Below are positions 1 through 64,000 of a stretch of DNA of 64,000 nt, one piece after another. A program made the translations under genes and the position numbers. This DNA is from Pseudomonas sp. M30-35 (lineage in GTDB: Bacteria > Pseudomonadota > Gammaproteobacteria > Pseudomonadales > Pseudomonadaceae): positions 744,001 through 808,000 of the forward strand of contig NZ_CP020892.1 in assembly GCF_002163625.1 (NCBI RefSeq), given 5' to 3'. Positions within the stretch are counted from its first letter, which is position 1; every line of letters begins with the position of its first letter. The notes under the pieces were generated by a model. It did no database searches. It was given only the letters and a program-made list of their open reading frames with translations, and was not told the origin of the DNA.

Positions 1-58
1 CGCTTGAGAGCTTGATAGAACAAGCCTGAGAGCCGTACTGACAGCTTAGGAGATCGTT

Positions 59-568
59 ATGGCCCGTGGGGTTAACAAAGTTATTCTGGTCGGTACCTGC
101 GGACAGGATCCAGAAACGCGCTACCTGCCTAATGGCAACGCCGTTACTAATCTGAGCTTGGCAACTAGCGAGCAGTGGACCGACAAACAAACCGGTCAGA
201 AGGTCGAGAAGACTGAATGGCACCGTGTTTCGATGTTCGGCAAGGTCGCTGAAATTGCCGGTGAATACCTGCGTAAAGGTTCGCAGGTTTACATCGAAGG
301 TAAACTGCAAACTCGCGAGTGGGAAAAAGACGGTATCAAGCGTTACACCACTGAGATCGTGGTCGACATGCAAGGCACCATGCAGTTGTTGGGCGGTCGT
401 CCAAACAACGAAGGTGGCGATTCAGCACCCCGCCAGCAGCGTCCAGCGCCGCAGCAACGTGCCCCGCAGCCACAACAACAGGCTGCTCCACGTCCAGCGC
501 CGCAGCCTCAGGCTCAGGCTCAGCCAGCGCCAGACTACGACAGCTTTGACGACGATATTCCGTTCTGA
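59..568 (+). CDS. ssb: Single-stranded DNA-binding protein
   Basis: Binds single-stranded DNA during replication, recombination and repair and recruits partner proteins through its acidic tail. The 169-residue protein has the usual layout: an OB fold over about residues 1-112, starting [12 protein letters not shown], then a Pro/Gln/Ala-rich linker (about 118-158), and the conserved acidic tip DDDIPF. The ATG follows an AGGAG-type ribosome site at about 50-54. It is followed directly by a hairpin terminator, so it is probably monocistronic at its 3' end. Length and ends match the normal family. Confidence 0.97.
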
Positions 569-605
569 GGCAATGTCTTAGTCAAAACGTATGGTTTTAA
601 CTTGA

Positions 606-630
606 AGCCTCCGCACTGCGGGGGCTTTTT
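606..630 (+). terminator. Rho-independent terminator of ssb
   Basis: A GC-rich stem (AGCCTCCGC paired with GCGGGGGCT around an ACT loop, with one or two G-T pairs) is followed by TTTTT, 38 bases after the ssb stop codon. Confidence 0.85.
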
Positions 631-767
631 GTTGTTCGGCTGTTGTAAAGTCCTAAGCGATTTACGCATCTAGCTTTTTCCCAGCACTTCAGGGTTAAAC
701 TGACGGCGTTTTTTTGCATGCCGATCAACGCACTGCTGTGAGCATTCGCTGTCTGGAACCCCTGATT

Positions 768-2000
768 ATGTCCAGCAATACCTCTACCAATACCCCATCC
801 TTAGCTGCAAAGGTGTCCGATTCAGGTGTTGGCCAAGCCAGTCCTTTAGTGATGCGGGTGATCGGCGCCTGCGCCTTGGCGCACTTGATTAACGACCTGA
901 TTCAGGCGGTGTTGCCGGCGATTTATCCGATGCTCAAGCTGAACTACGGTCTGAGCTTCACCCAGGTTGGCTTGATCACCTTGACCTTTCAGCTCACCGC
1001 ATCGTTGTTGCAACCTTGGGTTGGTTATTACACCGACCGTCATCCGAAGCCGTGGCTGCTGCCGTGTGGTGCGGTTTGTACCTTGGTTGGCATTCTGATG
1101 CTGGCTTTCGTCGGTAGCTTTGCAGCAATCCTGATGGCGTCTGCGTTGGTCGGCATTGGGTCGTCGACTTTCCACCCAGAGGCTTCACGTATTGCGCGCT
1201 TAGCTTCTGGTGGCCGCTTCGGACTTGCCCAGTCGACATTCCAGGTCGGCGGTAATGCCGGGAGCGCCTTTGGCCCACTGCTGGCGGCCGCTATTGTAAT
1301 TCCCTACGGGCAAGGCCACGTCGCTTGGTTTGGCCTGTTTGCAGTATTTGCTATCGCCGTGCTCTGGGGGCTGAGTCGCTGGTATCGCAACCACTTGAAT
1401 TTGTTCAAGCTCAAGCAAGGTGGCAAAGCGACCCACGGTTTGTCTTCGAAGCGAGTCAGATTGGCTTTGGTGGTGTTGGCTCTGCTGGTTTTTTCCAAAT
1501 ACTTCTATATGGCCAGCTTCACCAGCTACTTCACCTTTTACCTGATTGAGAAGTTCGATCTGTCGATCGCCAGCTCGCAGTTGCACTTATTTATGTTTCT
1601 CGGGGCCGTTGCCGCAGGAACATTTTTGGGTGGTCCTATCGGCGACAAAATTGGTCGCAAGATGGTTATCTGGGTGTCGATTCTTGGCGTTACGCCTTTT
1701 ACCCTGGCGCTGCCTTACGCTGATCTGTTTTGGACTGGCGTGCTGAGCATGATTATCGGGTTCATCCTGGCCTCGGCGTTCTCGGCAATTGTGGTTTTTG
1801 CTCAAGAACTTGTACCGGGTAACGTTGGCATGATCGCCGGGGTATTCTTTGGCCTGATGTTCGGCTTTGGTGGGATTGGCGCCGCACTGCTTGGGTATCT
1901 GGCGGACATTCACGGCATTGAGTATGTCTATAAGCTTTGTTCTTTCCTGCCGCTTATAGGGATTATTACGCTGCTGCTGCCATCGACCAAAAATGCTTAG
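768..2000 (+). CDS. MFS transporter, fosmidomycin-resistance (Fsr) type
   Basis: A predicted inner-membrane drug:proton antiporter of about 410 residues with some 12 hydrophobic segments. The N-terminal stretch HLINDLIQAVLPAIYPML and the following LSFTQVGLITLTFQL and YTDRHPKPW segments resemble the Fsr branch of the major facilitator superfamily. A second MFS-like loop, GGPIGDKIGRK, lies in the C-terminal half. I prefer the ATG at 768 over one 54 bases upstream because the extra residues are polar and a GGAA-type ribosome site sits nearer 768. The substrate is inferred from family only. Confidence 0.85.
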   Translation: MSSNTSTNTPSLAAKVSDSGVGQASPLVMRVIGACALAHLINDLIQAVLPAIYPMLKLNYGLSFTQVGLITLTFQLTASLLQPWVGYYTDRHPKPWLLPCGAVCTLVGILMLAFVGSFAAILMASALVGIGSSTFHPEASRIARLASGGRFGLAQSTFQVGGNAGSAFGPLLAAAIVIPYGQGHVAWFGLFAVFAIAVLWGLSRWYRNHLNLFKLKQGGKATHGLSSKRVRLALVVLALLVFSKYFYMASFTSYFTFYLIEKFDLSIASSQLHLFMFLGAVAAGTFLGGPIGDKIGRKMVIWVSILGVTPFTLALPYADLFWTGVLSMIIGFILASAFSAIVVFAQELVPGNVGMIAGVFFGLMFGFGGIGAALLGYLADIHGIEYVYKLCSFLPLIGIITLLLPSTKNA

Positions 2001-2199
2001 GCAACCTTTGGAAAACTCAACTAACTTGCGCGAATAGTTGTTGTGTAGCCGAGCCTCGCGTCTAGCCAAGTGGGTCGAGTATTTCCCTCTATATGGCTTT
2101 CGCACATTATCTATTTAGCGGCTGCTTGATGTTTTTCGTGCGGGTTATTTTGTTTTTCATCGCCTGAGCTTTAGTATGCAACTAACTTTAAAAAGCTTT

Positions 2200-2340
2200 G
2201 GAACCCCTGAAAAACTACTGCGCTAGATATTACTGCGTTAAAAAACTGCTCAAAATGCTCATTTACAGAACGTAGACTCCGCTTTCTCGCAGTTTTTTGC
2301 CTTGTACTACCTTCGCTCGCTACCTTTTTTAGAGGATCCC
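2200..2340. repeat. MITE-like intergenic palindromic repeat
   Basis: This ~140-base element in the 394-base gap before the next gene has imperfect inverted ends (GGAACCCCTGAAAAA at left; the right end read in reverse is GGGATCCTCTAAAAAA). An inner perfect pair AAAACTGC (2242-2249) / GCAGTTTT (2289-2296) encloses a palindromic middle. It has no coding potential. I recognise this style of element as an interspersed repeat in marine-type gammaproteobacteria, but copy number cannot be seen here. The rest of 2001-2394 shows no gene. Confidence 0.55.
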
Positions 2341-2394
2341 TTTGTAGCTTTCTCTTACTTATAACCGTTCTGATTGCTGAGATAGCTATCGATT

Positions 2395-3279
2395 ATGCGA
2401 ATGCGTTTGATGCTGTTGGGTGGAGGCAGCGCTTTAGGGCAAGCGCTGATTCGTCTCGGCGCAGAGGAAGACATTAACTTCCTCGCACCGCGACCACCGG
2501 AGTCTGGCTGGGATGCCGCCAACCTGACTCAGTTGCTTGACGACACCCGCCCTGATGCTCTGATCAATCTTGCGTATTACTTTGACTGGTTTCAGGCTGA
2601 AGTGGTGAGTGAAGCACGCTTGGCTGGTCAGGAACGTGCGGTTGAGCGTCTTGCTGAGCTGTGCAAGTACCACGAAATTCGGTTGATTCAGCCGTCCAGC
2701 TATCGCGTGTTTGATGGCGCACGGGCGACTGCCTACAGCGAAAAAGAAGAACCTGTGCCGCTGGGCCTGCATGGGCAAGCATTGTGGCGCCTGGAGCAAA
2801 GTGTGCGCGCCGTGTGTTCGCGGCATGTGCTGATCCGCTTTGGCTGGCTGTTGGACAGTTCAGCAGAGGGTCTCATGGGGCGTTTTCTGGCGCGTGCCGA
2901 GCGTGAAGAAGTGCTGTATCTGGCGGATGATCGCCGCGGCAACCCAACGCCTGTAGACGATGCGGCGCGAGTCATTCTTGCGGTGCTCAAGCAGCTAGAC
3001 TGTCAGGTGCCATTATGGGGAACCTATCATTACGGCGGGCATGAAGCGACAACGTCGCTGGCGCTAGGGCAGGCCTTGTTGAGTGAGGCGCGTAGCTTTC
3101 GCAGCAATCTGGTTGATGATATAGCGGCGCAAGCCCACGCTGCCCGGCCTGATGCGGCAGAAGAGCCGCAACATGCGGTGCTCGCGTGTAAAAAAATTCT
3201 CCACACCTACGGCATTAAACCGCGTGCTTGGCGTGCAGGGCTGCCGAACCTCTTGGATCAATACTATCGTCATGTCTAA
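2395..3279 (+). CDS. NAD(P)-dependent sugar-nucleotide reductase/epimerase, RmlD-like SDR
   Basis: A 294-residue extended short-chain dehydrogenase. The N-terminal LLGGGSALGQ (about residues 7-16) is a Rossmann nucleotide-binding turn, and the overall pattern resembles RmlD-like sugar-nucleotide-binding proteins. The C-terminal half (YHYGGHEATT) is typical of substrate-binding lobes. It overlaps the following epimerase start by 8 bases, so the two are co-translated and probably act on the same nucleotide sugar, for surface polysaccharide. The exact substrate cannot be told. An alternative ATG lies 6 bases downstream; neither has a strong ribosome site. Confidence 0.75.
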   Translation: MRMRLMLLGGGSALGQALIRLGAEEDINFLAPRPPESGWDAANLTQLLDDTRPDALINLAYYFDWFQAEVVSEARLAGQERAVERLAELCKYHEIRLIQPSSYRVFDGARATAYSEKEEPVPLGLHGQALWRLEQSVRAVCSRHVLIRFGWLLDSSAEGLMGRFLARAEREEVLYLADDRRGNPTPVDDAARVILAVLKQLDCQVPLWGTYHYGGHEATTSLALGQALLSEARSFRSNLVDDIAAQAHAARPDAAEEPQHAVLACKKILHTYGIKPRAWRAGLPNLLDQYYRHV

Positions 3280-4204
3280 GTTATTTCTGGTCACCGGCGG
3301 AGCCGGATTTATTGGGTCGCACATGGTTGACGCATTGTTGGCCAATGGTCATACCGTGCGGGTGCTGGATAACTTGTCGATGGGCAATCGCGGCAATTTG
3401 CCGCTAGATAATCCACAGTTGCAGTTTATTGAAGGGGATGTTGCCGACGCCTCTTGTGTCTCGGCTGCGGTCAAAGACTGTGATGCGGTGGTTCATTTGG
3501 CTGCTGTTGCTTCGGTGCAGGCATCGGTGGATGATCCGGTCAGCACTCACCAAAGCAATTTTGTCGGCACCTTGAATATCTGCGAAGCCATGCGTGAGCA
3601 CAGTGTCAAACGAGTGGTATTTGCTTCCAGTGCTGCGGTTTACGGCAATAACGGCGCCGGTCAGCCGATTGATGAAAATACCGCCAAGTCGCCACTGACA
3701 CCTTATGCCTCGGATAAGTTATCAAGCGAGTACTACCTCGATTTTTATCGCCGCCAGCATGGTCTTGAGCCTGCTGTTTTCCGTTTCTTCAATATTTTTG
3801 GGCCACGCCAGGATCCGTCTTCGCCGTACTCTGGCGTAATCAGCATTTTTACTCAGCGTGCGCAGCAGGGCTTGCCGATCAGTGTTTTCGGTGATGGCGA
3901 GCAGACGCGTGATTTTTTCTTTGTTGCGGACTTGATTGAGTTGCTACAGCAAGGATTGTTCGCTGAGCAAGTTGTGAACGAGGCGGTCAATGTCGGTTGG
4001 AATCAGGCGACCAGCCTCAAGCAATTACTTGAAACCATCGGCGAGCTGTTTGGCGGTCTGCCAGCGGTTACTTATCTGGAGCCGCGTGCTGGTGATATTC
4101 GCCATTCGCGGGCCAATAATGATCGCTTGAAGCAGGCTTACCGCATGCCGCAAGAAACACCGCTTAAGGAAGGGTTGCGTCAGTTGCTGGGCATAGCCAA
4201 GTAA
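3272..4204 (+). CDS. NAD-dependent sugar-nucleotide epimerase/dehydratase (extended SDR)
   Basis: A 310-residue GalE-like protein. It shows TGGAGFIG (residues 8-15) for NAD binding, the catalytic Ser pair at 119-120 and the YASDK motif (Tyr145, Lys149), followed by the FFNIFGPRQ segment of UDP-glucose 4-epimerase-type enzymes. I chose the ATG at 3272, overlapping the previous stop, because this puts the Rossmann motif at the N-terminus; a longer frame upstream is only overlap with the neighbour. Likely role: interconversion of a nucleotide sugar for glycan synthesis. The substrate is undetermined. Confidence 0.85.
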   Translation: MSKLFLVTGGAGFIGSHMVDALLANGHTVRVLDNLSMGNRGNLPLDNPQLQFIEGDVADASCVSAAVKDCDAVVHLAAVASVQASVDDPVSTHQSNFVGTLNICEAMREHSVKRVVFASSAAVYGNNGAGQPIDENTAKSPLTPYASDKLSSEYYLDFYRRQHGLEPAVFRFFNIFGPRQDPSSPYSGVISIFTQRAQQGLPISVFGDGEQTRDFFFVADLIELLQQGLFAEQVVNEAVNVGWNQATSLKQLLETIGELFGGLPAVTYLEPRAGDIRHSRANNDRLKQAYRMPQETPLKEGLRQLLGIAK

Positions 4205-4220
4205 TGTGCTTGGATTACCC

Positions 4221-4277
4221 GGCAGCGCCTCGCTGCCAGCAATAAAAAAGCCGGCACTCAATGCCGGCTTTTTTATT
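4221..4277. terminator. Bidirectional terminator downstream of the epimerase gene
   Basis: A first hairpin (GGCAGCG/CGCTGCC, 4221-4237) is followed by a strong one, AAAAAAGCCGGCA...TGCCGGCTTTTTT (4243-4275), with A- and T-tracts on both sides, so it can work in both directions. Before phage insertion it lay between this gene and the convergent ompW. Confidence 0.9.
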
Positions 4278-4293
4278 GCTGGCAAGGTTGTGC

Positions 4294-4298
4294 AGGTG
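4294..4298. repeat. Target-site duplication, left copy (AGGTG)
   Basis: AGGTG immediately precedes the left TG end of the prophage and is repeated exactly at 42425-42429 after the right CA end. Five bases is the duplication length made by Mu-type transposition. Confidence 0.65.
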
Positions 4299-4335
4299 TG
4301 AGAAAGATATAACCAGAAAAGCGCGATAAAGGCGG
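4299..4335 (+). other. Left prophage end with transposase-site-like motif
   Basis: The terminal TG is followed 22 bases in by GCGCGATAAA (4321-4330), which also occurs inverted near the right end (42382-42391). A motif shared by both ends is expected for MuA-type transposase binding. Function is inferred. Confidence 0.5.
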
Positions 4336-4375
4336 AATTTGAGGGAACGCTGGGGAACATATCTGAATGGAGTTG

Positions 4376-4403
4376 AAAAACCGTTGCCGCTAAGGCAACG
4401 GTT
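4376..4403 (-). terminator. Terminator of the leftward early phage operon
   Basis: The stem CCGTTGCC (4381-4388) pairs with GGCAACGG (4394-4401); read on the minus strand it ends in a run of T (complement of 4376-4380). It lies just past the last early gene and would stop early transcription before the left end. Confidence 0.85.
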
Positions 4404-4725
4404 TGGATGGCTGCTCAACCCAAGCTAGGAACTGCTCTGCAAGAGCTGTCAGATCCTTGGGGTCGCTTCCTGTATAGATGCTGGATGCTACTTCTAAAGC
4501 ACGCATCCGCAGATCGGAGTCTAGCGTATCAGTTTGTTCCACCGGAAGGCGGTCGATGCTGCTGGATATATAGCGGTGAATACTCGATCGAGCAACGATG
4601 TATCCATGCTCTGCAAACCAATCTACGTGTGAGTCTAATGTCCAGCCAGGATTCAGTTGTACATGCTTGATGAACTGATTCCGAATTTCGGCTGGTAGCT
4701 TCTCGATAACTGATCTTCTCCCCAT
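4390..4725 (-). CDS. gp27/DUF3486-like phage protein, second copy
   Basis: A 111-residue protein starting MGRRSVIEKLPAEIRNQF, which resembles the N-terminal HTH-like part of Mu gp27-family (DUF3486) packaging proteins; a longer DUF3486 protein is encoded in the late operon at 19793-20341. I chose the ATG at 4725 (GGATAGG upstream) because the homology begins there. It is the last gene of the early operon, directly after Mor. A short stand-alone copy here could be a DNA-binding regulator rather than a packaging part. The family call is by eye. Confidence 0.6.
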   Translation of the reverse strand: MGRRSVIEKLPAEIRNQFIKHVQLNPGWTLDSHVDWFAEHGYIVARSSIHRYISSSIDRLPVEQTDTLDSDLRMRALEVASSIYTGSDPKDLTALAEQFLAWVEQPSKPLP

Positions 4726-4753
4726 TGACCTATCCCCAATTAAAGGTAGCAGC

Positions 4754-5116
4754 CTAGAGCAGGCTGTCACCGAGGTCGAGTTTTTGCTGGTCGCGGTCGA
4801 ACTTCCTGTCCTGGACCCGCTTCAGCAACTTATAGATGGCGTTCTCGGTGAGGTTGTATTCCACTGAAAGCGCATGATGGTTGTTGCCCTTAAACTTCGA
4901 GAGAATCACTAGGTCCCGCTTACTCAGCTTGAAGCGATGATCCTTCGGAATGCAGATAGTCGACCCTGCCCAGGTCTGGGATAGGTGATCGGCCACGGCG
5001 TTTCCAGCCTGCTCGGTGATATCAGACTCAATGCCGTGCTCCTTGAGCACTTCCGCAACATGATCAGCTATATCGCTGAGCAGTTCGTGCCTTTTATCTG
5101 CCATTGCCGATGACAT
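4754..5116 (-). CDS. mor: Mor/C family transcription activator
   Basis: A 120-residue activator of later phage transcription. The C-terminal half (IPKDHRFKLSKRDLVILSKF, then EYNLTENAIYKLLKRV) matches the HTH part of Mu Mor and C, which bind dyad sites just upstream of phage promoters that lack a good -35. The start overlaps the previous stop (TAATG). Only one Mor/C protein is visible in this phage, so it may do both jobs. The dyads at 17350, 25508 and 31369 are its likely targets (inference). Confidence 0.85.
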   Translation of the reverse strand: MSSAMADKRHELLSDIADHVAEVLKEHGIESDITEQAGNAVADHLSQTWAGSTICIPKDHRFKLSKRDLVILSKFKGNNHHALSVEYNLTENAIYKLLKRVQDRKFDRDQQKLDLGDSLL

Positions 5117-5664
5117 TAGTTCCCCCTCAGCGCCGCTACGCGACGCATGCCTTCTTCTTTATCAATAATGCCCAAGCGCACATCAGCATCAATGCGACCG
5201 ATTTCTTCCTGAACTGCCTGCTGTGGTGTGCTTGCCGAGCGAGGCGGCTTAACTGGAGCGATGGCTTTCACTTGTACAGGGTCGGAGGCGATACCAAACA
5301 CAACCGCGCGTAGATAGTTATGGCTTTCCAAAGGCAGCGATAGACGATCGCGTTGCGCGATCATCTGCTCGATGCCCGCAGCCCAAAGACGCGGTGGTGC
5401 AGGCTTGCTCTCTGTGGTTCGTGCATCACGTTGCACCTGGCTGGATTCAACCAAAGCGAGCAACTCCTCAACAATGCGGATCGCCTTAGTCATACGCAAC
5501 CCGCGTTTGGCTGGGCTGAACAACCGTAAGTAGTTGAGCACCGCACGTCCTAACTTAGGCTCTAGCTTTGCGAACAATGCTGCCAACTGTTTACCGTCTG
5601 CATCAGCAAACCCAGCTTCAAACGGAAATTGCTCGCCACAGCATGGGCACTGCATCTGCATCAC
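5116..5664 (-). CDS. Conserved early phage protein with N-terminal zinc-finger-like CxxC
   Basis: A 182-residue protein beginning MMQMQCPCCGEQFPFEAG. A CPCC knuckle is present, but no second cysteine pair is evident, so metal binding is uncertain. The middle is helical and basic, with KRGLRMTKAIRIVEELLAL resembling a DNA-associated helical segment. It overlaps GemA by 4 bases upstream and Mor by 1 base downstream, so it is in the tightly coupled tail of the early operon. I do not recognise a function. Confidence 0.7.
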   Translation of the reverse strand: MMQMQCPCCGEQFPFEAGFADADGKQLAALFAKLEPKLGRAVLNYLRLFSPAKRGLRMTKAIRIVEELLALVESSQVQRDARTTESKPAPPRLWAAGIEQMIAQRDRLSLPLESHNYLRAVVFGIASDPVQVKAIAPVKPPRSASTPQQAVQEEIGRIDADVRLGIIDKEEGMRRVAALRGN

Positions 5665-6227
5665 AAAAGCCCTCGTGACGAGGCTGCCGCTGTAAGTGTA
5701 TCTACCAGGGATTTAAGGATTGGACGTCGCCGCTCCCAGCCCTCGGGCAAGGCTTCTAAATCGACCTGCCAATTTGGATCACTCTCACCCAGCAGTTCCA
5801 AGAGCTGTTCCACCTGGGCAAACAGACCGCGTTTTTCCTGCTCAACGTGAAGCGCAGCGATCAGCGCATCAAGCTGCGCGGCTTTTTTAAGCCACGCCAC
5901 TCGCTCGACCTTATACATCTGCCTGGCCAGTGCATCTGCGTAGGCCCAGGGCAGTCGCATATCCGTGAGCTGCGCCTCGATCTTGTCGATACGCGGACCT
6001 AGTTGGCTGACGTTTTTGGGTTTTCCCTTTGACTTAGTGCTGGGCTTCGGCTTGAAGCCCAGGCGCTCAAGCTCACGGAGTACTGCACCGGCCTGCCGGT
6101 CATTCAGCTCTTTGGATGATCTAACGCCAGCTATGCGGGCCAACATCCCTCTATATATGTCGTCTTCCATGCCGAGCTGGCTTTTGGCGATGTGGATCTT
6201 GCCGATAATGGCCTTAGTGATTGCCAT
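5661..6227 (-). CDS. gemA: GemA-like regulatory protein (DUF1018)
   Basis: A 188-residue protein of the GemA family of Mu-like phages, which in Mu modulates host gene expression and DNA supercoiling. The N-terminal KIHIAKSQLGMEDDIYRGML and following segment are characteristic, and ALARQMYKVERVAWL in the second half is also typical. The start at 6227 (MAITK) is preferred over an in-frame upstream codon because the family begins there. It lies between a small early protein and the CxxC protein, all overlapping or nearly so. Confidence 0.85.
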   Translation of the reverse strand: MAITKAIIGKIHIAKSQLGMEDDIYRGMLARIAGVRSSKELNDRQAGAVLRELERLGFKPKPSTKSKGKPKNVSQLGPRIDKIEAQLTDMRLPWAYADALARQMYKVERVAWLKKAAQLDALIAALHVEQEKRGLFAQVEQLLELLGESDPNWQVDLEALPEGWERRRPILKSLVDTLTAAASSRGLL

Positions 6228-6228
6228 A

Positions 6229-6441
6229 TCAGTTCTGCTCCATGCCAATCTGCAGAAACTTGCTGCCGTTGCCGTTGAGTAATTCGATGGCTTTTACCTC
6301 GACCTTCGCCATTTCAACCATCACGCTGCCTACCTGGGCAACGGCCTTGGCACGCTCAATGTCCAGCGGTTCGTCTTTGTCCAGCAGGCCCTCAATCGTG
6401 GCAAACAGGTGGTTACGCAGATCCTCAACCTTGTTTTTCAT
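6229..6441 (-). CDS. Small early phage protein, unknown
   Basis: A 70-residue, mostly helical protein (MKNKVEDLRNHLFATIEGLL...) with no recognised domain. It overlaps the end of the HNH gene by 17 bases and is followed by gemA after a 1-base gap, so it is part of the early operon. Its coding status rests on this packing and on natural helical composition. Confidence 0.65.
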   Translation of the reverse strand: MKNKVEDLRNHLFATIEGLLDKDEPLDIERAKAVAQVGSVMVEMAKVEVKAIELLNGNGSKFLQIGMEQN

Positions 6442-7150
6442 GGCGCTCGACCTCTTTGATAGTGCGTTTAAGCTTGGCTACCGTGCGAATGGCATCCTTC
6501 AGCTCCGGTGGGTATCGATGGATGGAGTTGCGCCGCATGCGCTCGGCACGGGTAATCAGTTCCAGGTTCTCGATAACAATGTTTTGCTTATTGCCGTCCT
6601 TAAAACACAAGCAATGGCCGGTTGGTACGCAGCCGTTGTGTTCTTCCCACAGAAGTGTGTGCACCGCAATCCAGTCTCTCGGTGGATAGCCCGTATCGGT
6701 TACCTTGCGCTGCAGATAGCCATCCTTGCTGAACCTATAGCTCCCTATGGGTAGCCAGTTACCTGGCTTGCTGCCTTTCTTGAACTGGGTTTGCTCCATG
6801 CGCCCAATCGACGGCATCCCTTTCCGGCCTTTGTTCCAAGGCACCAGCCCCTTCTGAAACCGAGTTGCACGTCCTGATTCGGCTCGCTGCTGACCACATA
6901 GGGTCAAGCACTCAGCCAGGTATGCTTCGGACTTGTGCAGCCCAAGCTGGGATGCTTTGGAGTAGACCTTCTCCACCGAGCAGTTGAGATCCAGGGCAAT
7001 GCTGGCTGTATCCTCATCTGCATAACGATCGCGCAGCAGTTGAATTTCCTCGGCGGTCCAATGCCGGCGGTTTCGACAGGCTTCGCTTCGGCGCTGGAAC
7101 TGCTTAACTTGGTCAAGAGCCGATTGGGCGATTTCGCTGAGGGCTCCCAT
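6425..7150 (-). CDS. HNH endonuclease with N-terminal Myb/HTH-like DNA-binding domain
   Basis: A 241-residue predicted nuclease. The N-terminal HWTAEEIQLLRDRYADEDTA (about residues 30-49) plus a second helix pair resemble a SANT/Myb-like DNA-binding unit. The middle FQKGLVPWNKGRKGM is the NUMOD-like basic segment common in phage HNH proteins. The C-terminal VHTLLWEEHNG...GHCLCFKDGNKQNIVIENLEL is a typical HNH_3 core (His144-area, Asn-rich second half). This is the architecture of free-standing homing nucleases, inserted among short early genes. It could instead help phage DNA handling. Confidence 0.8.
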   Translation of the reverse strand: MGALSEIAQSALDQVKQFQRRSEACRNRRHWTAEEIQLLRDRYADEDTASIALDLNCSVEKVYSKASQLGLHKSEAYLAECLTLCGQQRAESGRATRFQKGLVPWNKGRKGMPSIGRMEQTQFKKGSKPGNWLPIGSYRFSKDGYLQRKVTDTGYPPRDWIAVHTLLWEEHNGCVPTGHCLCFKDGNKQNIVIENLELITRAERMRRNSIHRYPPELKDAIRTVAKLKRTIKEVERHEKQG

Positions 7151-7151
7151 T

Positions 7152-7361
7152 TCAGCCTTCCTCCCGCATTTCTTGCAGGCCTTCCAGCACCATGCCGAGG
7201 CCGTCGAGACTCTCGGCTGTAACGGCGAGAAGGATCAGTTCGCGACCTGAATCGAGCGATAGCCGCACAAGATCGAAGGTGTCTTCGTGGTTCTGCTCGG
7301 CTTGCTGGATTAGCTGCAGGAGCGTGGTTTGCTCGTAATCGATGTCATGTAGAAGGGTCAT
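7152..7361 (-). CDS. Small early phage protein, unknown
   Basis: A 69-residue acidic protein (MTLLHDIDYEQTTLLQLIQ...), helical throughout, with no recognised domain. It overlaps the preceding gene by 4 bases and ends 1 base before the HNH gene start, which supports translation as part of the early operon. Confidence 0.6.
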   Translation of the reverse strand: MTLLHDIDYEQTTLLQLIQQAEQNHEDTFDLVRLSLDSGRELILLAVTAESLDGLGMVLEGLQEMREEG

Positions 7362-7603
7362 TGCAGCATCTCCGGTACCAGGTCGTCGTTGTCCTCGAAG
7401 TCTTCTTTCAGAATCAGCAGTGTCTCGTCGGCCGCTGCCTCGATGACTTCTCGAAAGCTCTCGAACTTCTTACCTGTCCCTGGGTGATGCGTTGGTGCGC
7501 CCATCGCATGCTTGGTGGCAGCCTTAACCCAGCCCGGCATGGCCTGGAAGCTGCGATCCAGGCGGTCGATCAGCTTGGTGCGCTCATCAGATGAAAGCGA
7601 CAT
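7358..7603 (-). CDS. Small early phage protein, unknown
   Basis: An 81-residue acidic protein (MSLSSDERTKLIDRLDRSF...) with no recognised domain. It is packed 1 base after the DUF2786 gene and overlaps the next gene by 4 bases. Function unknown. Confidence 0.65.
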   Translation of the reverse strand: MSLSSDERTKLIDRLDRSFQAMPGWVKAATKHAMGAPTHHPGTGKKFESFREVIEAAADETLLILKEDFEDNDDLVPEMLQ

Positions 7604-7604
7604 A

Positions 7605-8300
7605 TCAAACCCCCTGCGCCAGTCGGGCGACCGGCTTGTGGCTGATGGCTTGGTGCAGCTGGGCAGCTGTTCCTGCCTGGTAACCAGCGTTTACGGCCGA
7701 TTCATCGCGGGCCTTGAGTTTGCGGCGCTTCATCTCAGTTTTTTCAAGGTCCGGGTGATGCTTGGCCATATAGGCCTCGATCGCCTCGGCGATGTTGTCC
7801 TCGACGCCCGCAAAAGCGTCGACCTTGTGATACACCGCATCGATCCATGCATTGGCGAAGTGGTCGCCGCGCGCCACCTTTGTTGAGCGCTTGCAGCGTT
7901 TCTGCTTGGGCTCTGCCAAGAACGCTCGGCGCGCCTTCTGTAGCTGGCGTTCAAGCACCTGGTAGGCGTACCCGGTCAATTCTGGAGCCGCGCCGCAGCC
8001 AACGAAAATGAACCCTGCCACACTGAATATGCCCGTGGTGATGATCAGCTTGGTGCCAAATGCATGGCCGCAAACCTGAGCCAAGCGGACCCGCCAAGCA
8101 GGTGGCGAACCGTCCGAGCCAGCTGCGATCTTTGCCTCGCAGGCCATGCTCGCCAGTACGTCACCCAGCTCAAGGTTGTAAGCCTCCATCAGCTTGTGCG
8201 CCTGACGCAGGGCGATCTCGGCCTCATTGGGGTTGGCAGTTTTCGACTTCGCCATCTCCATGCATTTCTTGATACGTTCGAGAATACGGTCCTGGTCCAT
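7605..8300 (-). CDS. DUF2786-containing early phage protein
   Basis: A 231-residue protein. The N-terminal region IKKCMEMAKSKTANPNEAEIALRQAHKLMEAY is the DUF2786 signature found in Mu-like phages and related elements. The middle (VRLAQVCGHAFGTKL) and a C-terminal basic stretch (QKRCKRSTKVARG) suggest a DNA- or protein-binding role, which remains unknown. An in-frame GTG at 8306 overlaps the previous stop; I prefer the ATG at 8300. It is in the middle of the early operon. Confidence 0.75.
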   Translation of the reverse strand: MDQDRILERIKKCMEMAKSKTANPNEAEIALRQAHKLMEAYNLELGDVLASMACEAKIAAGSDGSPPAWRVRLAQVCGHAFGTKLIITTGIFSVAGFIFVGCGAAPELTGYAYQVLERQLQKARRAFLAEPKQKRCKRSTKVARGDHFANAWIDAVYHKVDAFAGVEDNIAEAIEAYMAKHHPDLEKTEMKRRKLKARDESAVNAGYQAGTAAQLHQAISHKPVARLAQGV

Positions 8301-8302
8301 AG

Positions 8303-8929
8303 TCACACCGCCGCCAGGTCGAGAGGGATGGCTTGGTACTGGTCGGTGCTGGCAATGCGTTTGTAGATACGCACGTAGACCGCCGTGCCACTGATCAGGA
8401 TCGAGTCTTTCACGGCCTGCATGGCTCGCTTCCAGTCTTCGTCATCGATTTCCCAGCGCAGCATTTCTAGTACGTCAGCAGTGCGGATTTGGCCGTTGCG
8501 GCCTGGGCTGAGCATGCGATGTACGACTTCCACTAGATGGGCATTGGCACCGGACGTCCAAGACTTCACGCATTCGAGCACCTGGGCCTTCGCCGCCAAC
8601 ATTTCCTCGGTAAAGCTAATGCGGTTGGCATAGGAACGGATCACTTTGTATTCACCGTCGAACGAGACGACTGAGACGTTGCCTTTTTCACCACCCAGCG
8701 TGACGCCATAACGATCGGCTGCGATGCTGACCAGGTCGGCGATATCGCCCAAGGCCTTCTTTTTGAACTCCGCCAGTTGCTCATTCAAAGCGATAGCTAA
8801 TTTGGCTAGGTCGGTGGCGACCTGATCGCGAAGTTTGTCCTGCTCGCGCACGCTTGATTCGGGCACCAGATGGCCTACAGCGTTGCGCAAATAACCGGCT
8901 GGTACCGGAGTTTGGTTGGTATTAGTCAT
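8303..8929 (-). CDS. DUF3164 family early phage protein
   Basis: A 208-residue protein of the DUF3164 family, a conserved early product of Mu-like phages with no established function. VPAGYLRNAVGHLVPESSVRE near the N-terminus and ISFTEEMLAAKAQVLECVKSW later are the conserved blocks. The start at 8929 overlaps the stop of the 52-residue zinc-ribbon gene. The frame is open further upstream, but that part is the zinc-ribbon gene read in another frame. Confidence 0.85.
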   Translation of the reverse strand: MTNTNQTPVPAGYLRNAVGHLVPESSVREQDKLRDQVATDLAKLAIALNEQLAEFKKKALGDIADLVSIAADRYGVTLGGEKGNVSVVSFDGEYKVIRSYANRISFTEEMLAAKAQVLECVKSWTSGANAHLVEVVHRMLSPGRNGQIRTADVLEMLRWEIDDEDWKRAMQAVKDSILISGTAVYVRIYKRIASTDQYQAIPLDLAAV

Positions 8930-9080
8930 GTTTCTGCTCCTCGACTGGAGTGAAGGTTTTGCAGGCGCAGCGCGGGCAGACGTTGTCTGAGACCCCGCGC
9001 TCTTTCGGGTCGGGCCGTTGGCGCAGTTCCTCATGGCTACCTATCCAGCGGCAGCGACGGCACTTAAGTTGATCAGCCAT
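8922..9080 (-). CDS. 52-residue zinc-ribbon protein (Com-like)
   Basis: Starts MADQLKCRRCRWIGSHEELR and ends with EEQKHD. It has two cysteine knuckles, CRRC (residues 7-10) and CPRC (35-38), plus a further Cys at 40. This is a small zinc ribbon, similar in size and layout, though not obviously in sequence, to Mu Com. It overlaps the DUF3164 start by 8 bases. It is easily missed because of its length, but the paired knuckles and operon packing support it. Confidence 0.65.
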   Translation of the reverse strand: MADQLKCRRCRWIGSHEELRQRPDPKERGVSDNVCPRCACKTFTPVEEQKHD

Positions 9081-9094
9081 TGCTTTAGCCCTCA

Positions 9095-9352
9095 TCAAAT
9101 CCAGCCTTCGAAACGTTGAAGCCGCGACAGCTGAAGCGCGTGGCTGGCTTTAGCCTGGATGGTCCTAACCTCGTAATCCTCATAAACGCCATCGGCAAGG
9201 TCTTTAACGAACTCTTCAAGCGGGCCGTGCTGGGCCAGCATGTGACCTTGTGCCCAACTAACAACCTCGCCATCTGCAGTTGTGCGAGGCACTTCGGTGC
9301 CGGTTGCCCCACGGATCACCAGCGTGTCGTAACGTACGGATGGACCGATCAT
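9095..9352 (-). CDS. Small early phage protein, unknown
   Basis: An 85-residue protein starting MIGPSVRYDTLVIRGATG. I chose the ATG at 9352 because it overlaps the upstream stop by 4 bases; the longer open frame upstream duplicates the neighbouring coding region. No domain recognised. Confidence 0.6.
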   Translation of the reverse strand: MIGPSVRYDTLVIRGATGTEVPRTTADGEVVSWAQGHMLAQHGPLEEFVKDLADGVYEDYEVRTIQAKASHALQLSRLQRFEGWI

Positions 9353-9690
9353 TGATCCTGCTCCTTCACCGGTGTCATCCAAGCGACGGTCACCCCACCA
9401 AGGCGCACCATGTTCTTGGTGTGCTTGCCGCAGGTCGTCCAAGACACGCCGCGCCATTCGCTGCGGAAGTAGTCGGCCAGTTGCTGCGCGTTGTCGGCAG
9501 CGATGAAAATAGTGAGGTCGAGTGGTGATGCCGTTTCGACGCGTATGCCCGCAGTGCGCAGGCGGCGAGTCATGCTGTTCACCTTGCCCAGCGAGTCGGC
9601 CAACTGGGCTGTCAGCACCGTGCAGACAGGCATAAAGTGCTGATTGGCCTCAGTCGATCGGTCGGAATGAATACGGTGGATTGTCGACAT
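9349..9690 (-). CDS. Early phage protein, unknown
   Basis: A 113-residue protein (MSTIHRIHSDRSTEANQHF...) with an alpha/beta look and no recognised domain. It follows the B ATPase gene after 2 bases and overlaps the next small gene by 4, so it is translated in the early operon. Confidence 0.65.
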   Translation of the reverse strand: MSTIHRIHSDRSTEANQHFMPVCTVLTAQLADSLGKVNSMTRRLRTAGIRVETASPLDLTIFIAADNAQQLADYFRSEWRGVSWTTCGKHTKNMVRLGGVTVAWMTPVKEQDQ

Positions 9691-9692
9691 GG

Positions 9693-10871
9693 CTACACCT
9701 CCTTGATCACATCAGCTGTGACTAGAGGCTCACCAATGCGGGTGGCCAAGTTCATCGCGGCAACCATCATGTTGCCGATGGCCAACGGATACAGCAGGCT
9801 CTGCTGACGGTCTCGACCACTCATAGTCAGACGCTCTGCCAAAGCTGCGACTGCATCAGAATCAATCACGTCAGCCAGCTTTTTGTTGGCCCGCCCGAGA
9901 CGGAATGCCAAGAACTCGTCGAGCCTTGAGGCATTTACTGGCTGCAACTCGGCCAGCTCGATGCGTTGGACAACTTCACGCACCTCGGCATTACGCTCAC
10001 TCAGTTTTACTTCCAGCTCAGTTTGACCAATTAGGATGATGCTGAGCAGCTTGGTAAAACCTGACTCAAGTTCACGCAGACGCTTGAGATGCTTAAGTGT
10101 TGCAAGAGGCAGGCTGTGTGCTTCCTCAATGATCAGAACATGCCGATAACCGCTTTCATGGCTGTTTTTCAACGCTTGGTGCATCTGCCGAAAGCGAGCC
10201 TCAGGGTTGGACTTAGGACGTTGCAGCGGTGCAACCGTGTCCAGTATCGCCTCAGCAATGTGTGGCACTTTTAGGGCTTTGCCCTTATCGCCACGGTCTT
10301 CCATAGCCAACACGTAGGGTTCAATCACAGCTACCGGCGCGCCCTCAGCCTGCAGACGGTTGATAAGGTCGCGACGCAGCGTGCTCTTTCCTGCACCGGA
10401 CTCGCCAACGATAGCCAGGAAGCCGTCGTGTCTTGCCGCCTGGTACATGGACTCACGGATGTAGCGAATATCTGGGCTGACATACATATCTTCAGCGCAC
10501 TGCAGATCCTCGAATGGATCGCGGAATATGCCAAAAGCACGTTTAGTCTCTGGCAATAACACCTGCTTCCGTAGCAACATGGTTTCGCACTCCTGGTCGT
10601 CTTTAGGTTTTTTGGTTGGGACTGCAGGAGTCTGGGCGTTGGCGCGCCCAGGCTCCGCTTCTTCAAATGCGGTATTCACCGCGAAATCATTTGCACCGTT
10701 CTCCTTCAAGAACCCTTCAATGCGCATGCGCAAGTCAGCTGCATCGAGCGTGCGAGGCCACTGCTTGTGGTTGATCAGCAGGGAAACAGCCGCAGAACTT
10801 ACTGATAGATGCTGAGCCAGGGCGATTTGCCGCTGGCCGAGATCCGCCAAGGTGTGTTTCAGATTCAACAT
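9693..10871 (-). CDS. B: Transposition protein B, AAA+ ATPase
   Basis: A 392-residue target-selection ATPase of the MuB/TnsC type, which binds DNA, stimulates transposase A and gives target immunity. The N-terminus carries a Cro-like HTH (about residues 10-35, QRQIALAQHLSVSSAAVSLL), then a linker, Walker A GESGAGKST (156-164) and Walker B LIIEEAH (246-252). It overlaps the transposase stop by 7 bases, so A and B are translationally coupled. Confidence 0.93.
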   Translation of the reverse strand: MLNLKHTLADLGQRQIALAQHLSVSSAAVSLLINHKQWPRTLDAADLRMRIEGFLKENGANDFAVNTAFEEAEPGRANAQTPAVPTKKPKDDQECETMLLRKQVLLPETKRAFGIFRDPFEDLQCAEDMYVSPDIRYIRESMYQAARHDGFLAIVGESGAGKSTLRRDLINRLQAEGAPVAVIEPYVLAMEDRGDKGKALKVPHIAEAILDTVAPLQRPKSNPEARFRQMHQALKNSHESGYRHVLIIEEAHSLPLATLKHLKRLRELESGFTKLLSIILIGQTELEVKLSERNAEVREVVQRIELAELQPVNASRLDEFLAFRLGRANKKLADVIDSDAVAALAERLTMSGRDRQQSLLYPLAIGNMMVAAMNLATRIGEPLVTADVIKEV

Positions 10872-12643
10872 GGTTCACCTCCCACCACACGCAGCCCTGG
10901 GCGTGCTGGTTTGTTAAGTGCTGCGGTAACTTCATCCAGTTGGGCCTCTGGCACACCGTCCGGGTATTGCTGTTTAAGCCATGCCATAGATTCGCCAGAC
11001 CAGTTGTTGACCTTGCTACGCAGTAACTTGGCCGCAGCCACATGGGATAACGGCTTGAGTTCAACTGTTGGGATAATTAGGTCGTGCTGGGTGCCACGAC
11101 GTGGCATGAAGGCTGGCAGATCGGCTTCGTCCATTTGCTTGTACGGCTGGAGCTGGCCACCGAATGGAATGGACTTAGCTTTGCGTGCCGCGTCCACTTC
11201 GTCTTGAGTGTCCGCCCCCATAGCGAGCTTGGCAGCTTCCTTGCGGGCCTCTTGGGCCGGGGTATCCGCACGGCGAGTAAACTTCTCGCCGATGACAGTA
11301 GCGGCCACATCGAAACCTAGCTCGTTCGTCACGATGGCTGGAATTACATAGAAAACCTCATGGCCGTTGGTATCGGTGGCCACTACCTGCGCCGCGTCGT
11401 CGCGCCAAGGGTTGCGGGTGACCAGTACGAGGTCATGCACCATCACGCCCGGCACACCCGATACGTCGTACTCACGGCCTTGGAAACTAACGCGCAACTT
11501 GGTGTTGACCTTGCGGCTTTCCGGTTCTGCTACCGCCAGGCGGCGGCATTCTTCAACGTTTGGCACCTTGATTAACTGGTGCTCGCGAATAGTCATCCAT
11601 ACCGCAGAGCGGTTCTTCTTGTGGCGTGAATGAACTGACGTGGCATTGAAGTAACCGCGCCACCGAGCGGCCAGCGCGTTGAGTTCGTCCAGATCTGCAA
11701 CCGGTTGGAAGCGCAGGCCAGCCTCAAACTTTCGTTCGATGATGTTTCGCGCGTTCTCGACTTGACCGGTCACTCGTGCCGCACCTGGTGCGTGGACGAT
11801 CATCTGTATGCCCAAGCTGCGACACAGGTTCTTGGCCATGGCAGACGTGTTCGCAGAGCCGGGGTCCATCATCAGAATTTCAGGACGACCGTGCAGAATG
11901 TCGGCATCGCCGCGCTCTTGCATAGCGTTGATCAATACACTGCAAAGGTTTTCGCCGCTCTCAGCACCCATCACGTATTCGAGGTAAATCCAGCCGCTGG
12001 CATGGTCAGTGATCTCGTATGACCAAACCCGGTTGGCAGCAATGCGTGCAAGGTTCTTCGGCTTGTTTTTATAGAACTCCTCCGCATCCATTACCCGCAA
12101 GCCGTTAGCCTTTGGATCTGCGCCAGGCTTGAGGTAATAGAGAACACATATCGAGGCATCTATCTCCCAAACATGGTTCGGGTGTGTGCTGGCCAGCTCG
12201 GTAACCGGCGCAGGCGCGAGTAGTTGATCCGGGTGCAGCCTGTAGCTATGCAACGCCCGGCCTATGGCACTTAACGACATTGGGCGCAGCTCACCGGTGG
12301 CTTTATCCACCGATTCGGCGCGGATCATGCCGCTGATGCGCAAGGCATCCACGGCATCACCCAATGAGAACAAGCGCTTTTCATTACGCCGAGCGGACTC
12401 AATCAGCGCGGCGCTGATGGTCAGCGCTTCGTGCCGGGTTAATCCACTCTGGCCAGCATCGGCACGGCGTTTTCGGGGTGCTGTGGCGGACACGTTGACC
12501 TCCTCCAGTTTGCGGTAGATGGTCGCCAGCGATAACCCGAGTTCGTGCGCCGCTGCTTTGCACAGCGCCGTGCGCTGACCTTTGCCTGCCCCGTCTAGGG
12601 CACGGCTCAGGTCAACTAGGCGTTGGGTAATAACGGCGCTCAT
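10865..12643 (-). CDS. A: Transposase A (DDE, Mu-type)
   Basis: A 592-residue phage transposase that carries out replicative and integrative transposition. N-terminal HTH units (about residues 25-50, LGLSLATIYRKLEEV) precede an rve-fold catalytic core with Asp162 (HVWEIDAS), Asp260 (LMMDPGSAN) and Glu296 (TGQVENARN), followed by the beta-barrel (RVSFQGREYDVSGVPG) and a C-terminal tail of the MuA type that contacts B. All three catalytic acids are intact. It starts 2 bases after the preceding coiled-coil gene. Confidence 0.95.
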   Translation of the reverse strand: MSAVITQRLVDLSRALDGAGKGQRTALCKAAAHELGLSLATIYRKLEEVNVSATAPRKRRADAGQSGLTRHEALTISAALIESARRNEKRLFSLGDAVDALRISGMIRAESVDKATGELRPMSLSAIGRALHSYRLHPDQLLAPAPVTELASTHPNHVWEIDASICVLYYLKPGADPKANGLRVMDAEEFYKNKPKNLARIAANRVWSYEITDHASGWIYLEYVMGAESGENLCSVLINAMQERGDADILHGRPEILMMDPGSANTSAMAKNLCRSLGIQMIVHAPGAARVTGQVENARNIIERKFEAGLRFQPVADLDELNALAARWRGYFNATSVHSRHKKNRSAVWMTIREHQLIKVPNVEECRRLAVAEPESRKVNTKLRVSFQGREYDVSGVPGVMVHDLVLVTRNPWRDDAAQVVATDTNGHEVFYVIPAIVTNELGFDVAATVIGEKFTRRADTPAQEARKEAAKLAMGADTQDEVDAARKAKSIPFGGQLQPYKQMDEADLPAFMPRRGTQHDLIIPTVELKPLSHVAAAKLLRSKVNNWSGESMAWLKQQYPDGVPEAQLDEVTAALNKPARPGLRVVGGEPC

Positions 12644-12645
12644 GC

Positions 12646-13575
12646 TCAGGCTTCCGGCTGCGTAAAGAAGTCGAGGTCATTGCCGCCAGTGTTTTCAGGC
12701 AGATGAAACTCGGTGCGGATATCCGCCAGCAGGCGTTCAAGCTGATGTACTAAGCCGGATTTGAAGTTGCGATGATCGGTGCCAGTTTCCTCAGCATGTA
12801 CAGCCAAGGTGGCAAAGGCCTCCCGCAGCTTGCCGCTGATGTCCGCCTCAGCTTCAAACGCAATGCCGATAACCTCTTGGCGCAACTCCTTGGCGGCTTC
12901 GTCAGCGCTGAGGGTTTGGATACGGCGCTTGGCCTTCTCTAACTCCAGCTTGGTTTTGTCCAGTTCGGCCGACTTATTGGCCAGCACATCGCCCTGGGCT
13001 TCGTAGTCAGCCTTGGTTTCGGTCAGCGCCTTGCTGAGGTTTTCCTTTTCCTGCGTATGTGTAGCGATCAGCTCTTCAGCCAGGAAGATCACAGCTTCCT
13101 TGTTATCGGTTTTGGCAGCTTCGATTAACGCGGATCGAGCATCGTCAGGTAGTCGGCGCCATTGGCGCAGATCACGGTATCCGATGCCCATATTCGACAT
13201 GGATTCAAGGGCTTCCTCGCCGAAGGCACGGAGGTTGGCTATGTCCATATCTGCCTTGTCAGCAGACATGCCAAGCGTTTGGCAGAACTCGTCCCAGGTA
13301 CCTGAAAACACCGAACCGTTCGGACTTTTACGTCCAGCTAGCGCCCTGTAGAGCTTATGTTCTTTGACATAAGCGATTTTAGAAGTCCGAACGGTTCGGG
13401 AAAATTCTTCAAATGCTCCTGCCATCTGCGCTTGGCCCAGCAGTTGGTTAACCAGATCGCGTTCGTCCTGCATTCCTTGCGCAATTGCTCCCAAGTTTTG
13501 CGAGGTGTTTAGTGCATCAATATCCAGCGGTGCGTCAGGCACCAGGGCCACGCCTGCTTCTGCTTTACGAGCCAT
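12646..13575 (-). CDS. Early phage coiled-coil protein, unknown
   Basis: A 309-residue protein lying directly upstream of transposase A. Residues about 168-225 (EKENLSKALTETKADYEAQG and on) form a clear coiled coil. The N-terminal third is alanine-rich and the central part (WDEFCQTLGMSADKADMDI) looks like a small helical DNA-binding module. Proteins of this kind precede A in B3-like phages. Function is unknown; a role in the early nucleoprotein complex is only inference. Confidence 0.75.
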   Translation of the reverse strand: MARKAEAGVALVPDAPLDIDALNTSQNLGAIAQGMQDERDLVNQLLGQAQMAGAFEEFSRTVRTSKIAYVKEHKLYRALAGRKSPNGSVFSGTWDEFCQTLGMSADKADMDIANLRAFGEEALESMSNMGIGYRDLRQWRRLPDDARSALIEAAKTDNKEAVIFLAEELIATHTQEKENLSKALTETKADYEAQGDVLANKSAELDKTKLELEKAKRRIQTLSADEAAKELRQEVIGIAFEAEADISGKLREAFATLAVHAEETGTDHRNFKSGLVHQLERLLADIRTEFHLPENTGGNDLDFFTQPEA

Positions 13576-13850
13576 TAAGCAGCCCTCCGTACTTCGGCGA
13601 GCGTACGCATGCGTGCAATAGCCACTGCACGATCGCCATTAGCTTCCACCAGCAAGTTACGAAACTCGTTACTGGCACGCGTGCGCCCAGCAAAGAATGC
13701 ATCTTCTTCAACGCTACCCGCCGCATAAGGGCTGGCTACGGGGGTTTCATCTACGCGGTTTTGCAGCACAGCAGCCATGCCTTGCTTGAAGGGCTCGCTG
13801 CGCTTGGGGTCGTGCTCCAGAAGCTTGTCAGTCAGTTTGCTGTAGTCCAT
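13575..13850 (-). CDS. Small early phage protein, unknown
   Basis: A 91-residue protein, MDYSKLTDKLLEHDPKRSEP at the start, ending ARMRTLAEVRRAA. The ATG at 13850 follows an AAGGAG ribosome site by 6 bases, which decides this start over an upstream in-frame one. It overlaps the next gene start by 1 base. No domain recognised. Confidence 0.7.
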   Translation of the reverse strand: MDYSKLTDKLLEHDPKRSEPFKQGMAAVLQNRVDETPVASPYAAGSVEEDAFFAGRTRASNEFRNLLVEANGDRAVAIARMRTLAEVRRAA

Positions 13851-13866
13851 GTATTGCTCCTTGTGA

Positions 13867-14178
13867 TTAACGGCTGGCGCCGGCCAGTACACGTTGGTTG
13901 ATTTCGTTAATGCGCCCCTGGGCCATGGCCATTTCATTGGCATGTGCCTGGGCGATCTGCAGCACAGCAATGCTCAGCGCAAAGCGCCCGGTATCGAGCT
14001 TGGTGGCCATGCCTTCGGCAATCAGGGTGTTAATGCAGCGGTTAATGGTGGCCGGGCTCTCGCCAAGGGCCTTGGCCAAGTCACCGTTGCTCAAACCTGT
14101 GAGGCTGTGGCCACGCAGCGCTTTGAACACGCGCAGCACACGGCCACCGCTGTCACTGGTGCGGGTCTTGTCATTCAT
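13867..14178 (-). CDS. IclR-type winged-helix phage regulator
   Basis: A 103-residue protein. SNGDLAKALGESPATINRCINTLIAEGMATKL (about residues 28-59) is a winged HTH of the IclR/MarR kind, with a short helical tail and no effector domain. The start at 14178 overlaps the previous gene by 8 bases. It is probably an early transcription regulator or accessory DNA-binding protein. Confidence 0.7.
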   Translation of the reverse strand: MNDKTRTSDSGGRVLRVFKALRGHSLTGLSNGDLAKALGESPATINRCINTLIAEGMATKLDTGRFALSIAVLQIAQAHANEMAMAQGRINEINQRVLAGASR

Positions 14179-14656
14179 GGGGTTCACCCAGTTCAAGTTG
14201 TGGATGGCCGTGCTGCTGCACATTGCCTCGATGCCAGACCAGGCTTTCCAGACCCGCACGGAGAGCGTCTTGGGTCGATTCGGCGTCAGCTGTGCCGTTA
14301 TAAAAGGCAAGTAGTGCCCCAACAGCGGTGTGCAAAACGGCCTGCAGTTGCTGAAGGTCTTCTGTGCTGGAGTTGCGGCCTGTAGGCATGTCCACCAGCA
14401 ACTTGCCATGGGCAGCGGCCAGGTAACGGGTGATCAGCGGTGTGCCGCAGGCATGCTCGAACGGCAGCACCAGGGTTAATGGCAAGCGACCATTGCTCAT
14501 CCACTTATAAAGCGTGGCGGCGCTATGCTGCCCAAGGTGCTCGGTAGCCAACCGTTCAAGTCCACGGTTGTGGCGCTCTAGGGCGCGCTCAGCGCAGCCG
14601 CTCATGGCTTCCGCAGGGCTACGTGGCACCCAGCTCTTCCAGTTGCGGCGCTTCAT
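14171..14656 (-). CDS. CII-like HTH early phage protein
   Basis: A 161-residue protein beginning MKRRNWKSWVPRSPAEAM. Residues about 30-85 (LERLATEHLGQHSAATLYKW, then LPLTLVLPFEHACG and TRYLAAAHG) have the layout of phage CII-type regulators: HTH followed by a short segment for tetramer contacts. The ATG at 14656 has a GAAGG-type site about 6 bases upstream; the open frame continuing 370 bases further upstream looks non-coding. A dyad at 14715-14733 lies upstream and may regulate it. Confidence 0.6.
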   Translation of the reverse strand: MKRRNWKSWVPRSPAEAMSGCAERALERHNRGLERLATEHLGQHSAATLYKWMSNGRLPLTLVLPFEHACGTPLITRYLAAAHGKLLVDMPTGRNSSTEDLQQLQAVLHTAVGALLAFYNGTADAESTQDALRAGLESLVWHRGNVQQHGHPQLELGEPHE

Positions 14657-14714
14657 TAGAAGGCCCTCCCGGCAGTCGCTTTGGCGGCATCCAAACAAAA
14701 AGCCTTTTTCACCC

Positions 14715-14733
14715 TTGGCAACAGTGTTACCAA
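14715..14733. promoter_or_regulatory. Operator-like dyad TTGGCAACAGTGTTACCAA
   Basis: This 19-base near-perfect palindrome (one mismatched pair) lies between the leftward gene starting at 14656 and the rightward gene at 14780. It is distinct from the repressor operators at 15.6 kb. No regulator is assigned. Confidence 0.5.
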
Positions 14734-14756
14734 TAAGCCAGCCTGTTGAGGTACAT

Positions 14757-15335
14757 TCACTGGCATGGGGATTCATCCGATGGGCGATCAAGAGATTCGT
14801 TTGTTGCAGATTGAGGGGCAGATCCATGCTCTGAGTCGGGCGTGGCTTTATTTGGCTGCGCAGGTTGAGATTCAGGAAGTGGCTGACCCGGAAGTACTTG
14901 AGCGCTCGATGCTGAGCACGAACTGGCAAGGTGCTCCGTTCGAGCAGCATGCTCATGGGATGATGCAGAGCCTGATTGCAGATCTGTCTGACGCTCGCGA
15001 ACGGCGGCTGCAGATAGATCAATACCAATCAACGAGGCGAGATGAGTAAAACCAAGTTCATTGCGGGGCGTCTTTTGTGTATCGAGTTGCCCTCCGAAAG
15101 TCTTGGCGGCACTTAATAGCATCAGCCGGTCGATCAGCTTCGCCTCGCCTTGACTGGCAGCGGTGAAGTCACGACAGATCATGATTTTTTCACTGGCGTC
15201 TTTGAGGTGCCAGGCAACATCAGCAGTAACGCCAGGAGCAACGGCGATCAGCGCATTGAGCGCTGCTCGCCAAGCATCCAGGGGGTGTGGGAGGAGTTCG
15301 ATTTCTTCGATCGGCATTTGTGGTTGGTTAGGCAT
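14757..15335 (-). CDS. Early phage protein, unknown; C-terminal half antisense to another gene
   Basis: A 192-residue frame following ner. The start at 15335 (MPNQPQMPIEEIELL) has TGAGG 8 bases upstream. Residues 1 to about 95 look like a true protein (DAWRAALNALIAVAPGVTAD). The rest is low-complexity Ser/Gln/Pro-rich sequence that lies opposite a convincing plus-strand gene (14780-15049) and may be a by-product of that gene. Either the two genes truly overlap antisense, or one tail is not conserved. Function unknown. Confidence 0.55.
   Translation of the reverse strand: MPNQPQMPIEEIELLPHPLDAWRAALNALIAVAPGVTADVAWHLKDASEKIMICRDFTAASQGEAKLIDRLMLLSAAKTFGGQLDTQKTPRNELGFTHLASLIGIDLSAAAVRERQTDLQSGSASSHEHAARTEHLASSCSASSAQVLPGQPLPESQPAQPNKATPDSEHGSAPQSATNESLDRPSDESPCQ
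14780..15049 (+). CDS. Small rightward phage protein within the leftward early region
   Basis: An 89-residue protein with natural helical composition (MGDQEIRLLQIEGQIHALSR, then AWLYLAAQVEIQEVADPEV). It is encoded on the strand opposite the early operon and within 14757-15335. The ATG at 14780 has GGGGA 8 bases upstream; another ATG lies 15 bases earlier. The operator-like dyad at 14715-14733 is just upstream. Function unknown; expression independent of the early operon is implied. Confidence 0.5.
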   Translation: MGDQEIRLLQIEGQIHALSRAWLYLAAQVEIQEVADPEVLERSMLSTNWQGAPFEQHAHGMMQSLIADLSDARERRLQIDQYQSTRRDE

Positions 15336-15345
15336 GGTGTGGGCC

Positions 15346-15558
15346 TCAGGCAACGGCAAGTTCGGAGTGCTTCATGCCCAGTGCGACAGCAATGTCATGG
15401 GCTTGGCCGTAACGGCCTTTAGAGAAGCCGTTGAGCACTTGGTAAACCGCGTTTGGCGGGAAACCATGCTGATCGGCCCACTGAATGACGGTGGTACCAG
15501 AGCGCAAAAAGCTCTCTTTCACCTGCTCTGCGGTTTTGGGTTTTTGCTGGGCGGCCAT
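15346..15558 (-). CDS. ner: Ner/Cro-like early regulator
   Basis: A 70-residue DNA-binding protein, first gene of the early operon and divergent from the repressor. VIQWADQHGFPPNAVYQVLNG (about residues 24-44) is a helix-turn-helix of the Ner/Nlp type, and the C-terminus GRYGQAHDIAVALGMK supports this. The start has GAGGAG 8 bases upstream. By position and size it should act as Mu Ner does, turning down early and repressor transcription during lytic growth. Confidence 0.75.
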   Translation of the reverse strand: MAAQQKPKTAEQVKESFLRSGTTVIQWADQHGFPPNAVYQVLNGFSKGRYGQAHDIAVALGMKHSELAVA

Positions 15559-15608
15559 GGCGGTGGCTCCTCGGCTAATGTTTGAAGGGTTTTAATAATG
15601 TTTGGTGT

Positions 15609-15637
15609 TTGTAGAGCTGATAATGGTAGAGAAATAT
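15609..15637 (+). promoter_or_regulatory. Probable repressor promoter Pc
   Basis: TTGTAG (15609-15614), 17-base spacer, AAATAT (15632-15637) points toward the repressor start at 15666. The -10 lies inside operator O1, so the repressor should affect its own synthesis. Assigned by eye. Confidence 0.45.
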
Positions 15638-15648
15638 CTACCAGTCAA
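15620..15648 (-). promoter_or_regulatory. Probable early promoter Pe
   Basis: Read leftward: TTGACT (15648-15643), 17-base spacer, CATTAT (15625-15620). Operator O1 (15624-15643) fills the spacer, which would let bound repressor block the early operon. Confidence 0.6.
15624..15643. promoter_or_regulatory. Repressor operator O1
   Basis: TGGTAGAGAAATATCTACCA has perfect outer 7-base arms (TGGTAGA/TCTACCA). It lies between the -35 and -10 of the early promoter. A second, similar site follows 30 bases on. Confidence 0.7.
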
Positions 15649-15653
15649 GCAAT

Positions 15654-15673
15654 TGGTAGATATTTATGAACCT
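15654..15673. promoter_or_regulatory. Repressor operator O2, overlapping the repressor start codon
   Basis: TGGTAGATATTTATGAACCT matches the reverse complement of O1 at most positions. It covers the ATG (15666-15668) of the repressor, which suggests autoregulation at high repressor levels. Confidence 0.6.
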
Positions 15674-16103
15674 TGGCGCGCGACTTAAGGCTGAGAGAGA
15701 GCGCATGGGTTTCAGTCAGACCGACTTTGCTGCACTGGCTGGGGCGTCCAAGCATGCGCAGATCAACTGGGAGAAAGGGGCAGCCGCGCCGAATGCGATT
15801 GCTCTGGCTGCTTGGGCTGCTTATGGGCTGGATGTGCTTTATGTGGTAACAGGTCAGCGCTCACAAAACATGACCGGCGCTACCAGTTCGGGTACGGATG
15901 AACTTGGGCTGACTGAAATTGATGAAGTAATGATGCGCCGCATCGTGACTATGCTAGCGAAAACTGCCAAGGCTGCTGGCAAGCGTTGGCAGAGCGAGCA
16001 ACTGATGCTAGCTGCGGTTGACGTTTACAAGTTTCTAGCTAAAGAAGACAGCGTTGACGACGACAAACTAGAACGAACTTTGAAGTTGGTAGTGAACAGG
16101 TAG
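15666..16103 (+). CDS. c: Phage repressor, XRE family
   Basis: A 145-residue lysogeny repressor. Residues about 5-60 form an XRE/lambda-type HTH (LKAERERMGFSQTDFAALAG, then WEKGAAAPNAIALAAWAAYG). The C-terminal half is helical and lacks an obvious LexA-like self-cleavage site, so induction is probably not by direct RecA-driven cleavage. It is transcribed away from ner, with operators O1 and O2 in between. The ribosome site is weak and overlapped by O2. Two accessory genes follow on the same strand. Confidence 0.88.
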   Translation: MNLGARLKAERERMGFSQTDFAALAGASKHAQINWEKGAAAPNAIALAAWAAYGLDVLYVVTGQRSQNMTGATSSGTDELGLTEIDEVMMRRIVTMLAKTAKAAGKRWQSEQLMLAAVDVYKFLAKEDSVDDDKLERTLKLVVNR

Positions 16104-16126
16104 CGCTCTGCGCATAAGGATTGGGA

Positions 16127-16624
16127 ATGAAGGACGATGATCTGATGACGTTCGCCGGACAGTTGGCTAAGGAAATTGAAGCCTTACCCAAAGACGGAAA
16201 AGAGCATTCGCTCTCAATTACGGTTGGTGGCAACAACTCTGGCAACATCTCGCTAGGCGGCACGCAAATTGTGTTTAGCCCCCAAGAAAAGCAGCGTTCT
16301 TGGGCAGATTTGAGTGCTTCTGAATTGCGTTCTGAACTAGTGCACTGGAAAGCTCAGTGGTGGAGCGGATGGCGGGGGTACTGGTTGAACGCGCCCTGTA
16401 TTCTTCTAATTGTTGGACTTGTATTTATGGCGATTGGTTTACTGAGCGGTTGGTTGTTCACCCTCTCTCAGACTAAGTTGCCATACGTGATGGCGCCCTT
16501 AATTATCCTGATGGCCATACTGACGACTTGGATGATGCGGGTCCGTCGGATTGAAGGGAGATTGATGCAGGATAGCCAGACCTACATCGACGCTATTGAA
16601 GCTGAGTTACGGCGTCGACGTTAA
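16127..16624 (+). CDS. Putative moron: two-helix inner-membrane protein
   Basis: A 165-residue protein beginning MKDDDLMTFAGQLAKEIEAL. The N-terminal half is soluble (KEHSLSITVGGNNSGNISLG). Two strong membrane segments follow (about residues 81-104, CILLIVGLVFMAIGLLSGWL, and 112-130, MAPLIILMAILTTWMM), then a basic tail. The ATG at 16127 has AAGGA upstream. It lies 23 bases after the repressor and could be expressed with it in lysogens. No family recognised; exclusion of other phages or surface change are possibilities only. Confidence 0.7.
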   Translation: MKDDDLMTFAGQLAKEIEALPKDGKEHSLSITVGGNNSGNISLGGTQIVFSPQEKQRSWADLSASELRSELVHWKAQWWSGWRGYWLNAPCILLIVGLVFMAIGLLSGWLFTLSQTKLPYVMAPLIILMAILTTWMMRVRRIEGRLMQDSQTYIDAIEAELRRRR

Positions 16625-16668
16625 GGCTGTAGCAGCAGTCATGTCAGCACAAGCGAAAGGATGGGAAC

Positions 16669-17190
16669 ATGAACAAGTCGATTTTTAGAGGCTGTGTATT
16701 ACTTGGCTTGGCTGGTGTTGTACTTGTTGGATGTGCAACCACCAAGCCGGTACAGCTAACAACAAGTTTTAACGCGGACGAAGCACGCAGGCTTACTCAG
16801 CCTGGCGTTAACATCATTTCTGGTAGTGCGCTAATTCGTCAAAACGGCGGCGGAGTCGTTACCTGTGCAGGCTTACCAATTCTGTTAATCCCTCACACAA
16901 GTTATGCGGTTGAACGTATTCGTGCGATTTATGGCAACACAGAGCGTGGCTACAACAACGTTTACCGGCAAGTAAAGTTCACACCTGACGAACCAGGGTA
17001 TCTCCAGCACACACGACAAACTGTTTGTGACGCACAAGGTAAGTTCGTTTTCCCCAACGCGGCTGACGGGCGTTTTTACTTGATAGGAAACATCACCTGG
17101 CAGGTTGGAAACACAGCTCAGGGCGGCTCATTGATGCATGCTGTGACCGTTAATGGAGGAGAGAGTCGCGACGTTGTCTTAAGCCCATAA
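16669..17190 (+). CDS. Putative moron: lipoprotein
   Basis: A 173-residue protein with a lipoprotein signal: basic start, hydrophobic core, and lipobox VLVGC (Cys22). The mature part is mostly beta (GVNIISGSALIRQNGGGVVT, then CDAQGKFVFPNAADGRFYLI), like the small beta-sandwich domains of carboxypeptidase regulatory type. It carries two further cysteines, perhaps a disulphide. It follows the membrane protein after 44 bases with AAAGGA upstream, ends at a terminator, and is richer in A+T than the phage core. A cell-surface role in lysogens is inferred. Confidence 0.7.
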   Translation: MNKSIFRGCVLLGLAGVVLVGCATTKPVQLTTSFNADEARRLTQPGVNIISGSALIRQNGGGVVTCAGLPILLIPHTSYAVERIRAIYGNTERGYNNVYRQVKFTPDEPGYLQHTRQTVCDAQGKFVFPNAADGRFYLIGNITWQVGNTAQGGSLMHAVTVNGGESRDVVLSP

Positions 17191-17202
17191 AACAGATTCA
17201 TT

Positions 17203-17236
17203 AAAAAGGCACCTAACTCAGGTGCCTTTTTTCATT
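17203..17236 (+). terminator. Terminator of the repressor/moron unit
   Basis: AAAAAGGCACCT-AACTC-AGGTGCCTTTTTT, a strong stem with a T-run, 12 bases after the lipoprotein gene. It separates lysogenic transcription from the late region. Confidence 0.9.
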
Positions 17237-17302
17237 TTGGGAATGAGTCTTTCGATAACGGTTACATAGCCATGCTCCTGGTGTGTTTGTGATGATCTCG
17301 TC

Positions 17303-17328
17303 GGATTGATGACCAGCGAGATCAATCC
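17303..17328. promoter_or_regulatory. Inverted repeat GGATTGAT-N10-ATCAATCC upstream of the lysis unit
   Basis: Perfect 8-base arms at 17303-17310 and 17321-17328, with a second overlapping pair GATCTCG/CGAGATC (17295-17301/17317-17323). It lies 22 bases before late element 1 in the gene-free stretch 17191-17466 and could be an additional regulator site or an RNA hairpin. Confidence 0.4.
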
Positions 17329-17349
17329 TGCCACCTGATCTCTGATTCG

Positions 17350-17373
17350 TATTTTTGCCCCGTCAAAATTACT
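17350..17373 (+). promoter_or_regulatory. Late promoter/activator element, copy 1 (lysis and packaging unit)
   Basis: TATTTTTGCC-CC-GTCAAAATTACT, one of three nearly identical elements. The core is the dyad TTTTGCC-N2-GKCAAAA; CAAAAT could serve as the -10. It is followed by a CG-rich run. It stands before the first late gene at 17467. Proposed as the Mor-type activator target. Confidence 0.6.
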
Positions 17374-17466
17374 CCGCGTGCGCGTGAGGCGATGATTGCA
17401 GTGCCTGCTTAAACAGGCCTGACCATCAGCCGGCCAAGGATGGCCACCTCACACGCGGAGAGTTTC

Positions 17467-17766
17467 ATGTCTAATTCCTGCACGCCTCGTTCCCGCCTGC
17501 CGCGTATGACGCTGTGGACGATCATCACTCTTTGTTTATTGCTGCTGCTGGCGTTTGTCCGCCCTGAGCAGTTGCAAGTGATTCTGTACAAATCCCTTTT
17601 GGTTACGCTCGCAGCGGTGATCGGCTACTGGATTGACCGTTCGTTGTTTCCCTATGTCCAAGATCGCCCGCACCAATGCATTGGTGGCATCCACATCGTG
17701 GGAGCCTGGTTGCGTCGAGCACTGATTGTGCTGGCGTGCGTCCTCGGCATGACGCTGGGGCTTTAG
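17467..17766 (+). CDS. Putative holin
   Basis: A 99-residue protein with hydrophobic segments at about residues 15-31 (WTIITLCLLLLLAFV), 38-56 (LYKSLLVTLAAVIGYWI) and 78-99 (LRRALIVLACVLGMTLGL). It lies immediately before the transglycosylase gene, so it is probably the pore-former for lysis. The ATG at 17467 has GGAGAG upstream; an earlier in-frame ATG lacks one. The family match is by context and membrane layout. Confidence 0.75.
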   Translation: MSNSCTPRSRLPRMTLWTIITLCLLLLLAFVRPEQLQVILYKSLLVTLAAVIGYWIDRSLFPYVQDRPHQCIGGIHIVGAWLRRALIVLACVLGMTLGL

Positions 17767-17768
17767 TC

Positions 17769-18449
17769 ATGCGCACTGTCATTTTGTGCTTCCTGGAGTC
17801 GGTGGTCAGTAGCTCACTGGGCTGGCTGCTCTTGGGCTTGGCCCTGCTGGTTGTGAGCTGCCAACCGGCCTACGCCGACACTATCCCCCGTGAAGCTGAG
17901 CAATATCGTCGCACCTTGGTACGTGCTGCACATGCTGAATGGGGGCTTGATGCGCCTATTGCCACACTTGCAGCTCAAGTACATCAAGAGAGCGCCTGGC
18001 GGGCCAATGCTCGATCACCCGTTGGGGCTCAGGGGTTAGCGCAATTTATGCCCGGTACCAGTGCGTGGATGGCTGAGTTGTACCCCAAAACCCTGGGCGC
18101 CAACCAACCTTTCAATCCCGGCTGGGCGTTACGGGCCATGGTTGTATATGACCGTTGGCTGTATGCACGAAACCAGACCGCCGCCAGTGAGTGTGATCGC
18201 TGGGCGTTTGTCCTATCTGCCTATAACGGCGGATTGGGTTGGGTGATTCGCGACCGGAAACTGGCATCGGCAAAAGGCGCAGATCAGCTGGTCTGGTTTG
18301 ATTCTGTCGAGCGGCACAATGCGGGCCGTTCGACTGGCAACTTCCGTGAAAACCGCCATTACCCGCGCGTGATTCTTCTGCGCTGGGAGCCGATGTATGT
18401 GGCTGCCGGTTGGGGCTCTGGCGTTTGCTCTGAGAGGTACTCCCTATGA
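17769..18449 (+). CDS. Endolysin: soluble lytic transglycosylase (SLT) domain protein
   Basis: A 226-residue murein-degrading enzyme. It has an N-terminal hydrophobic export signal (about residues 14-36, ending PAYA) and an SLT core with catalytic Glu74 in HQESAWRANA, then SPVGAQGLAQFMPGT and LSAYNGGLGW. It starts 2 bases after the holin stop. A Sec-type or signal-anchor leader means lysis may depend on the holin for activation rather than export. Confidence 0.9.
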   Translation: MRTVILCFLESVVSSSLGWLLLGLALLVVSCQPAYADTIPREAEQYRRTLVRAAHAEWGLDAPIATLAAQVHQESAWRANARSPVGAQGLAQFMPGTSAWMAELYPKTLGANQPFNPGWALRAMVVYDRWLYARNQTAASECDRWAFVLSAYNGGLGWVIRDRKLASAKGADQLVWFDSVERHNAGRSTGNFRENRHYPRVILLRWEPMYVAAGWGSGVCSERYSL

Positions 18450-18640
18450 TCCGCTTACGCCTTAGTTGTTTGGCTTTGGGTTTGGCATCTGCACTCAGTG
18501 TTTCTGCCGCAACTCGTAACTGGCTAGCCCAACCTGAGCTGTATTGCTCCCCAATTCCGCGCCCTCGCCATGGGAAAACAGGTGTGCTTAAAGCTAAGCG
18601 CGCTGCGCGCAAGTACAAGCGCCGCCGGTGTCAGCAATGA
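18446..18640 (+). CDS. Small lysis-cassette protein, unknown
   Basis: A 64-residue protein with a signal-peptide-like start (MIRLRLSCLALGLASALSVS) and a strongly basic tail (KAKRAARKYKRRR). It overlaps the endolysin stop and the Rz-like start by 4 bases each. It may be a secreted or membrane-bound lysis helper. Function unknown. Confidence 0.6.
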   Translation: MIRLRLSCLALGLASALSVSAATRNWLAQPELYCSPIPRPRHGKTGVLKAKRAARKYKRRRCQQ

Positions 18641-19059
18641 TCAATCGTATCGTGTTGTCGTTATGTGCCATCACGGGTCTAGGTGTTGTGTTGTTTGTTG
18701 TGTACCAACTCGGTGCGAGCAATGCCTACGACCTGGGGTATGCCGAGGGCACAAGTGCTGCGAAAGACAGTTGCCAAGCCGCCCAGTTGGGTGCGCTGCA
18801 GGCCGTGATCGACAGCACGGTGAGTCTCACAGTAGCGGCCAACACCGCTAGCCAAGAGCTAGGCAAGACCATCAGCGCTCGCAAACAGGCGGACGCCAAT
18901 ACAACAAAGGAGATCCGTGATGCGCTCGCATTTACTGCGCCTCAGCGCGCTGGCTGTGTGTTTGACGCTAGCGTCATGCAGCAGCTCGACACCGCGCGGC
19001 ATCGAGCCGCCGAGGCCGCTGCCAGCGGAGTACGCAGCACAGTGCCCGCCGCCCGTTGA
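18637..19059 (+). CDS. Rz-like inner-membrane spanin
   Basis: A 140-residue protein with one N-terminal membrane helix (IVLSLCAITGLGVVLFVVYQ) and a periplasmic helical domain, as for i-spanins. The start at 18637 overlaps the preceding stop. The gene for an outer-membrane lipoprotein partner starts inside it in another frame, the usual arrangement for Rz/Rz1. Confidence 0.75.
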   Translation: MINRIVLSLCAITGLGVVLFVVYQLGASNAYDLGYAEGTSAAKDSCQAAQLGALQAVIDSTVSLTVAANTASQELGKTISARKQADANTTKEIRDALAFTAPQRAGCVFDASVMQQLDTARHRAAEAAASGVRSTVPAAR

Positions 19060-19177
19060 ACAGGCCAGCAACAGCGCCGATGCAGCCGCTGTGGCTTTGA
19101 AAGAACTCTATGACCAGTACGGTCTGTGTGCCGGCCGGTTGGTTGACCTGGTGAATTACCTGCAGGAGCAGCGCTGA
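18920..19177 (+). CDS. Rz1-like outer-membrane spanin lipoprotein
   Basis: An 85-residue lipoprotein with lipobox TLASC (Cys20) and a proline-rich segment (PRGIEPPRPLPAEYAAQCPP). It overlaps the Rz-like gene by 140 bases in the +1 frame. With that protein it should fuse inner and outer membranes in the last step of lysis. Confidence 0.8.
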   Translation: MRSHLLRLSALAVCLTLASCSSSTPRGIEPPRPLPAEYAAQCPPPVEQASNSADAAAVALKELYDQYGLCAGRLVDLVNYLQEQR

Positions 19178-19497
19178 TGGATTGGGACTTCGTGACCAGG
19201 GTTGGTCAGTTCATTTTCACGGTAGGGGTCGGCCTTTACACCGTAATGGCCTCGCGCCGTTCGGCATCTACCGCCGAAGCCCAGGCGCTGGATAAGCGCC
19301 TGAACAATCATCACACCCGTATCGTCACTGTTGAACAGCAGTTACTGCATCTGCCGGATGCCAAACAAATGTCCGAGTTAGCCGGTGATATGAAGGCTGT
19401 TAAGGCTGAGCTTGCGGGGGTAGCTCGTGAACTGGCCCCTTTGGCCAGAGCGCTGGATCGGATTAATGACTACCTGCTAAACGCGAGGCCCCAATGA
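19177..19497 (+). CDS. DUF2730 family phage protein (Mu gp25-like)
   Basis: A 106-residue protein: one membrane helix (about residues 8-25, RVGQFIFTVGVGLYTVMA) followed by a coiled coil (AEAQALDKRLNNHHTRIVTV, then LAGDMKAVKAELAGVA). It is the conserved small protein between lysis and packaging genes in Mu-like phages. Overlaps by 1 base upstream and 4 bases downstream. Confidence 0.8.
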   Translation: MDWDFVTRVGQFIFTVGVGLYTVMASRRSASTAEAQALDKRLNNHHTRIVTVEQQLLHLPDAKQMSELAGDMKAVKAELAGVARELAPLARALDRINDYLLNARPQ

Positions 19498-19790
19498 GCA
19501 CTCCCTTTTCTGATTTCCTGCGCCAGGACCAACGCCTGGTTATGTTGCGCATCCTCTCTGAGGTGCCGCAGTACCGCGCTAACTCATCCGTGATCGCCAG
19601 TCTGCTTGGTGAGTTCGGCCACCATCCGAGCCGCGACCAAGTGAAGACTGAACTGGTATGGCTTGGCGACCAGGGCCTTGTGAAGGTTGAGGATATTGGC
19701 TCTGTACTCGTGGTCACTTTGATTGAACGCGGTGCTGATGTAGCGGCTGGTCGCTCCTCGGTGCCGGGTGTCAGTAAGCCGAGGCCTTGA
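19494..19790 (+). CDS. Mu gp26-like ArsR-type winged-helix phage protein
   Basis: A 98-residue protein of the family found between gp25 and gp27 in Mu-like phages. DQRLVMLRILSEVPQYRANS followed by GHHPSRDQVKTELVWLGDQG is a winged-HTH pattern. It is probably structural or packaging-related DNA binding; there is no established function. Confidence 0.75.
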   Translation: MSTPFSDFLRQDQRLVMLRILSEVPQYRANSSVIASLLGEFGHHPSRDQVKTELVWLGDQGLVKVEDIGSVLVVTLIERGADVAAGRSSVPGVSKPRP

Positions 19791-19792
19791 AT

Positions 19793-20341
19793 ATGGCACG
19801 CAAGAGCAGCATCGACAAAGCGCGTGATGAGGTTCGAGAAGTTATCCACCGTATGTTGAGGGATAACCGGCTGACGCTCGACGAGATGAAAGAGGTACTG
19901 GGAGAGCGCTTCCCTGAGGAAGTAACGCCAAGCCGCACGGCACTGCATCGTTACAGGCAGGGGTTTTCCGAGATCATGCGTAGCCATCGCGAGATTCAGG
20001 TTGCGAGTGAGGCGCTGGTCGCTGAGCTGGGCGAAAACTTCGACGACAAGAGCGGTGCGCTTCTGGCCCAAGCAGTGACAACCCTCGCCACACGGGCATC
20101 TCACGATGCATTGGCAGAGGATAAAACTGAAATTGGTGACGTGCTCGACCTTGCCCGTGCAGCCAAATATGCCCAAGAAACCCGAGCGCTGAGCCTGAAA
20201 GAACGCCAAGTGGTTGCCAAAGAGGCACGCGAACGGCTCATCAAAGAGCAGGAAGAGCGCCTGGAAGAAATGCGTGGCAGCGACGGTATGAGCGAGCAGC
20301 TTGAAGATCGCATTCGTCGCGTACTGATGGGGAAAGCCTGA
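19793..20341 (+). CDS. gp27-like DUF3486 protein, probable small terminase subunit
   Basis: A 182-residue protein directly before the large terminase. The N-terminal HTH-like part MARKSSIDKARDEVREVIHR and TPSRTALHRYRQGFSEIM match the Mu gp27 family. The C-terminal coiled coil (AKEARERLIKEQEERLEEMR) fits an oligomerisation region. I start at the ATG 19793, although an in-frame TTG lies 6 bases earlier. Confidence 0.8.
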   Translation: MARKSSIDKARDEVREVIHRMLRDNRLTLDEMKEVLGERFPEEVTPSRTALHRYRQGFSEIMRSHREIQVASEALVAELGENFDDKSGALLAQAVTTLATRASHDALAEDKTEIGDVLDLARAAKYAQETRALSLKERQVVAKEARERLIKEQEERLEEMRGSDGMSEQLEDRIRRVLMGKA

Positions 20342-21999
20342 TGACACAGACAGAGGCCAAGCCACTCAAAGCGCTAAGTGCACCCCGTAAAATCGACCTC
20401 GCCGCCGAAATGGAACTGCATGGCGTAGTAGTGCCGCAAGACATGGAAGACGCTATCCCTGGTGGCGAAGCGGTGTTTCTGCCGTACCAGCAGCGTTGGT
20501 TCGATGACACCAGCCAGATCATGATTGCCGAGAAAAGTCGACGGACCGGACTGACTTGGGCCGAGGCCGGTCGCAACGTGATCAATGGCGCCAAGCCTCG
20601 CCGCCGTGGCGGCTGCAACACGTTCTATGTGGGCAGTAAGCAAGAGATGGCGCTTGAGTACATCGCCGCTTGCGCGCTGTTCGCCAAGGCGTTCAACGAG
20701 CTTGCTCAGGCCGATGTTTACGAGCAAACCTTCTGGGATGACGGCAAGAAGGAAGAGATCCTGGCCTACATGATCCGCTTCCCGAAAAGCGGTTTTAAGA
20801 TCCAGGCACTTAGTTCTCGACCAAGTAACTTGCGCGGTCTGCAGGGCGACGTGGTGATCGACGAAGCGGCATTCCATGAATCCTTGGAAGAGCTGCTTAA
20901 GGCGGCTCTAGCACTCACCATGTGGGGCAATAAGGTTCGGTTGATAAGCACCCACAACAGCGTCGACAACGCTTTCAACAGTTACATCCAAGACGCTCGC
21001 GAGGGGCGCAAGGACTACAGCATTCACCGCATCACGCTTGACGAGGCGATTGCCCAAGGGCTGTACAAGCGCATCTGCTATGTCACCGGACAGGATTGGT
21101 CACCCGAGGCTGAGAAAGAGTGGCGCGATAAGCTCTATAAGAACGCTCCGAACATCGAAAGCGCCGATGAGGAATATGGCTGTGTGCCGAAGAAATCAGG
21201 CGGTGCTTATCTCTCGCGCGTGCTTATTGAACAGGCGATGGTGCTCGATCACTCAATCCGCATTTACCGCTACGAAGCCCCGGAAGGATTCGAGCAGTGG
21301 ACGCCTGAGATGCGTGAGGCTGAAGTTAAGGCATGGTGCGAGGAGAACCTAGCCCCCGAACTGGCCCGACTTAACCCACGCAACCGCCATACCTTCGGCG
21401 AAGACTTTGCCCGCCGTGGCGACCTGACAGTGTTCACGCCACTGCAGATCAACCCGATGTTGCGCAAGCGTGTGCCCTTTGAAGTTGAGCTGCGCAACCT
21501 TACCTACGAAGCTCAGCGGCAGATCATGTTCTTTATCTGCGATCGCCTGCCGCGCCTTAGTGGTCTGGCGTTCGACGCCACAGGTAATGGCGGATATTTG
21601 GCCGAGCAAGCTGCTTTGCGTTACGGCGCGGGCTTGGTCGACCAGGTGCAACTGAACTTGGCCTGGTATGCGCTCTGGATGCCCAAACTCAAAGGCGAGC
21701 TTGAGGCTTTCAACCTGGAGATCGCCCGTCATCAAACGCGCCTCGATGACCTGCTGTCGATCAAGGTCGATAAGGGTGTGCCGGTAATCGACAAAGGCCG
21801 CACCAAGGATCTGCAATCACAAGACAGCAAGGCCAAGCGCCACGGCGACAGTGCTGTGTCACTGGTGATGGCCGTGCGCGCTTCATTCATGGAGGGCGGT
21901 GCCATTGAGTTTACCGCCGTGCCGCGTCACAGCCGGGGCTTCGATAACACAGACCCTGACGACAACGACATCGAATTACCGGAGCCTTCCGCATGGTGA
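20341..21999 (+). CDS. Terminase large subunit (Mu gp28-like)
   Basis: A 552-residue packaging ATPase/nuclease. It has the modified Walker A AEKSRRTGLTW (residues 63-73), Walker B VVIDEAA (171-177), and the nuclease-part acidic segments FDATGNGGYLAEQ and RHGDSAVSLVMAV near the C-terminus. Overlaps upstream by 1 base and downstream by 7. It packages phage DNA by headful from the transposed ends. Confidence 0.92.
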   Translation: MTQTEAKPLKALSAPRKIDLAAEMELHGVVVPQDMEDAIPGGEAVFLPYQQRWFDDTSQIMIAEKSRRTGLTWAEAGRNVINGAKPRRRGGCNTFYVGSKQEMALEYIAACALFAKAFNELAQADVYEQTFWDDGKKEEILAYMIRFPKSGFKIQALSSRPSNLRGLQGDVVIDEAAFHESLEELLKAALALTMWGNKVRLISTHNSVDNAFNSYIQDAREGRKDYSIHRITLDEAIAQGLYKRICYVTGQDWSPEAEKEWRDKLYKNAPNIESADEEYGCVPKKSGGAYLSRVLIEQAMVLDHSIRIYRYEAPEGFEQWTPEMREAEVKAWCEENLAPELARLNPRNRHTFGEDFARRGDLTVFTPLQINPMLRKRVPFEVELRNLTYEAQRQIMFFICDRLPRLSGLAFDATGNGGYLAEQAALRYGAGLVDQVQLNLAWYALWMPKLKGELEAFNLEIARHQTRLDDLLSIKVDKGVPVIDKGRTKDLQSQDSKAKRHGDSAVSLVMAVRASFMEGGAIEFTAVPRHSRGFDNTDPDDNDIELPEPSAW

Positions 22000-23558
22000 C
22001 TACATCCCGCATTCTTGGGCCAGATGGCCAGCCGATTCAGATGGCTGAGATTCGGGCGGCGCAGACCGCACACCTGACCAGCCTGCACCACGAGGTGGGC
22101 AACCACCCCTCGCGTGGCCTGACGCCGAGCAAGCTGGCGCAGATCCTCGACGCCGCGGAGCATGGTGATGTGGTGGCGCAGTACGAGCTGTTTGAAGACA
22201 TTGAGGAGAAAGATGGGCACGTCTTTGCCGAGATGGACAAGCGCCGCCGCGCGGTGTCTCAACTCGATTGGCAGATCGTTCCACCGGATAAACCCACCGC
22301 CAAAGAGAAGGCTGCGACCGCTGCGCTGCAGGCGATGTTGGCGGGGCTTGATGATTTTGAGCTGATGCTGTTCGACGTCACCGATGCCATCGGCAAAGGT
22401 TTTGCGTGTCTGGAGTTTGATGGCTGGCACCGGGTAGATGGTGACTGGCTGCCCAGGGCCATCGATTATCGCCCGCAAACCTGGTTCCAACTGGTGCGCG
22501 GCACCCGCCAGGAGATCCGTCTGCGTGGTGCCAGTGGCGGTGAGGCCCTGCAGCCGTTCGGCTGGATCACCCACATTCACAAAGCCAAAAGCGGCTATCT
22601 GGAACGCTCTGCGCTGTTCCGCGTGCTGGTGTGGCCATACCTGTTCAAGAACTACAGCGTGGGCGATCTAGCTGAGTTCCTAGAGATCTACGGTATCCCG
22701 ATGCGCGTGGGCAAATACCCAGGCGGCGCCACTGAGAAAGAGAAACTCACTCTGCTGCGTGCCTTGGCCCAGCTCGGCCACAGCGCCGCTGGCATCATCC
22801 CTATCGGCATGGAGATGGAATTTCTCAACGCAGCCGAGGGCGACCCGGCCGCGTTCAAACTGATGATCGACTGGTGCGAACGCACTCAGAGCAAGGCGAT
22901 TTTGGGCGGCACGCTCACCAGCGGTACCGGCGACGGCACCAACACCAACGCCCTGGGTAACGTACACAACGAAGTACGTCTTGACCTTCGGGACTCAGAT
23001 GCCAAACAGTTGGCCGCGACCATCAGCCGTGACCTGATCTATCCAATCGCGGTGCTCAATGGCCTAGCCGATAGCTGGAAGCGCTGCCCAAGGCTAGTGT
23101 TCCAAACTCAAGAGCCCGAGGATCTGAAAGCCTATGCCGCTTCACTTCCGGGGCTGGTCAAGATGGGTTTCAAGATCCCGCGCCAGTGGGCTCAAGAGAA
23201 GGTGGCCATCCCCGAACCTGCCGAGGGTGAGGAGATCCTGCAGACTGCTGCACCCGTCGCGCGGCCAGTCCCCGACGAACCACCTGCAGGCCGTGCGGTG
23301 GCCACTGCACAACAAGCAGCCCGCACTGCAGCTGATCGCCTGGACGATGATCTGCAGCCACTCACAGACCAGTGGATCAGCCGTATACGCCAACTGGTCG
23401 AGCAATCCGAAAGTCTGGAGCAGATACGCGATGGCCTGGCCGAGCTGCTGCCGGATATGAGCATCGAACAGTACGCCGAGGCCATGGCACAGGCGCTGGC
23501 TGCTGCTGCCCTGCAGGGCCGTTACGAGATCATGCAGGAGGCCGCTGGTGGCCGTTAG
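21993..23558 (+). CDS. Portal protein (DUF935, Mu gp29-like)
   Basis: A 521-residue head-vertex protein of the DUF935 family. HRVDGDWLPRAIDYRPQTWF, PYLFKNYSVGDLAEFLEIYG and GMEMEFLNAAEGDPAAFKLM are conserved blocks. It forms the DNA entry and exit channel. Overlaps the terminase by 7 bases and the head morphogenesis gene by 11. Confidence 0.93.
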   Translation: MVTTSRILGPDGQPIQMAEIRAAQTAHLTSLHHEVGNHPSRGLTPSKLAQILDAAEHGDVVAQYELFEDIEEKDGHVFAEMDKRRRAVSQLDWQIVPPDKPTAKEKAATAALQAMLAGLDDFELMLFDVTDAIGKGFACLEFDGWHRVDGDWLPRAIDYRPQTWFQLVRGTRQEIRLRGASGGEALQPFGWITHIHKAKSGYLERSALFRVLVWPYLFKNYSVGDLAEFLEIYGIPMRVGKYPGGATEKEKLTLLRALAQLGHSAAGIIPIGMEMEFLNAAEGDPAAFKLMIDWCERTQSKAILGGTLTSGTGDGTNTNALGNVHNEVRLDLRDSDAKQLAATISRDLIYPIAVLNGLADSWKRCPRLVFQTQEPEDLKAYAASLPGLVKMGFKIPRQWAQEKVAIPEPAEGEEILQTAAPVARPVPDEPPAGRAVATAQQAARTAADRLDDDLQPLTDQWISRIRQLVEQSESLEQIRDGLAELLPDMSIEQYAEAMAQALAAAALQGRYEIMQEAAGGR

Positions 23559-24777
23559 TGCGACCTCGTTGCCGTTCCGTGAGCAGAACGAGTTTCTGCG
23601 GCGCAAACTCAATCTGCCCACCAATGGTTGGACTGATGTATACGGTCGTGAGCATGACTTTGCGTTTGTGGTGGCCGGTGCGAATCGTGACGACCTGGTG
23701 GCTGATTTTCATCAAGCTGTGCAGCGGGCCATCGAGGGCGGTACCACCCTAGAGCAGTTTCGCAAGGACTTCGACCGCATCGTCGCCAAGCACGGCTGGA
23801 GCTACAACGGAGGCCGCAACTGGCGCTCGCGGGTTATCTACGAAACCAACATGCGCAGTAGCTACATGGCAGGTCGTTATGAGCAGCTGATGGCAGTGCG
23901 CGAGGAGCGTCCCTATTGGCAGTACTTGCACAGTGACGCTGTTGAGCACCCGCGCCCGGAGCACGAAGCCTGGAACGGCATGGTGCTGCGCTGGGATGAT
24001 CCATGGTGGCAGCACCATTTCCCGATTAACGCCTGGGGCTGCCAGTGTAGCGTGCGGGCACTGAGCTATGACGATCTGGTGCGCATGGGTAAAACCGGCC
24101 CAGACACCGCCCCGGCGATCGTTTGGGAGCAGCGCACAATCGGCCAGCGTAGCCAGCAGGGGCCGCGCACGGTTCAGGTTCCACAGGGTATTGATCCAGG
24201 CTTCGAGTATGTTCCTGGCCGCTCGCGCTTGGAAAGCCAGGTGCCGGTACCGCGAGCAGGTGAAGAGCTGATCGCTTCAGCCACGCCAGGGCTGCCCAAC
24301 CGACTGGCTCCTGACTCACTGCCGGAGCCCAAGGCGATCGATCCTGCTAGCTTGCCACCTGCAGGTATGAGCGATGCCGAGTATGCCCGCCGGGCACTCG
24401 ATGCGTTCGGCGCCCAACTCGATGCGGCTGAGCTAGTCACTGACGTGCTTGGCGAACGCATCACAGTCGGCCCCACAATGTTTGCTCAACCGTCTGGCCC
24501 GCTGGTGTTGCAGGACAAAGGCGAGATGCTGCCGTTACTGGCTGAAACGCTATTACAGCCTGATGAGGTATGGACGCGCCTGGAGTACTCCAACCAGTTG
24601 CAGAAATCGCAGGTGCTGCGCCGTTACTTGGGCCGCTTCAACCTGGGTGAGCAGTTGACTCAGTTGGTGGTAGTTGAGCTGGCTGGTAATGCCTGGAGCT
24701 GGGCTATCGAGGCTGATAGTCCAACCATCACCCAACTGTTGCGCCAGGGCGTGCGCTTATATCGGCGTGAGGACTGA
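23548..24777 (+). CDS. Head morphogenesis protein (MuF, gp30-like) with probable nuclease-fold C-terminus
   Basis: A 409-residue minor capsid protein. Residues about 50-175 form the SPP1 gp7/MuF domain (TNMRSSYMAGRYEQLMAVRE, PINAWGCQCSVRALSYDDL). After a Pro-rich linker, residues about 285-409 (ELVTDVLGERITVGPTMF, VWTRLEYSNQLQKSQVLRRY) resemble the PBECR (Barnase-EndoU-ColicinE5/D-RelE) domain fused to MuF proteins. The start is GTG at 23548, with GCAGGAGG upstream. The C-terminal call is by eye. Confidence 0.85.
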   Translation: MAVSATSLPFREQNEFLRRKLNLPTNGWTDVYGREHDFAFVVAGANRDDLVADFHQAVQRAIEGGTTLEQFRKDFDRIVAKHGWSYNGGRNWRSRVIYETNMRSSYMAGRYEQLMAVREERPYWQYLHSDAVEHPRPEHEAWNGMVLRWDDPWWQHHFPINAWGCQCSVRALSYDDLVRMGKTGPDTAPAIVWEQRTIGQRSQQGPRTVQVPQGIDPGFEYVPGRSRLESQVPVPRAGEELIASATPGLPNRLAPDSLPEPKAIDPASLPPAGMSDAEYARRALDAFGAQLDAAELVTDVLGERITVGPTMFAQPSGPLVLQDKGEMLPLLAETLLQPDEVWTRLEYSNQLQKSQVLRRYLGRFNLGEQLTQLVVVELAGNAWSWAIEADSPTITQLLRQGVRLYRRED

Positions 24778-24779
24778 GC

Positions 24780-25349
24780 ATGGCCGGCGCCACTCTAGAG
24801 TTTGACGCCACAGGGGCGCTGGCCATCATCAACGAGGCCGCAGCTGCTGTTGCTGATCCCAAGCCGATGCTGCGCAATATCGGTGAGTACTTGTTGATTG
24901 CCCACGATCGACGCTTTGCCAGTCAAAGCTCGCCAGATGGCACACCCTGGCAGGCACTCTCGCCGGCATACCTCAAACGCAAGAAGAAAAACCGCGACAA
25001 GATCCTCACGCTCGATGGCTTTCTGAAAAATACATTGCGCTACCAGGTAGGCGATAACGACCTGGTGTTTGGTACTAACCGTATCTACGGCGCAATACAG
25101 CACTTTGGCGGCAGCATCGACATTGCTGCGCGCAGCCAGCAGGCCTATTTTCGTCAGGACAGAAAGACAGGCGATGTAGGCAACCTGTTTGTCAGCAAGC
25201 GCAAAAGCAATTTTTCGCAGTGGGTTACTCTGGGTGCGTACACCATTCAGATTCCTTCACGCCCTTGGCTGGGTACCAGTGAGGATGACAACTACGCCAT
25301 CGCTGGCATCGCCATGCGCTACTTGATGCCCAATTCTGCCGAAAGTTGA
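24780..25349 (+). CDS. Virion morphogenesis protein (Mu gpG-like)
   Basis: A 189-residue protein of the phage virion morphogenesis family (Mu gpG, P2 gpS type), which acts in tail or head completion. Conserved blocks: FASQSSPDGTPWQALSPAYL, YGAIQHFGGSIDI and PSRPWLGTSEDD. It starts 2 bases after the MuF gene and ends the first late unit, before a hairpin. Confidence 0.85.
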   Translation: MAGATLEFDATGALAIINEAAAAVADPKPMLRNIGEYLLIAHDRRFASQSSPDGTPWQALSPAYLKRKKKNRDKILTLDGFLKNTLRYQVGDNDLVFGTNRIYGAIQHFGGSIDIAARSQQAYFRQDRKTGDVGNLFVSKRKSNFSQWVTLGAYTIQIPSRPWLGTSEDDNYAIAGIAMRYLMPNSAES

Positions 25350-25370
25350 AAGCAGCCCTGTGAGGCGTTT

Positions 25371-25394
25371 TAAGGGCCATAGGCGCGGCCCTTA
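25371..25394 (+). terminator. Hairpin ending the first late unit
   Basis: TAAGGGCC (25371-25378) / GGCCCTTA (25387-25394), a perfect 8-base stem, without a strong T-run after it. It lies 21 bases after the gpG stop. Confidence 0.5.
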
Positions 25395-25507
25395 TATCTA
25401 TGTAACCCAGTTCGACGTGCTGATGGCGTTTATAAACACGCCAAGTGGCCATTGTTGCAAACCCTGCAGACGATATTTGCAGCTGAGCGCCTAAACCCAT
25501 CCCGGAT

Positions 25508-25531
25508 TATTTTTGCCTCGGCAAAATTACT
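25508..25531 (+). promoter_or_regulatory. Late promoter/activator element, copy 2 (head unit)
   Basis: TATTTTTGCC-TC-GGCAAAATTACT, the most symmetric copy: TTTTGCC-TC-GGCAAAA is a perfect palindrome. It is followed by CGCGCGCG and then the protease gene start at 25562. Otherwise 25350-25561 holds only a hairpin. Confidence 0.65.
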
Positions 25532-25561
25532 CTCGCGCGCGCATTCGCCATCCTCGGCGAC

Positions 25562-26665
25562 ATGAACAGAAAACGTCTCCCTCTCGCCGTTGCACTCGCC
25601 GCCTGCAGTTTCTCGCTGGGCGCGGTGGCGGACGACAACACCATCTGGCTGCAGGTGACCCCTGCGGGCAACTTCACTCCGTCCGATGGTCGCGAGATTA
25701 ACGTCGCCTCCTGGTACATCGACAGCGCAGTCGCTGAGAAGGTGATTGCCAGGTTCAGCGCCCGCCGAAACAAGCGCGTTCTGGACTACGAGCATCAGAC
25801 CCTTCTCAAAGAAAAGAACGGTCAGCCTGCACCCGCTGCTGGTTGGATTCAGGAGTTGGCTTGGCGTGAAGGCCAAGGCCTGTTTGCAAAAGCAAAGCTC
25901 ACTGCGCGTGCAGCTGAGTACATCGCCAACGAGGAATATCTCTATTTCTCCCCAGTCTTCCTCTATCACCCCACGACCGGCGAAGTGCTGGACGTGCAGA
26001 TGGGGGCGCTCACCAACGACCCAGCAATCGACAACATGGAGGAACTCAGCCTCCGTGCAGCCGCTTCGTTCGGGCTTGAAATTGAAACCGAAGAGGAAAT
26101 CCCCGTGAACCCATTGCTGCTGGCGATGATCGCCGCCCTCGGCCTTGCCGAGAACACCACTGAAGAGCAGGCAGTCGCTGCGCTTTCTGCTCATACCGCC
26201 AACCTACGCAAAGCCCTCGGCCTGGATGACAAGGCCAATGGCGAAGCAATGGTGGCAGCTTGCACCGGCCTCAAGGCCAAGGCGGCTGTCAGCGTTGACC
26301 CTTCTAAGTTTGTACCGGTATCTGCTGTCGCCGGTTTGCAGGCTGATCTCGCCGCACTGACCGCTCGCTTGGGCGAACGCGACGAGGAAGACCTTGATAT
26401 TCAGGTCAAGGCCGCTCTTGGGGACGGACGTTTGCACAAGAGCATGGAGAAATGGGCACGCGAACTGGGTAAAGAAAATCGTGCCTCCCTGACTGCTTAC
26501 CTGAATGAGTCGGCACCCATCGCGGCGCTGACCCGTAGCCAAACCGAAGGTAAACCACCGGTTGCCGATGAAAAAACCGGGCTCACCCAAGCTGAGCAAG
26601 CAATGTGCTCGCACATGGGCCTGACCGCTGAACAGTTCAAGGCCGCTAAAGCCGAGGAGCAATAA
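25562..26665 (+). CDS. I: Head maturation protease/scaffold (Mu gpI-like)
   Basis: A 367-residue protein. The N-terminal two-thirds matches Mu gpI-type prohead protease (TPSDGREINVASWYIDSAVA, LDYEHQTLLKEKNGQPAPAA, EEYLYFSPVFLY), and the C-terminal third is a helical scaffold. The first 24 residues resemble a signal peptide, which is unusual for a cytoplasmic protease. An internal GTG at 26105 with a ribosome site probably yields a separate scaffold. The start follows late element 2. Confidence 0.88.
   Translation: MNRKRLPLAVALAACSFSLGAVADDNTIWLQVTPAGNFTPSDGREINVASWYIDSAVAEKVIARFSARRNKRVLDYEHQTLLKEKNGQPAPAAGWIQELAWREGQGLFAKAKLTARAAEYIANEEYLYFSPVFLYHPTTGEVLDVQMGALTNDPAIDNMEELSLRAAASFGLEIETEEEIPVNPLLLAMIAALGLAENTTEEQAVAALSAHTANLRKALGLDDKANGEAMVAACTGLKAKAAVSVDPSKFVPVSAVAGLQADLAALTARLGERDEEDLDIQVKAALGDGRLHKSMEKWARELGKENRASLTAYLNESAPIAALTRSQTEGKPPVADEKTGLTQAEQAMCSHMGLTAEQFKAAKAEEQ
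26105..26665 (+). CDS. Probable nested scaffold protein (Mu gpZ-like) in the protease frame
   Basis: A GTG at 26105 preceded by GAGGAAAT (26092-26099) would start a 186-residue, helix-rich product (VNPLLLAMIAALGLAENTTE...) identical to the C-terminal half of the protease. In Mu, scaffold Z is made this way from inside I. Inferred from position and ribosome site. Confidence 0.5.
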   Translation: MNPLLLAMIAALGLAENTTEEQAVAALSAHTANLRKALGLDDKANGEAMVAACTGLKAKAAVSVDPSKFVPVSAVAGLQADLAALTARLGERDEEDLDIQVKAALGDGRLHKSMEKWARELGKENRASLTAYLNESAPIAALTRSQTEGKPPVADEKTGLTQAEQAMCSHMGLTAEQFKAAKAEEQ

Positions 26666-26668
26666 GCC

Positions 26669-27076
26669 ATGACTGCGCTTACAAAAGACCGAAACACCGT
26701 GCGCCGTGATGGCGTGCAGCACTCAGACCCGGTGGATGGCGCAACACGTATTTATGCCGGTTCTTTGGTGTGTCTGAATGCTTCCGGCAATGCTGTGCCG
26801 GGCGCGCTCTCTGACGCGCTTAAAGCTCGTGGCGTGGCGCAAGAGCAAGTAGACAACCGCGACGGAGTGGCTGGCGATCTGCGTATCGAAACCCGCCGTG
26901 GCGTGTTCCCGTTTGCCAACAGCACCACCACTGACGAAATCACCCGTGCCGATATCGGTGCTGATGCCTACATCGTCGACGACCAGACGGTTGCCAAAAC
27001 CTCTGCCACCAGCACCCGATCGGTTGCCGGCATCATCCGCGATGTGGATGAAGCTGGCGTCTGGGTCGAAATCTAA
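26669..27076 (+). CDS. Capsid cement/decoration-like protein (DUF2190-like)
   Basis: A 135-residue, mostly beta protein between scaffold and major head protein (TRIYAGSLVCLNASGNAVPG, TTTDEITRADIGADAYIVDD, SVAGIIRDVDEAGVWVEI). This is the pattern of small capsid-stabilising proteins in this position. Starts 3 bases after the scaffold stop. Confidence 0.7.
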   Translation: MTALTKDRNTVRRDGVQHSDPVDGATRIYAGSLVCLNASGNAVPGALSDALKARGVAQEQVDNRDGVAGDLRIETRRGVFPFANSTTTDEITRADIGADAYIVDDQTVAKTSATSTRSVAGIIRDVDEAGVWVEI

Positions 27077-27090
27077 GGAGCAAGACTCAG

Positions 27091-27981
27091 ATGATCATTA
27101 ACCGCGCAAACTTGAATATGCTGTTCACGGGCTACAAAGCCTCTTTCCAGAACGCATTCGCTGGCATTAAGCCGGACTTCATGCCTTTTACTATGGAAGT
27201 GCCTTCGGTCAACTCAGTCGAGCAATATGCCTGGCTGGGCAACAGCACTGTATTTCGCGAGTGGCTAGGCGATCGAGTCATCCAGAATCTGGCTCTGCAC
27301 GACTACAGCATCAAGAACAAATCGTTCGAGAACACTGTTGGCGTCAGTCGCGAGAGCATCGAAGATGACAGCTACGGTGTGTTCACTCCGTTGATGGGCC
27401 AATTAGGCCAGGACTCAGCCAACCACCCATCCACGCTGATCTATGACCTGATTTCCGCTGGTTTTTCCAGTAAGTGCTACGACGGCCAGTATTTCTTCGA
27501 CACCGATCACCCGGTGACGAACAAAAACGGCAATGAAGTGAGCATGAGCAACTTCCAGGGCGGTACAGGTACCCCTTGGTACCTGCTGGATACCAGTCGC
27601 GTAATGAAGCCGGTGATCCTGCAGAAGCGCAAAAACTACAACTTCGTCTCAATGGATAAAGAGACGGACGACAACGTGTTCATGCGTAAAGAGTACGTCT
27701 ACGGAGTAGATGCACGTTTGAATGCGGGTTACGGCCTTTGGCAGCTTGCCCACAGCTCGAAGGAAACGCTTGATGCGGCGGCCTTCAATGATGCGTTTGC
27801 CTCTATGCAATCCATGGTTGGCGATCGCGGCAAAAAGTTAGGCATCCAGCCCAAACTTCTGGTTGTTCCGGCTAGCTTGCGCGATGTAGCGCTTGAGATC
27901 GTCAAGGCCGAACGTGGCGCCAACGGTGCTACCAACATCAACCGCAACGCTGTGGACGTGCTCGTCACGCCGTGGCTGTAA
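27091..27981 (+). CDS. T: Major head subunit (Mu gpT-like)
   Basis: A 296-residue capsid protein of the Mu gpT family. YSIKNKSFENTVGVSRESIE, GQYFFDTDHPV and LLVVPASLRDVALEIVKAER are typical blocks, and the AAGGAG ribosome site is strong. It assembles the icosahedral shell on the scaffold. Confidence 0.93.
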   Translation: MIINRANLNMLFTGYKASFQNAFAGIKPDFMPFTMEVPSVNSVEQYAWLGNSTVFREWLGDRVIQNLALHDYSIKNKSFENTVGVSRESIEDDSYGVFTPLMGQLGQDSANHPSTLIYDLISAGFSSKCYDGQYFFDTDHPVTNKNGNEVSMSNFQGGTGTPWYLLDTSRVMKPVILQKRKNYNFVSMDKETDDNVFMRKEYVYGVDARLNAGYGLWQLAHSSKETLDAAAFNDAFASMQSMVGDRGKKLGIQPKLLVVPASLRDVALEIVKAERGANGATNINRNAVDVLVTPWL

Positions 27982-27992
27982 GGGGGTGATGT

Positions 27993-28757
27993 ATGCCACG
28001 TAAAACACCGAATAAGGGCGCTCAAGCGCCCGCAACTAAAGCAGATAAGGCAGCCACTGCGGCTGCCTCTGCTACCGCCGAACAGCTGGACACCCAGCCG
28101 GCGGGTTCTACAGATAGCGCGGCTTCGCCAGCCGCTGATTCCATACAAACCGTGAGCGGAGCGTCAACTGGTCAGGAGACCGGTGATAAGGGGCAGGATG
28201 CCCCGACTGTTCTCATTGTTGGCGATCTGGGTGCTGGGCAGTACATCGAGGCCATCATTGATGGCGATGTGAATGTGTTGCCGCTCGCCGAACTTAACGA
28301 GCCGTTGTTGCGCGAGGTCGGTAAGTTCGTCGAGATCGAGCAGTACGATGTGTTGCCCCCAGAGCAACTGATTTTGCAGATCGAGCAGAAGGTTGGTATC
28401 GAACCGCTGCCGTACCCATCTGGTGTGTCAGATGGTGATGATCCGCTGGCGGCTGCGCTGAATGAACTGAGCGTCGATAAAACCGCCAATACGTCCGTCA
28501 TCGACGCAGCTGCTTCTGCCGCGCTCACCGATGGTGAAGGTGCAGACAACGCTCTTGACGACGACGGCGATATCGAAGGCCTTTGGATTACCGCGACTTC
28601 CGAGCAGGGTTTTCGTCGTTGCGGTTTTCGCTTTACCCGTGAGGGCTTTGCCATTGCACTGTCTGCCCTGACCAAGGCGCAGATCGAGCAGCTGGAGGGC
28701 GAGCCCAATCTCAAGGTTGAGCGTGGCATCTTCAGCGGCCGAGCCGGAGCGCAATAA
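27993..28757 (+). CDS. HI1506-like phage structural protein
   Basis: A 254-residue protein. The N-terminal ~70 residues are Ala/Thr/Ser-rich and disordered. A middle acidic part follows, and the C-terminal WITATSEQGFRRCGFRFTRE followed by LEGEPNLKVERG matches the HI1506-type protein that follows the head gene in Mu-like prophages. The precise role is unknown. Confidence 0.7.
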   Translation: MPRKTPNKGAQAPATKADKAATAAASATAEQLDTQPAGSTDSAASPAADSIQTVSGASTGQETGDKGQDAPTVLIVGDLGAGQYIEAIIDGDVNVLPLAELNEPLLREVGKFVEIEQYDVLPPEQLILQIEQKVGIEPLPYPSGVSDGDDPLAAALNELSVDKTANTSVIDAAASAALTDGEGADNALDDDGDIEGLWITATSEQGFRRCGFRFTREGFAIALSALTKAQIEQLEGEPNLKVERGIFSGRAGAQ

Positions 28758-28759
28758 CC

Positions 28760-29275
28760 ATGCAATACATCACCGCCGACGACCTGGCCGAACGCCCTGG
28801 TGCACGTGAGCTGGCCCAAGTGGCCACGCCTGATAACGCACGCCAGATCGCTACTGACCTCATGGAGGCCACCCTGCGCGGTGGCGACCGCAGTGCTTGG
28901 CCAGTTGACCAGGTCGTCGTGGCGGATGATGCCTTGCAACGTATTCAAGATGCAGTCACCGAGGCAGAAAGTCTTATTGATGGTTATCTCGCACGGCGCA
29001 GTTATCCGCTACCACTGAGCCCTGTACCCAAGCTTGTCACCGGCTGGGTCCGCGATATCGCCCGTTACCTGCTGCACAAGGATCGCGGCGGTAAAGAGGA
29101 TTCCGACCCAATCGTGCGCAACTACAAAGATGCGATGAAGTTCCTGGGGCTGATCGCCAAAGGTGAGTTCAGCCTGGGTGCCGAAGACCCTGTGACCAAC
29201 AACCCGGATCAGTTGGATGTGCGGTTTGAATCCGCACCGAGTGTGTTTGATCGCACAAGCCGGAGACACTTCTGA
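28760..29275 (+). CDS. DUF1320 head-completion protein (Mu gp36-like)
   Basis: A 171-residue, helical protein typical of the head-tail connector position (YITADDLAERPGARELAQVA; DAVTEAESLIDGYLARRSYP; VRDIARYLLHKDRGGKEDSD). Starts 2 bases after the previous gene and overlaps the next by 1. Confidence 0.88.
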   Translation: MQYITADDLAERPGARELAQVATPDNARQIATDLMEATLRGGDRSAWPVDQVVVADDALQRIQDAVTEAESLIDGYLARRSYPLPLSPVPKLVTGWVRDIARYLLHKDRGGKEDSDPIVRNYKDAMKFLGLIAKGEFSLGAEDPVTNNPDQLDVRFESAPSVFDRTSRRHF

Positions 29276-29715
29276 TGAGTTATGCGCCGCTGGATACCTC
29301 ACTGATTGAGCAACGCCTGCGTGACCTAGTGCCGGCGTTCGAAGAGGTTAACGGTGCCGCCGCTTACCACACTCTCAAGGGTCTGCAGGACTTTCGCACT
29401 GGCACTTGTTATGTGGTGCTGGCAGCTGAGAGCAACCCTGCCGCCGACGGTGGACAACCGCGCCGCAAGGCAGCTGCCTCTGCCGTGTTTGGTGTGGTGA
29501 TTTGCACTCGTAACTACCGCGACCCGCATGCCGAGGCGGCAAAAGATGATGCCATTATTTTCGCTGGCAAGGCACGTGAGGCCTTGATCGGCTGGACACC
29601 AGGCAACTGGTCAAATTGCACCTGGCTCAAAGGTCAAGTGCTCGACAGTGATCAAGATCGCGTGCTCTGGATCGACGTTTACCACACCACCCATGTACTA
29701 GGGGGCAACCCGTGA
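29275..29715 (+). CDS. gp37-like tail-terminator/neck protein
   Basis: A 146-residue alpha/beta protein in the Mu gp37 position (IEQRLRDLVPAFEEVNGAAA; ASAVFGVVICTRNYRDPHAE). It is probably the tail terminator or a head-tail joining protein. Assignment is by order and fold-like pattern. Confidence 0.75.
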   Translation: MSYAPLDTSLIEQRLRDLVPAFEEVNGAAAYHTLKGLQDFRTGTCYVVLAAESNPAADGGQPRRKAAASAVFGVVICTRNYRDPHAEAAKDDAIIFAGKAREALIGWTPGNWSNCTWLKGQVLDSDQDRVLWIDVYHTTHVLGGNP

Positions 29716-29921
29716 ACAAGCAAACCGATATCGCCGTTAAACCTGCTGCCAAAGCCGAGACATTTAAGGAAAAGCTGCTCAAGGCGCACACCCATCGTGG
29801 CGAGAAATTGCCAGCGGGTAAGACCATTGAAGTGACCGCACCCGAACGCGACTTTCTGCGCGGCAAAGGTGTGATCGCAACCCCAACCACAACGGATGCT
29901 GCCGCTCTGGCCGCTGAATAA
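29712..29921 (+). CDS. Small conserved phage protein
   Basis: A 69-residue protein (AETFKEKLLKAHTHRGEKLP; VTAPERDFLRGKGVIA), of the type found just before the tail tube gene in Mu-like phages. Overlaps the previous gene by 4 bases. Function unknown. Confidence 0.7.
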   Translation: MNKQTDIAVKPAAKAETFKEKLLKAHTHRGEKLPAGKTIEVTAPERDFLRGKGVIATPTTTDAAALAAE

Positions 29922-29932
29922 CGAGGTGCACC

Positions 29933-30703
29933 ATGTCTGAGAAATATTACTTCGGCCAAGGCAAATTGTGGATCGCCGAGATCCTCGCCGGCGGCGCGCT
30001 TGGCCCTTGGGTTTGGCTGGGCGATGTTTCTGAATTGTCCGGTCAGGGCAGTGAAACGCCTGTACAACACCGAGAATCCTTCAGCGGCACCAATGCCTTG
30101 GTGCGGGAGTTCTCCCGCGAACTTGGCATGGCCTGGAGCGCAACTTTGCACCAGCTTGATGTCGACAACGTCGGTCGTTTCACCCGCTCGAAAATGAGCG
30201 AGACCATCGGCGGTACCGTAACCGGTGAAGAGCTACCCAACCCGGTGGCGGACGGTGACCTTATTGCACTCGATAACATGAACGTCAGCGACCTGGTGCT
30301 CACTGACAGCCTGACGCCAACACCTGCAACTTTGGAGCTTGGCGTCCACTATGATTACGATGTGTTTGGTGATATCGAAATTCTGACCCTGCCGACCTCT
30401 CCAGCACCGACAGAACCTCTGTTAGCTGCGTATTCTCATGGGGCCACCAAGCAGGCTGCCTTGTTAGCCGGTAGCCGCAAGAACTATGCGCTGAAATACA
30501 AGGGCATCAACTTGGCCGAAAACGAAGCGCCAATTCTTGTTGAGCTGTACAAGGTCAGCGCAGGCCTGTTGCAGCAGTTGGCTTTGATCACCAGTGGTAA
30601 CCAGTTGGCCGGTTCGCCAGTTACATTCACCACATTATTGGACACCAGCAAGCCAGCCAGTGGTGACCTCGGCCAGTTTGGTCGCTTTGTTGAGCTTGCC
30701 TGA
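29933..30703 (+). CDS. Major tail tube protein
   Basis: A 256-residue beta-rich protein (KYYFGQGKLWIAEILAGGAL; LGVHYDYDVFGDIEILTLPT; KNYALKYKGINLAENEAPIL). It precedes the tail chaperone and tape measure as expected for the tube subunit of a long non-contractile tail. No sheath gene is present, so the phage is a siphovirus. Confidence 0.8.
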   Translation: MSEKYYFGQGKLWIAEILAGGALGPWVWLGDVSELSGQGSETPVQHRESFSGTNALVREFSRELGMAWSATLHQLDVDNVGRFTRSKMSETIGGTVTGEELPNPVADGDLIALDNMNVSDLVLTDSLTPTPATLELGVHYDYDVFGDIEILTLPTSPAPTEPLLAAYSHGATKQAALLAGSRKNYALKYKGINLAENEAPILVELYKVSAGLLQQLALITSGNQLAGSPVTFTTLLDTSKPASGDLGQFGRFVELA

Positions 30704-30705
30704 CC

Positions 30706-31212
30706 ATGGCCAGGCGTAAGAGAGGTGTAATCAAGGCATCTGAGCCAGCAGCAGTTGAAGGTGCTGATGATCTGCAGGTGCTGCACCCCAACCTGGCGGC
30801 CGACCTTAATGGCCGCCAGGTAATGGTGCGCGAATACGGGTTTGTTGAAGGCTTGCAGCTGCAAGCCGAACTGCAGCCATTTCTCAATGGGTTATATGAG
30901 CTTGCGCAGGCCGGTACAACTCCATCACTTGATGAGATTTTGGTGCTGATTGGTCGCCACACTGACATTGTGATGGGCGCGATGGCCATCTCTGCCGACG
31001 TGACCGTCGATGAACTCAAAGGCCTGAAAAGCCAGATTGAAGGCCGCACACTGTTGATGAAGTGGTGGACCGCTAACGGCCCTTTTTTCTGGCGCTGCGT
31101 CCACGACCGGATACTGGGCGAGCGCGAGCTGGCCAAACGTCGCGGTGGGCAGATATCTACGCCCAGCTCATCCGCGCCGGCTACGGAGACGTCGAATCCA
31201 TCGGGCGAATGA
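30706..31212 (+). CDS. Tail assembly chaperone (G-like product)
   Basis: A 168-residue protein between tail tube and tape measure, helical with the conserved-looking core MVREYGFVEGLQLQAELQPF. The last 25 residues (GGQISTPSSSAPATETSNPS) are low-complexity, as though past a frameshift point. A second frame in -1 phase (31077-31352) encodes a plausible extension, the lambda G/GT layout. Confidence 0.75.
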   Translation: MARRKRGVIKASEPAAVEGADDLQVLHPNLAADLNGRQVMVREYGFVEGLQLQAELQPFLNGLYELAQAGTTPSLDEILVLIGRHTDIVMGAMAISADVTVDELKGLKSQIEGRTLLMKWWTANGPFFWRCVHDRILGERELAKRRGGQISTPSSSAPATETSNPSGE

Positions 31213-31352
31213 CGCAGCGCCAAATACTGTTGTTGTTCGAGGCTGAGTTAAGGGCACGCCGCCAGGAGCGTGCCGAGGCGTTGATTGATACCAACAATGC
31301 CTTCGCTGGCGGCGAAACTGCCAATAAACATCTCAAAGACCTGACCTCATAA
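31077..31352 (+). CDS. -1 frameshift extension of the tail chaperone (GT-like)
   Basis: The -1 frame is open from 31077 to the stop at 31350-31352. It contains the natural-looking sequences WADIYAQLIRAGYGDVES and MTQRQILLLFEAELRARRQE, followed by TNNAFAGGETANKHLKDLTS. A possible slip site T-TTT-TTC lies at 31083-31089, at the start of the open window. An ATG at 31209 could also start a 47-residue protein overlapping the first stop. The frameshift is inferred. Confidence 0.6.
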   Translation, partial: RPFFLALRPRPDTGRARAGQTSRWADIYAQLIRAGYGDVESIGRMTQRQILLLFEAELRARRQERAEALIDTNNAFAGGETANKHLKDLTS

Positions 31353-31375
31353 CCGCCTTCGGGCGGTTTATTTTT
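31351..31375 (+). terminator. Terminator of the head unit
   Basis: AACCGCC-TTCG-GGCGGTT hairpin followed by TATTTTT. It overlaps the stop of the frameshift extension, and its T-run is part of late element 3. Confidence 0.7.
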
Positions 31376-31392
31376 GCCTCGTCAAAATTACT
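31369..31392 (+). promoter_or_regulatory. Late promoter/activator element, copy 3 (tail unit)
   Basis: TATTTTTGCC-TC-GTCAAAATTACT, differing from copy 2 at one base. It is followed by CGCGCGCGCG (31401-31410) and the tape measure start at 31447. The preceding unit's terminator runs into it. Confidence 0.62.
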
Positions 31393-31446
31393 TGGCATCA
31401 CGCGCGCGCGAACATGACGGCATCCCTACCAGCCTGATGCCAGCCA

Positions 31447-34400
31447 ATGAACAATCGTGGTGATATCGAATTTGCGCTACGCCTACGTACTGACCTTGAG
31501 CAAGGTCAACGTGAGCTTGAGGGCCTGGCTCAGTCCGTTGGAGAAATTGGTGATGCCGCCACGGCCTCAAGTTCACAGCTTAACCAGGTAGGCGAAACCG
31601 CCGCACAACAGGCTGCGCGTATTCGTTTGATGGTGGATGCCAGCCTGCAGCAGCAAGCCGCAGCTCAAGGCGTTACCGATAGTTTGCAGCGCTCGACCGC
31701 TGCAACCCAAGAAGCCAATAGCAGTTGGCAAGAAAATGCTGCTGCACAAACTCAGGCAATGAATGCCTATATCGCCAGCGAGCGCGCTGCCGAAAAAAAA
31801 GCAGCAGCGGATCTCAATGCCGCTGCTGCAGCAAAAAAAGCTGCCGGGTCAGTTGAACAAGAAGCCCAGGAGCTGCAGCAACTGCTGGGGAAAATCGATC
31901 CAGTTATTCGAAAGCTCGACGAACTGGACAACATGGAGCAAAAGCTGCGCAGTGCTCGCTCCAGTGGGCGGATCGATTTAGACACCTACACCGAGTTCAA
32001 TAACAAGCTTCAGGAACAACGCAAACGCCTGGGCGGAACCTCAGACGCGATGCACAGCGGTGCTATCAGCGCTGGCCAGTACGAGCAGGCGATGCGCCAA
32101 CTGCCGGCGCAGATCACTGACATTACTACTAGCTTGGCAAGCGGTATGCCGGTTTGGCTGGTGGCCACTCAGCAAGGTGGACAGATCATTGATTCGTTCG
32201 GTGGGTGGGCTGAAGCCGGTCGTGCGTTAATCAGTTCTATCAACCCCCTTACGTTGGCTATCGCCAGTATCACAGCTGTAGTGGGCGGTACTGCGCTAGC
32301 GTTTGTTCAGGGTGCTGCAGAAAATTACGAGTTTGAAAAAGCCATTTCTCTGACGGGAAACTCAGCTGGCGTGACTGCTGACAGCTTGGCGGAAATGGCC
32401 AAGCAGATCGATGGTATGTCAGGTACGCAGCGCCAGGCAGCTGCAGCACTGGCGGAAGTCACGGCAGCGGGTAAGTTTACAGCCGATCAGATCCTTTTGA
32501 TCGGCACCACTGCGGTGGTGATGGAGAACAGCGTCGGCCAAGCAGTGAGTGCCACTGTCGAGGAGTTCAAACGCCTGGCTGACGAGCCTGCTCAAGCATC
32601 GGCAGCGCTAAATGAGCAATACAACTATCTGACCGTGGCGGTGTATGAGCAGATCGTCGCGCTTGAAGCACAGGGTGACTCAGCCGGCGCGACGCAATTG
32701 GCTATGGAGTCGCTTGCCAATGCAATGCAAGGGCGCGCCGCAGATATCGCAGGTCACCTAGGACTGATCGAGTCCGCTTGGGAAGGTATCAAGAATGTTG
32801 CGGGTGAGGCATGGGATGCCATGCTCGATGTCGGTCGTAAGGAAACACTTGAAGACCAGCTCGCGAGTGTTCAACGGCAACGCGAATCGGCCATGTACGG
32901 TGTGCGCGGTGACCGGGTTAATCCATCCATAGACCCTGCACAAGAAGCGCGCTTTGCAGCTGAAGAGAAAGATATTCGGCGGAAAATAGCGCTGGAGGCC
33001 GAGCAGGCTAAACAGACAGCGGACTCGGCGGCCAAAGAGCGTGAAGGTATTGCCGCATCACGCGAGCGCGCTAAAGCGGCCGATGCGTTTGTTAAAAGCA
33101 CTGAGGGTCAGTTGCAGAGTCTGCTTAAGCTCACCAATGTGCAACGCGCTCAGCAGCTCATTCAGGAGCAAGGCATTGCTGCTACCAGCGAGCAGGCTGA
33201 ACGCATACTCTCGGTGGCAGAAGCAGCAGACCAGCAAAAAGCAGCGAATGATGCCGAAGCCGAAGCCAAGCGCAAAGCAACTGCGGAGCAACGCAAGGCC
33301 ACCCAAGCCCAAAAAGAAGCTGAACGTGCCAGTGCGGCGGCATTGCGCACCGCCGAGCAAGCCTCCCGTCAGCAACTGAACTATGTACAGGCTCTGGAAG
33401 ATCAAGCCAGAAAACTTGGAATGACCGCAGCTGAAGTGCGTCAGTACGAACTGGCTGAGCGCGGTTTGGCTGGAGCGATGCAGGCGCGTGCTCAGGCGGC
33501 TCTGGTATTAATTGATGCAGCAGAGCGTCAACGTGAAGTTGATGCAGACAGCCAGCAGTTAAGCAGCATGCGTGCCGACCTGCTGGAGGCCCAGGGCGAT
33601 CAATCCGGTGCTGCGGCTATTCAGATTGAGCAGCGTTATAGCAAGTTGATGGATCGGTTGCAGGCCCGAGGTGATCAGGCGGGCATTGATCTGGTCAACA
33701 GCTTGATCAACGTGGAACAGGCGCAGGCCCAGTTGGACCAACTCAACCAGGGCCTCGAACAAATTTTTGCCGAGCAGTCTCGCCGTGAACAGACGATCAA
33801 TACCCAGCAGGATGCTGGACTGATCAGTGAACTGGGTGCGCGTCAGCAGATACTCGACCTGAACAAGTCAACCGCTGCCGAGGTTGAAAAACTGTTGCCG
33901 AAAATGCGCGAGCTGGCGGCTGTCACAGGTGATCCAGCGGCGATCGAGCGCATCAAGGATCTCGAAGTACGCCTGGGCAACCTTAAAACAGTCGCGAATG
34001 AGTTCAGTAATGCACTGAAGGCAGGCTTCGAGAACGGAATCCAGGGAGCGCTCAAAGGTCTTGCCGACGGCACAATGAACCTGCAGGAGGCGGCTACCTC
34101 GTTCCTCACCAGCATTGGCAGTGCGCTTGCTGACCTCGCATCTCAGCAACTTGCCAAGATGGCCACAGATAGTTTGTCTGGCCTATTTACGTCTGGTGCT
34201 GAGGTAGCAACTGACGCGGTCGCGGATACAGCATCTGCAACCGCCACAGCTGCAGCTATCACATCAGCGTCAACGGTTGGTGCTACTGCAATGGGTTCAG
34301 GGATTACTGCTGCCGGTGCCTCAGCAGCAGGAGTCATGGCCGCAAGTATCACGGCGGCGGGTGCATCTGCCGCCACTGCCATGGCGGCGGCTATAGCTTC

Positions 34401-34890
34401 ATCAGGTGCTGCCAGCTCAGCCTCATCGGCATTGACGACTGCTGCATCGGTTGCAGTAGCTGCAGCAACTGGTGGACATATCACCGGTCCTGGTACGGGC
34501 ACGTCCGACTCGATTCGCGCAGCACTCTCAAATAATGAGTTTGTCACCCGCGCAGCTGTGGTCACCCAGCCCGGAATGCTACCCGTCCTGCACGATATTA
34601 ACGCGCGCGGCATGGTGGCTTTAGACGACTGGGCTGGTCGCGTTCGCCATAGCACCGGCGGTCTGGCTGGTGTGCCAGCACCGTCATTACCCGCCCCAAC
34701 CATGAGTGGCAGCAAATTGGCAGACCCAGCCAAGTCAGGCGCCACCCTTAAAAACGACGTGAACCTCTACCTGATGCAAAACCCTGACGAGATTGCCTCG
34801 ATGGCATGGGGCAAGTCAGGGAAAAACCACTTCTACATCGAGATGGAACAGAACGCCGCCACTGTGCGGCAGATATTGGGAATCAACTGA
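31447..34890 (+). CDS. Tail tape measure protein
   Basis: 1147 residues, the largest phage gene. Layout: an N-terminal coiled coil (about 1-190), the tape-measure core with YEFEKAISLTGNSAGVTADS, a membrane-like stretch (LTLAIASITAVVGGTALAF), long Ala/Glu/Gln-rich coiled coil (500-760), and a Gly/Ala-rich region (about 920-1010). The C-terminal GGHITGPGTGTSDSIRAALS is the typical lambda-type end. It sets tail length. The length implies a tail of roughly 170 nm by the usual rule, an inference. Confidence 0.92.
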   Translation: MNNRGDIEFALRLRTDLEQGQRELEGLAQSVGEIGDAATASSSQLNQVGETAAQQAARIRLMVDASLQQQAAAQGVTDSLQRSTAATQEANSSWQENAAAQTQAMNAYIASERAAEKKAAADLNAAAAAKKAAGSVEQEAQELQQLLGKIDPVIRKLDELDNMEQKLRSARSSGRIDLDTYTEFNNKLQEQRKRLGGTSDAMHSGAISAGQYEQAMRQLPAQITDITTSLASGMPVWLVATQQGGQIIDSFGGWAEAGRALISSINPLTLAIASITAVVGGTALAFVQGAAENYEFEKAISLTGNSAGVTADSLAEMAKQIDGMSGTQRQAAAALAEVTAAGKFTADQILLIGTTAVVMENSVGQAVSATVEEFKRLADEPAQASAALNEQYNYLTVAVYEQIVALEAQGDSAGATQLAMESLANAMQGRAADIAGHLGLIESAWEGIKNVAGEAWDAMLDVGRKETLEDQLASVQRQRESAMYGVRGDRVNPSIDPAQEARFAAEEKDIRRKIALEAEQAKQTADSAAKEREGIAASRERAKAADAFVKSTEGQLQSLLKLTNVQRAQQLIQEQGIAATSEQAERILSVAEAADQQKAANDAEAEAKRKATAEQRKATQAQKEAERASAAALRTAEQASRQQLNYVQALEDQARKLGMTAAEVRQYELAERGLAGAMQARAQAALVLIDAAERQREVDADSQQLSSMRADLLEAQGDQSGAAAIQIEQRYSKLMDRLQARGDQAGIDLVNSLINVEQAQAQLDQLNQGLEQIFAEQSRREQTINTQQDAGLISELGARQQILDLNKSTAAEVEKLLPKMRELAAVTGDPAAIERIKDLEVRLGNLKTVANEFSNALKAGFENGIQGALKGLADGTMNLQEAATSFLTSIGSALADLASQQLAKMATDSLSGLFTSGAEVATDAVADTASATATAAAITSASTVGATAMGSGITAAGASAAGVMAASITAAGASAATAMAAAIASSGAASSASSALTTAASVAVAAATGGHITGPGTGTSDSIRAALSNNEFVTRAAVVTQPGMLPVLHDINARGMVALDDWAGRVRHSTGGLAGVPAPSLPAPTMSGSKLADPAKSGATLKNDVNLYLMQNPDEIASMAWGKSGKNHFYIEMEQNAATVRQILGIN

Positions 34891-36032
34891 TGCCTCATAA
34901 AATCGGCTTCGTCGACAACAGCAACGGCCAACTGGCCCACTACAACATGCTCGCGCAACTGCGGCACTTCTGCGGAGGTTTTGGTGACCTTGGCAGTATT
35001 ACTCGGTCCGGTACCGGCAATGGCACGATCTCGGGTGTTGAGGCTTCGCCCAGCGCCGTTACCGAGACCTGGACCATCACCTGCACGATCGACGCCGTAG
35101 ACGGAGGCACATTCTCGGTCGTCGGTTCGGTATCCGGGGCCCAAGCCGATGCGGTGGTGGGTACCCCATACGAAAACGGCCTGATCAAATTCCTGATCAG
35201 CGACGGCAGTACCGATTTCACTGTTGGCGCCACGATCAGCATACCTGTCACTCAGGGTGCAGCCAGTGCTGCAGGGGCAGTCTGGGAAGTACTGCGCTAT
35301 GACACTGTTTCAGATAATCGCCAACTAATTCTCAAGGGTGCTGGCTACACCGGAGAGGAAGAGATCTTTGTAGGGTTTCGCACCTACCAAAGCGAACCGG
35401 CCGACTACTACAACCTGTTGGCTGGCGTATTTACAGGTTACGTACCTGGTAACAGTTTTGATTCCCAGCCTGGCGCTCGCCTGAGCGGCGTGCCTGCACA
35501 CAACAACCGTATCGACTACTGGTTGACGCTCAACCCACAGCGCATCGCCATGGCCATGAAGGTGGGCACGCCGGTGTATGAGAGTTGCTATGTGGGCAAG
35601 TGTTTACCCTATGCCAGACCAAGCCAATACCCGTATCCGGTCGTGTGTAGCGGAATGTTGACTGGTGCCGCAGCGACACGATTCAGCGATACCAGTGAAA
35701 ACCACACCATCGGCTATAAGGGCAACTCTGCACGACTAGGGCTGCGTTCAAATGACGGTTGGCTTGATGCCTATTGCTACCCATGGGGAAACTCCCGAAT
35801 AGCTGGCTCGACTCAACTTCGAGATACCGGTGGCGTGTATCACCTTCTGCCGATCGAACTGCACGACAACACCGCAAATCTTTGGGGGGCGCTGGATGGA
35901 ATCAGCTACATCACTGGATTCAACAATGCTGTGGAAAACACACTCACGATCGATGAAATAGATTACGTCGTGATCCAAGACGTGGCACGCAATGGTTTCA
36001 CTGACTACTACGCACTAAGGATGGACGCCTAA
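34890..36032 (+). CDS. Tail structural protein (B3-like), unknown role
   Basis: A 380-residue, beta-rich protein starting MPHKIGFVDNSNGQLAHYNM. It has an Ig-like or beta-sandwich stretch early (TCTIDAVDGGTFSVVGSVSG) and aromatic-rich C-terminal blocks (YYNLLAGVFTGYVPGNSF). It overlaps the tape measure stop by 1 base (TGATG). This position corresponds to distal tail proteins in B3-like phages. The function is not established. Confidence 0.7.
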   Translation: MPHKIGFVDNSNGQLAHYNMLAQLRHFCGGFGDLGSITRSGTGNGTISGVEASPSAVTETWTITCTIDAVDGGTFSVVGSVSGAQADAVVGTPYENGLIKFLISDGSTDFTVGATISIPVTQGAASAAGAVWEVLRYDTVSDNRQLILKGAGYTGEEEIFVGFRTYQSEPADYYNLLAGVFTGYVPGNSFDSQPGARLSGVPAHNNRIDYWLTLNPQRIAMAMKVGTPVYESCYVGKCLPYARPSQYPYPVVCSGMLTGAAATRFSDTSENHTIGYKGNSARLGLRSNDGWLDAYCYPWGNSRIAGSTQLRDTGGVYHLLPIELHDNTANLWGALDGISYITGFNNAVENTLTIDEIDYVVIQDVARNGFTDYYALRMDA

Positions 36033-36913
36033 TGGCTTATTACAGTGGTTCGGCGAATGATATTTCTGAGGTGCGCGCGGCGCTGGTGGCTGCATGTGTT
36101 GCAGAGGGCTGGGGTTGGGATAGCGGCACGGAGATGTTGAGTAAGGGTGTAATGTTTTTGAGGCTGCAGATGGTCAGCGGGTATTTGACGCTGCTAGGAC
36201 GGACAAGTGCTACAGGTGGAGATGCGCCCAGCGTAGTGCGCATGGGCCAGATAGGGGCGACTGCGATTACATGGCCAGTTGCATATAGTGTTTTCGTATT
36301 TGACGATGAGGTTTATTGCGTCATCAGATACAACGTTGACTATCATCTTTGGTGTGCATTCGGGCGTTCGACTGTGAGCGGCTTACCTGGAACTGGTATG
36401 TGGGTGGCCGCTTCGTGCCCTGCCGCAACAAGCACTAACCCACAAATTAACAAAAATTCTGGCCCTGTATCCTCATCGATATATATTTGCCCTGCATTAT
36501 TTTGGCGGACATTAGCTGCTGCCAATTCCAACGAGTACTGGGTGCATTCTGATCTGGATGCACAGGGTTGGTGGAATGCTCAGACTGTATCAGGCAACTC
36601 AGTTGGTATAAGCCCATCCGTGCCACTAATCGGCATTCTGCCAAATAACTGGAATAGTGAATCAGTACTGTTACCTATTCGCAGTTATAAATTCAGGCCC
36701 TCATCAAAGATCACCCTGACAGTCGACTTACTCAATGCGCGGTACACACGGGTTGATAACTATTCGCCGGGTGAGATCATCCAAATTGGCGGCGAAAGAT
36801 GGATGATCCTGCCGTTTTACAGGAAGAACTCTGCTGAGCGAGATGGGTACTCCGCGACGGGGGGTACCCACACAGGCACGTTTGGTTGGGCCATCCGCTA
36901 CGAAGGTCCATAA
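36032..36913 (+). CDS. Tail structural protein, unknown role
   Basis: A 293-residue beta-rich protein (MAYYSGSANDISEVRAALVA). It resembles in layout the C-terminal half of the preceding protein: a short start segment, then DEVYCVIRYNVDYHLWCAFG and GGERWMILPFYRKN. The base composition is more A+T-rich than in neighbouring genes, so it may have been exchanged among phages. It could affect receptor binding. Confidence 0.65.
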   Translation: MAYYSGSANDISEVRAALVAACVAEGWGWDSGTEMLSKGVMFLRLQMVSGYLTLLGRTSATGGDAPSVVRMGQIGATAITWPVAYSVFVFDDEVYCVIRYNVDYHLWCAFGRSTVSGLPGTGMWVAASCPAATSTNPQINKNSGPVSSSIYICPALFWRTLAAANSNEYWVHSDLDAQGWWNAQTVSGNSVGISPSVPLIGILPNNWNSESVLLPIRSYKFRPSSKITLTVDLLNARYTRVDNYSPGEIIQIGGERWMILPFYRKNSAERDGYSATGGTHTGTFGWAIRYEGP

Positions 36914-36915
36914 CA

Positions 36916-38631
36916 GTGGCCGTTCTCAGTGCTCAGCATGTTCAGAGTATCCTTGGCGGCCAGCTTGACAATGCCAACTTAACCGGCGATCACTGGCATT
37001 TCGCATGGGTCAATCAGTTCACTCCGTCTCCATATATTTCGGATGCACAGCTGATTGGTCAGGGTCTACTGATAGCCGCTTGGCCTGTAGAAGCCAATGG
37101 CCGAGAAATCGACGCGCAGCGCCTCAGCGCCTATGTCGATGACTATTACTACCGTATCCATATTAATCCGGCACAGCTCGACCTGGGGAATGTCGTGTCA
37201 GCACAGACCACCCCGGTGTTCCTATGGAACGCTTGGCTGGAGCCGCGAACGCTGAACAACATTGCAGGACTCGATGAAGGGGTGCTGGTCACTGGTCAGC
37301 CTGACCCACCAATGCTTTTTCCTGCACTGAAAGAGCTGGAGTGGCAATTAACTGTCACCCCCGATGGTCAGCCCGTATTGGACACAGTTGTTGAGTGGCA
37401 ATTCGATAACGGTCGCAATGCCGGCATTCGCGTTACGGCCAATCGCATCATCGGCTGGGCATTCGTCCCCGACTGGGGGGACGGGATTATTGAGCGACTG
37501 TCAGCCTCAACTGACATCTTGCAGAGCGAGTCAGCAGTAAGTCAGCGCAGACAGCTGCGTCTGGCTCCTCGTCGCGAGTTCAGTGGGCAAATGTACGCCG
37601 AGGGGCGTGAGCGGCAGTTACTCGACCTTTCGCTGTTTGGTTGGAGCAATCGTATTTGGTCGATGCCAGTTTTCCCTGACGTCCAATTGCTACAGGTCGG
37701 TATTGGTGCCGATGTTGACTTTGTCCCATGCAGTACTCAATGGCTGGATTTCCGTGCCGGTGGCTTGGCCATGTTGCGCGGTGAAGATGCGTTTACTAGC
37801 GAAACAGTTGAGATTCTCGAAGTACTCAGTGGTGGCCTCCAGCTCAAACGCAATACCCAGCTGGCTTGGCCAGCAGGATCTCGCCTGTATCCGGCGCGCG
37901 CCGCGCAACTGCTTGAGGAACCGTCGCTATCGAAGCTCACCGATCGCCTGATCGAAGCTGAGGTGAGGTTTCTGATCGTAGAAGCATGTGATTGGCCGGA
38001 ATGGTTACCCAACACTTTATATAGAGGACGCCCGGTATGGGACCGCAGCCCGGATGAGAGCGAGAACATCACTCACACCACTCAACGCTTGCGTCAAACC
38101 CTAGACAGTGGCTTTGCTCAACCACTGATTACCGACACCGCGAAACGCGCTTTACAAGTACTTGGCCAGCGTCACTTAGACCTTGGCCGCGAGGCACGTG
38201 CAATGGTTCGTTCGTTCATTTATGGCATGCGCGGCAGGCAAAAAGTTGTGTGGGTGCCGAGCCACATGGACGACCTGACTTTAGTTGCCACGATTTCGGC
38301 GGTGGCCACCACATTGGATATCGCCTACATCGGGTACACGCGATTCAGTGCAGGTGAACCTGGTCGTCGTGATATCCGTATCGAGTTGGCTGACGGCTCG
38401 ACATTTATGCGGCGTTTGATCGGTTCTATTGAGTTGAGCACCCAAATAGAACGTGTGGCAATGGATAGTCCATTGGACGTCGAAGTGCATCCAAATCAGG
38501 TTGTACGGATCAGTTGGATGAACTTAATGCGCTTCGAGAATGATGTTCAGGAAATTGAGCACATGACCGACAGCCAAGGTGTTGCCGCCTGGGCAACGGT
38601 GTTTCGTGAGGAGCGTGACGATGAGTTTTGA
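36916..38631 (+). CDS. Tail tip structural protein (B3/D3112-like)
   Basis: A 571-residue protein, GTG start at 36916, 2 bases after the previous stop. Blocks such as LFPALKELEWQLTVTPDGQP, SVSQ-like junctions, YGMRGRQKVVWVPSHMDDLT and RISWMNLMRFENDVQEIEHM resemble the conserved large tail-tip proteins of Mu-like siphophages. It is probably part of the baseplate-like tip. Family assigned by context. Confidence 0.7.
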   Translation: MAVLSAQHVQSILGGQLDNANLTGDHWHFAWVNQFTPSPYISDAQLIGQGLLIAAWPVEANGREIDAQRLSAYVDDYYYRIHINPAQLDLGNVVSAQTTPVFLWNAWLEPRTLNNIAGLDEGVLVTGQPDPPMLFPALKELEWQLTVTPDGQPVLDTVVEWQFDNGRNAGIRVTANRIIGWAFVPDWGDGIIERLSASTDILQSESAVSQRRQLRLAPRREFSGQMYAEGRERQLLDLSLFGWSNRIWSMPVFPDVQLLQVGIGADVDFVPCSTQWLDFRAGGLAMLRGEDAFTSETVEILEVLSGGLQLKRNTQLAWPAGSRLYPARAAQLLEEPSLSKLTDRLIEAEVRFLIVEACDWPEWLPNTLYRGRPVWDRSPDESENITHTTQRLRQTLDSGFAQPLITDTAKRALQVLGQRHLDLGREARAMVRSFIYGMRGRQKVVWVPSHMDDLTLVATISAVATTLDIAYIGYTRFSAGEPGRRDIRIELADGSTFMRRLIGSIELSTQIERVAMDSPLDVEVHPNQVVRISWMNLMRFENDVQEIEHMTDSQGVAAWATVFREERDDEF

Positions 38632-39442
38632 CAGCCGCGAGCAGTCGTTAGACGCCGGTACACCGGTACGCTACTACGAGTTTCGCCGAGGTGTGTTGCG
38701 CTGGCTGTACAACAGCAGTGACCGCGACATCAGCATTGGTACACAGGTGTATCGAACCTTGCGTGGTGGCATCAGCGACAACGGGATTCGCCAGTCCGGC
38801 GTAGCCAAACAGGACTCGCTAGTAATCACCGCCCCGGCCGATCTAGAGGTCGCCCAACTGTTCCGCAACACTCAGCCGAGCGCTAAGATTGGCCTGATCA
38901 TCTACGACGGCCACTATGGCGAGCCCGAGCGCAAGTGGCGCTATACAGGCAGCGTTGCTAGCGTGCGGTGGCCAACTCTAGATAGCTGCCGTGTCACCTG
39001 CCAGGACATCGACGCCGATATGGAGCGGCCCGGATTGGTGGATACCCACAGCCGCACCTGCACCACTTACCTGGGCTCGCCCTGGTGCAAGGTTGACCTG
39101 AACCCATACCGCGTCGAGACCACTATTCAGTCTTTGACAGGTGCCAGCATCAGCAGTGGCGCCTTCGCGGCCTTCTCGGACGGCTGGTTCAATGGCGGCT
39201 GGGTGGAGTGGCCCATCGGCCAAGGCGAGTACGACAGTCGTACCATCGAATCTCATGCCGACAGCACCTTGATCCTGCTGGGGGGCACTCTGGCGTTGTC
39301 GGCCGGCCAGGCTATCCGCGTCTACCCAGGCTGTGATTTCCTCGCGACGACGTGCCACAACAAGTTCGACAACTTACCCAACCTCCGGGCCATGCCTCAG
39401 ATGGATGGCAAGAGCCCCTTCGACGGCGAACAGGTGTTCTGA
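38621..39442 (+). CDS. Phage BR0599/DUF2163-type tail tip protein
   Basis: A 273-residue protein. Blocks YYEFRRGVLRWLYNSSDRDI, CRVTCQDIDADMERPGLVDT and the Cys-rich TCTTYLGSPWCKVD, then CDFLATTCHNKFDNLPN near the C-terminus, match the BR0599 family. The latter two Cys pairs recall iron- or metal-binding tail tip proteins such as lambda gpL. GAGGAG precedes the ATG at 38621. Confidence 0.85.
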   Translation: MSFDSREQSLDAGTPVRYYEFRRGVLRWLYNSSDRDISIGTQVYRTLRGGISDNGIRQSGVAKQDSLVITAPADLEVAQLFRNTQPSAKIGLIIYDGHYGEPERKWRYTGSVASVRWPTLDSCRVTCQDIDADMERPGLVDTHSRTCTTYLGSPWCKVDLNPYRVETTIQSLTGASISSGAFAAFSDGWFNGGWVEWPIGQGEYDSRTIESHADSTLILLGGTLALSAGQAIRVYPGCDFLATTCHNKFDNLPNLRAMPQMDGKSPFDGEQVF

Positions 39443-39443
39443 C

Positions 39444-39674
39444 ATGTGGGTACAGATTGCAATCCTGGTTGTCTCCTACCTCATCAACCAAGCCAACCAG
39501 CCAAAGCCGACCAAGCCTAAGCCAGCCGCGTTCCAAGACTTCGACTTCCCACGCTGCGACGAGGGCACCGAGAAAGAGTGGATCTTCGGCCAGGTCTGGG
39601 GGAAGGACTGGATGGTACTGGCAGTGCGCAACCAGCGCAGCCAGGCGATCAAGGTAAAAGGGAGCAAGAAATGA
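39444..39674 (+). CDS. Small tail-region protein with N-terminal hydrophobic segment
   Basis: A 76-residue protein: hydrophobic start (MWVQIAILVVSYLINQANQP), then a conserved-looking EGTEKEWIFGQVWGKDWMVL block. It starts 1 base after the previous stop. Its place (before gpJ-like) suggests tail tip assembly, as lambda gpI/K region proteins. Function unknown. Confidence 0.65.
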   Translation: MWVQIAILVVSYLINQANQPKPTKPKPAAFQDFDFPRCDEGTEKEWIFGQVWGKDWMVLAVRNQRSQAIKVKGSKK

Positions 39675-39913
39675 GTGAGCAACTGATCGTGACCATTCAG
39701 CACCTTCATACGGTTCCTACCTGGACGACTAGGACGGGCTATTGCGCCCGCCAGTCGCGTGCTTTCTTTGCCGAGCATGGCTTGGACTGGCTGGACTTCG
39801 TACGTACCGGCATCGATGCAGATGTGCTGATAGCAACTGGCAACGCACTCGCTCTGCACTTAGTCGAACACGCCCGCAATGTTGAGGAGGCCCGCGATGG
39901 GAGCCAAGCCTAA
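39671..39913 (+). CDS. Small tail-region protein, unknown
   Basis: An 80-residue protein (MSEQLIVTIQHLHTVPTWTT; EHGLDWLDFVRTGIDADVLI). It overlaps the genes on both sides (4 and 17 bases). Mixed helical pattern; unknown function in tail tip assembly. Confidence 0.65.
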   Translation: MSEQLIVTIQHLHTVPTWTTRTGYCARQSRAFFAEHGLDWLDFVRTGIDADVLIATGNALALHLVEHARNVEEARDGSQA

Positions 39914-42071
39914 ATCGCAAACAGTTGGATTTCGCTACAGCTTCGATATCCATGGTGCAATCGGCAAAGCCGTCGACGGACTGCTGGCCATTCGTGCCAA
40001 TGGCAAGTCGGCCTGGTCGGGAAATGCCACGAGCAATCAGACGATCAATGTCGATGCCCCGAACCTGTTCGGCGGTGATAAAGGCGAAGGCGGTATCCAG
40101 GGCCGTTTCGATCTAATGCTCGGTGAGGAGGATCAGGCGCTCAATCAGAGTCTGGCTGCAGCTTTGGGCGGTGAATTGGTGCCGAACTTCCGAGGCTTCG
40201 CTGGGTTCTTCTTTTCTGGTCTGGTGACGTCAATCAACCCATACCCGAAACCATGGGAGCTGTTGCGGTACCGCAGGGTGAAGGGTTGGGATGGGGCAGT
40301 CTGGTACCCGGAGACCTGTGCGATCGATCTTGCTGATGGCCAAGTACGTGCGATGAATCCGGCGCATATCCTCTATGAGATATACACCAACCGAGAGAAC
40401 GGCCTCGGTGTTGACCGCTCTATGATCGACGATACGCAATGGCGCGCCTCGGCGCTTAAGCTGTACAACGAAGGCTTCGGTCTGTGCATCGGGTGGAAGC
40501 GATCGACAGGCTCGCTGGGTGATTTTCGCGATCAGATCTGCGACCACATCGGCGCTTACTGCGGTCCCGATCGCAATACTGGCCTTATCACCCTTAAGCT
40601 GGTCCGTGACGACTACGACGTCGAGACGCTGCCGCTGTTCGACGAAGATAGCGGTCTGCTCAGTATTGAAGAAGATGAGGCCAGCAGCGCTCTGATCGCC
40701 CCTAGCCAGCTGTTCGTTGAGTTCATTGACGCTATCACCGGCGAGACCCGGCGCGCTCGGGCGGTCAATCAGGCGATCGCACAGTTGCAGGGCGGGCCAT
40801 CTGCCGAGACAGTGACTTACCCTGGCATCCCTACCGCAGAACTTGCAGGGCGTGTTGTACAGCGTGATATGCGAGTCCGGGCCAGTAACCTGCGTAAGTA
40901 CAAGGTGAAACTGGATCGCCGAGGAGCTGGTATTGGCCCGGCTGACGCCTTCCGCATTCGATCGTTGAAGCGCGGTATCGAGGAGGTTGTTGTCCGTGCT
41001 GGTCGGATCGAGGACGGCACCTTGAGCGGCGCCGCTATCACTATCACCGCTCTGCAGGATGTGTTCGGCTTGCCTGCTGCATCCTTCGTTGCGGTGCCAC
41101 CCAGCGGTTATGTACCGCCCGACCGCACACCGCAGCCCATCAGTCTGCGTCGCCTGATGGAAGTTCCATATCGTGAGCTTTCCGGGGTGATCGATCCAGC
41201 CAACCTGGCCTTGGTGGATGTCTCGTCCGCTTGGCTATCGACATTGGCGGCGAAGCCCACTGGTCTGTCGCTCAGTTACAACCTCACCACTCGACCTGGT
41301 GGCAGCGGTGCGTTTGTCGACCGCGACAGTGCAGACTGGTGTCCGACCGCCCAACTGGTGGCGCAACTCTTGCCAAGCGATACGGAGGCGGTGCTCACAG
41401 ATGGCATCGACCTCAACCGCGTGACAGTTGGCCAGGCGGCGTTGCTGGGGGAGGAAATTGTGCGGGTGGATGCGATCAACCTAGTCAGCGGCGCCATCAC
41501 CTTGGGACGCGGTTGCGCCGACAGCGTGCCGGATCAGTTGCATGCGGCTGGCACGCGGATCTGGTTCTACGATGGCTTTGAGGGTGTGGACGAGACGGAG
41601 TACTCCTCCGGGGTCACCATGCAAGCCAGGCTGTTAACCAACACCAGTATTGGCCAGCTCGTTCCTGGACTGGCTAGCACCGACAGTCTAGCCCTGCAGG
41701 GTCGCCAAGGGAGGCCATACCCTCCGGGGCAGTTCACCCTGAACGGCACCAGTTGGCCAACCGCGATCGAGGGCGACGTAGTGATTGAGTGGGCCCACCG
41801 TGACAGGCTGGGTCAGGCCGACCAGTTGATCGATACGACAATGGGTAACATCGGCCCAGAAGCAGGTACGACTTATAGCGCCAGACTGCTTCGCGCTGAT
41901 ACCAGCGCTGTATTGGCTGTTGAGACAGGCATCAACGGGACTTCATCGACATTAGCAACCACATACGAAGGTGCAGTAATCGTTGAGCTATGGTCGGTTA
42001 GAGAGGGGTTGGAGAGTCAGCAGCGACACAGATGGTCAATTGAACACACGGTTGCGCCAGTTGGACCGTAA
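39897..42071 (+). CDS. Tail tip/host specificity protein (gpJ-like)
   Basis: A 724-residue protein, the last large virion gene. The first ~450 residues contain the gpJ-like hub segments (KAVDGLLAIRANGKSAWSG; MNPAHILYEIYTNRENGLGV), followed by beta-rich C-terminal domains (TDGIDLNRVTVGQAALLGEE; FTLNGTSWPTAIEGD). The ATG at 39897 follows GAGGAGG. It probably forms the receptor-binding tip, since no separate fibre gene is present. Confidence 0.8.
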   Translation: MGAKPKSQTVGFRYSFDIHGAIGKAVDGLLAIRANGKSAWSGNATSNQTINVDAPNLFGGDKGEGGIQGRFDLMLGEEDQALNQSLAAALGGELVPNFRGFAGFFFSGLVTSINPYPKPWELLRYRRVKGWDGAVWYPETCAIDLADGQVRAMNPAHILYEIYTNRENGLGVDRSMIDDTQWRASALKLYNEGFGLCIGWKRSTGSLGDFRDQICDHIGAYCGPDRNTGLITLKLVRDDYDVETLPLFDEDSGLLSIEEDEASSALIAPSQLFVEFIDAITGETRRARAVNQAIAQLQGGPSAETVTYPGIPTAELAGRVVQRDMRVRASNLRKYKVKLDRRGAGIGPADAFRIRSLKRGIEEVVVRAGRIEDGTLSGAAITITALQDVFGLPAASFVAVPPSGYVPPDRTPQPISLRRLMEVPYRELSGVIDPANLALVDVSSAWLSTLAAKPTGLSLSYNLTTRPGGSGAFVDRDSADWCPTAQLVAQLLPSDTEAVLTDGIDLNRVTVGQAALLGEEIVRVDAINLVSGAITLGRGCADSVPDQLHAAGTRIWFYDGFEGVDETEYSSGVTMQARLLTNTSIGQLVPGLASTDSLALQGRQGRPYPPGQFTLNGTSWPTAIEGDVVIEWAHRDRLGQADQLIDTTMGNIGPEAGTTYSARLLRADTSAVLAVETGINGTSSTLATTYEGAVIVELWSVREGLESQQRHRWSIEHTVAPVGP

Positions 42072-42141
42072 AAGGACTTATTCGATTAATTGAATGACGA
42101 TATAGTCTGGTGTCAGTTCTCATATAAAGGATGAGTTAGCT

Positions 42142-42327
42142 ATGACAAGACCTATCAATAGCACTATCAGCAGCGGGTGGAAGGCAGAGTCAGAACCGCT
42201 GCCGGAGGCGTCAGAACTAGAGTTTCTTCGCTGGTTCTACAGTAATACTGATGATGTGACTCGCAATGCTTTGGTGAAGGAGTTCCACCTAAAGCAGCAG
42301 AAGGCCCTCCCGAAGAACCTTCGCTAA
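42142..42327 (+). CDS. Small right-end phage protein, unknown
   Basis: A 61-residue protein (MTRPINSTISSGWKAESEPL; LKQQKALPKNLR), acidic in the middle and basic at the tail. It has AAAGGATGAG upstream and TATAGT at 42099-42104 as a possible -10, so it may have its own promoter. Occupies the Mu mom position but does not resemble Mom. Confidence 0.5.
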   Translation: MTRPINSTISSGWKAESEPLPEASELEFLRWFYSNTDDVTRNALVKEFHLKQQKALPKNLR

Positions 42328-42352
42328 CCCATCCCAATTATGAAATTCCTTT

Positions 42353-42380
42353 GCCGTATGGTTAAAACCATCCATACGGC
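42353..42380 (+). terminator. Hairpin at the phage right end
   Basis: GCCGTATGG (42353-42361) / CCATACGGC (42372-42380), a perfect 9-base stem with a 10-base loop but only ATTTAT after it. It may end phage late transcription and, from the other side, ompW read-through. Confidence 0.55.
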
Positions 42381-42381
42381 A

Positions 42382-42424
42382 TTTATCGCGCGTTAGGCCT
42401 CAGTTTTTCGCGCGGCGCTACACA
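42382..42424 (-). other. Right prophage end with transposase-site-like motif
   Basis: Read inward, the end TGTGTAGCGCC is followed 33 bases from the terminus by GCGCGATAAA, the same 10-mer as at 4321-4330. A partial GCGCGA also occurs 11 bases in (complement of 42408-42413). Confidence 0.5.
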
Positions 42425-42429
42425 AGGTG
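42425..42429. repeat. Target-site duplication, right copy (AGGTG)
   Basis: Identical to 4294-4298. It is followed after 10 bases by the 3' end of ompW, placing the insertion just past that gene. Confidence 0.65.
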
Positions 42430-42439
42430 GGGTTAAGCT

Positions 42440-43120
42440 TTAGAACTTGTAGCCCAGACCGACCATATAAACCCATGGGTCTACATCCACGTCGAGCTTC
42501 AAGTTACCCACGCCGGCTAAGTCCGCGTGGGCGTTGGTGTCGATATCGATATAACGTACCTGGCCGTTGACCATCCAGTGGTCGTCGATCATGTAGTCGG
42601 CGCCAATTTGTGCGGCAGCGCCCCATGAGTCACTCAGATCAAGATTACTAAAGCCTTTGGCTTCGGCGCTGCTTGAGGTGTCGGCGTCATAGAAAGCGGT
42701 GTAGTTGATACCAATACCGACGTACGGTTGGAACGCATAGTTCTTGTCTAGCGGGTAGTAGATCAGGCTCAGGGTCGGTGGTAGTTGTTTAACGTCACCG
42801 AGGTCGCCATTCAAACCTGCTAAACCTCCTTGCAGGCCGTGTACACCCACATCGTGGCTGAACGGTGTGGCGGCCAGCAGTTCGATACCCAAATGGTCGG
42901 TCATCATGTAGGCAAAGTTGAGGCCCAATTGAGTGTCGCTTTCAACCGTTGCGCCACCACCCAGGTCACCCAGTGGGCTCTTCACGCCAGAGCTGTCTTC
43001 ATTAGGATCAACGGTAATAGCACCTGCGCGGACAATGATGTCTCCAGCTTCATATGCGTGAGCAAAACTAGGGGCGATCGCAAGGGCAAGCAGTGGAGCT
43101 ATGAGTGTGTATTTATTCAT
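42440..43120 (-). CDS. ompW: Outer membrane protein OmpW (OprG type)
   Basis: A 226-residue outer-membrane beta-barrel with a signal peptide ending SFAHA. Barrel strands include AGDIIVRAGAITVDPNEDSS, FQPYVGIGINYTAFYD and the terminal VYMVGLGYKF with the C-terminal Phe used for barrel assembly. In Pseudomonas the homologue OprG is strongly Anr-dependent, and an Anr-like box lies at the right distance upstream (43189-43202). Phage insertion 15 bases past the stop removed its former terminator. Confidence 0.93.
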   Translation of the reverse strand: MNKYTLIAPLLALAIAPSFAHAYEAGDIIVRAGAITVDPNEDSSGVKSPLGDLGGGATVESDTQLGLNFAYMMTDHLGIELLAATPFSHDVGVHGLQGGLAGLNGDLGDVKQLPPTLSLIYYPLDKNYAFQPYVGIGINYTAFYDADTSSSAEAKGFSNLDLSDSWGAAAQIGADYMIDDHWMVNGQVRYIDIDTNAHADLAGVGNLKLDVDVDPWVYMVGLGYKF

Positions 43121-43161
43121 GGATAACTCCTATTGAGTCATTGGGGCTGTCTGATGGATAA

Positions 43162-43167
43162 ATCATA
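43162..43167 (-). promoter_or_regulatory. Probable -10 of ompW (TATGAT)
   Basis: Read leftward, TATGAT lies so that the start point (about 43155) is 41 bases from the centre of the Anr-like box, the class II activation spacing. Confidence 0.5.
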
Positions 43168-43188
43168 GCTAACTATCGAAAACAGATA

Positions 43189-43202
43189 TTGATCCAGCTC
43201 AA
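43189..43202 (-). promoter_or_regulatory. Anr/FNR-like box upstream of ompW
   Basis: TTGAGCTGGATCAA read on the minus strand, one base off TTGAT-N4-ATCAA. Low-oxygen activation of ompW/oprG by Anr is established for the family in Pseudomonas, so the site fits. Confidence 0.6.
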
Positions 43203-43239
43203 TTAAGTCGGCTGATTGCCTTTTTAGAGCATTCACTCA

Positions 43240-43269
43240 TTGCCTTTGCTTACGAATAAAGATGATAAT
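43240..43269 (+). promoter_or_regulatory. Probable promoter of the TonB2-type operon
   Basis: TTGCCT (43240-43245), 18-base spacer, GATAAT (43264-43269). The -10 lies within the Fur-like site. Confidence 0.5.
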
Positions 43270-43276
43270 GGTTCTC
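43258..43276. promoter_or_regulatory. Fur-box-like site before the TonB2-type operon
   Basis: AAAGATGATAATGGTTCTC matches the 19-base Fur consensus GATAATGATAATCATTATC at 13 positions by hand alignment. It covers the likely -10, so iron-replete repression is expected. Confidence 0.55.
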
Positions 43277-43309
43277 TTTAACGAGTCTGACGCAGAGGAT
43301 TTTCACCGC

Positions 43310-44077
43310 ATGAGCCCGTACCCCATCCGCTTATTGGCGGCAGCGTTGATGTTTTCGAGCGCCACCGTGAGCGCTGCTCCATTAGGCGCGGCATTGGATG
43401 AAAGCCAAGGTTTGGCTGCTGACGCCAAGGCCTCTCAAGCGCGCATTGAAAAGCTCGATGACGCCAGCCGAGAAATGCTCATCGAATACCGCAGTGCGCT
43501 GGAGCAAGCTGAGGCATTGAAGGGCTACAACGTGCAGTTGCGCGAATTGGTCGCCGCGCAGCAAAAGGAGCTGGCGGGTTATCAAGCGCAGCTCGACGGT
43601 ATTGAGCGTACCCAGCAAGCAGCCACTCCGCAGATGCGCAAAATGGTTGAGGTGCTCGGTGAGTTCATTAGTGCCGATGTGCCCTTTCTGCCGGAAGAGC
43701 GCGCTGATCGCCTGGCGCAACTGCAAGACTTGTTGCCGCGTGCGGATGTCAGCCTAGCTGAAAAATATCGCCGTATTCTTGAGGCCTACCAAGTTGAAAG
43801 CGACTACGGCCGCACGCTTGAAGCCTGGCGTGGTGAGCTGGATGGCGAGCAGGGCGTGCGCAGTGTTGAGTTCCTGCGTTTAGGCCGCGCAATGATGTAT
43901 TACCAGACCCTTGATGGCCATGAGAGCGGTTGGTGGAATTCGCAGGCGCAGGCCTGGCAGGTGCTTGATAACAGCGCGCGTCGACCGCTGCACCAAGCCA
44001 TTGCCATTGCTCGTCAAGAGCAGGCGCCAGCATTGCTCGAACTGCCGGTTAAGACTTTGAACCAAGGGGCCCAGTAA
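43310..44077 (+). CDS. DUF3450 periplasmic protein of a TonB2-type system
   Basis: A 255-residue secreted protein: signal peptide ending ATVSA, a coiled coil (about 25-100, LDDASREMLIEYRSALEQAE), then a conserved DUF3450 region (ISADVPFLPEERADRLAQLQ; RTLEAWRGELDGE). It is the first gene of the operon with ttpC-, exbB-, exbD-, tonB- and TPR-like genes and overlaps the next start by 1 base. It probably assists energy transduction to outer-membrane receptors. Confidence 0.85.
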   Translation: MSPYPIRLLAAALMFSSATVSAAPLGAALDESQGLAADAKASQARIEKLDDASREMLIEYRSALEQAEALKGYNVQLRELVAAQQKELAGYQAQLDGIERTQQAATPQMRKMVEVLGEFISADVPFLPEERADRLAQLQDLLPRADVSLAEKYRRILEAYQVESDYGRTLEAWRGELDGEQGVRSVEFLRLGRAMMYYQTLDGHESGWWNSQAQAWQVLDNSARRPLHQAIAIARQEQAPALLELPVKTLNQGAQ

Positions 44078-45438
44078 TGAGTTTTGTGATGAAGCGTGGG
44101 TTGATCGCGGCGCTGGTTTTGAGTGTGCTGCCAGTGGCCGTCAGTGCGGCTGAACCGCTGAGCCCAGACCAACTGCTAGAACGTATTCGCAGTGAGCGTG
44201 CCGCTGAAGTCAGCGCCATGCAGCAACGTGAACAAGCATTCGTCGCTGAGCGTGGCGAGCGTGCGCAGCTCTTGGCCAAGGCCAAAGCTTCCTTGGCTGA
44301 GCAAAAGGCGGAAGCGGAACGCTTGAAGGCCGATTTTGATCGTCAGGAAAGCGAGCTCGCTGAGCAGGAGAAGCTGCTGCAGCAACGTTCGGGCAGTTTG
44401 GGTGAGTTGTTTGCAGTGGTTCGTCAGAGTGCCGGTGATGTCGCTGGGCAATGGCAAGATAGCCTGCTCAATGTGCAATACCCAGAACGCATCCAGCGTT
44501 TGCAGGCATTGTCAGAAAATCGTGCATTGCCATCGGCCCAAGACCTTGAAGATTACTGGATGGTGTTGCTCGAAGACCTCACTGCCAGTGGCCGAGTTGA
44601 GCAGGTTGAGCTGCCGGTGGTTGCCGCCGATGGCACACGCAAGCAGCAACCGGTACTGCGTGTAGGTGCGTTCTCTGCTTTCAGTGACGGCCAGTTCTTG
44701 CGCTACGACGCCGATTCGCATGAGTTGCTGGTGCCTGCGCGACAGCCGTCGGGTTCAGGTCTGGTGAGTGATTATCTGGCGAGTAAAGAACCGTTGGCTG
44801 TACTGCCGATTGATCCAAGTCGCGGCACAATTCTGGCGCAATTACAGCGTAAGCCAAGTCTGTGGGATCGCCTGCAACAGGGTGGTTTGGTCGGGTGGGT
44901 AATTGTTGCCCTCGGCGTGCTGGGTCTGCTGCTGGCGCTCTGGCGCATGGTGTACCTGGCTAAGGTGAGCCGTGGTGTGGGTGCGCAAATGCACAACCTC
45001 AGCGCCCCCAATGATCAGAACCCGTTGGGCCGTGTAATCGGTGTGCTGGGGCCGAATCCGCAGCTGTCTGACTTGGAGACATTGGAGCTCAAGCTCGACG
45101 AAGCGATTCTTCAGGAAACCCCGCCGCTGGAGAAAGGCCAGGGGCTGCTCAAGCTGCTGAGTGCGGTTGCGCCATTGCTCGGCCTGCTGGGTACGGTGAC
45201 CGGCATGATCGTTACCTTCCAAGCCATCACCCAAGGTGGTGGCGGCGACTCGCGACTGATGGCCGACGGGATCTCGCAAGCATTGGTGACCACTGTACTC
45301 GGCTTGGTGGTGGCGATTCCGCTGCTGTTCTTGCACAGCTTGCTGGCGAGTCGCAGTAAAGCCCTGATTCAGTTACTTGAACAGCAAAGCGCCGGTTTGA
45401 TCGCGCTGCACCTGTCTGGGGCGCCGCGTCGTGACTGA
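44077..45438 (+). CDS. TtpC-like MotA/TolQ/ExbB proton channel with periplasmic extension
   Basis: A 453-residue protein: signal sequence, a periplasmic coiled coil (about 30-110, AAEVSAMQQREQAFVAERGE), and a C-terminal ExbB-like part with membrane helices (GLVGWVIVALGVLGLLLALW; LLSAVAPLLGLLGTVTGMIV; LVTTVLGLVVAIPLLFLHSL). This matches TtpC of Vibrio-type TonB2 systems. It is in an operon with a second, short ExbB. Confidence 0.85.
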   Translation: MSFVMKRGLIAALVLSVLPVAVSAAEPLSPDQLLERIRSERAAEVSAMQQREQAFVAERGERAQLLAKAKASLAEQKAEAERLKADFDRQESELAEQEKLLQQRSGSLGELFAVVRQSAGDVAGQWQDSLLNVQYPERIQRLQALSENRALPSAQDLEDYWMVLLEDLTASGRVEQVELPVVAADGTRKQQPVLRVGAFSAFSDGQFLRYDADSHELLVPARQPSGSGLVSDYLASKEPLAVLPIDPSRGTILAQLQRKPSLWDRLQQGGLVGWVIVALGVLGLLLALWRMVYLAKVSRGVGAQMHNLSAPNDQNPLGRVIGVLGPNPQLSDLETLELKLDEAILQETPPLEKGQGLLKLLSAVAPLLGLLGTVTGMIVTFQAITQGGGGDSRLMADGISQALVTTVLGLVVAIPLLFLHSLLASRSKALIQLLEQQSAGLIALHLSGAPRRD

Positions 45439-45979
45439 TCTATTCGCCTTATGGCTGCGTGTAACCGACAGCGCCTATGCGTTGCTTGATTTCATGAGCG
45501 CGGGCGGTGTGGTGATGTGGGCGTTGGCTGGGTTGTGCGTGGTGTTCTGGACGCTGGTACTTGAGCGTTTCTGGTTTATGCGCAAGGTCTTCCCGGTATG
45601 GGTCGATGAGCATCGCCATGCTTGGCAGCAAATGCTGCAAGACGACTCTGGCAGTTGGCAGCGTGCCGTGCGCAGTGCTTGGTTAGCCCAGGCGCGGCAA
45701 CATTTGATGGGGCCATTGCGCCTGAGCAAAACCCTGGTGGCGATGTATCCGCTGCTGGGTTTGCTCGGCACCGTTAGCGGCATGGTTGCAGTGTTTGATG
45801 TGTTGGCATTGAGCGGCACCGGCAACCCGCGCGGAATGGCCGCGGGTGTCTGGCAGGCGACATTGCCAACCATGGCCGGCATGGTGCTGGCGATTACTGG
45901 ATTGTTCAGCCTGGCGCGTCTTGAACGTAACGCCCGTCAGGCAATTGAGCGGCTGGCTGACCAGCTGCGACACGACTGA
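45431..45979 (+). CDS. exbB: ExbB-type proton channel (short)
   Basis: A 182-residue MotA/TolQ/ExbB protein with three membrane segments (GGVVMWALAGLCVVFWTLVL; TLVAMYPLLGLLGTVSGMVA; ATLPTMAGMVLAITGLFSLA). It overlaps the TtpC-like gene by 8 bases. Works with ExbD and TonB to harvest proton motive force. Confidence 0.9.
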   Translation: MTDLFALWLRVTDSAYALLDFMSAGGVVMWALAGLCVVFWTLVLERFWFMRKVFPVWVDEHRHAWQQMLQDDSGSWQRAVRSAWLAQARQHLMGPLRLSKTLVAMYPLLGLLGTVSGMVAVFDVLALSGTGNPRGMAAGVWQATLPTMAGMVLAITGLFSLARLERNARQAIERLADQLRHD

Positions 45980-45990
45980 GATAGCTAATC

Positions 45991-46401
45991 ATGAGAATGC
46001 GCCGTCACCATCAGCAAGACGAAGACACCGGCATCGACCTGACGCCGATGCTCGATGTGGTCTTTATCATGCTGATTTTCTTTATCGTCACCAGCTCGTT
46101 TATCAAAGAGTCTGGCGTCGAGGTTCAGCGCCCGGAGGCGCAAACAGCCAGTCCTCAGGACAAAGGCAACATCCTCATCGCGATTACCGCTGATGGACAG
46201 GTATGGATGGATAAAAAAGTGGTTGATGTGCGCAGCGTTCGCGCTAATGTTGAACGCATGCGTGTCGACCAGCCCGAAGGTGCGGTAGTGGTCCAGGCTG
46301 ATCAGGATGCTCGCACTGGTTTGGTGGTGCAGGTGATGGATCAGGCGCGTCTGGCTGGTGTTCAGGATGTTGCGCTGGCCGCCACCTCGGGAGCGCTTTG
46401 A
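45991..46401 (+). CDS. exbD: ExbD biopolymer transport protein
   Basis: A 136-residue protein with one N-terminal membrane helix (LDVVFIMLIFFIVTSSFI), preceded by the conserved Asp in GIDLTPMLDV that carries protons, and a periplasmic domain. It overlaps tonB by 1 base. Confidence 0.93.
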   Translation: MRMRRHHQQDEDTGIDLTPMLDVVFIMLIFFIVTSSFIKESGVEVQRPEAQTASPQDKGNILIAITADGQVWMDKKVVDVRSVRANVERMRVDQPEGAVVVQADQDARTGLVVQVMDQARLAGVQDVALAATSGAL

Positions 46402-47093
46402 TGCGTTTGGCGTGGTCGTTTATAAGTGCCTGCTTGATCGCAGTACTGCTGTTTGCGTTGATGTTGTATATGGTCGCGCCGCCCACCAGTCAGCCGTCCG
46501 ATGAACCCGTGACGGTGGCAAACTTTGTGCGTATGGATACCAGTTCCAGCGACACGGCAACGCGGACGCGTCAGCAAGCGCCGCAGCCGCCACAACCGCA
46601 GACACCGCAGCCGCCGACGCCGCCAACACCGGTTGCGTCGACACCGAATGCGAGCATGCCGAAGCTGGATATTGACCTGCCAACCATGAACAGTGGCGTG
46701 GCGGTAAACAGTGCGCCAACGCCGAATCTGACCGGCCTCGTGGCTGGCGCTGCTGCGCCGAGTGCGCCGGCCCCGGCTCCGGCAGCAGACGCAGGTGCGC
46801 AGTCCGGTGGTCCTGAAAGTGAGGTTATGCCGCTCAACGATGTGAGCCCGCAGTATCCACGTTATGCGTTACAGCGGGGCATTGAAGGCCACGTAAAACT
46901 GGCTTTCACAATCAACCGTGCGGGTGCGGTTGAGAACGTGCGGGTGCTTGAGGCCAGTCCCAAGAATGTATTTGAGCGTGAAGCCCGCCGCGCAGCTGTG
47001 CGTTGGCGTTTCGCTCCGCGCACCGAAGGTGGTTTGGCGGTGGCGCGTGAGGCAGTAAAAACTTTGTACTTCCGTTTACAGGGAGATAGCTAA
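46401..47093 (+). CDS. tonB: TonB energy transducer
   Basis: A 230-residue protein: N-terminal helix (FISACLIAVLLFALMLYMVA), a Pro/Gln/Thr-rich spacer (about 55-85, PQPPQPQTPQPPTPPTPVAS) and the C-terminal TonB domain (LNDVSPQYPRYALQRGIEGH; AAVRWRFAPRTEGG). The ATG at 46401 overlaps the exbD stop. The spacer is shorter than in the main TonB, in keeping with TonB2. Confidence 0.92.
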   Translation: MRLAWSFISACLIAVLLFALMLYMVAPPTSQPSDEPVTVANFVRMDTSSSDTATRTRQQAPQPPQPQTPQPPTPPTPVASTPNASMPKLDIDLPTMNSGVAVNSAPTPNLTGLVAGAAAPSAPAPAPAADAGAQSGGPESEVMPLNDVSPQYPRYALQRGIEGHVKLAFTINRAGAVENVRVLEASPKNVFEREARRAAVRWRFAPRTEGGLAVAREAVKTLYFRLQGDS

Positions 47094-47094
47094 A

Positions 47095-48204
47095 ATGATC
47101 CGTCTAGCACTGATTTTTAGTTTTCTGGTCAATCTCAGCATGGCCAGTGAAGTATTCGCCGCCGGGCAAACGGTGGAGCCCAGCGTGATGCGGGCTTTGA
47201 ACACTGCCCAGGTCGCGCAGCAAAAGGGTGACTATGCTGCGGCTGAACGTGCTCTTGATGGTGTAAAAGGTGAGGCGGGTAGCCTCGAGGAAACCTTGTT
47301 GTGGCGCAGCCATGGCTACCTTGCTTGGGCGCAAGGACGCAACGGCAAGGCGATTGAGTTTCTCGACAAGGTCGTCAAAAGTGGCAAGCTCGACGACGCT
47401 TCACAAGCCAATGAAAAGCTCAATTTAGCCAAGCTGAACCTGACACAGCAGCGCTATAAAGAAGTTATCCGCTTGCTCACCCCCGTTCCGGCTAAGGCCA
47501 GTGAAGAAGTTTTGCAGATGCTGGTGCAGTCTTACCAGGCATCCGGCCAACCCGCGAAAGCACTGCCTTTGGCTGAGCGCTATGTGCAGGCTCACCCACG
47601 TGCAGAAGATCGCTGGTTGCAGTTTTTGGTCGGGGTTAACGCTGATCTAAAGCGCTACTCGGCGGCCGAAAAGTGGCAGCAGCAGTTGCTCGCCCGCAGC
47701 CCGAATGATGTTCAGCATTGGCGTCAGTTGGCAGCGCTGCAGCAACTTTCCGGACATTATGAAAATGCCTTGGCAACCTTGCGTACGGCGCGTACCAAAG
47801 GCCTGAACTTCAATGCCAAAGAGCTGGATAACCTGACCTTGCTGGCCAGCGCCGCTGATCAGCCGTGGCAGGGCGCCAAACTACTCAAAGGTATGCTTGA
47901 TCAAGGGTTGCTGGCGAACAACAGCACACGCCAGGAGCGCCTTGGCTTGTTCTACTGGCAAGCACGTGATCGAGCCCATGCGGTAGAGGTTTATCGTCAA
48001 CTGGCTAGCGCTTCAGGTAGCGGCAAACACTGGATGAATGTGGCGCAGCTGGAGTTGGAGCAGTCACGCTGGAAGGCTGGGCTGGCCGCACTGAAGAAAG
48101 CTGAAAGCGCTGGCGCCGACCAGCGTCAAGTGCGTGAGTGGCGAAACTGGGCGGAAAATGAGTTGAATGCTGGCGCCAATGACCGTCTCGCCAGCACTCA
48201 CTAG
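47095..48204 (+). CDS. Tetratricopeptide-repeat protein of the TonB2-type operon
   Basis: A 369-residue exported protein: signal peptide (to about VFAAG) and several TPR units (TAQVAQQKGDYAAAERALDG; YQASGQPAKALPLAERYVQA; QLSGHYENALATLRTARTKG). It starts 1 base after the tonB stop. The last gene of the unit; a periplasmic protein-protein adapter is likely. Its stop codon is the first base set of a tandem repeat array. Confidence 0.85.
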   Translation: MIRLALIFSFLVNLSMASEVFAAGQTVEPSVMRALNTAQVAQQKGDYAAAERALDGVKGEAGSLEETLLWRSHGYLAWAQGRNGKAIEFLDKVVKSGKLDDASQANEKLNLAKLNLTQQRYKEVIRLLTPVPAKASEEVLQMLVQSYQASGQPAKALPLAERYVQAHPRAEDRWLQFLVGVNADLKRYSAAEKWQQQLLARSPNDVQHWRQLAALQQLSGHYENALATLRTARTKGLNFNAKELDNLTLLASAADQPWQGAKLLKGMLDQGLLANNSTRQERLGLFYWQARDRAHAVEVYRQLASASGSGKHWMNVAQLELEQSRWKAGLAALKKAESAGADQRQVREWRNWAENELNAGANDRLASTH

Positions 48205-48615
48205 GGTGGGAGACGCTTTTTACCCACCATTTCGGCTACATAGGTTCATGCCATTCGCCCATGTTTGAGCGGTTCGGCGTTGGAGCCATGGCGGACAAGC
48301 TTCGCGTTGTCCGCCCTACGAAGATCGGGTACGTTGAGGCTCGAATTCGTAGGGTGGGTAATGTTTTTCTACCGACCATTTCGGCTACATAGGTTCATGC
48401 CATTCGCCCATGTTTGAGCATTTCGATGCTTGAACCATGGCGGACAAGCTTTGCGTTGTGCGCCCTACGAAGATCGGGTGCGTTGAGGCTCGAATTTGTA
48501 GGGTGGGTAATGTTTTTCTACCCACCATTTCGGCTACATAGGTTCATGCCACTTGCTCATGTTTGAGCATTTCGTTGCTTGAACCATGGCGGACAAGCTT
48601 CGCGTTGTCCGCCTT
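48202..48615. repeat. Three tandem copies of a ~149-base intergenic repeat
   Basis: Copies start at TAGGGTGGG at 48202, 48350 and 48499; the third is cut short at about 48615. Each holds two hairpins: GGGTGGGTA...TACCCACC and GGCGGACAA...TTGTCCGCC. The first repeat includes the stop codon of the TPR gene. No gene is present between 48205 and 48638. The array separates two convergent operons and might act as a transcription end. Confidence 0.8.
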
Positions 48616-48638
48616 GCGGAAGGTGATTGAGCTGGTTG

Positions 48639-49163
48639 TTACTCGCCTTCCGGCAATTCGTATGGATAGATCTTCTGGGCGCTCATCTGGTAACCGGCAT
48701 CCGCCAGTTCGCTGGTGCTTTGCTCAACCTTGAGCGGCCCTTCGACCCAGAATGGTTGGTACAAGGTATCAAGCTTGACCCCAAGCTCGGTGGTGATGTG
48801 CACGATCTGGTTGGACGGTGGTGGCGGCACATGGATGCATGCGCCGAAGTACGGCACCAACAGGAACTCGGTCACCCGACCTTCATCCGTCGCATCCAGC
48901 GGCACGATATAACCCGGCAGCTTCACCGCGACACCATCCAGATTTTTAACCACGGGCGCAGCTGGCGATAGCTGCTTCATGCCTGGGCCTGTCTCTGACA
49001 AGGTGTCGCCCAACTGCGACAAGTCATGCATGGGCGCCATTTGTGTGACCACCGGTGGTGCGTTCGGCGGGATCAGCTCTGACCAAGTCAGCTCGCGTGG
49101 CTCTGCCGCCCACAGCGAGGTGGACATGGCCAGGATTAGGACGCCAAGGGCGGTGCGCTGCAT
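48639..49163 (-). CDS. DUF3299 periplasmic protein of the zinc-uptake-like cluster
   Basis: A 174-residue secreted protein: signal peptide (MQRTALGVLILAMSTSLWAA), then a DUF3299 domain (VVKNLDGVAVKLPGYIVPLD; FLLVPYFGACIHVPPPPSNQ). The GACIHVPPPP segment is the family mark and contains potential metal ligands. I chose 49163 because GAGG lies 8 bases upstream; an ATG at 49175 overlaps the permease stop. It is the last gene of the leftward Zrg-like operon. Confidence 0.8.
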   Translation of the reverse strand: MQRTALGVLILAMSTSLWAAEPRELTWSELIPPNAPPVVTQMAPMHDLSQLGDTLSETGPGMKQLSPAAPVVKNLDGVAVKLPGYIVPLDATDEGRVTEFLLVPYFGACIHVPPPPSNQIVHITTELGVKLDTLYQPFWVEGPLKVEQSTSELADAGYQMSAQKIYPYELPEGE

Positions 49164-49171
49164 GGTTAACC

Positions 49172-50437
49172 TCATAAACGAATTGAAAGACCGTCAGCCA
49201 GAGACTGTCGGTATGCACGCCATGCAGGTACACAACCCATCAGCAGTGCAGCGCCAAGGATACCGCCGAGCAGCATCCACTCATAGCCACTGGGCGCATT
49301 GAGTGGCAAATAGAGGCCGTAGTTAGCTTGTACATAGCTTTGCACCGCGGCGATGCCTACATACAACAGCAGCAAGCCCAGCAGCACACCCGCCAACGCC
49401 AGAGTAAAGGCCTCAAAGATCAACAGGCTGGCGATATGCCAAGGACGCGCACCGACTGAGCGCAGAATAGCCATTTCGCGGCGACGCTCATTGAGGCTGG
49501 TCAGAATCGCGGTGAGCATGCCGATCAAACCGGTGATAACCACAAACAGCGACACCACAAACAAGGCTTTCTCGGCGGTGCCCATTAAGCCCCAAAGCTC
49601 TTGCAAGGCAACCCCAGGCAGAATCGCCAGCAGGGGTTCGCCGCGAAACTCATTGATATCGCGCTGCAAGCTAAAGGTGGCGATTTTGCTTTTCAGACCG
49701 AGCAACACAGCGGTTATGGCTGTCGGTTGCAGGTGCATGCCGCGCACTTGATCTGCGCTGATTTTATCTGCGCCTCGTGCTGGCATGCCGTTTTTCCAGT
49801 CAACGTGCAGAGCTTCCATCCCGGCTAGCGAGATATGCAGCGTGCGGTCGACCGGTGTACCGGTGCGTTTGAGAATACCGACCACGTGAAAGGGTTTGTC
49901 GTCGTGCTTAACCAGACTGATGGTGGCAACGCCGTGGGCCAGAACCAGCTCATCGCCAAGTTTGTAATGCAGGGCGTCGGCGACCTCAGCGCCGAGTACG
50001 ACCTCAAACGGGTCATCAGCAAACTCACGGCCCTGGCTCAGCTCCAAGGGCTGTTGGCGAGCGTAGCGGTAATGCTCGAAGTAATCAGTGTTAGTGCCCA
50101 TGACCCGGTAGCCACGGTGCGAGTCACCCAACGAAATCGGAATTGCCCACTTAACCCGTGGGTTTTGCGTCAGCTGTTCAAAGCTGTCCCAGCGAATGTT
50201 GTTAGTCGCATTGCCGATGCGGAATACCGAGTACAGCAACAAGTTGATTGAGCCGGAGCGGGCGCCGACGATTAAATCGGTACCGCTGATGGTGTTGGCA
50301 AAGCTGGCGCGGGCTTCGGTGCGCACGCGTTCAACGGCGAGTAATAGGCAGACCGACAAGGCGATGGCGAAAACAGTGAGCAGGGCAGTGAAGCGGCGGT
50401 TGCTTAAGCTAGCCAGCGCCAGACGAAATAAATACAC
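49172..50437 (-). CDS. ABC transporter permease (FtsX/MacB-type), Zrg-like cluster
   Basis: A 421-residue permease: one N-terminal membrane helix (FTALLTVFAIALSVCLLLAV), a large periplasmic domain (NTISGTDLIVGARSGSINLL), then three C-terminal helices (KALFVVSLFVVITGLIGMLT; FEAFTLALAGVLLGLLLLYV; YEWMLLGGILGAALLMGCVP). GTG start at 50437, directly after the ATPase stop. FtsX/MacB-type permeases usually do not carry substrate across the membrane but drive periplasmic work. Confidence 0.85.
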   Translation of the reverse strand: MYLFRLALASLSNRRFTALLTVFAIALSVCLLLAVERVRTEARASFANTISGTDLIVGARSGSINLLLYSVFRIGNATNNIRWDSFEQLTQNPRVKWAIPISLGDSHRGYRVMGTNTDYFEHYRYARQQPLELSQGREFADDPFEVVLGAEVADALHYKLGDELVLAHGVATISLVKHDDKPFHVVGILKRTGTPVDRTLHISLAGMEALHVDWKNGMPARGADKISADQVRGMHLQPTAITAVLLGLKSKIATFSLQRDINEFRGEPLLAILPGVALQELWGLMGTAEKALFVVSLFVVITGLIGMLTAILTSLNERRREMAILRSVGARPWHIASLLIFEAFTLALAGVLLGLLLLYVGIAAVQSYVQANYGLYLPLNAPSGYEWMLLGGILGAALLMGCVPAWRAYRQSLADGLSIRL

Positions 50438-50438
50438 C

Positions 50439-51149
50439 TTAAATCTCCTGTGGCCGAGTGGCGCGGTTAAGTTCGGCAAGCGACAGGTTGCGATCGAACA
50501 GTGGTGCGAGGCTCTGGTCATGGCTGACAAACAGCAAGCTGGCGCCGACTTCGCGGCATTCCGCAAACAACAGTTGCAAGAAGGCTTCGCGCGCGTCGGC
50601 ATCAAGTGCTGAGGTGGGTTCGTCGGCGATGACTAATTCTGGTTGGCCGATCAGGGCGCGAGCGGCTGCAACTCTTTGTTGCTGGCCGATTGACAGTGAG
50701 TCAGCACGGCGCTCGAGTAGTGTTGGCTCCGTTAGACCGAGATGCGCCAGCAAGCTAGAGGCTGCCTTGGCAACACTGCCATAGCGATGACAGGCACGAT
50801 TATTTCTGATGCTAGAAAAATGACAAGGCAGCTCGACATTTTCGCGCACTGATAAAAACGGCAGCAGGTTGAATTGCTGAAAAATGTAGCCGGTATGATT
50901 GACTCGAAAGCTATCTCGCGCCCCGGATGACAATGCACTCAGGTCTTGGTCGAGCAGTTTAATCAGGCCTCGGTCAGGCTTTTGCACGCCACCCAGCAAA
51001 CCCAGCAGAGTGGTTTTGCCGCTGCCGCTCGGGCCTTTGAGAAATAACGTCTCGCCGCGTTGCAGTGTAAAGCTGGGAATATCAAGCAGCTCGGGCTGGC
51101 CGGGCCATGCGAAGCCGAGGTCAGTGAGGCTAATCAGTGCTGAGGTCAT
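50439..51149 (-). CDS. ABC transporter ATP-binding protein, Zrg-like cluster
   Basis: A 236-residue ATPase of the LolD/MacB type: Walker A GPSGSGKT (residues 39-46), Q-loop FQQFN (88-92), signature LSIGQQQ (150-156), Walker B LVIADEP (170-176) and H-loop SHDQS. All key residues are present. It stops 1 base before the permease start. Confidence 0.92.
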   Translation of the reverse strand: MTSALISLTDLGFAWPGQPELLDIPSFTLQRGETLFLKGPSGSGKTTLLGLLGGVQKPDRGLIKLLDQDLSALSSGARDSFRVNHTGYIFQQFNLLPFLSVRENVELPCHFSSIRNNRACHRYGSVAKAASSLLAHLGLTEPTLLERRADSLSIGQQQRVAAARALIGQPELVIADEPTSALDADAREAFLQLLFAECREVGASLLFVSHDQSLAPLFDRNLSLAELNRATRPQEI

Positions 51150-51158
51150 GAATGCAAC

Positions 51159-51180
51159 GGCCCGGTTGCCCGGGCCGGTC
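51159..51180 (-). promoter_or_regulatory. GC hairpin before the ABC ATPase gene
   Basis: GGCCCGG-TTG-CCCGGGCC (around 51160-51177) lies just upstream of the ATPase start in the 188-base gap after zrgA. It may reduce read-through or shape expression relative to zrgA. No gene is evident in 51150-51337. Confidence 0.35.
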
Positions 51181-51337
51181 TATGCTGAAATGAACAGGTC
51201 TGGAGTGCCTGTGAAACGCCACAGAGTTGGCCGTGCTGGAATAAAATCGAGCCTACTGGTTTTCGACCCGTAAACGAAGCCATTGTTATGCACGGCATGT
51301 ACTCGCTGGTTTCTCAGTGCGGTGTTCAAAAGGTGGC

Positions 51338-51931
<594 letters not shown>

Positions 51932-51960
51932 TATTGAGCTCCAAGCGGATGGTGAAATAA

Positions 51961-51983
51961 GTTGTAATGTTATAACGAATTAA
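51961..51983 (-). promoter_or_regulatory. Possible Zur site upstream of zrgA
   Basis: AATGTTATAACGAATTA contains the perfect GTTATAAC core of Zur boxes but only one good half-site. It lies 30-50 bases before the zrgA start. Weak by eye. Confidence 0.35.
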
Positions 51984-52058
51984 ACCATGGATTGCTAGAG
52001 CGAGTTGTCATCGTATACCTCGACGTGGGAGCATCTCGCTCAGTGCACTGGAGGCAAA

Positions 52059-52403
52059 ATGGTACGCATACGCGGCAAGATCGGCGATTGGCCGGTGGAT
52101 CTAACAGTTGAACTCGATGCCCAGGACTGGGCGCATTTGGCCGCTAACCTGCCAGTAAATACGGCGCCGGTGAGTGCGCCACCGATGCAGGGAGAAGCGC
52201 CAAAAACAGACGCGTTATGGCAAACCACCCTGTCTTTATTGGCTAAGGCCGGAAGTATTGAGGGGCCGCAGTTGATGGCGCAGCTCACAGGTTTGGCGGG
52301 TAGTGAGGTTGCAGCGAAACAACTGCTGGTGCGCTTGCGCCACTGTGCGCAGGTTCGGGTTGAAAGCGGGGCTGATGCGCCGGTTTATCACTGGCTTGGC
52401 TAG
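52059..52403 (+). CDS. Small conserved protein, unknown
   Basis: A 114-residue cytoplasmic-type protein (MVRIRGKIGDWPVDLTVELD; GEAPKTDALWQTTLSLLAKA; LMAQLTGLAGSEVAAKQLLV). The C-terminal half looks like a small winged-helix fold. The ATG at 52059 has GGAGG 6 bases upstream; an in-frame TTG at 52005 lacks this. It is divergent from zrgA and convergent with the DUF417 gene. Confidence 0.75.
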   Translation: MVRIRGKIGDWPVDLTVELDAQDWAHLAANLPVNTAPVSAPPMQGEAPKTDALWQTTLSLLAKAGSIEGPQLMAQLTGLAGSEVAAKQLLVRLRHCAQVRVESGADAPVYHWLG

Positions 52404-52447
52404 TGATAAACCGGCTGGATGGCTTGCAGGCACTAGAGCGGAAGGCT

Positions 52448-52894
52448 CTACCGTGTTTGCTTGAGCTCGGCCCACGATTCGGCCACTACCACCAGCACGA
52501 CACCGAGCGATACCACGTCTTTGATCAAAAAACCTCCGAGCAGCGAAGGGAAGATGCTTTCCGGGTGCAGGGTGCCAGGTGTTGTCAGCAAGAAGGTCAG
52601 GGTTGTCAGGAACAAACCAGTCGCCAGCAAACCGCCGAGCAGCGAGGCTTTCTTGCTGATTGGGTAGAGCGCTAGAAGGGCGGCGATGGTTAGCTCGCCA
52701 ACGCCAATAATCGCTGAGATTCCGTCAACACTGCCGACGCTGTACATCCATGAAAGAAATGGCGAGTTCTCAATCAGGTGGCTGATAGCTTGGGCTTCAT
52801 CCGAGGTGAACTTGAATGCGCCAATCCAGGCAATGATAAACACGGTGCCGTACAGCGCAATATAAAAACCGATCCTTGAATGCTTGTTAGTCAT
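52448..52894 (-). CDS. DUF417 inner-membrane protein (RclC/YkgB-like)
   Basis: A 148-residue protein with four membrane segments (IGFYIALYGTVFIIAWIGAF; GVGELTIAALLALYP; LLGGLLATGLFLTTLTFLL; GGFLIKDVVSLGVVLVVVAE). FKFTSDEAQAISHLIENSPF is the DUF417 mark. Homologues include RclC of the reactive-chlorine response in E. coli. Start at 52894 (MTNKHSR). Confidence 0.85.
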   Translation of the reverse strand: MTNKHSRIGFYIALYGTVFIIAWIGAFKFTSDEAQAISHLIENSPFLSWMYSVGSVDGISAIIGVGELTIAALLALYPISKKASLLGGLLATGLFLTTLTFLLTTPGTLHPESIFPSLLGGFLIKDVVSLGVVLVVVAESWAELKQTR

Positions 52895-52995
52895 AACCTT
52901 TAAACGCTTTAGTTGAGAAGCGGAGAGCGCTGCAAAACCATGGTTTCGCAGCAATGCTTACTTAACTAGAGACGTTTGGTAATGAAAAATTACAC

Positions 52996-53868
52996 TTAGT
53001 AGATCGCTTGATAGAGTTTTCTGCGATATTGGGTGACCAAGGTATGGTCATTGCCAAGCAGTTCAAACACTTGCAGCAGGGTCTTATGTGGCAGCCCGTC
53101 GGCATAGTTGCGGTTGCGCACGAACAGTTTAAGCAAGGCATCCAGCGCGGATTCGTATTGCTGGTTTGCAAGCTGCTGAACTGCAAGCTGATAAACGGCT
53201 TCATCATCTTCAGGATTTTGCCCAAGGCGACTTTTCAGGTCGGCCACGTCGGGCAGCTCTGCGGCTTGGCGCAAGAACGTCAGTTGTGCTTTAGCACCGC
53301 TCAGCGCCTGTTTGTGTTCGTCGCCGGTGACGGCATTAAGCACCGACTCCGCTTCAGTCAGTTCGCCGCGTTCAGCCAGGCAGCGGGCATACAGAATCAA
53401 GGCAGGGGCATTGCTGTTGTCTTCACTAAGCAGCTGCTTGAGTTGCGCCTCGGCAGCGTCTACCTGACCGTCGGCGAACAGCGCGCTGGCGCTGTCGAAT
53501 AAGTTTTCTTGCGCCGGGGCAGGCTCGCCAACATGGGGTTGCAGCATCTCGCGGATTTCTGATTCAAGCTTGGCACCGGCAAAGCCATCAACTGGCTGGC
53601 CATCTTTGAACAGCACCACGGTCGGCAAACTGCGAATGCCAAAGCGGGCGACGATGTCTTGCTCGATGTCACAGTTGACCTTGGCCAACAGCATCTCGCC
53701 TTGATAACCCTCGGTGATCTGCGCGAGCAGCGGCATCAGCGCTTTACACGGCGCACACCATTCGGCCCAGAAATCGACCAGCACGGGCTTATGAAACGAG
53801 TTTTCAACGACCAGTTGATCAAATTGTGCGGCGCCGGAAACATCAAAAATATAAGGGGTGTCGCTCAT
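52996..53868 (-). CDS. cnoX: Thioredoxin-like co-chaperone CnoX (YbbN)
   Basis: A 290-residue protein: thioredoxin domain (about 1-110) with WCAPC (Trp37, Cys38, Cys41) and a C-terminal TPR region (about 120-285; ALFADGQVDAAEAQLKQLL). CnoX protects proteins from chlorine damage and hands them to chaperones. Unlike E. coli CnoX, it keeps both active-site cysteines, so redox activity is possible. It is next to an RclC-like gene, which may reflect a shared oxidative role. Confidence 0.92.
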   Translation of the reverse strand: MSDTPYIFDVSGAAQFDQLVVENSFHKPVLVDFWAEWCAPCKALMPLLAQITEGYQGEMLLAKVNCDIEQDIVARFGIRSLPTVVLFKDGQPVDGFAGAKLESEIREMLQPHVGEPAPAQENLFDSASALFADGQVDAAEAQLKQLLSEDNSNAPALILYARCLAERGELTEAESVLNAVTGDEHKQALSGAKAQLTFLRQAAELPDVADLKSRLGQNPEDDEAVYQLAVQQLANQQYESALDALLKLFVRNRNYADGLPHKTLLQVFELLGNDHTLVTQYRRKLYQAIY

Positions 53869-53954
53869 GGTCTGTCTCGCACAATCAAAAGGCTGATGAG
53901 TAAGTTAATAAGGGCTGTAGGCTAGTTTAACAAGTGGCTGCCTGTAATGCGGTG

Positions 53955-54632
53955 TCAGCTGCGTTGCGCAGGATACAGGCTAACTTGGCGAAACTCAGCG
54001 GGCTCGGCCAGGTCCGGCCATGTGCAGGCCTGCATGATACCGAGCCGCTGGTAGAGCGGGTGCTGAAAATCGCGTACTCGTGAGTCGGCAACCAGTGCTT
54101 GCTTGCCGCGACTGAGGAACTGATCCAGCAGGGGCAGATTGGCACGATCGTAAAGGACGTCGGCAACAATGATCAGGTCGAAGCGATCTGCTTCAACAAA
54201 AAAGTCTGCTGAATAACTCAGGTCTACATCATTCAACTCGGCGTTGGCTCTTGTCGCCGCCAGCGCGAGTGGGTCAAGGTCGCAGGCCACGACTTCGAAG
54301 GCGCCTGTTTTGGCGGCGGCAATGGCAGCAACTCCTGAACCTGTACCGAAATCAAGCACACGCTTATTGCGCACCCAATCGGGGTTTTGTGCCAGCCAAC
54401 GAGCTAGAACCAAGCCGCTGGCCCAGCAGAAGCACCAATACGGTGGCTCTTCAAGGATGCGCTGAGTTTCTTCCGGGCTGAACTGGCGGTCCATGTTGTC
54501 CGCATTAATCAACCACAGCTTGATCTCGGTATCAGGCAGGGTTTGCATGCTCAACTGCCCATCGCCAAGTAGCAGGCTTAGTGCATCGAGCAGCTGTGCA
54601 GGCGGATTGGGCGCTATACGGGTTGAGCTCAT
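53955..54632 (-). CDS. Class I SAM-dependent methyltransferase (ETFB-lysine MT/PrmA-like)
   Basis: A 225-residue enzyme: VLDFGTGSGVAAIAAAKTGA is motif I (SAM binding), ACDLDPLALAATRANAELND follows, and IIVADVLYDR is motif IV. The EEPPYWCFCWASGLVLARWL segment resembles protein-lysine methyltransferases related to ETFB and PrmA. Overlaps the next gene by 4 bases. Substrate unknown. Confidence 0.8.
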   Translation of the reverse strand: MSSTRIAPNPPAQLLDALSLLLGDGQLSMQTLPDTEIKLWLINADNMDRQFSPEETQRILEEPPYWCFCWASGLVLARWLAQNPDWVRNKRVLDFGTGSGVAAIAAAKTGAFEVVACDLDPLALAATRANAELNDVDLSYSADFFVEADRFDLIIVADVLYDRANLPLLDQFLSRGKQALVADSRVRDFQHPLYQRLGIMQACTWPDLAEPAEFRQVSLYPAQRS

Positions 54633-55063
54633 GGCGCGGGTTGCATGCGGATGTCACCGAGCGTCTGGTTTTGCGCGGTGCGGATCAGCTGTGTAGGCAT
54701 CTGTTGAATCAAGCGCCCTTGAAGATTGGCTCGGCCGCGCAGTTCAACACGAATGCCGCGCTCAAATGACTCTGGGTTGAATATCAGGCGAAACGGCAGG
54801 GGCGAGCCATTACCGCGCAGCTGAATGTTGCCCAGTAATTGGATGGGCAGGCCATTGCTGCCGATTACCAGCAAGGCGAGTTCTGCCGTGGCGCCATCAG
54901 GCACACCGAGCAGGTTGCCGTTTAGCTCGCGCATATGTGTCGGTGTGGCGGCTGCGTCTGCGCTTTTAGCGATGGGTTGGGCTGCCACTGGCGTTGCAGG
55001 CTCGCTCGCGCAGGCGCTTAGAAGCCCCAATAGGCCGAGTAGGGTTATGTTGCGCAAATACAT
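54629..55063 (-). CDS. YbaY-like lipoprotein
   Basis: A 144-residue lipoprotein with lipobox LLSAC (Cys16), then a beta domain of the YbaY/DUF4156-like type ([40 protein letters not shown]). Start at 55063. It is divergent from nrdR. Confidence 0.8.
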
Positions 55064-55189
55064 GCATGCTCCTTTTGTCGTGTATCCGTTCAATGGATTA
55101 TTGCCCGCCTGTATAGCGCAAAGCTGGCGGCTTGTCTTGCCGCTGAGATGCGCTACCATGGCGCCTTTCCGTCCAAGGCAGGCCATTAT

Positions 55190-55654
55190 ATGCACTGTCC
55201 ATTCTGCGCCGCTAATGACACCAAGGTGATTGATTCACGTCTGGTGGCCGAAGGTGAGCAAGTTCGTCGTCGCCGCGAGTGCTTAGCCTGCGGCGAACGT
55301 TTTACTACGTTTGAAACTGCGGAACTGGTGATGCCGCGGTTGATCAAACAAGATGGTAGTCGCCAGCCTTTCGATGAAGAAAAGCTACGCGCAGGCATGC
55401 TCCGCGCGCTGGAAAAGCGTCCGGTGAGCATCGAGCGAGTGGAGGCGGCAATTGCTCATATCAAGCATCGCTTGCGTGCCACCGGTGAGCGTGAAGTGAA
55501 ATCTCTGGTGCTCGGTGAATTGGTCATGACCGAATTGCAAAAGCTTGATGAAGTTGCCTACATCCGCTTTGCTTCGGTGTACCGACGTTTTCAAGACCTC
55601 AATGAGTTCCGTGAGGAAATCGACCGTTTATCTCGCGAACCGTCAAAGGATTAA
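55190..55654 (+). CDS. nrdR: Transcription repressor NrdR
   Basis: A 154-residue repressor of ribonucleotide reductase genes: zinc ribbon Cys3, Cys6, Cys31, Cys34 (MHCPFC...CLACGERF) and ATP-cone ([20 protein letters not shown]). The start at 55190 is fixed by the zinc ribbon. It is followed by ribD after 2 bases, the usual pairing in Pseudomonas. Confidence 0.95.
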
Positions 55655-55656
55655 GC

Positions 55657-56793
55657 ATGACAGTTGATAACGCCTTTATGGCCCGTGCTTTGGAGTTGGC
55701 CCGTAAAGGATTGTACTCAACGCACCCTAATCCCCGTGTGGGTTGCGTGCTTGTGCTTGATGGCAAAATTGTCGGTGAGGGCTGGCATGCCCGCGCGGGT
55801 GAACCGCACGCGGAAGTTCATGCATTACGCCAAGCGGGTGCTCTGGCTAAAGGGGCGACCGCGTATGTGACGCTGGAGCCCTGCAGCCATCATGGGCGCA
55901 CACCGCCTTGCGCCGAAGCATTGATTGATGCTGGCGTGGCGAGGGTTGTGGCGGCGATGCAAGATCCCAACCCGGAAGTCTCAGGCAGCGGTTTACTGCG
56001 TTTGATGCAGGCGGGTATTGCGGTACAGAGCGGCGTGCTTGAGGCGGAAGCGCGGTCCCTGAATGCTGGTTTCATCAAGCGCATGGAGCAAGGTTTACCA
56101 TTCGTGCGGGTTAAACTGGCGATGAGCCTGGATGGGCGTACGGCAATGGCAAGCGGCGAAAGTCAGTGGATTACCGGGCCTGCTGCGCGCTCGGCGGTGC
56201 AACGCCTGCGTGCCCGCTCAAGTGTGGTGCTCAGCGGCGCCGATACGGTATTGGCTGATAATGCTCGATTGACCGTGCGCAACGATGAGCTTGGTTTGAG
56301 TGCGGAACTGTCCGCGTTAGCCGAGACCCGTCCACCACTGCGTGTATTGATTGATGGTCGTTTGCGGGTGCCTCTCGACGCTACATTCTTTCAAGCGGGC
56401 GCGGCAATGGTCGCGACCTGCGCCGCAGCCACGGCGCGAGACCGCTATTTGAGCGATGGTCACGAGTTGCTGGCCGTACCTGGCAGCAATGGCCACGTTG
56501 ATTTGCGCAGGCTGCTGGTTGAACTAGCCGCACGCGGCGCGAATGAAGTCTTGGTCGAGGCAGGCCCGCGTTTGGCCGGTGCATTTGCCCGACAAGGGCT
56601 GGTTGATGAGTATCAGATATTTGTCGCCGCCAAGTTTCTCGGCTCCAGTGCGCGACCATTGCTCGACTTACCGCTCGGCCGGATGGCTGAGGCTCCGCAG
56701 CTTAAAATCGTTGATATTCGCGCAGTTGGCGATGATTGGCGGATAATTGCGGTGCCAGTTGCGCCTGTGCCAGAGCCGTCTAGCGCACATTAA
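55657..56793 (+). CDS. ribD: Riboflavin biosynthesis deaminase/reductase RibD
   Basis: A 378-residue bifunctional enzyme. The deaminase part (1-145) has His51-Ala-Glu53 and zinc ligands Cys76 and Cys85 in EPCSHHGRTPPC. The reductase part (150-365) has VRVKLAMSLDGRTAMASGES. Catalyses steps 2 and 3 after GTP cyclohydrolase II. It lies upstream of the FMN riboswitch, so it seems not to be directly controlled by it. Confidence 0.95.
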   Translation: MTVDNAFMARALELARKGLYSTHPNPRVGCVLVLDGKIVGEGWHARAGEPHAEVHALRQAGALAKGATAYVTLEPCSHHGRTPPCAEALIDAGVARVVAAMQDPNPEVSGSGLLRLMQAGIAVQSGVLEAEARSLNAGFIKRMEQGLPFVRVKLAMSLDGRTAMASGESQWITGPAARSAVQRLRARSSVVLSGADTVLADNARLTVRNDELGLSAELSALAETRPPLRVLIDGRLRVPLDATFFQAGAAMVATCAAATARDRYLSDGHELLAVPGSNGHVDLRRLLVELAARGANEVLVEAGPRLAGAFARQGLVDEYQIFVAAKFLGSSARPLLDLPLGRMAEAPQLKIVDIRAVGDDWRIIAVPVAPVPEPSSAH

Positions 56794-56912
56794 TCGATCA
56801 TCCTTGCAGTTTCTGCAGTGCGAACCCAGGCCAACATTGGCGCAGGTTTGCGGTGCGTCTGCGGCGCAAATATGGTAAAAAGCCACTCGCGAGAACCTAG
56901 GTGCTCGCAACG

Positions 56913-57052
56913 TTCTCAGGGCGGGGTGTAATTCCCCACCGGCGGTAATGATGCGCAATGCGTCTAGCCCGCGAGCGCTTGGTGCCCTTGTTAGGTCAAT
57001 GGGTGACAAGGTCAGCAGACCCGGTGTGATTCCGGGGCCGACGGTTACAGGC
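56913..57052 (+). ncRNA. FMN (RFN) riboswitch
   Basis: The conserved RFN core is readable: TCTCAGGGCGGGGTGTAATT, CCCCACCGGCGGTAATGATG, then GGTCAGCAGACCCGGTGTGA and GGGGCCGACGGTTACAG. It lies in the 604-base gap between ribD and ribE. The remaining ~345 bases of leader (57053-57397) show no clear gene or terminator. Confidence 0.93.
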
Positions 57053-57397
57053 TTTTGCAAACACTGTTTATGCGGTGTTTTGCAGGGTTCTACAGTCCGG
57101 ATAAAGAGAGAGCGGGTTTGTTTGAATGGTGCGTAGACAGCAGGCTGTCGCCAGTTGCGCAGGCTTTATCGATTTTACTCGCACCACGCTTTGCCAGAGA
57201 GCAGCGTTTATGCGGTCAGGTTGATATGCCATGTGTGCTGAACAGTTTGTCTGGCTAAGTACTGGCAAGCACCCTATCGATCGAAACGCCCTGTTTTTTA
57301 TAAACAGGAGTTCGCAAATGCCACATATTTTTTACTCGGCCCATACTGATCGTTTAATCGGTCAGTGCAGCGCCGTGCTCGCAGACGGGGAGGCGCC

Positions 57398-58060
57398 ATG
57401 TTCACTGGCATAATCGAGTCGATCGGCAATATTCGTGCGTTGACCCCAAAAGGCGGCGATGTACGGGTCTACGTTGAGACCGCCAAGCTGGATTTATCTG
57501 ACGTCAAGTTAGGTGACAGCATCGCCGTTAACGGGGTTTGCCTGACTGCGGTTGAATTGCCTGGCGATGGCTTCTGGGCCGATGTCAGCCGTGAAACTTT
57601 GGCCCGCACCGGTTTTGTCGATCTCAAGCCGGGCAGTCGAGTCAATCTTGAAAAAGCCCTGACGCCGACCAGCCGCTTGGGCGGACATCTGGTTAGTGGT
57701 CATGTCGATGGCGTCGGTGAGATTGTCGGCCGTGAAGAAAACGCCCGTGCGGTGCAGTTCACTGTGCGTGCGCCTAACGAGTTGGCTAAATACATCGCCC
57801 ACAAAGGCTCGATCACGGTTGATGGCACCAGCCTCACGGTGAACGCAGTCAACGGCGCAGAGTTCGAGCTGACCATTGTTCCGCACACCCTGGCCGAGAC
57901 CATCATGGTCGACTACCGCCCGGGACGTAAGGTCAACCTTGAGGTTGATTTGCTGGCACGTTATCTGGAGCGCTTGCTGCTGGGTGATAAAGCTGCCGAG
58001 CCGAAGGCCTCGGGTCTTACCGAAGGTTTTTTAGCCGAACACGGCTATTTGAAGGGTTAA
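57398..58060 (+). CDS. ribE: Riboflavin synthase
   Basis: A 220-residue enzyme of two similar barrels, each starting with [10 protein letters not shown] or [13 protein letters not shown] and including the motif VNGVCLTA (residue ~48) and [10 protein letters not shown]. Converts two lumazines to riboflavin. The ATG at 57398 has GGAGG upstream. First gene after the FMN riboswitch. Confidence 0.95.
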
Positions 58061-58070
58061 GGAAATCACC

Positions 58071-59165
58071 ATGGCACTGAATAGTATTGAAGAGCTGGTT
58101 GAAGATATCCGCCAGGGCAAAATGGTCATTCTCATGGATGACGAAGACCGCGAGAACGAAGGTGACTTGATCATCGCCTCGGAATGCGTCACCGCCGAGC
58201 ACATCAATTTCATGGCACGCTTTGCCCGTGGCCTGATCTGCATGCCGATGACCCGTGAGCGCTGCGAGCTGCTCAAGTTGCCATTGATGGCGCCGCGCAA
58301 CGGTTCTGGTTTTGGCACCAAGTTCACGGTCTCGATTGAGGCGGCGGAAGGTGTGACCACTGGTATTTCTGCAGCAGACCGCGCGCGGACCGTGCAAGCG
58401 GCTGCATCGAAAAGCGCCAAGGCCGACGACATTGTCAGTCCGGGCCATATTTTCCCACTGATGGCTCAGCCGGGTGGCGTCTTGGCGCGTGCCGGCCATA
58501 CTGAAGCTGCATGCGACCTAGCGCGCATGGGCGGTTTTGAGCCAAGTGGTGTGATCTGCGAAATCATGAACGATGACGGCACCATGTCGCGCCGTCCTGA
58601 GCTTGAAGAGTTCGCCGCGCAGCACGGAATCAAGATCGGCACAATCGCCGACCTGATTCACTACCGCCTGATCCACGAGCGTACGGTTGAGCGTGTCAGC
58701 GAACAACTGCTCGACAGCGAGTTAGGCAGCTTCAATCTGGTCACCTACCGTGACTCAGTTGAAGGTGATGTACACATGGCGCTGACGCTGGGCAAGATCT
58801 GTCCAGAGGAACCGACCCTGGTCCGTGTGCATAACATGGATCCGCTACGCGACTTGTTCATGGTTAAGCAGGAAGGTCGCTGGAGTCTTCGTGCGGCCAT
58901 GAACGAGGTGGCGAAAGCTGGCAGTGGCGTGGTGTTGCTGTTGGGCAATCCGCTGACTGGTCCGGACCTGCTGGCGCACCTTGAGCGTCAACTGGGTGGG
59001 GACGGCAAAGCCCCTAGCCCGGCGACTTACAGCACGGTAGGTGCCGGTTCGCAGATACTTCGTGACCTCGGAGTGCGCAAGATGCGCCTGATGAGTTCAC
59101 CGATGAAGTTCAATGCGATATCCGGATTCGATCTAGAGGTAGTAGAATATCTGCCCTCTGAATAA
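58071..59165 (+). CDS. ribBA: DHBP synthase with degenerate GTP cyclohydrolase II-like domain (RibBX type)
   Basis: 364 residues. The N-terminal domain (1-200) is an intact dihydroxybutanone-phosphate synthase: [20 protein letters not shown] and [16 protein letters not shown]. The C-terminal domain (205-364) has the GCH II outline but lacks the zinc cysteines and the CxxDxxxSxRCDC block found in the separate RibA of this window (63261-63881). It should therefore supply only the RibB activity. This corresponds to the described ribBX variant. Confidence 0.92.
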
Positions 59166-59217
59166 TTCATTCATGGCCGCTAACGGCGGCCTGGCTCTTT
59201 AATAGATGAGATTGGCT

Positions 59218-59694
59218 ATGACCCTGAAGACCATCGAAGGTACTTTTATCGCCCCCAAGGGCCGCTTTGCTCTGGTGGTTGGCCGCTTCAACAGCTTTGT
59301 TGTTGAAAGCCTGGTAAGTGGCGCTGTTGACGCCCTGGTTCGCCACGGTGTGAGCGAAAGCGACATTACAATCATTCGCGCGCCGGGTGCTTTTGAGATT
59401 CCATTGGTTGCGCAGAAAGTTGCTCAGCGTGGCGATTTCGACGCAATCATCGCGCTTGGCGCGGTTATTCGTGGCGGCACTCCGCATTTCGAATACGTGG
59501 CAGGCGAGTGCACCAAGGGCTTGGCTCAAGTATCCATGGAGTTTGGCGTGCCGGTTGCATTTGGCGTGCTGACTGTAGATTCTATCGAACAAGCAATCGA
59601 GCGTTCCGGCACCAAAGCCGGGAACAAAGGCGCTGAAGCTGCTTTGTCCGCCTTGGAAATGGTTAGCCTGCTGGCGCAGTTGGAGGCCAAGTGA
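59218..59694 (+). CDS. ribH: 6,7-dimethyl-8-ribityllumazine synthase
   Basis: A 158-residue lumazine synthase: [32 protein letters not shown] and [14 protein letters not shown] with catalytic His near residue 91. I begin at 59218 (MTLKTIEG), as family members do; an ATG 12 bases earlier has no advantage. Overlaps nusB by 4 bases. Confidence 0.95.
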
Positions 59695-60191
59695 GCCAGA
59701 ACGATAGCAATAGCCAATCGCCAAAGCCGGCGCCCGCGGCCAAGAAAGGCCCGAGCCCTAAAACCTTGGCGCGCCGTGAAGCGCGTACTTTGGCTATGCA
59801 GGCGCTGTACTCATGGCACGTAGCGGGCCAGGCACTCAATGAAATCGAAGCGCAGTTCCGCGTTGATAACGATTTCACTGCAGTGGATGGCGCCTACTTC
59901 CACGAGATTCTGCATGGTGTCCCGCGCCAGAAGACTGAAATCGACAGCTCGTTCGAGCCGTTGCTTGACCGTCCGTTGGATGAAATCGACCCGGTCGAAC
60001 TGGCTATCCTGCGTCTGTCGACGTATGAGCTGCGCAACCGTATCGACATCCCGTACCGCGTGGTAATCAACGAAGGTATTGAACTGGCGAAAATTTTCGG
60101 TGCCACCGACGGACACAAGTTCGTTAACGGTGTACTCGACAAGCTGGCGCCACGCCTGCGTGCTGATGAAGTTCGCGCCCACAAGCGCTAA
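59691..60191 (+). CDS. nusB: Transcription antitermination protein NusB
   Basis: A 166-residue RNA-binding protein used in rRNA antitermination. [35 protein letters not shown] and [17 protein letters not shown] are family blocks. The N-terminal ~28 residues are an extra Ala/Pro/Lys-rich extension. GTG start, overlapping the ribH stop. Confidence 0.95.
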
Positions 60192-60212
60192 CCAATCAAT
60201 GCTGTCATAGCC

Positions 60213-60240
60213 AAAAGCCGCCTGTCTTAGCGCGGCTTTT
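60213..60240 (+). terminator. Terminator-like hairpin after nusB
   Basis: AAAAGCCGC / GCGGCTTTT with a 10-base loop; T-run only four long. thiL follows 26 bases on, so read-through is likely partial. Confidence 0.65.
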
Positions 60241-60266
60241 GCTTATCTAATCGGGCCTCAAAAGTC

Positions 60267-61235
60267 ATGGGTGAGTTCGAACTAATTGGTCATTACTTCG
60301 CCTCGGCGGCTTGCGCCCAAGGTGGCGACGGTGTGGTTTTGGGCATTGGTGATGACTGCGCCTTGCTTGAGGTGCCAGCCGACGAACAGTTGGCCATATC
60401 CACAGACACTTTGGTCGCTGGCGTACATTTTCCGCATGATCCTGATCCCTATCTGCTGGCGCAGCGTGCGCTGGCGGTAACGGTCAGTGATTTGGCGGCA
60501 ATGGGCGCAACCCCGATTGGTTTTACCCTGGCGTTAACCCTCGAATCTGCAAACGCAGACTGGTTGCAGGCTTTTGCTCAAGGCCTCGATCAGATGGCGC
60601 GTGCCTGTTCGATAAGCTTGATTGGCGGTGATACCACTCGCGGCCCGCTGAGTCTGACACTGACGGTATTTGGGCGTACGCCAAAGAATCTGGCCCTGAC
60701 ACGCAGCGGTGCCCAAGTGGGGGACTTGCTCTGTGTTGGCGGTTGTTTAGGCAATGCCGCGGGTGCTTTGCCGTTGGTGCTCGGTCAGCGCAGTGACGAT
60801 TCAGGCGCAGCTAAGGCCTTATTGCAGCATTACTGGTCGCCGCAACCGCAGCTTGCGTTGGGGCAGGCATTGCGCGGTAACGCCAGTGCCGCCCTGGATA
60901 TTTCAGACGGGTTGCTGGCTGACTGCGGGCACATTGCTGCTGCATCGCGGGTCCGTTTACAGATTGAACTGGCTAAAGTGCCTGTATCTGCAGCTTTGCA
61001 AGCGTTTGCCGATGCTGAAACGGCGCGCAACTGTGCGTTGAGTGGCGGCGATGATTATGTGCTGGCATTCACCTTGCCAGCGGCGAAGCTAGCGCCTCTG
61101 CAAGCGCAAGGTTGGCCGGTGCATGTAATTGGTAGCGTGCAAGCCGGGCAGGGTGTTGAGCTGGTTGATGAGAGCGGGCAAAGGAGTCTTCAGGCCAAGG
61201 GCGGCTATCAACACTTTGCGGGTAGCGGTGACTGA
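60267..61235 (+). CDS. thiL: Thiamine-monophosphate kinase
   Basis: A 322-residue ATP-dependent kinase making thiamine diphosphate. GIGDDCALLEVP near the start, SDLAAMGATPIGFTLAL, GGDTTRGPLSLT and DISDGLLADCGH are the metal/ATP-binding blocks. Its 3' end overlaps the former start of pgpA (GTG at 61228), the usual arrangement. Confidence 0.95.
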   Translation: MGEFELIGHYFASAACAQGGDGVVLGIGDDCALLEVPADEQLAISTDTLVAGVHFPHDPDPYLLAQRALAVTVSDLAAMGATPIGFTLALTLESANADWLQAFAQGLDQMARACSISLIGGDTTRGPLSLTLTVFGRTPKNLALTRSGAQVGDLLCVGGCLGNAAGALPLVLGQRSDDSGAAKALLQHYWSPQPQLALGQALRGNASAALDISDGLLADCGHIAAASRVRLQIELAKVPVSAALQAFADAETARNCALSGGDDYVLAFTLPAAKLAPLQAQGWPVHVIGSVQAGQGVELVDESGQRSLQAKGGYQHFAGSGD

Positions 61236-61625
61236 CACGGATAAATCCCGCATTCAGTGTGGAGTCATCCGTGGCTCTTTAGAGCCTTTGGTTTCGGTTC
61301 CGGGACGCTCCCCAAGGCGTCGGGCACGTAGGCTCGATGGTCGCCGTGTCATTTATCCCGCTTTGGCTGGATCCTGAAGGTTGAGGCTGGTTGCTGCTAG
61401 GCTTTCTAATGTTTCGACGGTTCGACGGTTCGACGGTTCGACGGTTCGACGGTTCGACGATTCGACGTTCTCAAGCCGTGGCCGATCCGCTGGATTGATT
61501 GGCATGTGCGTGGCGGTGTTGGAATCATGCTCAATGATGTGCTGGCCGGTGTACTCGCCAGGCTTGCGATGCAGTTGGCCGTTTGGGGTTGGGCTAATGA
61601 ATTAGCGTCCAACTTAGGTTTTTGA
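61228..61625 (+). pseudogene. pgpA: Decayed phosphatidylglycerophosphatase A gene
   Basis: Pieces of PgpA are readable in different frames: AFGFGSGTLPKASGT (about 61281-61325), then GSMVAVSFIPLWLDPEG up to a TGA, GWLLLGFLMFR, and after an 8-base repeat array LKPWPIRWIDWHVRGG and GIMLNDVLAGVLARLAMQLA to the stop at 61625. There are at least two frameshifts, two in-frame stops, and a gap of roughly 50-60 codons between the IPLW and PEG parts. Position after thiL is the normal pgpA place. PgpB/PgpC-type enzymes elsewhere would have to replace it. Confidence 0.85.
61413..61468. repeat. Seven tandem 8-base units (TTCGACGG)
   Basis: Units at 61413, 61421, 61429, 61437, 61445 (TTCGACGG), 61453 (TTCGACGA), 61461 (TTCGACGT). 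It falls exactly within the Phe-Arg-Leu-Phe-Asp codons of the pgpA remnant, so a slippage expansion within a gene is the likely origin. Confidence 0.9.
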
Positions 61626-61709
61626 GCGGTGCGGGTTCGAGTTATAGCGCGCGGATTGACGCGTTGCTTAAGCGTAATCGTGCTGCTCGCGAAGAGATTT
61701 GAAGGGCTT

Positions 61710-62438
61710 ATGATCGCGCGGTATTTAGCGATATTTCTGCTGTGTTTGCTTGGCTCTGCGTCGGCTGCGCAACCGCTTGCACCGAACAATATTAATCTGG
61801 TCAGCGACGTCTGGGAGGAATACACCCAAGCGGATGGCAGCGGCTTGGCGTGGGATGTCCTGCGTGCGGTTTACGAGCCTGCCGGGGTTAAGCTGAATAT
61901 CCAAACCATGCCGTACACCCGTTCAATCGGCCTGGTTCAGCGTGGCGAGGCTGATGCCTGGGTTGGCTCATACCTCAATGAGGTTGAGCAGGGCGTGTTT
62001 TATCCGCACTGGTATTACGATGCCGACCAAGTAACTGCGCTGAGTACGCTCAATACTCCGGTGCCAAACATGCAGACCATTAGCCAGTATCGATTGGTTT
62101 GGGTGCGCGGTTACGCCTATCAACAATATTTGCCAAACTTGACGCGCTTCCGCGAAGTTCAGCGGCGTAAGGGTATTCTTGAAATGTTGGATTTTGGTCG
62201 CGCAGATTTCTATATCGACGCGCGTACTGAGATTGAGCAGTTGCTCATGACCGCTGTCGACCCTGCGCACTACCGGATGACACCGCTAACCCGATTACCG
62301 ATTTATCTAGGTTTTGCTGACAATCCGCGGGGGCATAAGCTGGCTGATTTGTTTGATCAGCGTATGCAGAAGCTGGTTAAGGATGGTTCGTTGAAGCCAA
62401 TTTTTAAGCGCTGGAAACAGCCATACCCATTTGACTGA
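61710..62438 (+). CDS. Periplasmic substrate-binding protein (SBP family 3)
   Basis: A 242-residue secreted protein: signal peptide (MIARYLAIFLLCLLGSASAA), then a type II solute-binding fold (LVSDVWEEYTQADGSGLAWD; PYTRSIGLVQRGEADAWVGS; GILEMLDFGRADFYIDARTE). No ABC membrane partner is adjacent, so it may serve sensing or an unlinked transporter. I start at 61710; a GTG 81 bases earlier adds a non-signal stretch. Confidence 0.8.
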   Translation: MIARYLAIFLLCLLGSASAAQPLAPNNINLVSDVWEEYTQADGSGLAWDVLRAVYEPAGVKLNIQTMPYTRSIGLVQRGEADAWVGSYLNEVEQGVFYPHWYYDADQVTALSTLNTPVPNMQTISQYRLVWVRGYAYQQYLPNLTRFREVQRRKGILEMLDFGRADFYIDARTEIEQLLMTAVDPAHYRMTPLTRLPIYLGFADNPRGHKLADLFDQRMQKLVKDGSLKPIFKRWKQPYPFD

Positions 62439-62454
62439 TAACAGGGACTGTTGG

Positions 62455-63102
62455 ATGCCGCACATGAAATTACTCTGTTTAAGCGTGCTTTTAACCTTAG
62501 CCGGCTCGGCTTGGGCCGCTGCGCAAATACAAGTGGTTGGATTATTTCCGGGCGCCGCGGTGTTGAATGTCGATGGCCAGCGCAAGTTGGTAAAAGTCGG
62601 CCAGACCGGACCGGGTGGGGTCCAGGTGGTTCGTGCAGATGCGCGGGGTGCGGTGCTGCGAGTTGATGGGGTCGAGCGCAATTACAGCCTTACTCGTGAT
62701 TACAGCCAGGGTATGGCTGCACCTGAGAAGCGTACTTTCAGTATTGCTAAAGGTGAAAATGGTCATTACTGGGTTGCGGGTTCGGTCAATGGCCATCCTA
62801 TTCAGTTTTTGGTCGATACAGGCGCCACTTCGGTGGCGTTGACCGGTGCTCAGGCTGATCAATTAGGTATCGATTACCGGGCAACGGGCCGCGAAATTCG
62901 GGTCAGTACTGCAAATGGCGTGGCGCGTGGCTGGAGGATTCACCTCAAAAGCGTCAAGGTTGGCAGCATTGAAGTGCTTGGTGTTGATGGGACAGTGATG
63001 GATGTCGGCACCAATGGCGAGGCGCTTCTAGGCATGAGTTTTCTCGGTCGGGTGGGCTGGAAGGTTGATCAAGACGTGCTGGTGCTTGAGTCTAAGCACT
63101 GA
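62455..63102 (+). CDS. Retropepsin-like aspartic protease, periplasmic
   Basis: A 215-residue protein: signal peptide (LLCLSVLLTLAGSAWAA), an N-terminal beta region, and an aspartic protease domain with the active-site motif FLVDTGATSVALT (Asp near residue 119), ending LLGMSFLGRVGWKVDQD. One such domain would act as a dimer. Starts 16 bases after the previous gene; a start 9 bases downstream is also possible. Confidence 0.85.
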   Translation: MPHMKLLCLSVLLTLAGSAWAAAQIQVVGLFPGAAVLNVDGQRKLVKVGQTGPGGVQVVRADARGAVLRVDGVERNYSLTRDYSQGMAAPEKRTFSIAKGENGHYWVAGSVNGHPIQFLVDTGATSVALTGAQADQLGIDYRATGREIRVSTANGVARGWRIHLKSVKVGSIEVLGVDGTVMDVGTNGEALLGMSFLGRVGWKVDQDVLVLESKH

Positions 63103-63260
63103 TCAGGCCCTAGTTTAGTCCCGACCTCTTACTGCTGATGATATTGGTTAAGTCGAGTTATTTACCTTGATACTTATCATCAGTAATTCAAGCTGACCTG
63201 TGGCTATTCGCTGCTGGTACAATGCACGGCCATATCCCTTACTTATTTTAGGAGCACACG

Positions 63261-63881
63261 GTGCCAATCGTGTTCGTCGCCGCCTCCCAATTACCTACGC
63301 CGTTTGGCGTTTTTACCATGCATGGTTTTCTTGAACAAACCACGGGTAAAGAGCATGTTGCGCTGACCTTTGGCGATGTTGCCAATGGTGCGCCTGTGTT
63401 GGGTCGTTTGCATTCTGAGTGCCTGACCGGTGATGCACTGTTCAGTTTGCGCTGCGATTGTGGTTTTCAGCTTGAAGCTGCGCTCCGCGCGATTGCGGCT
63501 GAAGGTCGTGGCGTATTGCTGTATCTGCGTCAAGAAGGACGCGGTATTGGCTTGCTGAATAAAATCCGTGCCTATGAGTTGCAAGACGGTGGCGCCGACA
63601 CTGTGGAAGCTAACGAGCGCTTGGGCTTTGGTGCGGATCAGCGTGATTACGCGATCTGCAAGCCGATGCTCGACCACTTGGGCATTACAGAGCTCAAGTT
63701 GATGACCAACAACCCGCGCAAGGTAAAAGCTCTGGGCGACATGGGCATTAATGTGGCAACGCGCGTACCGCTGCAGATTGATCACAATCCGCACAACAAA
63801 AAGTACCTGGCAACCAAGGCCGGTAAGCTCGGACATATGCTCGGCAGCATGCATCAGGCCGAGGTCGAGGAAAAAGTGTGA
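63261..63881 (+). CDS. ribA: GTP cyclohydrolase II
   Basis: A 206-residue enzyme catalysing the first step of riboflavin synthesis. Zinc ligands Cys54, Cys65, Cys67 are in [20 protein letters not shown], and [20 protein letters not shown] is the catalytic block. GTG start with AGGAG upstream. It supplies the activity missing from the RibBX-type protein at 58071-59165. It overlaps the next start by 4 bases. Confidence 0.95.
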
Positions 63882-64000
63882 ATCGACCTCAGGTACGTCG
63901 CCATCTTTCGATTCTATGGTGGTGGCAGTTGATACTGGTTTTGGTGCCGGTCATCACTATCAATATTCTGTTCGAATCCAGCCGCCAACCGGGCGTATTG
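63878..64000 (+). CDS. Start of a membrane protein gene, cut by the window end
   Basis: A GTG overlapping the ribA stop opens a frame running to the window edge: [16 protein letters not shown], then a hydrophobic segment ([19 protein letters not shown]). It looks like an N-terminal membrane anchor. Too short to classify. Confidence 0.5.

Follow-up and report, generated by a model that had tools for sequence, protein, structure and literature searches.

Three matching dyads as probable Mor operators of the late promoters in a B3-type transposable prophage

Introduction

The question raised by this locus is what three matching dyad elements do in front of the lysis, head and tail units of a B3-type transposable prophage. 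The window analysed, meaning the whole stretch of DNA, is 64,000 nt long. An earlier note had taken the dyads for late promoters with the single Mor-type activator as their ligand, in parallel with the C-dependent promoters of phage Mu, on which knowledge of Mor/C activation has so far rested. As described in the available text of PMC4390567 and PMC4287176, the Mor site at Mu Pm is a 16-bp dyad in which 5-bp repeats flank a GC-rich spacer of 6 bp, with a -10 downstream and no recognisable -35. For C, the portions available of PMC4461284 and PMC4287176 describe activator sites of the dyad type for several late promoters (Plys, PI, PP and Pmom). Mu complexes of the family are recorded as solved in PDB entries 9l0x and 9l0y. 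In our view the three dyads are very probably the operators of three late promoters that are switched on by Mor. A literature search of limited reach found no earlier description of the triad, which we do not claim to be unpublished.

Results

An exact search places TATTTTTGCCYCGKCAAAATTACT, as had been noted, at 17350, 25508 and 31369 of the window, always on the + strand. TTTTGCCNCGKCAAAATTACT has three exact matches in the window; with up to three mismatches the sole extra match there is the reverse strand of the near-palindromic middle copy, and no match arises in 100 dinucleotide shuffles. The 21-bp core TTTTGCCNNGKCAAAANTACT matches the 4,926,954-bp host genome exactly three times, at these same sites (backwards control, 0), and the statement that there is no further copy is therefore correct. 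The shorter core TTTTGCCNNGKCAAAA, with three mismatches allowed, gives 15 matches against 11.96 expected, which is not above chance, so that the weight rests on the long exact match. All three copies fit TTTTG-CCYCGK-CAAAA, a 16-bp dyad of 5-bp inverted repeats around a GC-rich 6-bp spacer (Table 1). Holin and endolysin, head protease I and the tape measure gene come next, so the dyads do head the lysis, head and tail units.

Table 1. Features of the window discussed in the text
Feature	Position	Strand	Remarks
mor, Mor-family activator gene (PF08765)	4754..5116	-	last gene of leftward early operon
Terminator-like hairpin	17203..17231	+	upstream of lysis promoter
Candidate operator, lysis/packaging promoter	17353..17368	+	TTTTG-CCCCGT-CAAAA; whole element 17350-17373, 24-mer TATTTTTGCCCCGTCAAAATTACT
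-10-like GATGAT	17391..17396	+	22 bp past lysis operator; predicted +1 near 17404
Lysis and packaging unit, holin onward	17440..25349	+	extent from ORF list; holin start provisional
Candidate operator, head promoter	25511..25526	+	TTTTG-CCTCGG-CAAAA; whole element 25508-25531, 24-mer TATTTTTGCCTCGGCAAAATTACT
-10-like CATCCT	25549..25554	+	22 bp past head operator; predicted +1 = 25562, A of protease ATG
Head maturation protease I, first in head unit	25562..26665	+	unit about 25562-31212; leaderless mRNA predicted
Terminator-like hairpin closing head unit	31351..31368	+	T tail enters tail operator
Candidate operator, tail promoter	31372..31387	+	TTTTG-CCTCGT-CAAAA; whole element 31369-31392, 24-mer TATTTTTGCCTCGTCAAAATTACT
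-10-like GAACAT	31410..31415	+	22 bp past tail operator; predicted +1 near 31423
Tape measure gene, first in tail unit	31447..34890	+	

The CG run reported behind each dyad is present at all three sites, but CGCGCGCG itself occurs in the window about as often as chance predicts (6 matches, 5.34 expected) and was rejected as a separate element. Across the compiled relatives the lysis and tail sites retain the run, except for the lysis site of JBD25, and the head site does not generally have it. Leader hairpins at the lysis and tail 5' ends, strong in B3, were likewise rejected as a general feature (mean z of -0.47 and -0.30 against shuffles, n = 23 each), and folding of two sequences gave no added support. 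By the same script the protease start has less structure than shuffles (mean z of +1.35, n = 24). A CII/repressor-like gene lies at 15666.

At all three sites a -10-like hexamer stands exactly 22 bp past the operator. Over 32 non-redundant sites (near-duplicates collapsed; G374, whose dyad register is unsure, left out), position 2 of the hexamer is A in 88% and position 6 is T in 88%. The lysis and tail copies in relatives were sought within set distances by a query that extends 8 bases beyond the dyad, which makes the conservation seen at offsets 0-7 (AC, -35-like) circular in part; offsets 22-27 are free of this effect. A promoter scan of each of the three site regions found none, and no good -35 is seen. 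Because the predicted head start lies on or adjoins the protease ATG in the B3-type group, a leaderless protease mRNA is predicted for that group.

Mu itself has a dyad of 5+6+5 build at 9173-9188, with TATCCT at the same 22-bp offset, which is probably Pm. Judged by the papers cited above as far as they were available, Pm and Mor resemble the present system in the 5+6+5 dyad, the downstream -10 and the activator family, but Mu Mor acts at a single middle promoter where this prophage has a site at the head of each of three late units, and the letters of the half-sites are not the same. The parallel with Plys, PI and PP, drawn earlier and viewed through the same partial sources, stands in that more than one late promoter has a dyad activator site, including those ahead of lysis and of I. 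The differences are that the build is that of the Mor site at Pm, no second Mor/C-family gene is found in the host genome, the third site lies in front of the tape measure gene, and no mom-type fourth site was seen.

The product of mor matches PF08765 at 111.2 bits (curated cut-off 24.9) and is the sole match to this family in the host genome, which upholds the claim of a single activator. It also matches solved Mu Mor (1rr7_A, E of 4.4e-5, residues 12-110) and entry 9l0y. Position 2 of the predicted last helix is Asn92, whose codon lies at 4841-4843. A single-sequence model of the protein was poor (pLDDT of 46.8) and was set aside.

A motif search in B3/D3112 relatives had been proposed, with absence in close relatives as refutation. 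The window's letters are indeed absent from B3, JBD25 and D3112, and the exact pattern occurs in only two of 298 family genomes, its own included, so the literal search proved a poor test. B3 and JBD25, however, carry matching dyads of their own at the same three places. What is conserved is a phage-specific dyad and not its letters, and the proposed refutation, taken literally, would therefore wrongly reject the reading. The full region is present for 20 B3-type loci, several of them near-identical. In 18 of the 20, the best two additional matches to the protease-site 25-mer fall where the lysis and tail sites are expected; for PM105 and L030, one of these two further copies does no more than tie with background. 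The sites of PM105 (Gly) match poorly, and G374 (Gly), L207, L208 and L216 have other dyads of unsure register. A second phage group shows the same spacing with the dyad TTTAA-N6-TTAAA, exactly three sites being present in 12 of 18 loci and none in three (G405, with 352 bases only, was left out of the count). At the same offset.A...T is found in 40 of 40 of these sites, and the reversed pattern occurs 0 times in 354,516 bases. Neither the late region nor the lysis site gave a match when phage records were searched at the DNA level.

The triad of Fc02 (Beetrevirus) precedes its holin, protease and tape measure genes. The consulted text of PMC9936078 reports the same gene order, with mor last in the early operon, and, by RNA-Seq after induction, three rightward late clusters that are described as sequential, the content of the third being unnamed there. 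Since the clusters are described as sequential, a shared switch alone is an insufficient explanation. The main text of that paper, as far as available, names no late promoter or operator and has no word starting with "late". Promoters have been predicted for the D3112-like phages PaMx73 and H70, which belong to a different group; the available part of PMC4378225 describes neither a Mor operator nor a triad for them.

Site letters vary with Mor (partial r of 0.48, p of 0.0002, 16 phages) and not with the neighbouring head protease in the same phages (0.03, p of 0.37), by a permutation test that ignores the tree, related phages not being independent. In the first sets (14 and 11 phages) the values against Mor were 0.62 and 0.45. 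Base 4 of the left half-site is T in 18 of 18 cases with Asn at residue 92 of Mor, and C in 22 of 22 with Asp; the right half-site of Asn-type sites has G instead of T in seven of the 18. Base 4 follows residue 92 even in G313, although its Mor is only 31% identical to that of the window and resembles the B3 type as a whole. This pattern suggests that Asn or Asp at residue 92 contacts base 4.

For the co-variation test the first sets supplied 12 phages and the second set seven of its 19 Mor-matched records; 24 records had been searched for the second set, five of which had no Mor. G374 was kept despite its unsure register. Left out were L187, L188, L189, L192, L194, L196, L199 and L200 (Mor 99-100% identical to that of PM105 or B3), L183 (misanchored by the script, its visible site resembling that of JBD25), and L207, L208 and L216 (other helices, dyad register unfixed). 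L184, with a Mor more than 95% identical to that of another phage in use, entered the residue table only, outside the 16-phage correlation, as did L202 and G063.

Discussion

Dyads can serve as repressor sites, and the elements could instead be operators through which another phage regulator, either a product of the repressor region from 15666 on, where the CII/repressor-like gene lies, or Ner, silences late genes in the lysogen, with late promoters nearby and Mor acting elsewhere. We consider this quite improbable: the build and the -10 spacing fit published Mor sites, site letters track Mor, and base 4 tracks a single Mor residue, G313 with its distant Mor included. Still less probable is a role in RNA as terminators or attenuators. 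The tail element does begin in the T-tract of a terminator, and a dyad could pair in RNA, but in two of the three copies the GKC arm pairs incompletely with GCC, so that the stem would be weak. Moreover, the terminator-like hairpins lie beside the lysis and tail sites, none within a dyad and none at the head site, and such a role predicts neither the fixed-offset -10 nor the co-variation with Mor. That the elements are linkers retained for inter-phage recombination is hardly credible, for although they lie at functional borders of modules that are exchanged (the mosaics G320, G313 and L202), a linker is expected to be common to module-exchanging phages, whereas these letters differ among alike modules and track Mor; nor would a linker predict the fixed-offset -10.

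Late promoters with Mor as their ligand, as first proposed, are the reading best supported by the operator build, the -10 spacing, the co-variation and the three late RNA clusters of Fc02. Mor, the product of the gene that ends the leftward early operon, would bind each 16-bp dyad (5+6+5). There it would recruit or activate host sigma-70 RNA polymerase at the -10-like hexamer 22 bp downstream, with no good -35, and transcripts would begin near the starts given in Table 1. The lysis/packaging, head and tail units would all be switched on directly by one activator, without the intermediate C of Mu.

Read jointly, and with even chances of being right, the data suggest that the late-transcription "password" of transposable phages is changeable. 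Residue 92 of the recognition helix (Asn or Asp) would set base 4 (T or C) and all late promoters would shift along. Mor and its operators would form one unit while head modules swap, and the B3-type head operon would open with a leaderless protease mRNA, since transcription would begin at the ATG or directly beside it. If one activator does drive all late units directly, the many natural matched activator-operator sets with fixed spacing would make a recognition rule for the family testable with natural pairs, and that rule would allow late units to be marked in B3-type genomes and compared with the published RNA-Seq of Fc02.

The three elements and the −10 region

The window is a chromosome segment carrying a B3-type transposable prophage, whose late genes are oriented rightward. 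The earlier note had placed three 24-bp elements in this prophage, and all three were borne out at the positions listed in the table. Each contains the dyad TTTTG-N6-CAAAA with spacer CCYCGK, and the tail element starts within the T tract of the terminator-like hairpin closing the head unit. Exact matches to the 21-bp core number three in the host genome, far above chance expectation, in agreement with the earlier observation that there is no further copy.

Features of the prophage in the window
Feature	Position	Strand	Remark
Mor-family gene	4754-5116	−	ends leftward early operon
Repressor-like gene	from 15666		
First element	17350-17373		before lysis unit
Second element	25508-25531		before head unit
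Third element	31369-31392		before tail unit

A scan for σ70 promoters over 301-351 bases around each window site found none. The hexamers GATGAT, CATCCT and GAACAT lie exactly 22 bp past the three window dyads. Across 32 non-redundant sites, offsets 23 and 27 past the dyad stand out (A in 88% and T in 88%, respectively), corresponding to the second and sixth positions of a −10 hexamer that spans offsets 22-27; these offsets played no part in the site search, and the background of.A...T is 4.2% of positions in the window's late region. The Mu Mor target is described as a 16-bp element from −51 to −36, centred at −43.5, in which two 5-bp inverted repeats flank a GC-rich hexanucleotide (PMC4390567; PMC4287176). 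At Mu 9173-9188 there is a dyad of the Mor-site build, with TATCCT at the matching 22-bp offset, which we infer to be Pm.

Conservation in related phages

The expectation that relatives would carry the element held for its position but not for its letters: the literal element is absent from JBD25 and B3, each of which has its own dyad before the holin, head protease and tape measure. The search in relatives used 25 bases from the protease site as the query and sought the best other matches per locus in 29 loci. Of the 20 B3-type loci that contain the whole region, several of them near-identical, 18 had their two best matches at the lysis and tail sites; in PM105 (L049) and the phage record L030 one of the two other copies was level with background. 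Elsewhere among the 29, further copies numbered three in Komp_PAO1_1, two in Bise and one, weak, in Lsp-JY19. D3112, L044 and phiSHP3 gave one clear further copy each, two fragment loci gave one each and Mu gave none with this query. A search with the window's pattern gave 21 IMG/VR records, of which eight have exactly three copies (at most three mismatches), 12 have one or two, many of these being fragments, and one has none. The congener genome G294 has six copies, forming two triads.

Two or three copies of other short repeats (AACTAAA.., GTTGAACCCCTTCC.., GTGCAAATGACC) were also noted 5′ of late genes in the more distant Bise (L053), D3112 (L027), L044 and phiSHP3 (L047); these are possibly operators of like kind.

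A second group of phages, linked through Mor to Komp_PAO1_1 and KP12, has an unrelated dyad, TTTAA-N6-TTAAA. Exactly three oriented sites were found in 12 of its 18 loci, two in one and one in two, while three loci were without any such site. The pattern.A...T stands at the matching −10 offset in 40/40 sites, and the reversed-pattern control had no matches in 354 516 bases. In Komp_PAO1_1 (L052, PQ287647) the annotation has a hypothetical protein on the − strand at 5112-7241, over the + strand stretch matching the head protease by tblastn, a match that begins inside the operator. The record L050 (OM835952, Klebsiella phage KP12 clone KP12_2) has a Mu-like gene set, yet is filed under Vequintavirinae.

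Mor as the putative reader

The earlier note's single Mor-type activator was confirmed, with one PF08765 match in the whole host genome. As for other genomes, each of the two G294 prophages carries another Mor-like match, weak at 44.6 bits, close to its lysis site (G294:C1:7452-7673 and 1959302-1959523). Among 398 congener genomes a Mu C-like protein (tail EPDLFG) occurs in many, with no head protease found in the stretch covered, and weak PF08765 matches are also numerous.

In 16 phages with Mor less than 95% identical, site distance tracks Mor distance after control for protease distance (partial r 0.48, p 0.0002), but does not track protease distance after control for Mor (0.03, p 0.37); the permutation p values ignore the tree, and relatives are not independent. 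Removal of G374, a congener prophage of unsure register, gave 0.64 (p 0.0002) for Mor and −0.09 (p 0.73) for the protease; 0.62 (14 phages) and 0.45 (11 phages) had been obtained with the first sets. Three mosaics show directly that the sites follow Mor. G320 has B3-like sites, with a protease 76% and a Mor 27% identical to those of the window; G313 has window-like sites, a B3-like protease and a Mor 31% identical to the window's with the helix TEN; and L202 has window-like sites, with a protease 70% identical to that of B3 and a Mor 68% identical to the window's.

Residue 92 of Mor, an asparagine in the window, was compared with base 4 of the half-sites in 19 phages. A is readable by Asn and C by Asp. 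With Asn (six phages) the left base is T in 18/18 and the right base T in 11 and G in 7; with Asp (eight phages) it is C in 22/22 left and 22/22 right half-sites. Ser (three phages) goes with C in eight and A in one on the left and G in nine on the right, and with Gly (two phages) base 4 is mixed. The rule was built on the first phages (G063, G374, G338 and G662 being later additions) and then confronted with a second set, in which all the records used, four with Asp and one with Asn, fit; L184 and L202 of this set have Mor proteins more than 95% identical to those of other used phages. The simple rule has exceptions, as several phages misfit. In an AlphaFold model of Mor (34 sequences; pLDDT 82.9) residue 92 comes second in the last helix (91-109), which is preceded by a helix at 80-86, the arrangement expected of a helix-turn-helix. 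The top Foldseek matches were Mu Mor and C, among them the initiation complexes 9l0x and 9l0y; overall, the superposition was modest.

Transcripts and the start of the head gene

The RNA-Seq account of the B3-type phage Fc02 places mor at the end of the early operon and describes three rightward clusters after induction, one with holin/endolysin and packaging genes and one, bounded by a rho-independent terminator, mostly of virion structure genes (PMC9936078). The triad of Fc02 precedes the holin, protease and tape measure genes. The RNA-Seq account describes the clusters as sequential (PMC9936078), and their timing would therefore be set by something besides a shared switch.

The distance from the dyad centre to the protease ATG is 42.5 or 43.5 bp in 24/24 loci, near-duplicates and one unsure register included. 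Taken with the Mu centre at −43.5, this predicts +1 on the A of the protease ATG (25562 in the window) or at most one base away, so that the head mRNA of B3-type loci is predicted to be leaderless at the protease start. Shine-Dalgarno pairing of the protease is among the weakest: other late genes equally weak or weaker number 0/29 in both Fc02 and PM105, 1/28 in JBD25, 2/26 in B3 and 3/17 in the window (uncurated starts). A leaderless head start would not be general, because in the second group the likely start codon is about 30 bases further downstream with the −10 offset unchanged.

Two peculiarities at this start were noted. In B3 (L026, NC_006548; 19857-19889) the annotated reading frame of the head protease B3ORF36 opens with a CTG at 19857, between operator and −10, and the start shared with relatives is an ATG at 19887. 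In D3112 (around 19795-19830) the protease frame found by tblastn is without a nearby in-frame start codon and the ATG matching relatives sits in a different frame, so a frame break or sequence error is likely.

Relation to the Mu systems

The arrangement in the window would work like Mor and Pm of Mu, and its activator belongs to the same family on the profile match. The likeness does not extend to the C-dependent late system, with which the earlier note had drawn its parallel and from which the present one differs in that no C-like gene was found in the host genome of the window phage and the third promoter lies before the tape measure. We accordingly class the arrangement as putative single-tier control of three late promoters by Mor, in which the operators change together with Mor.
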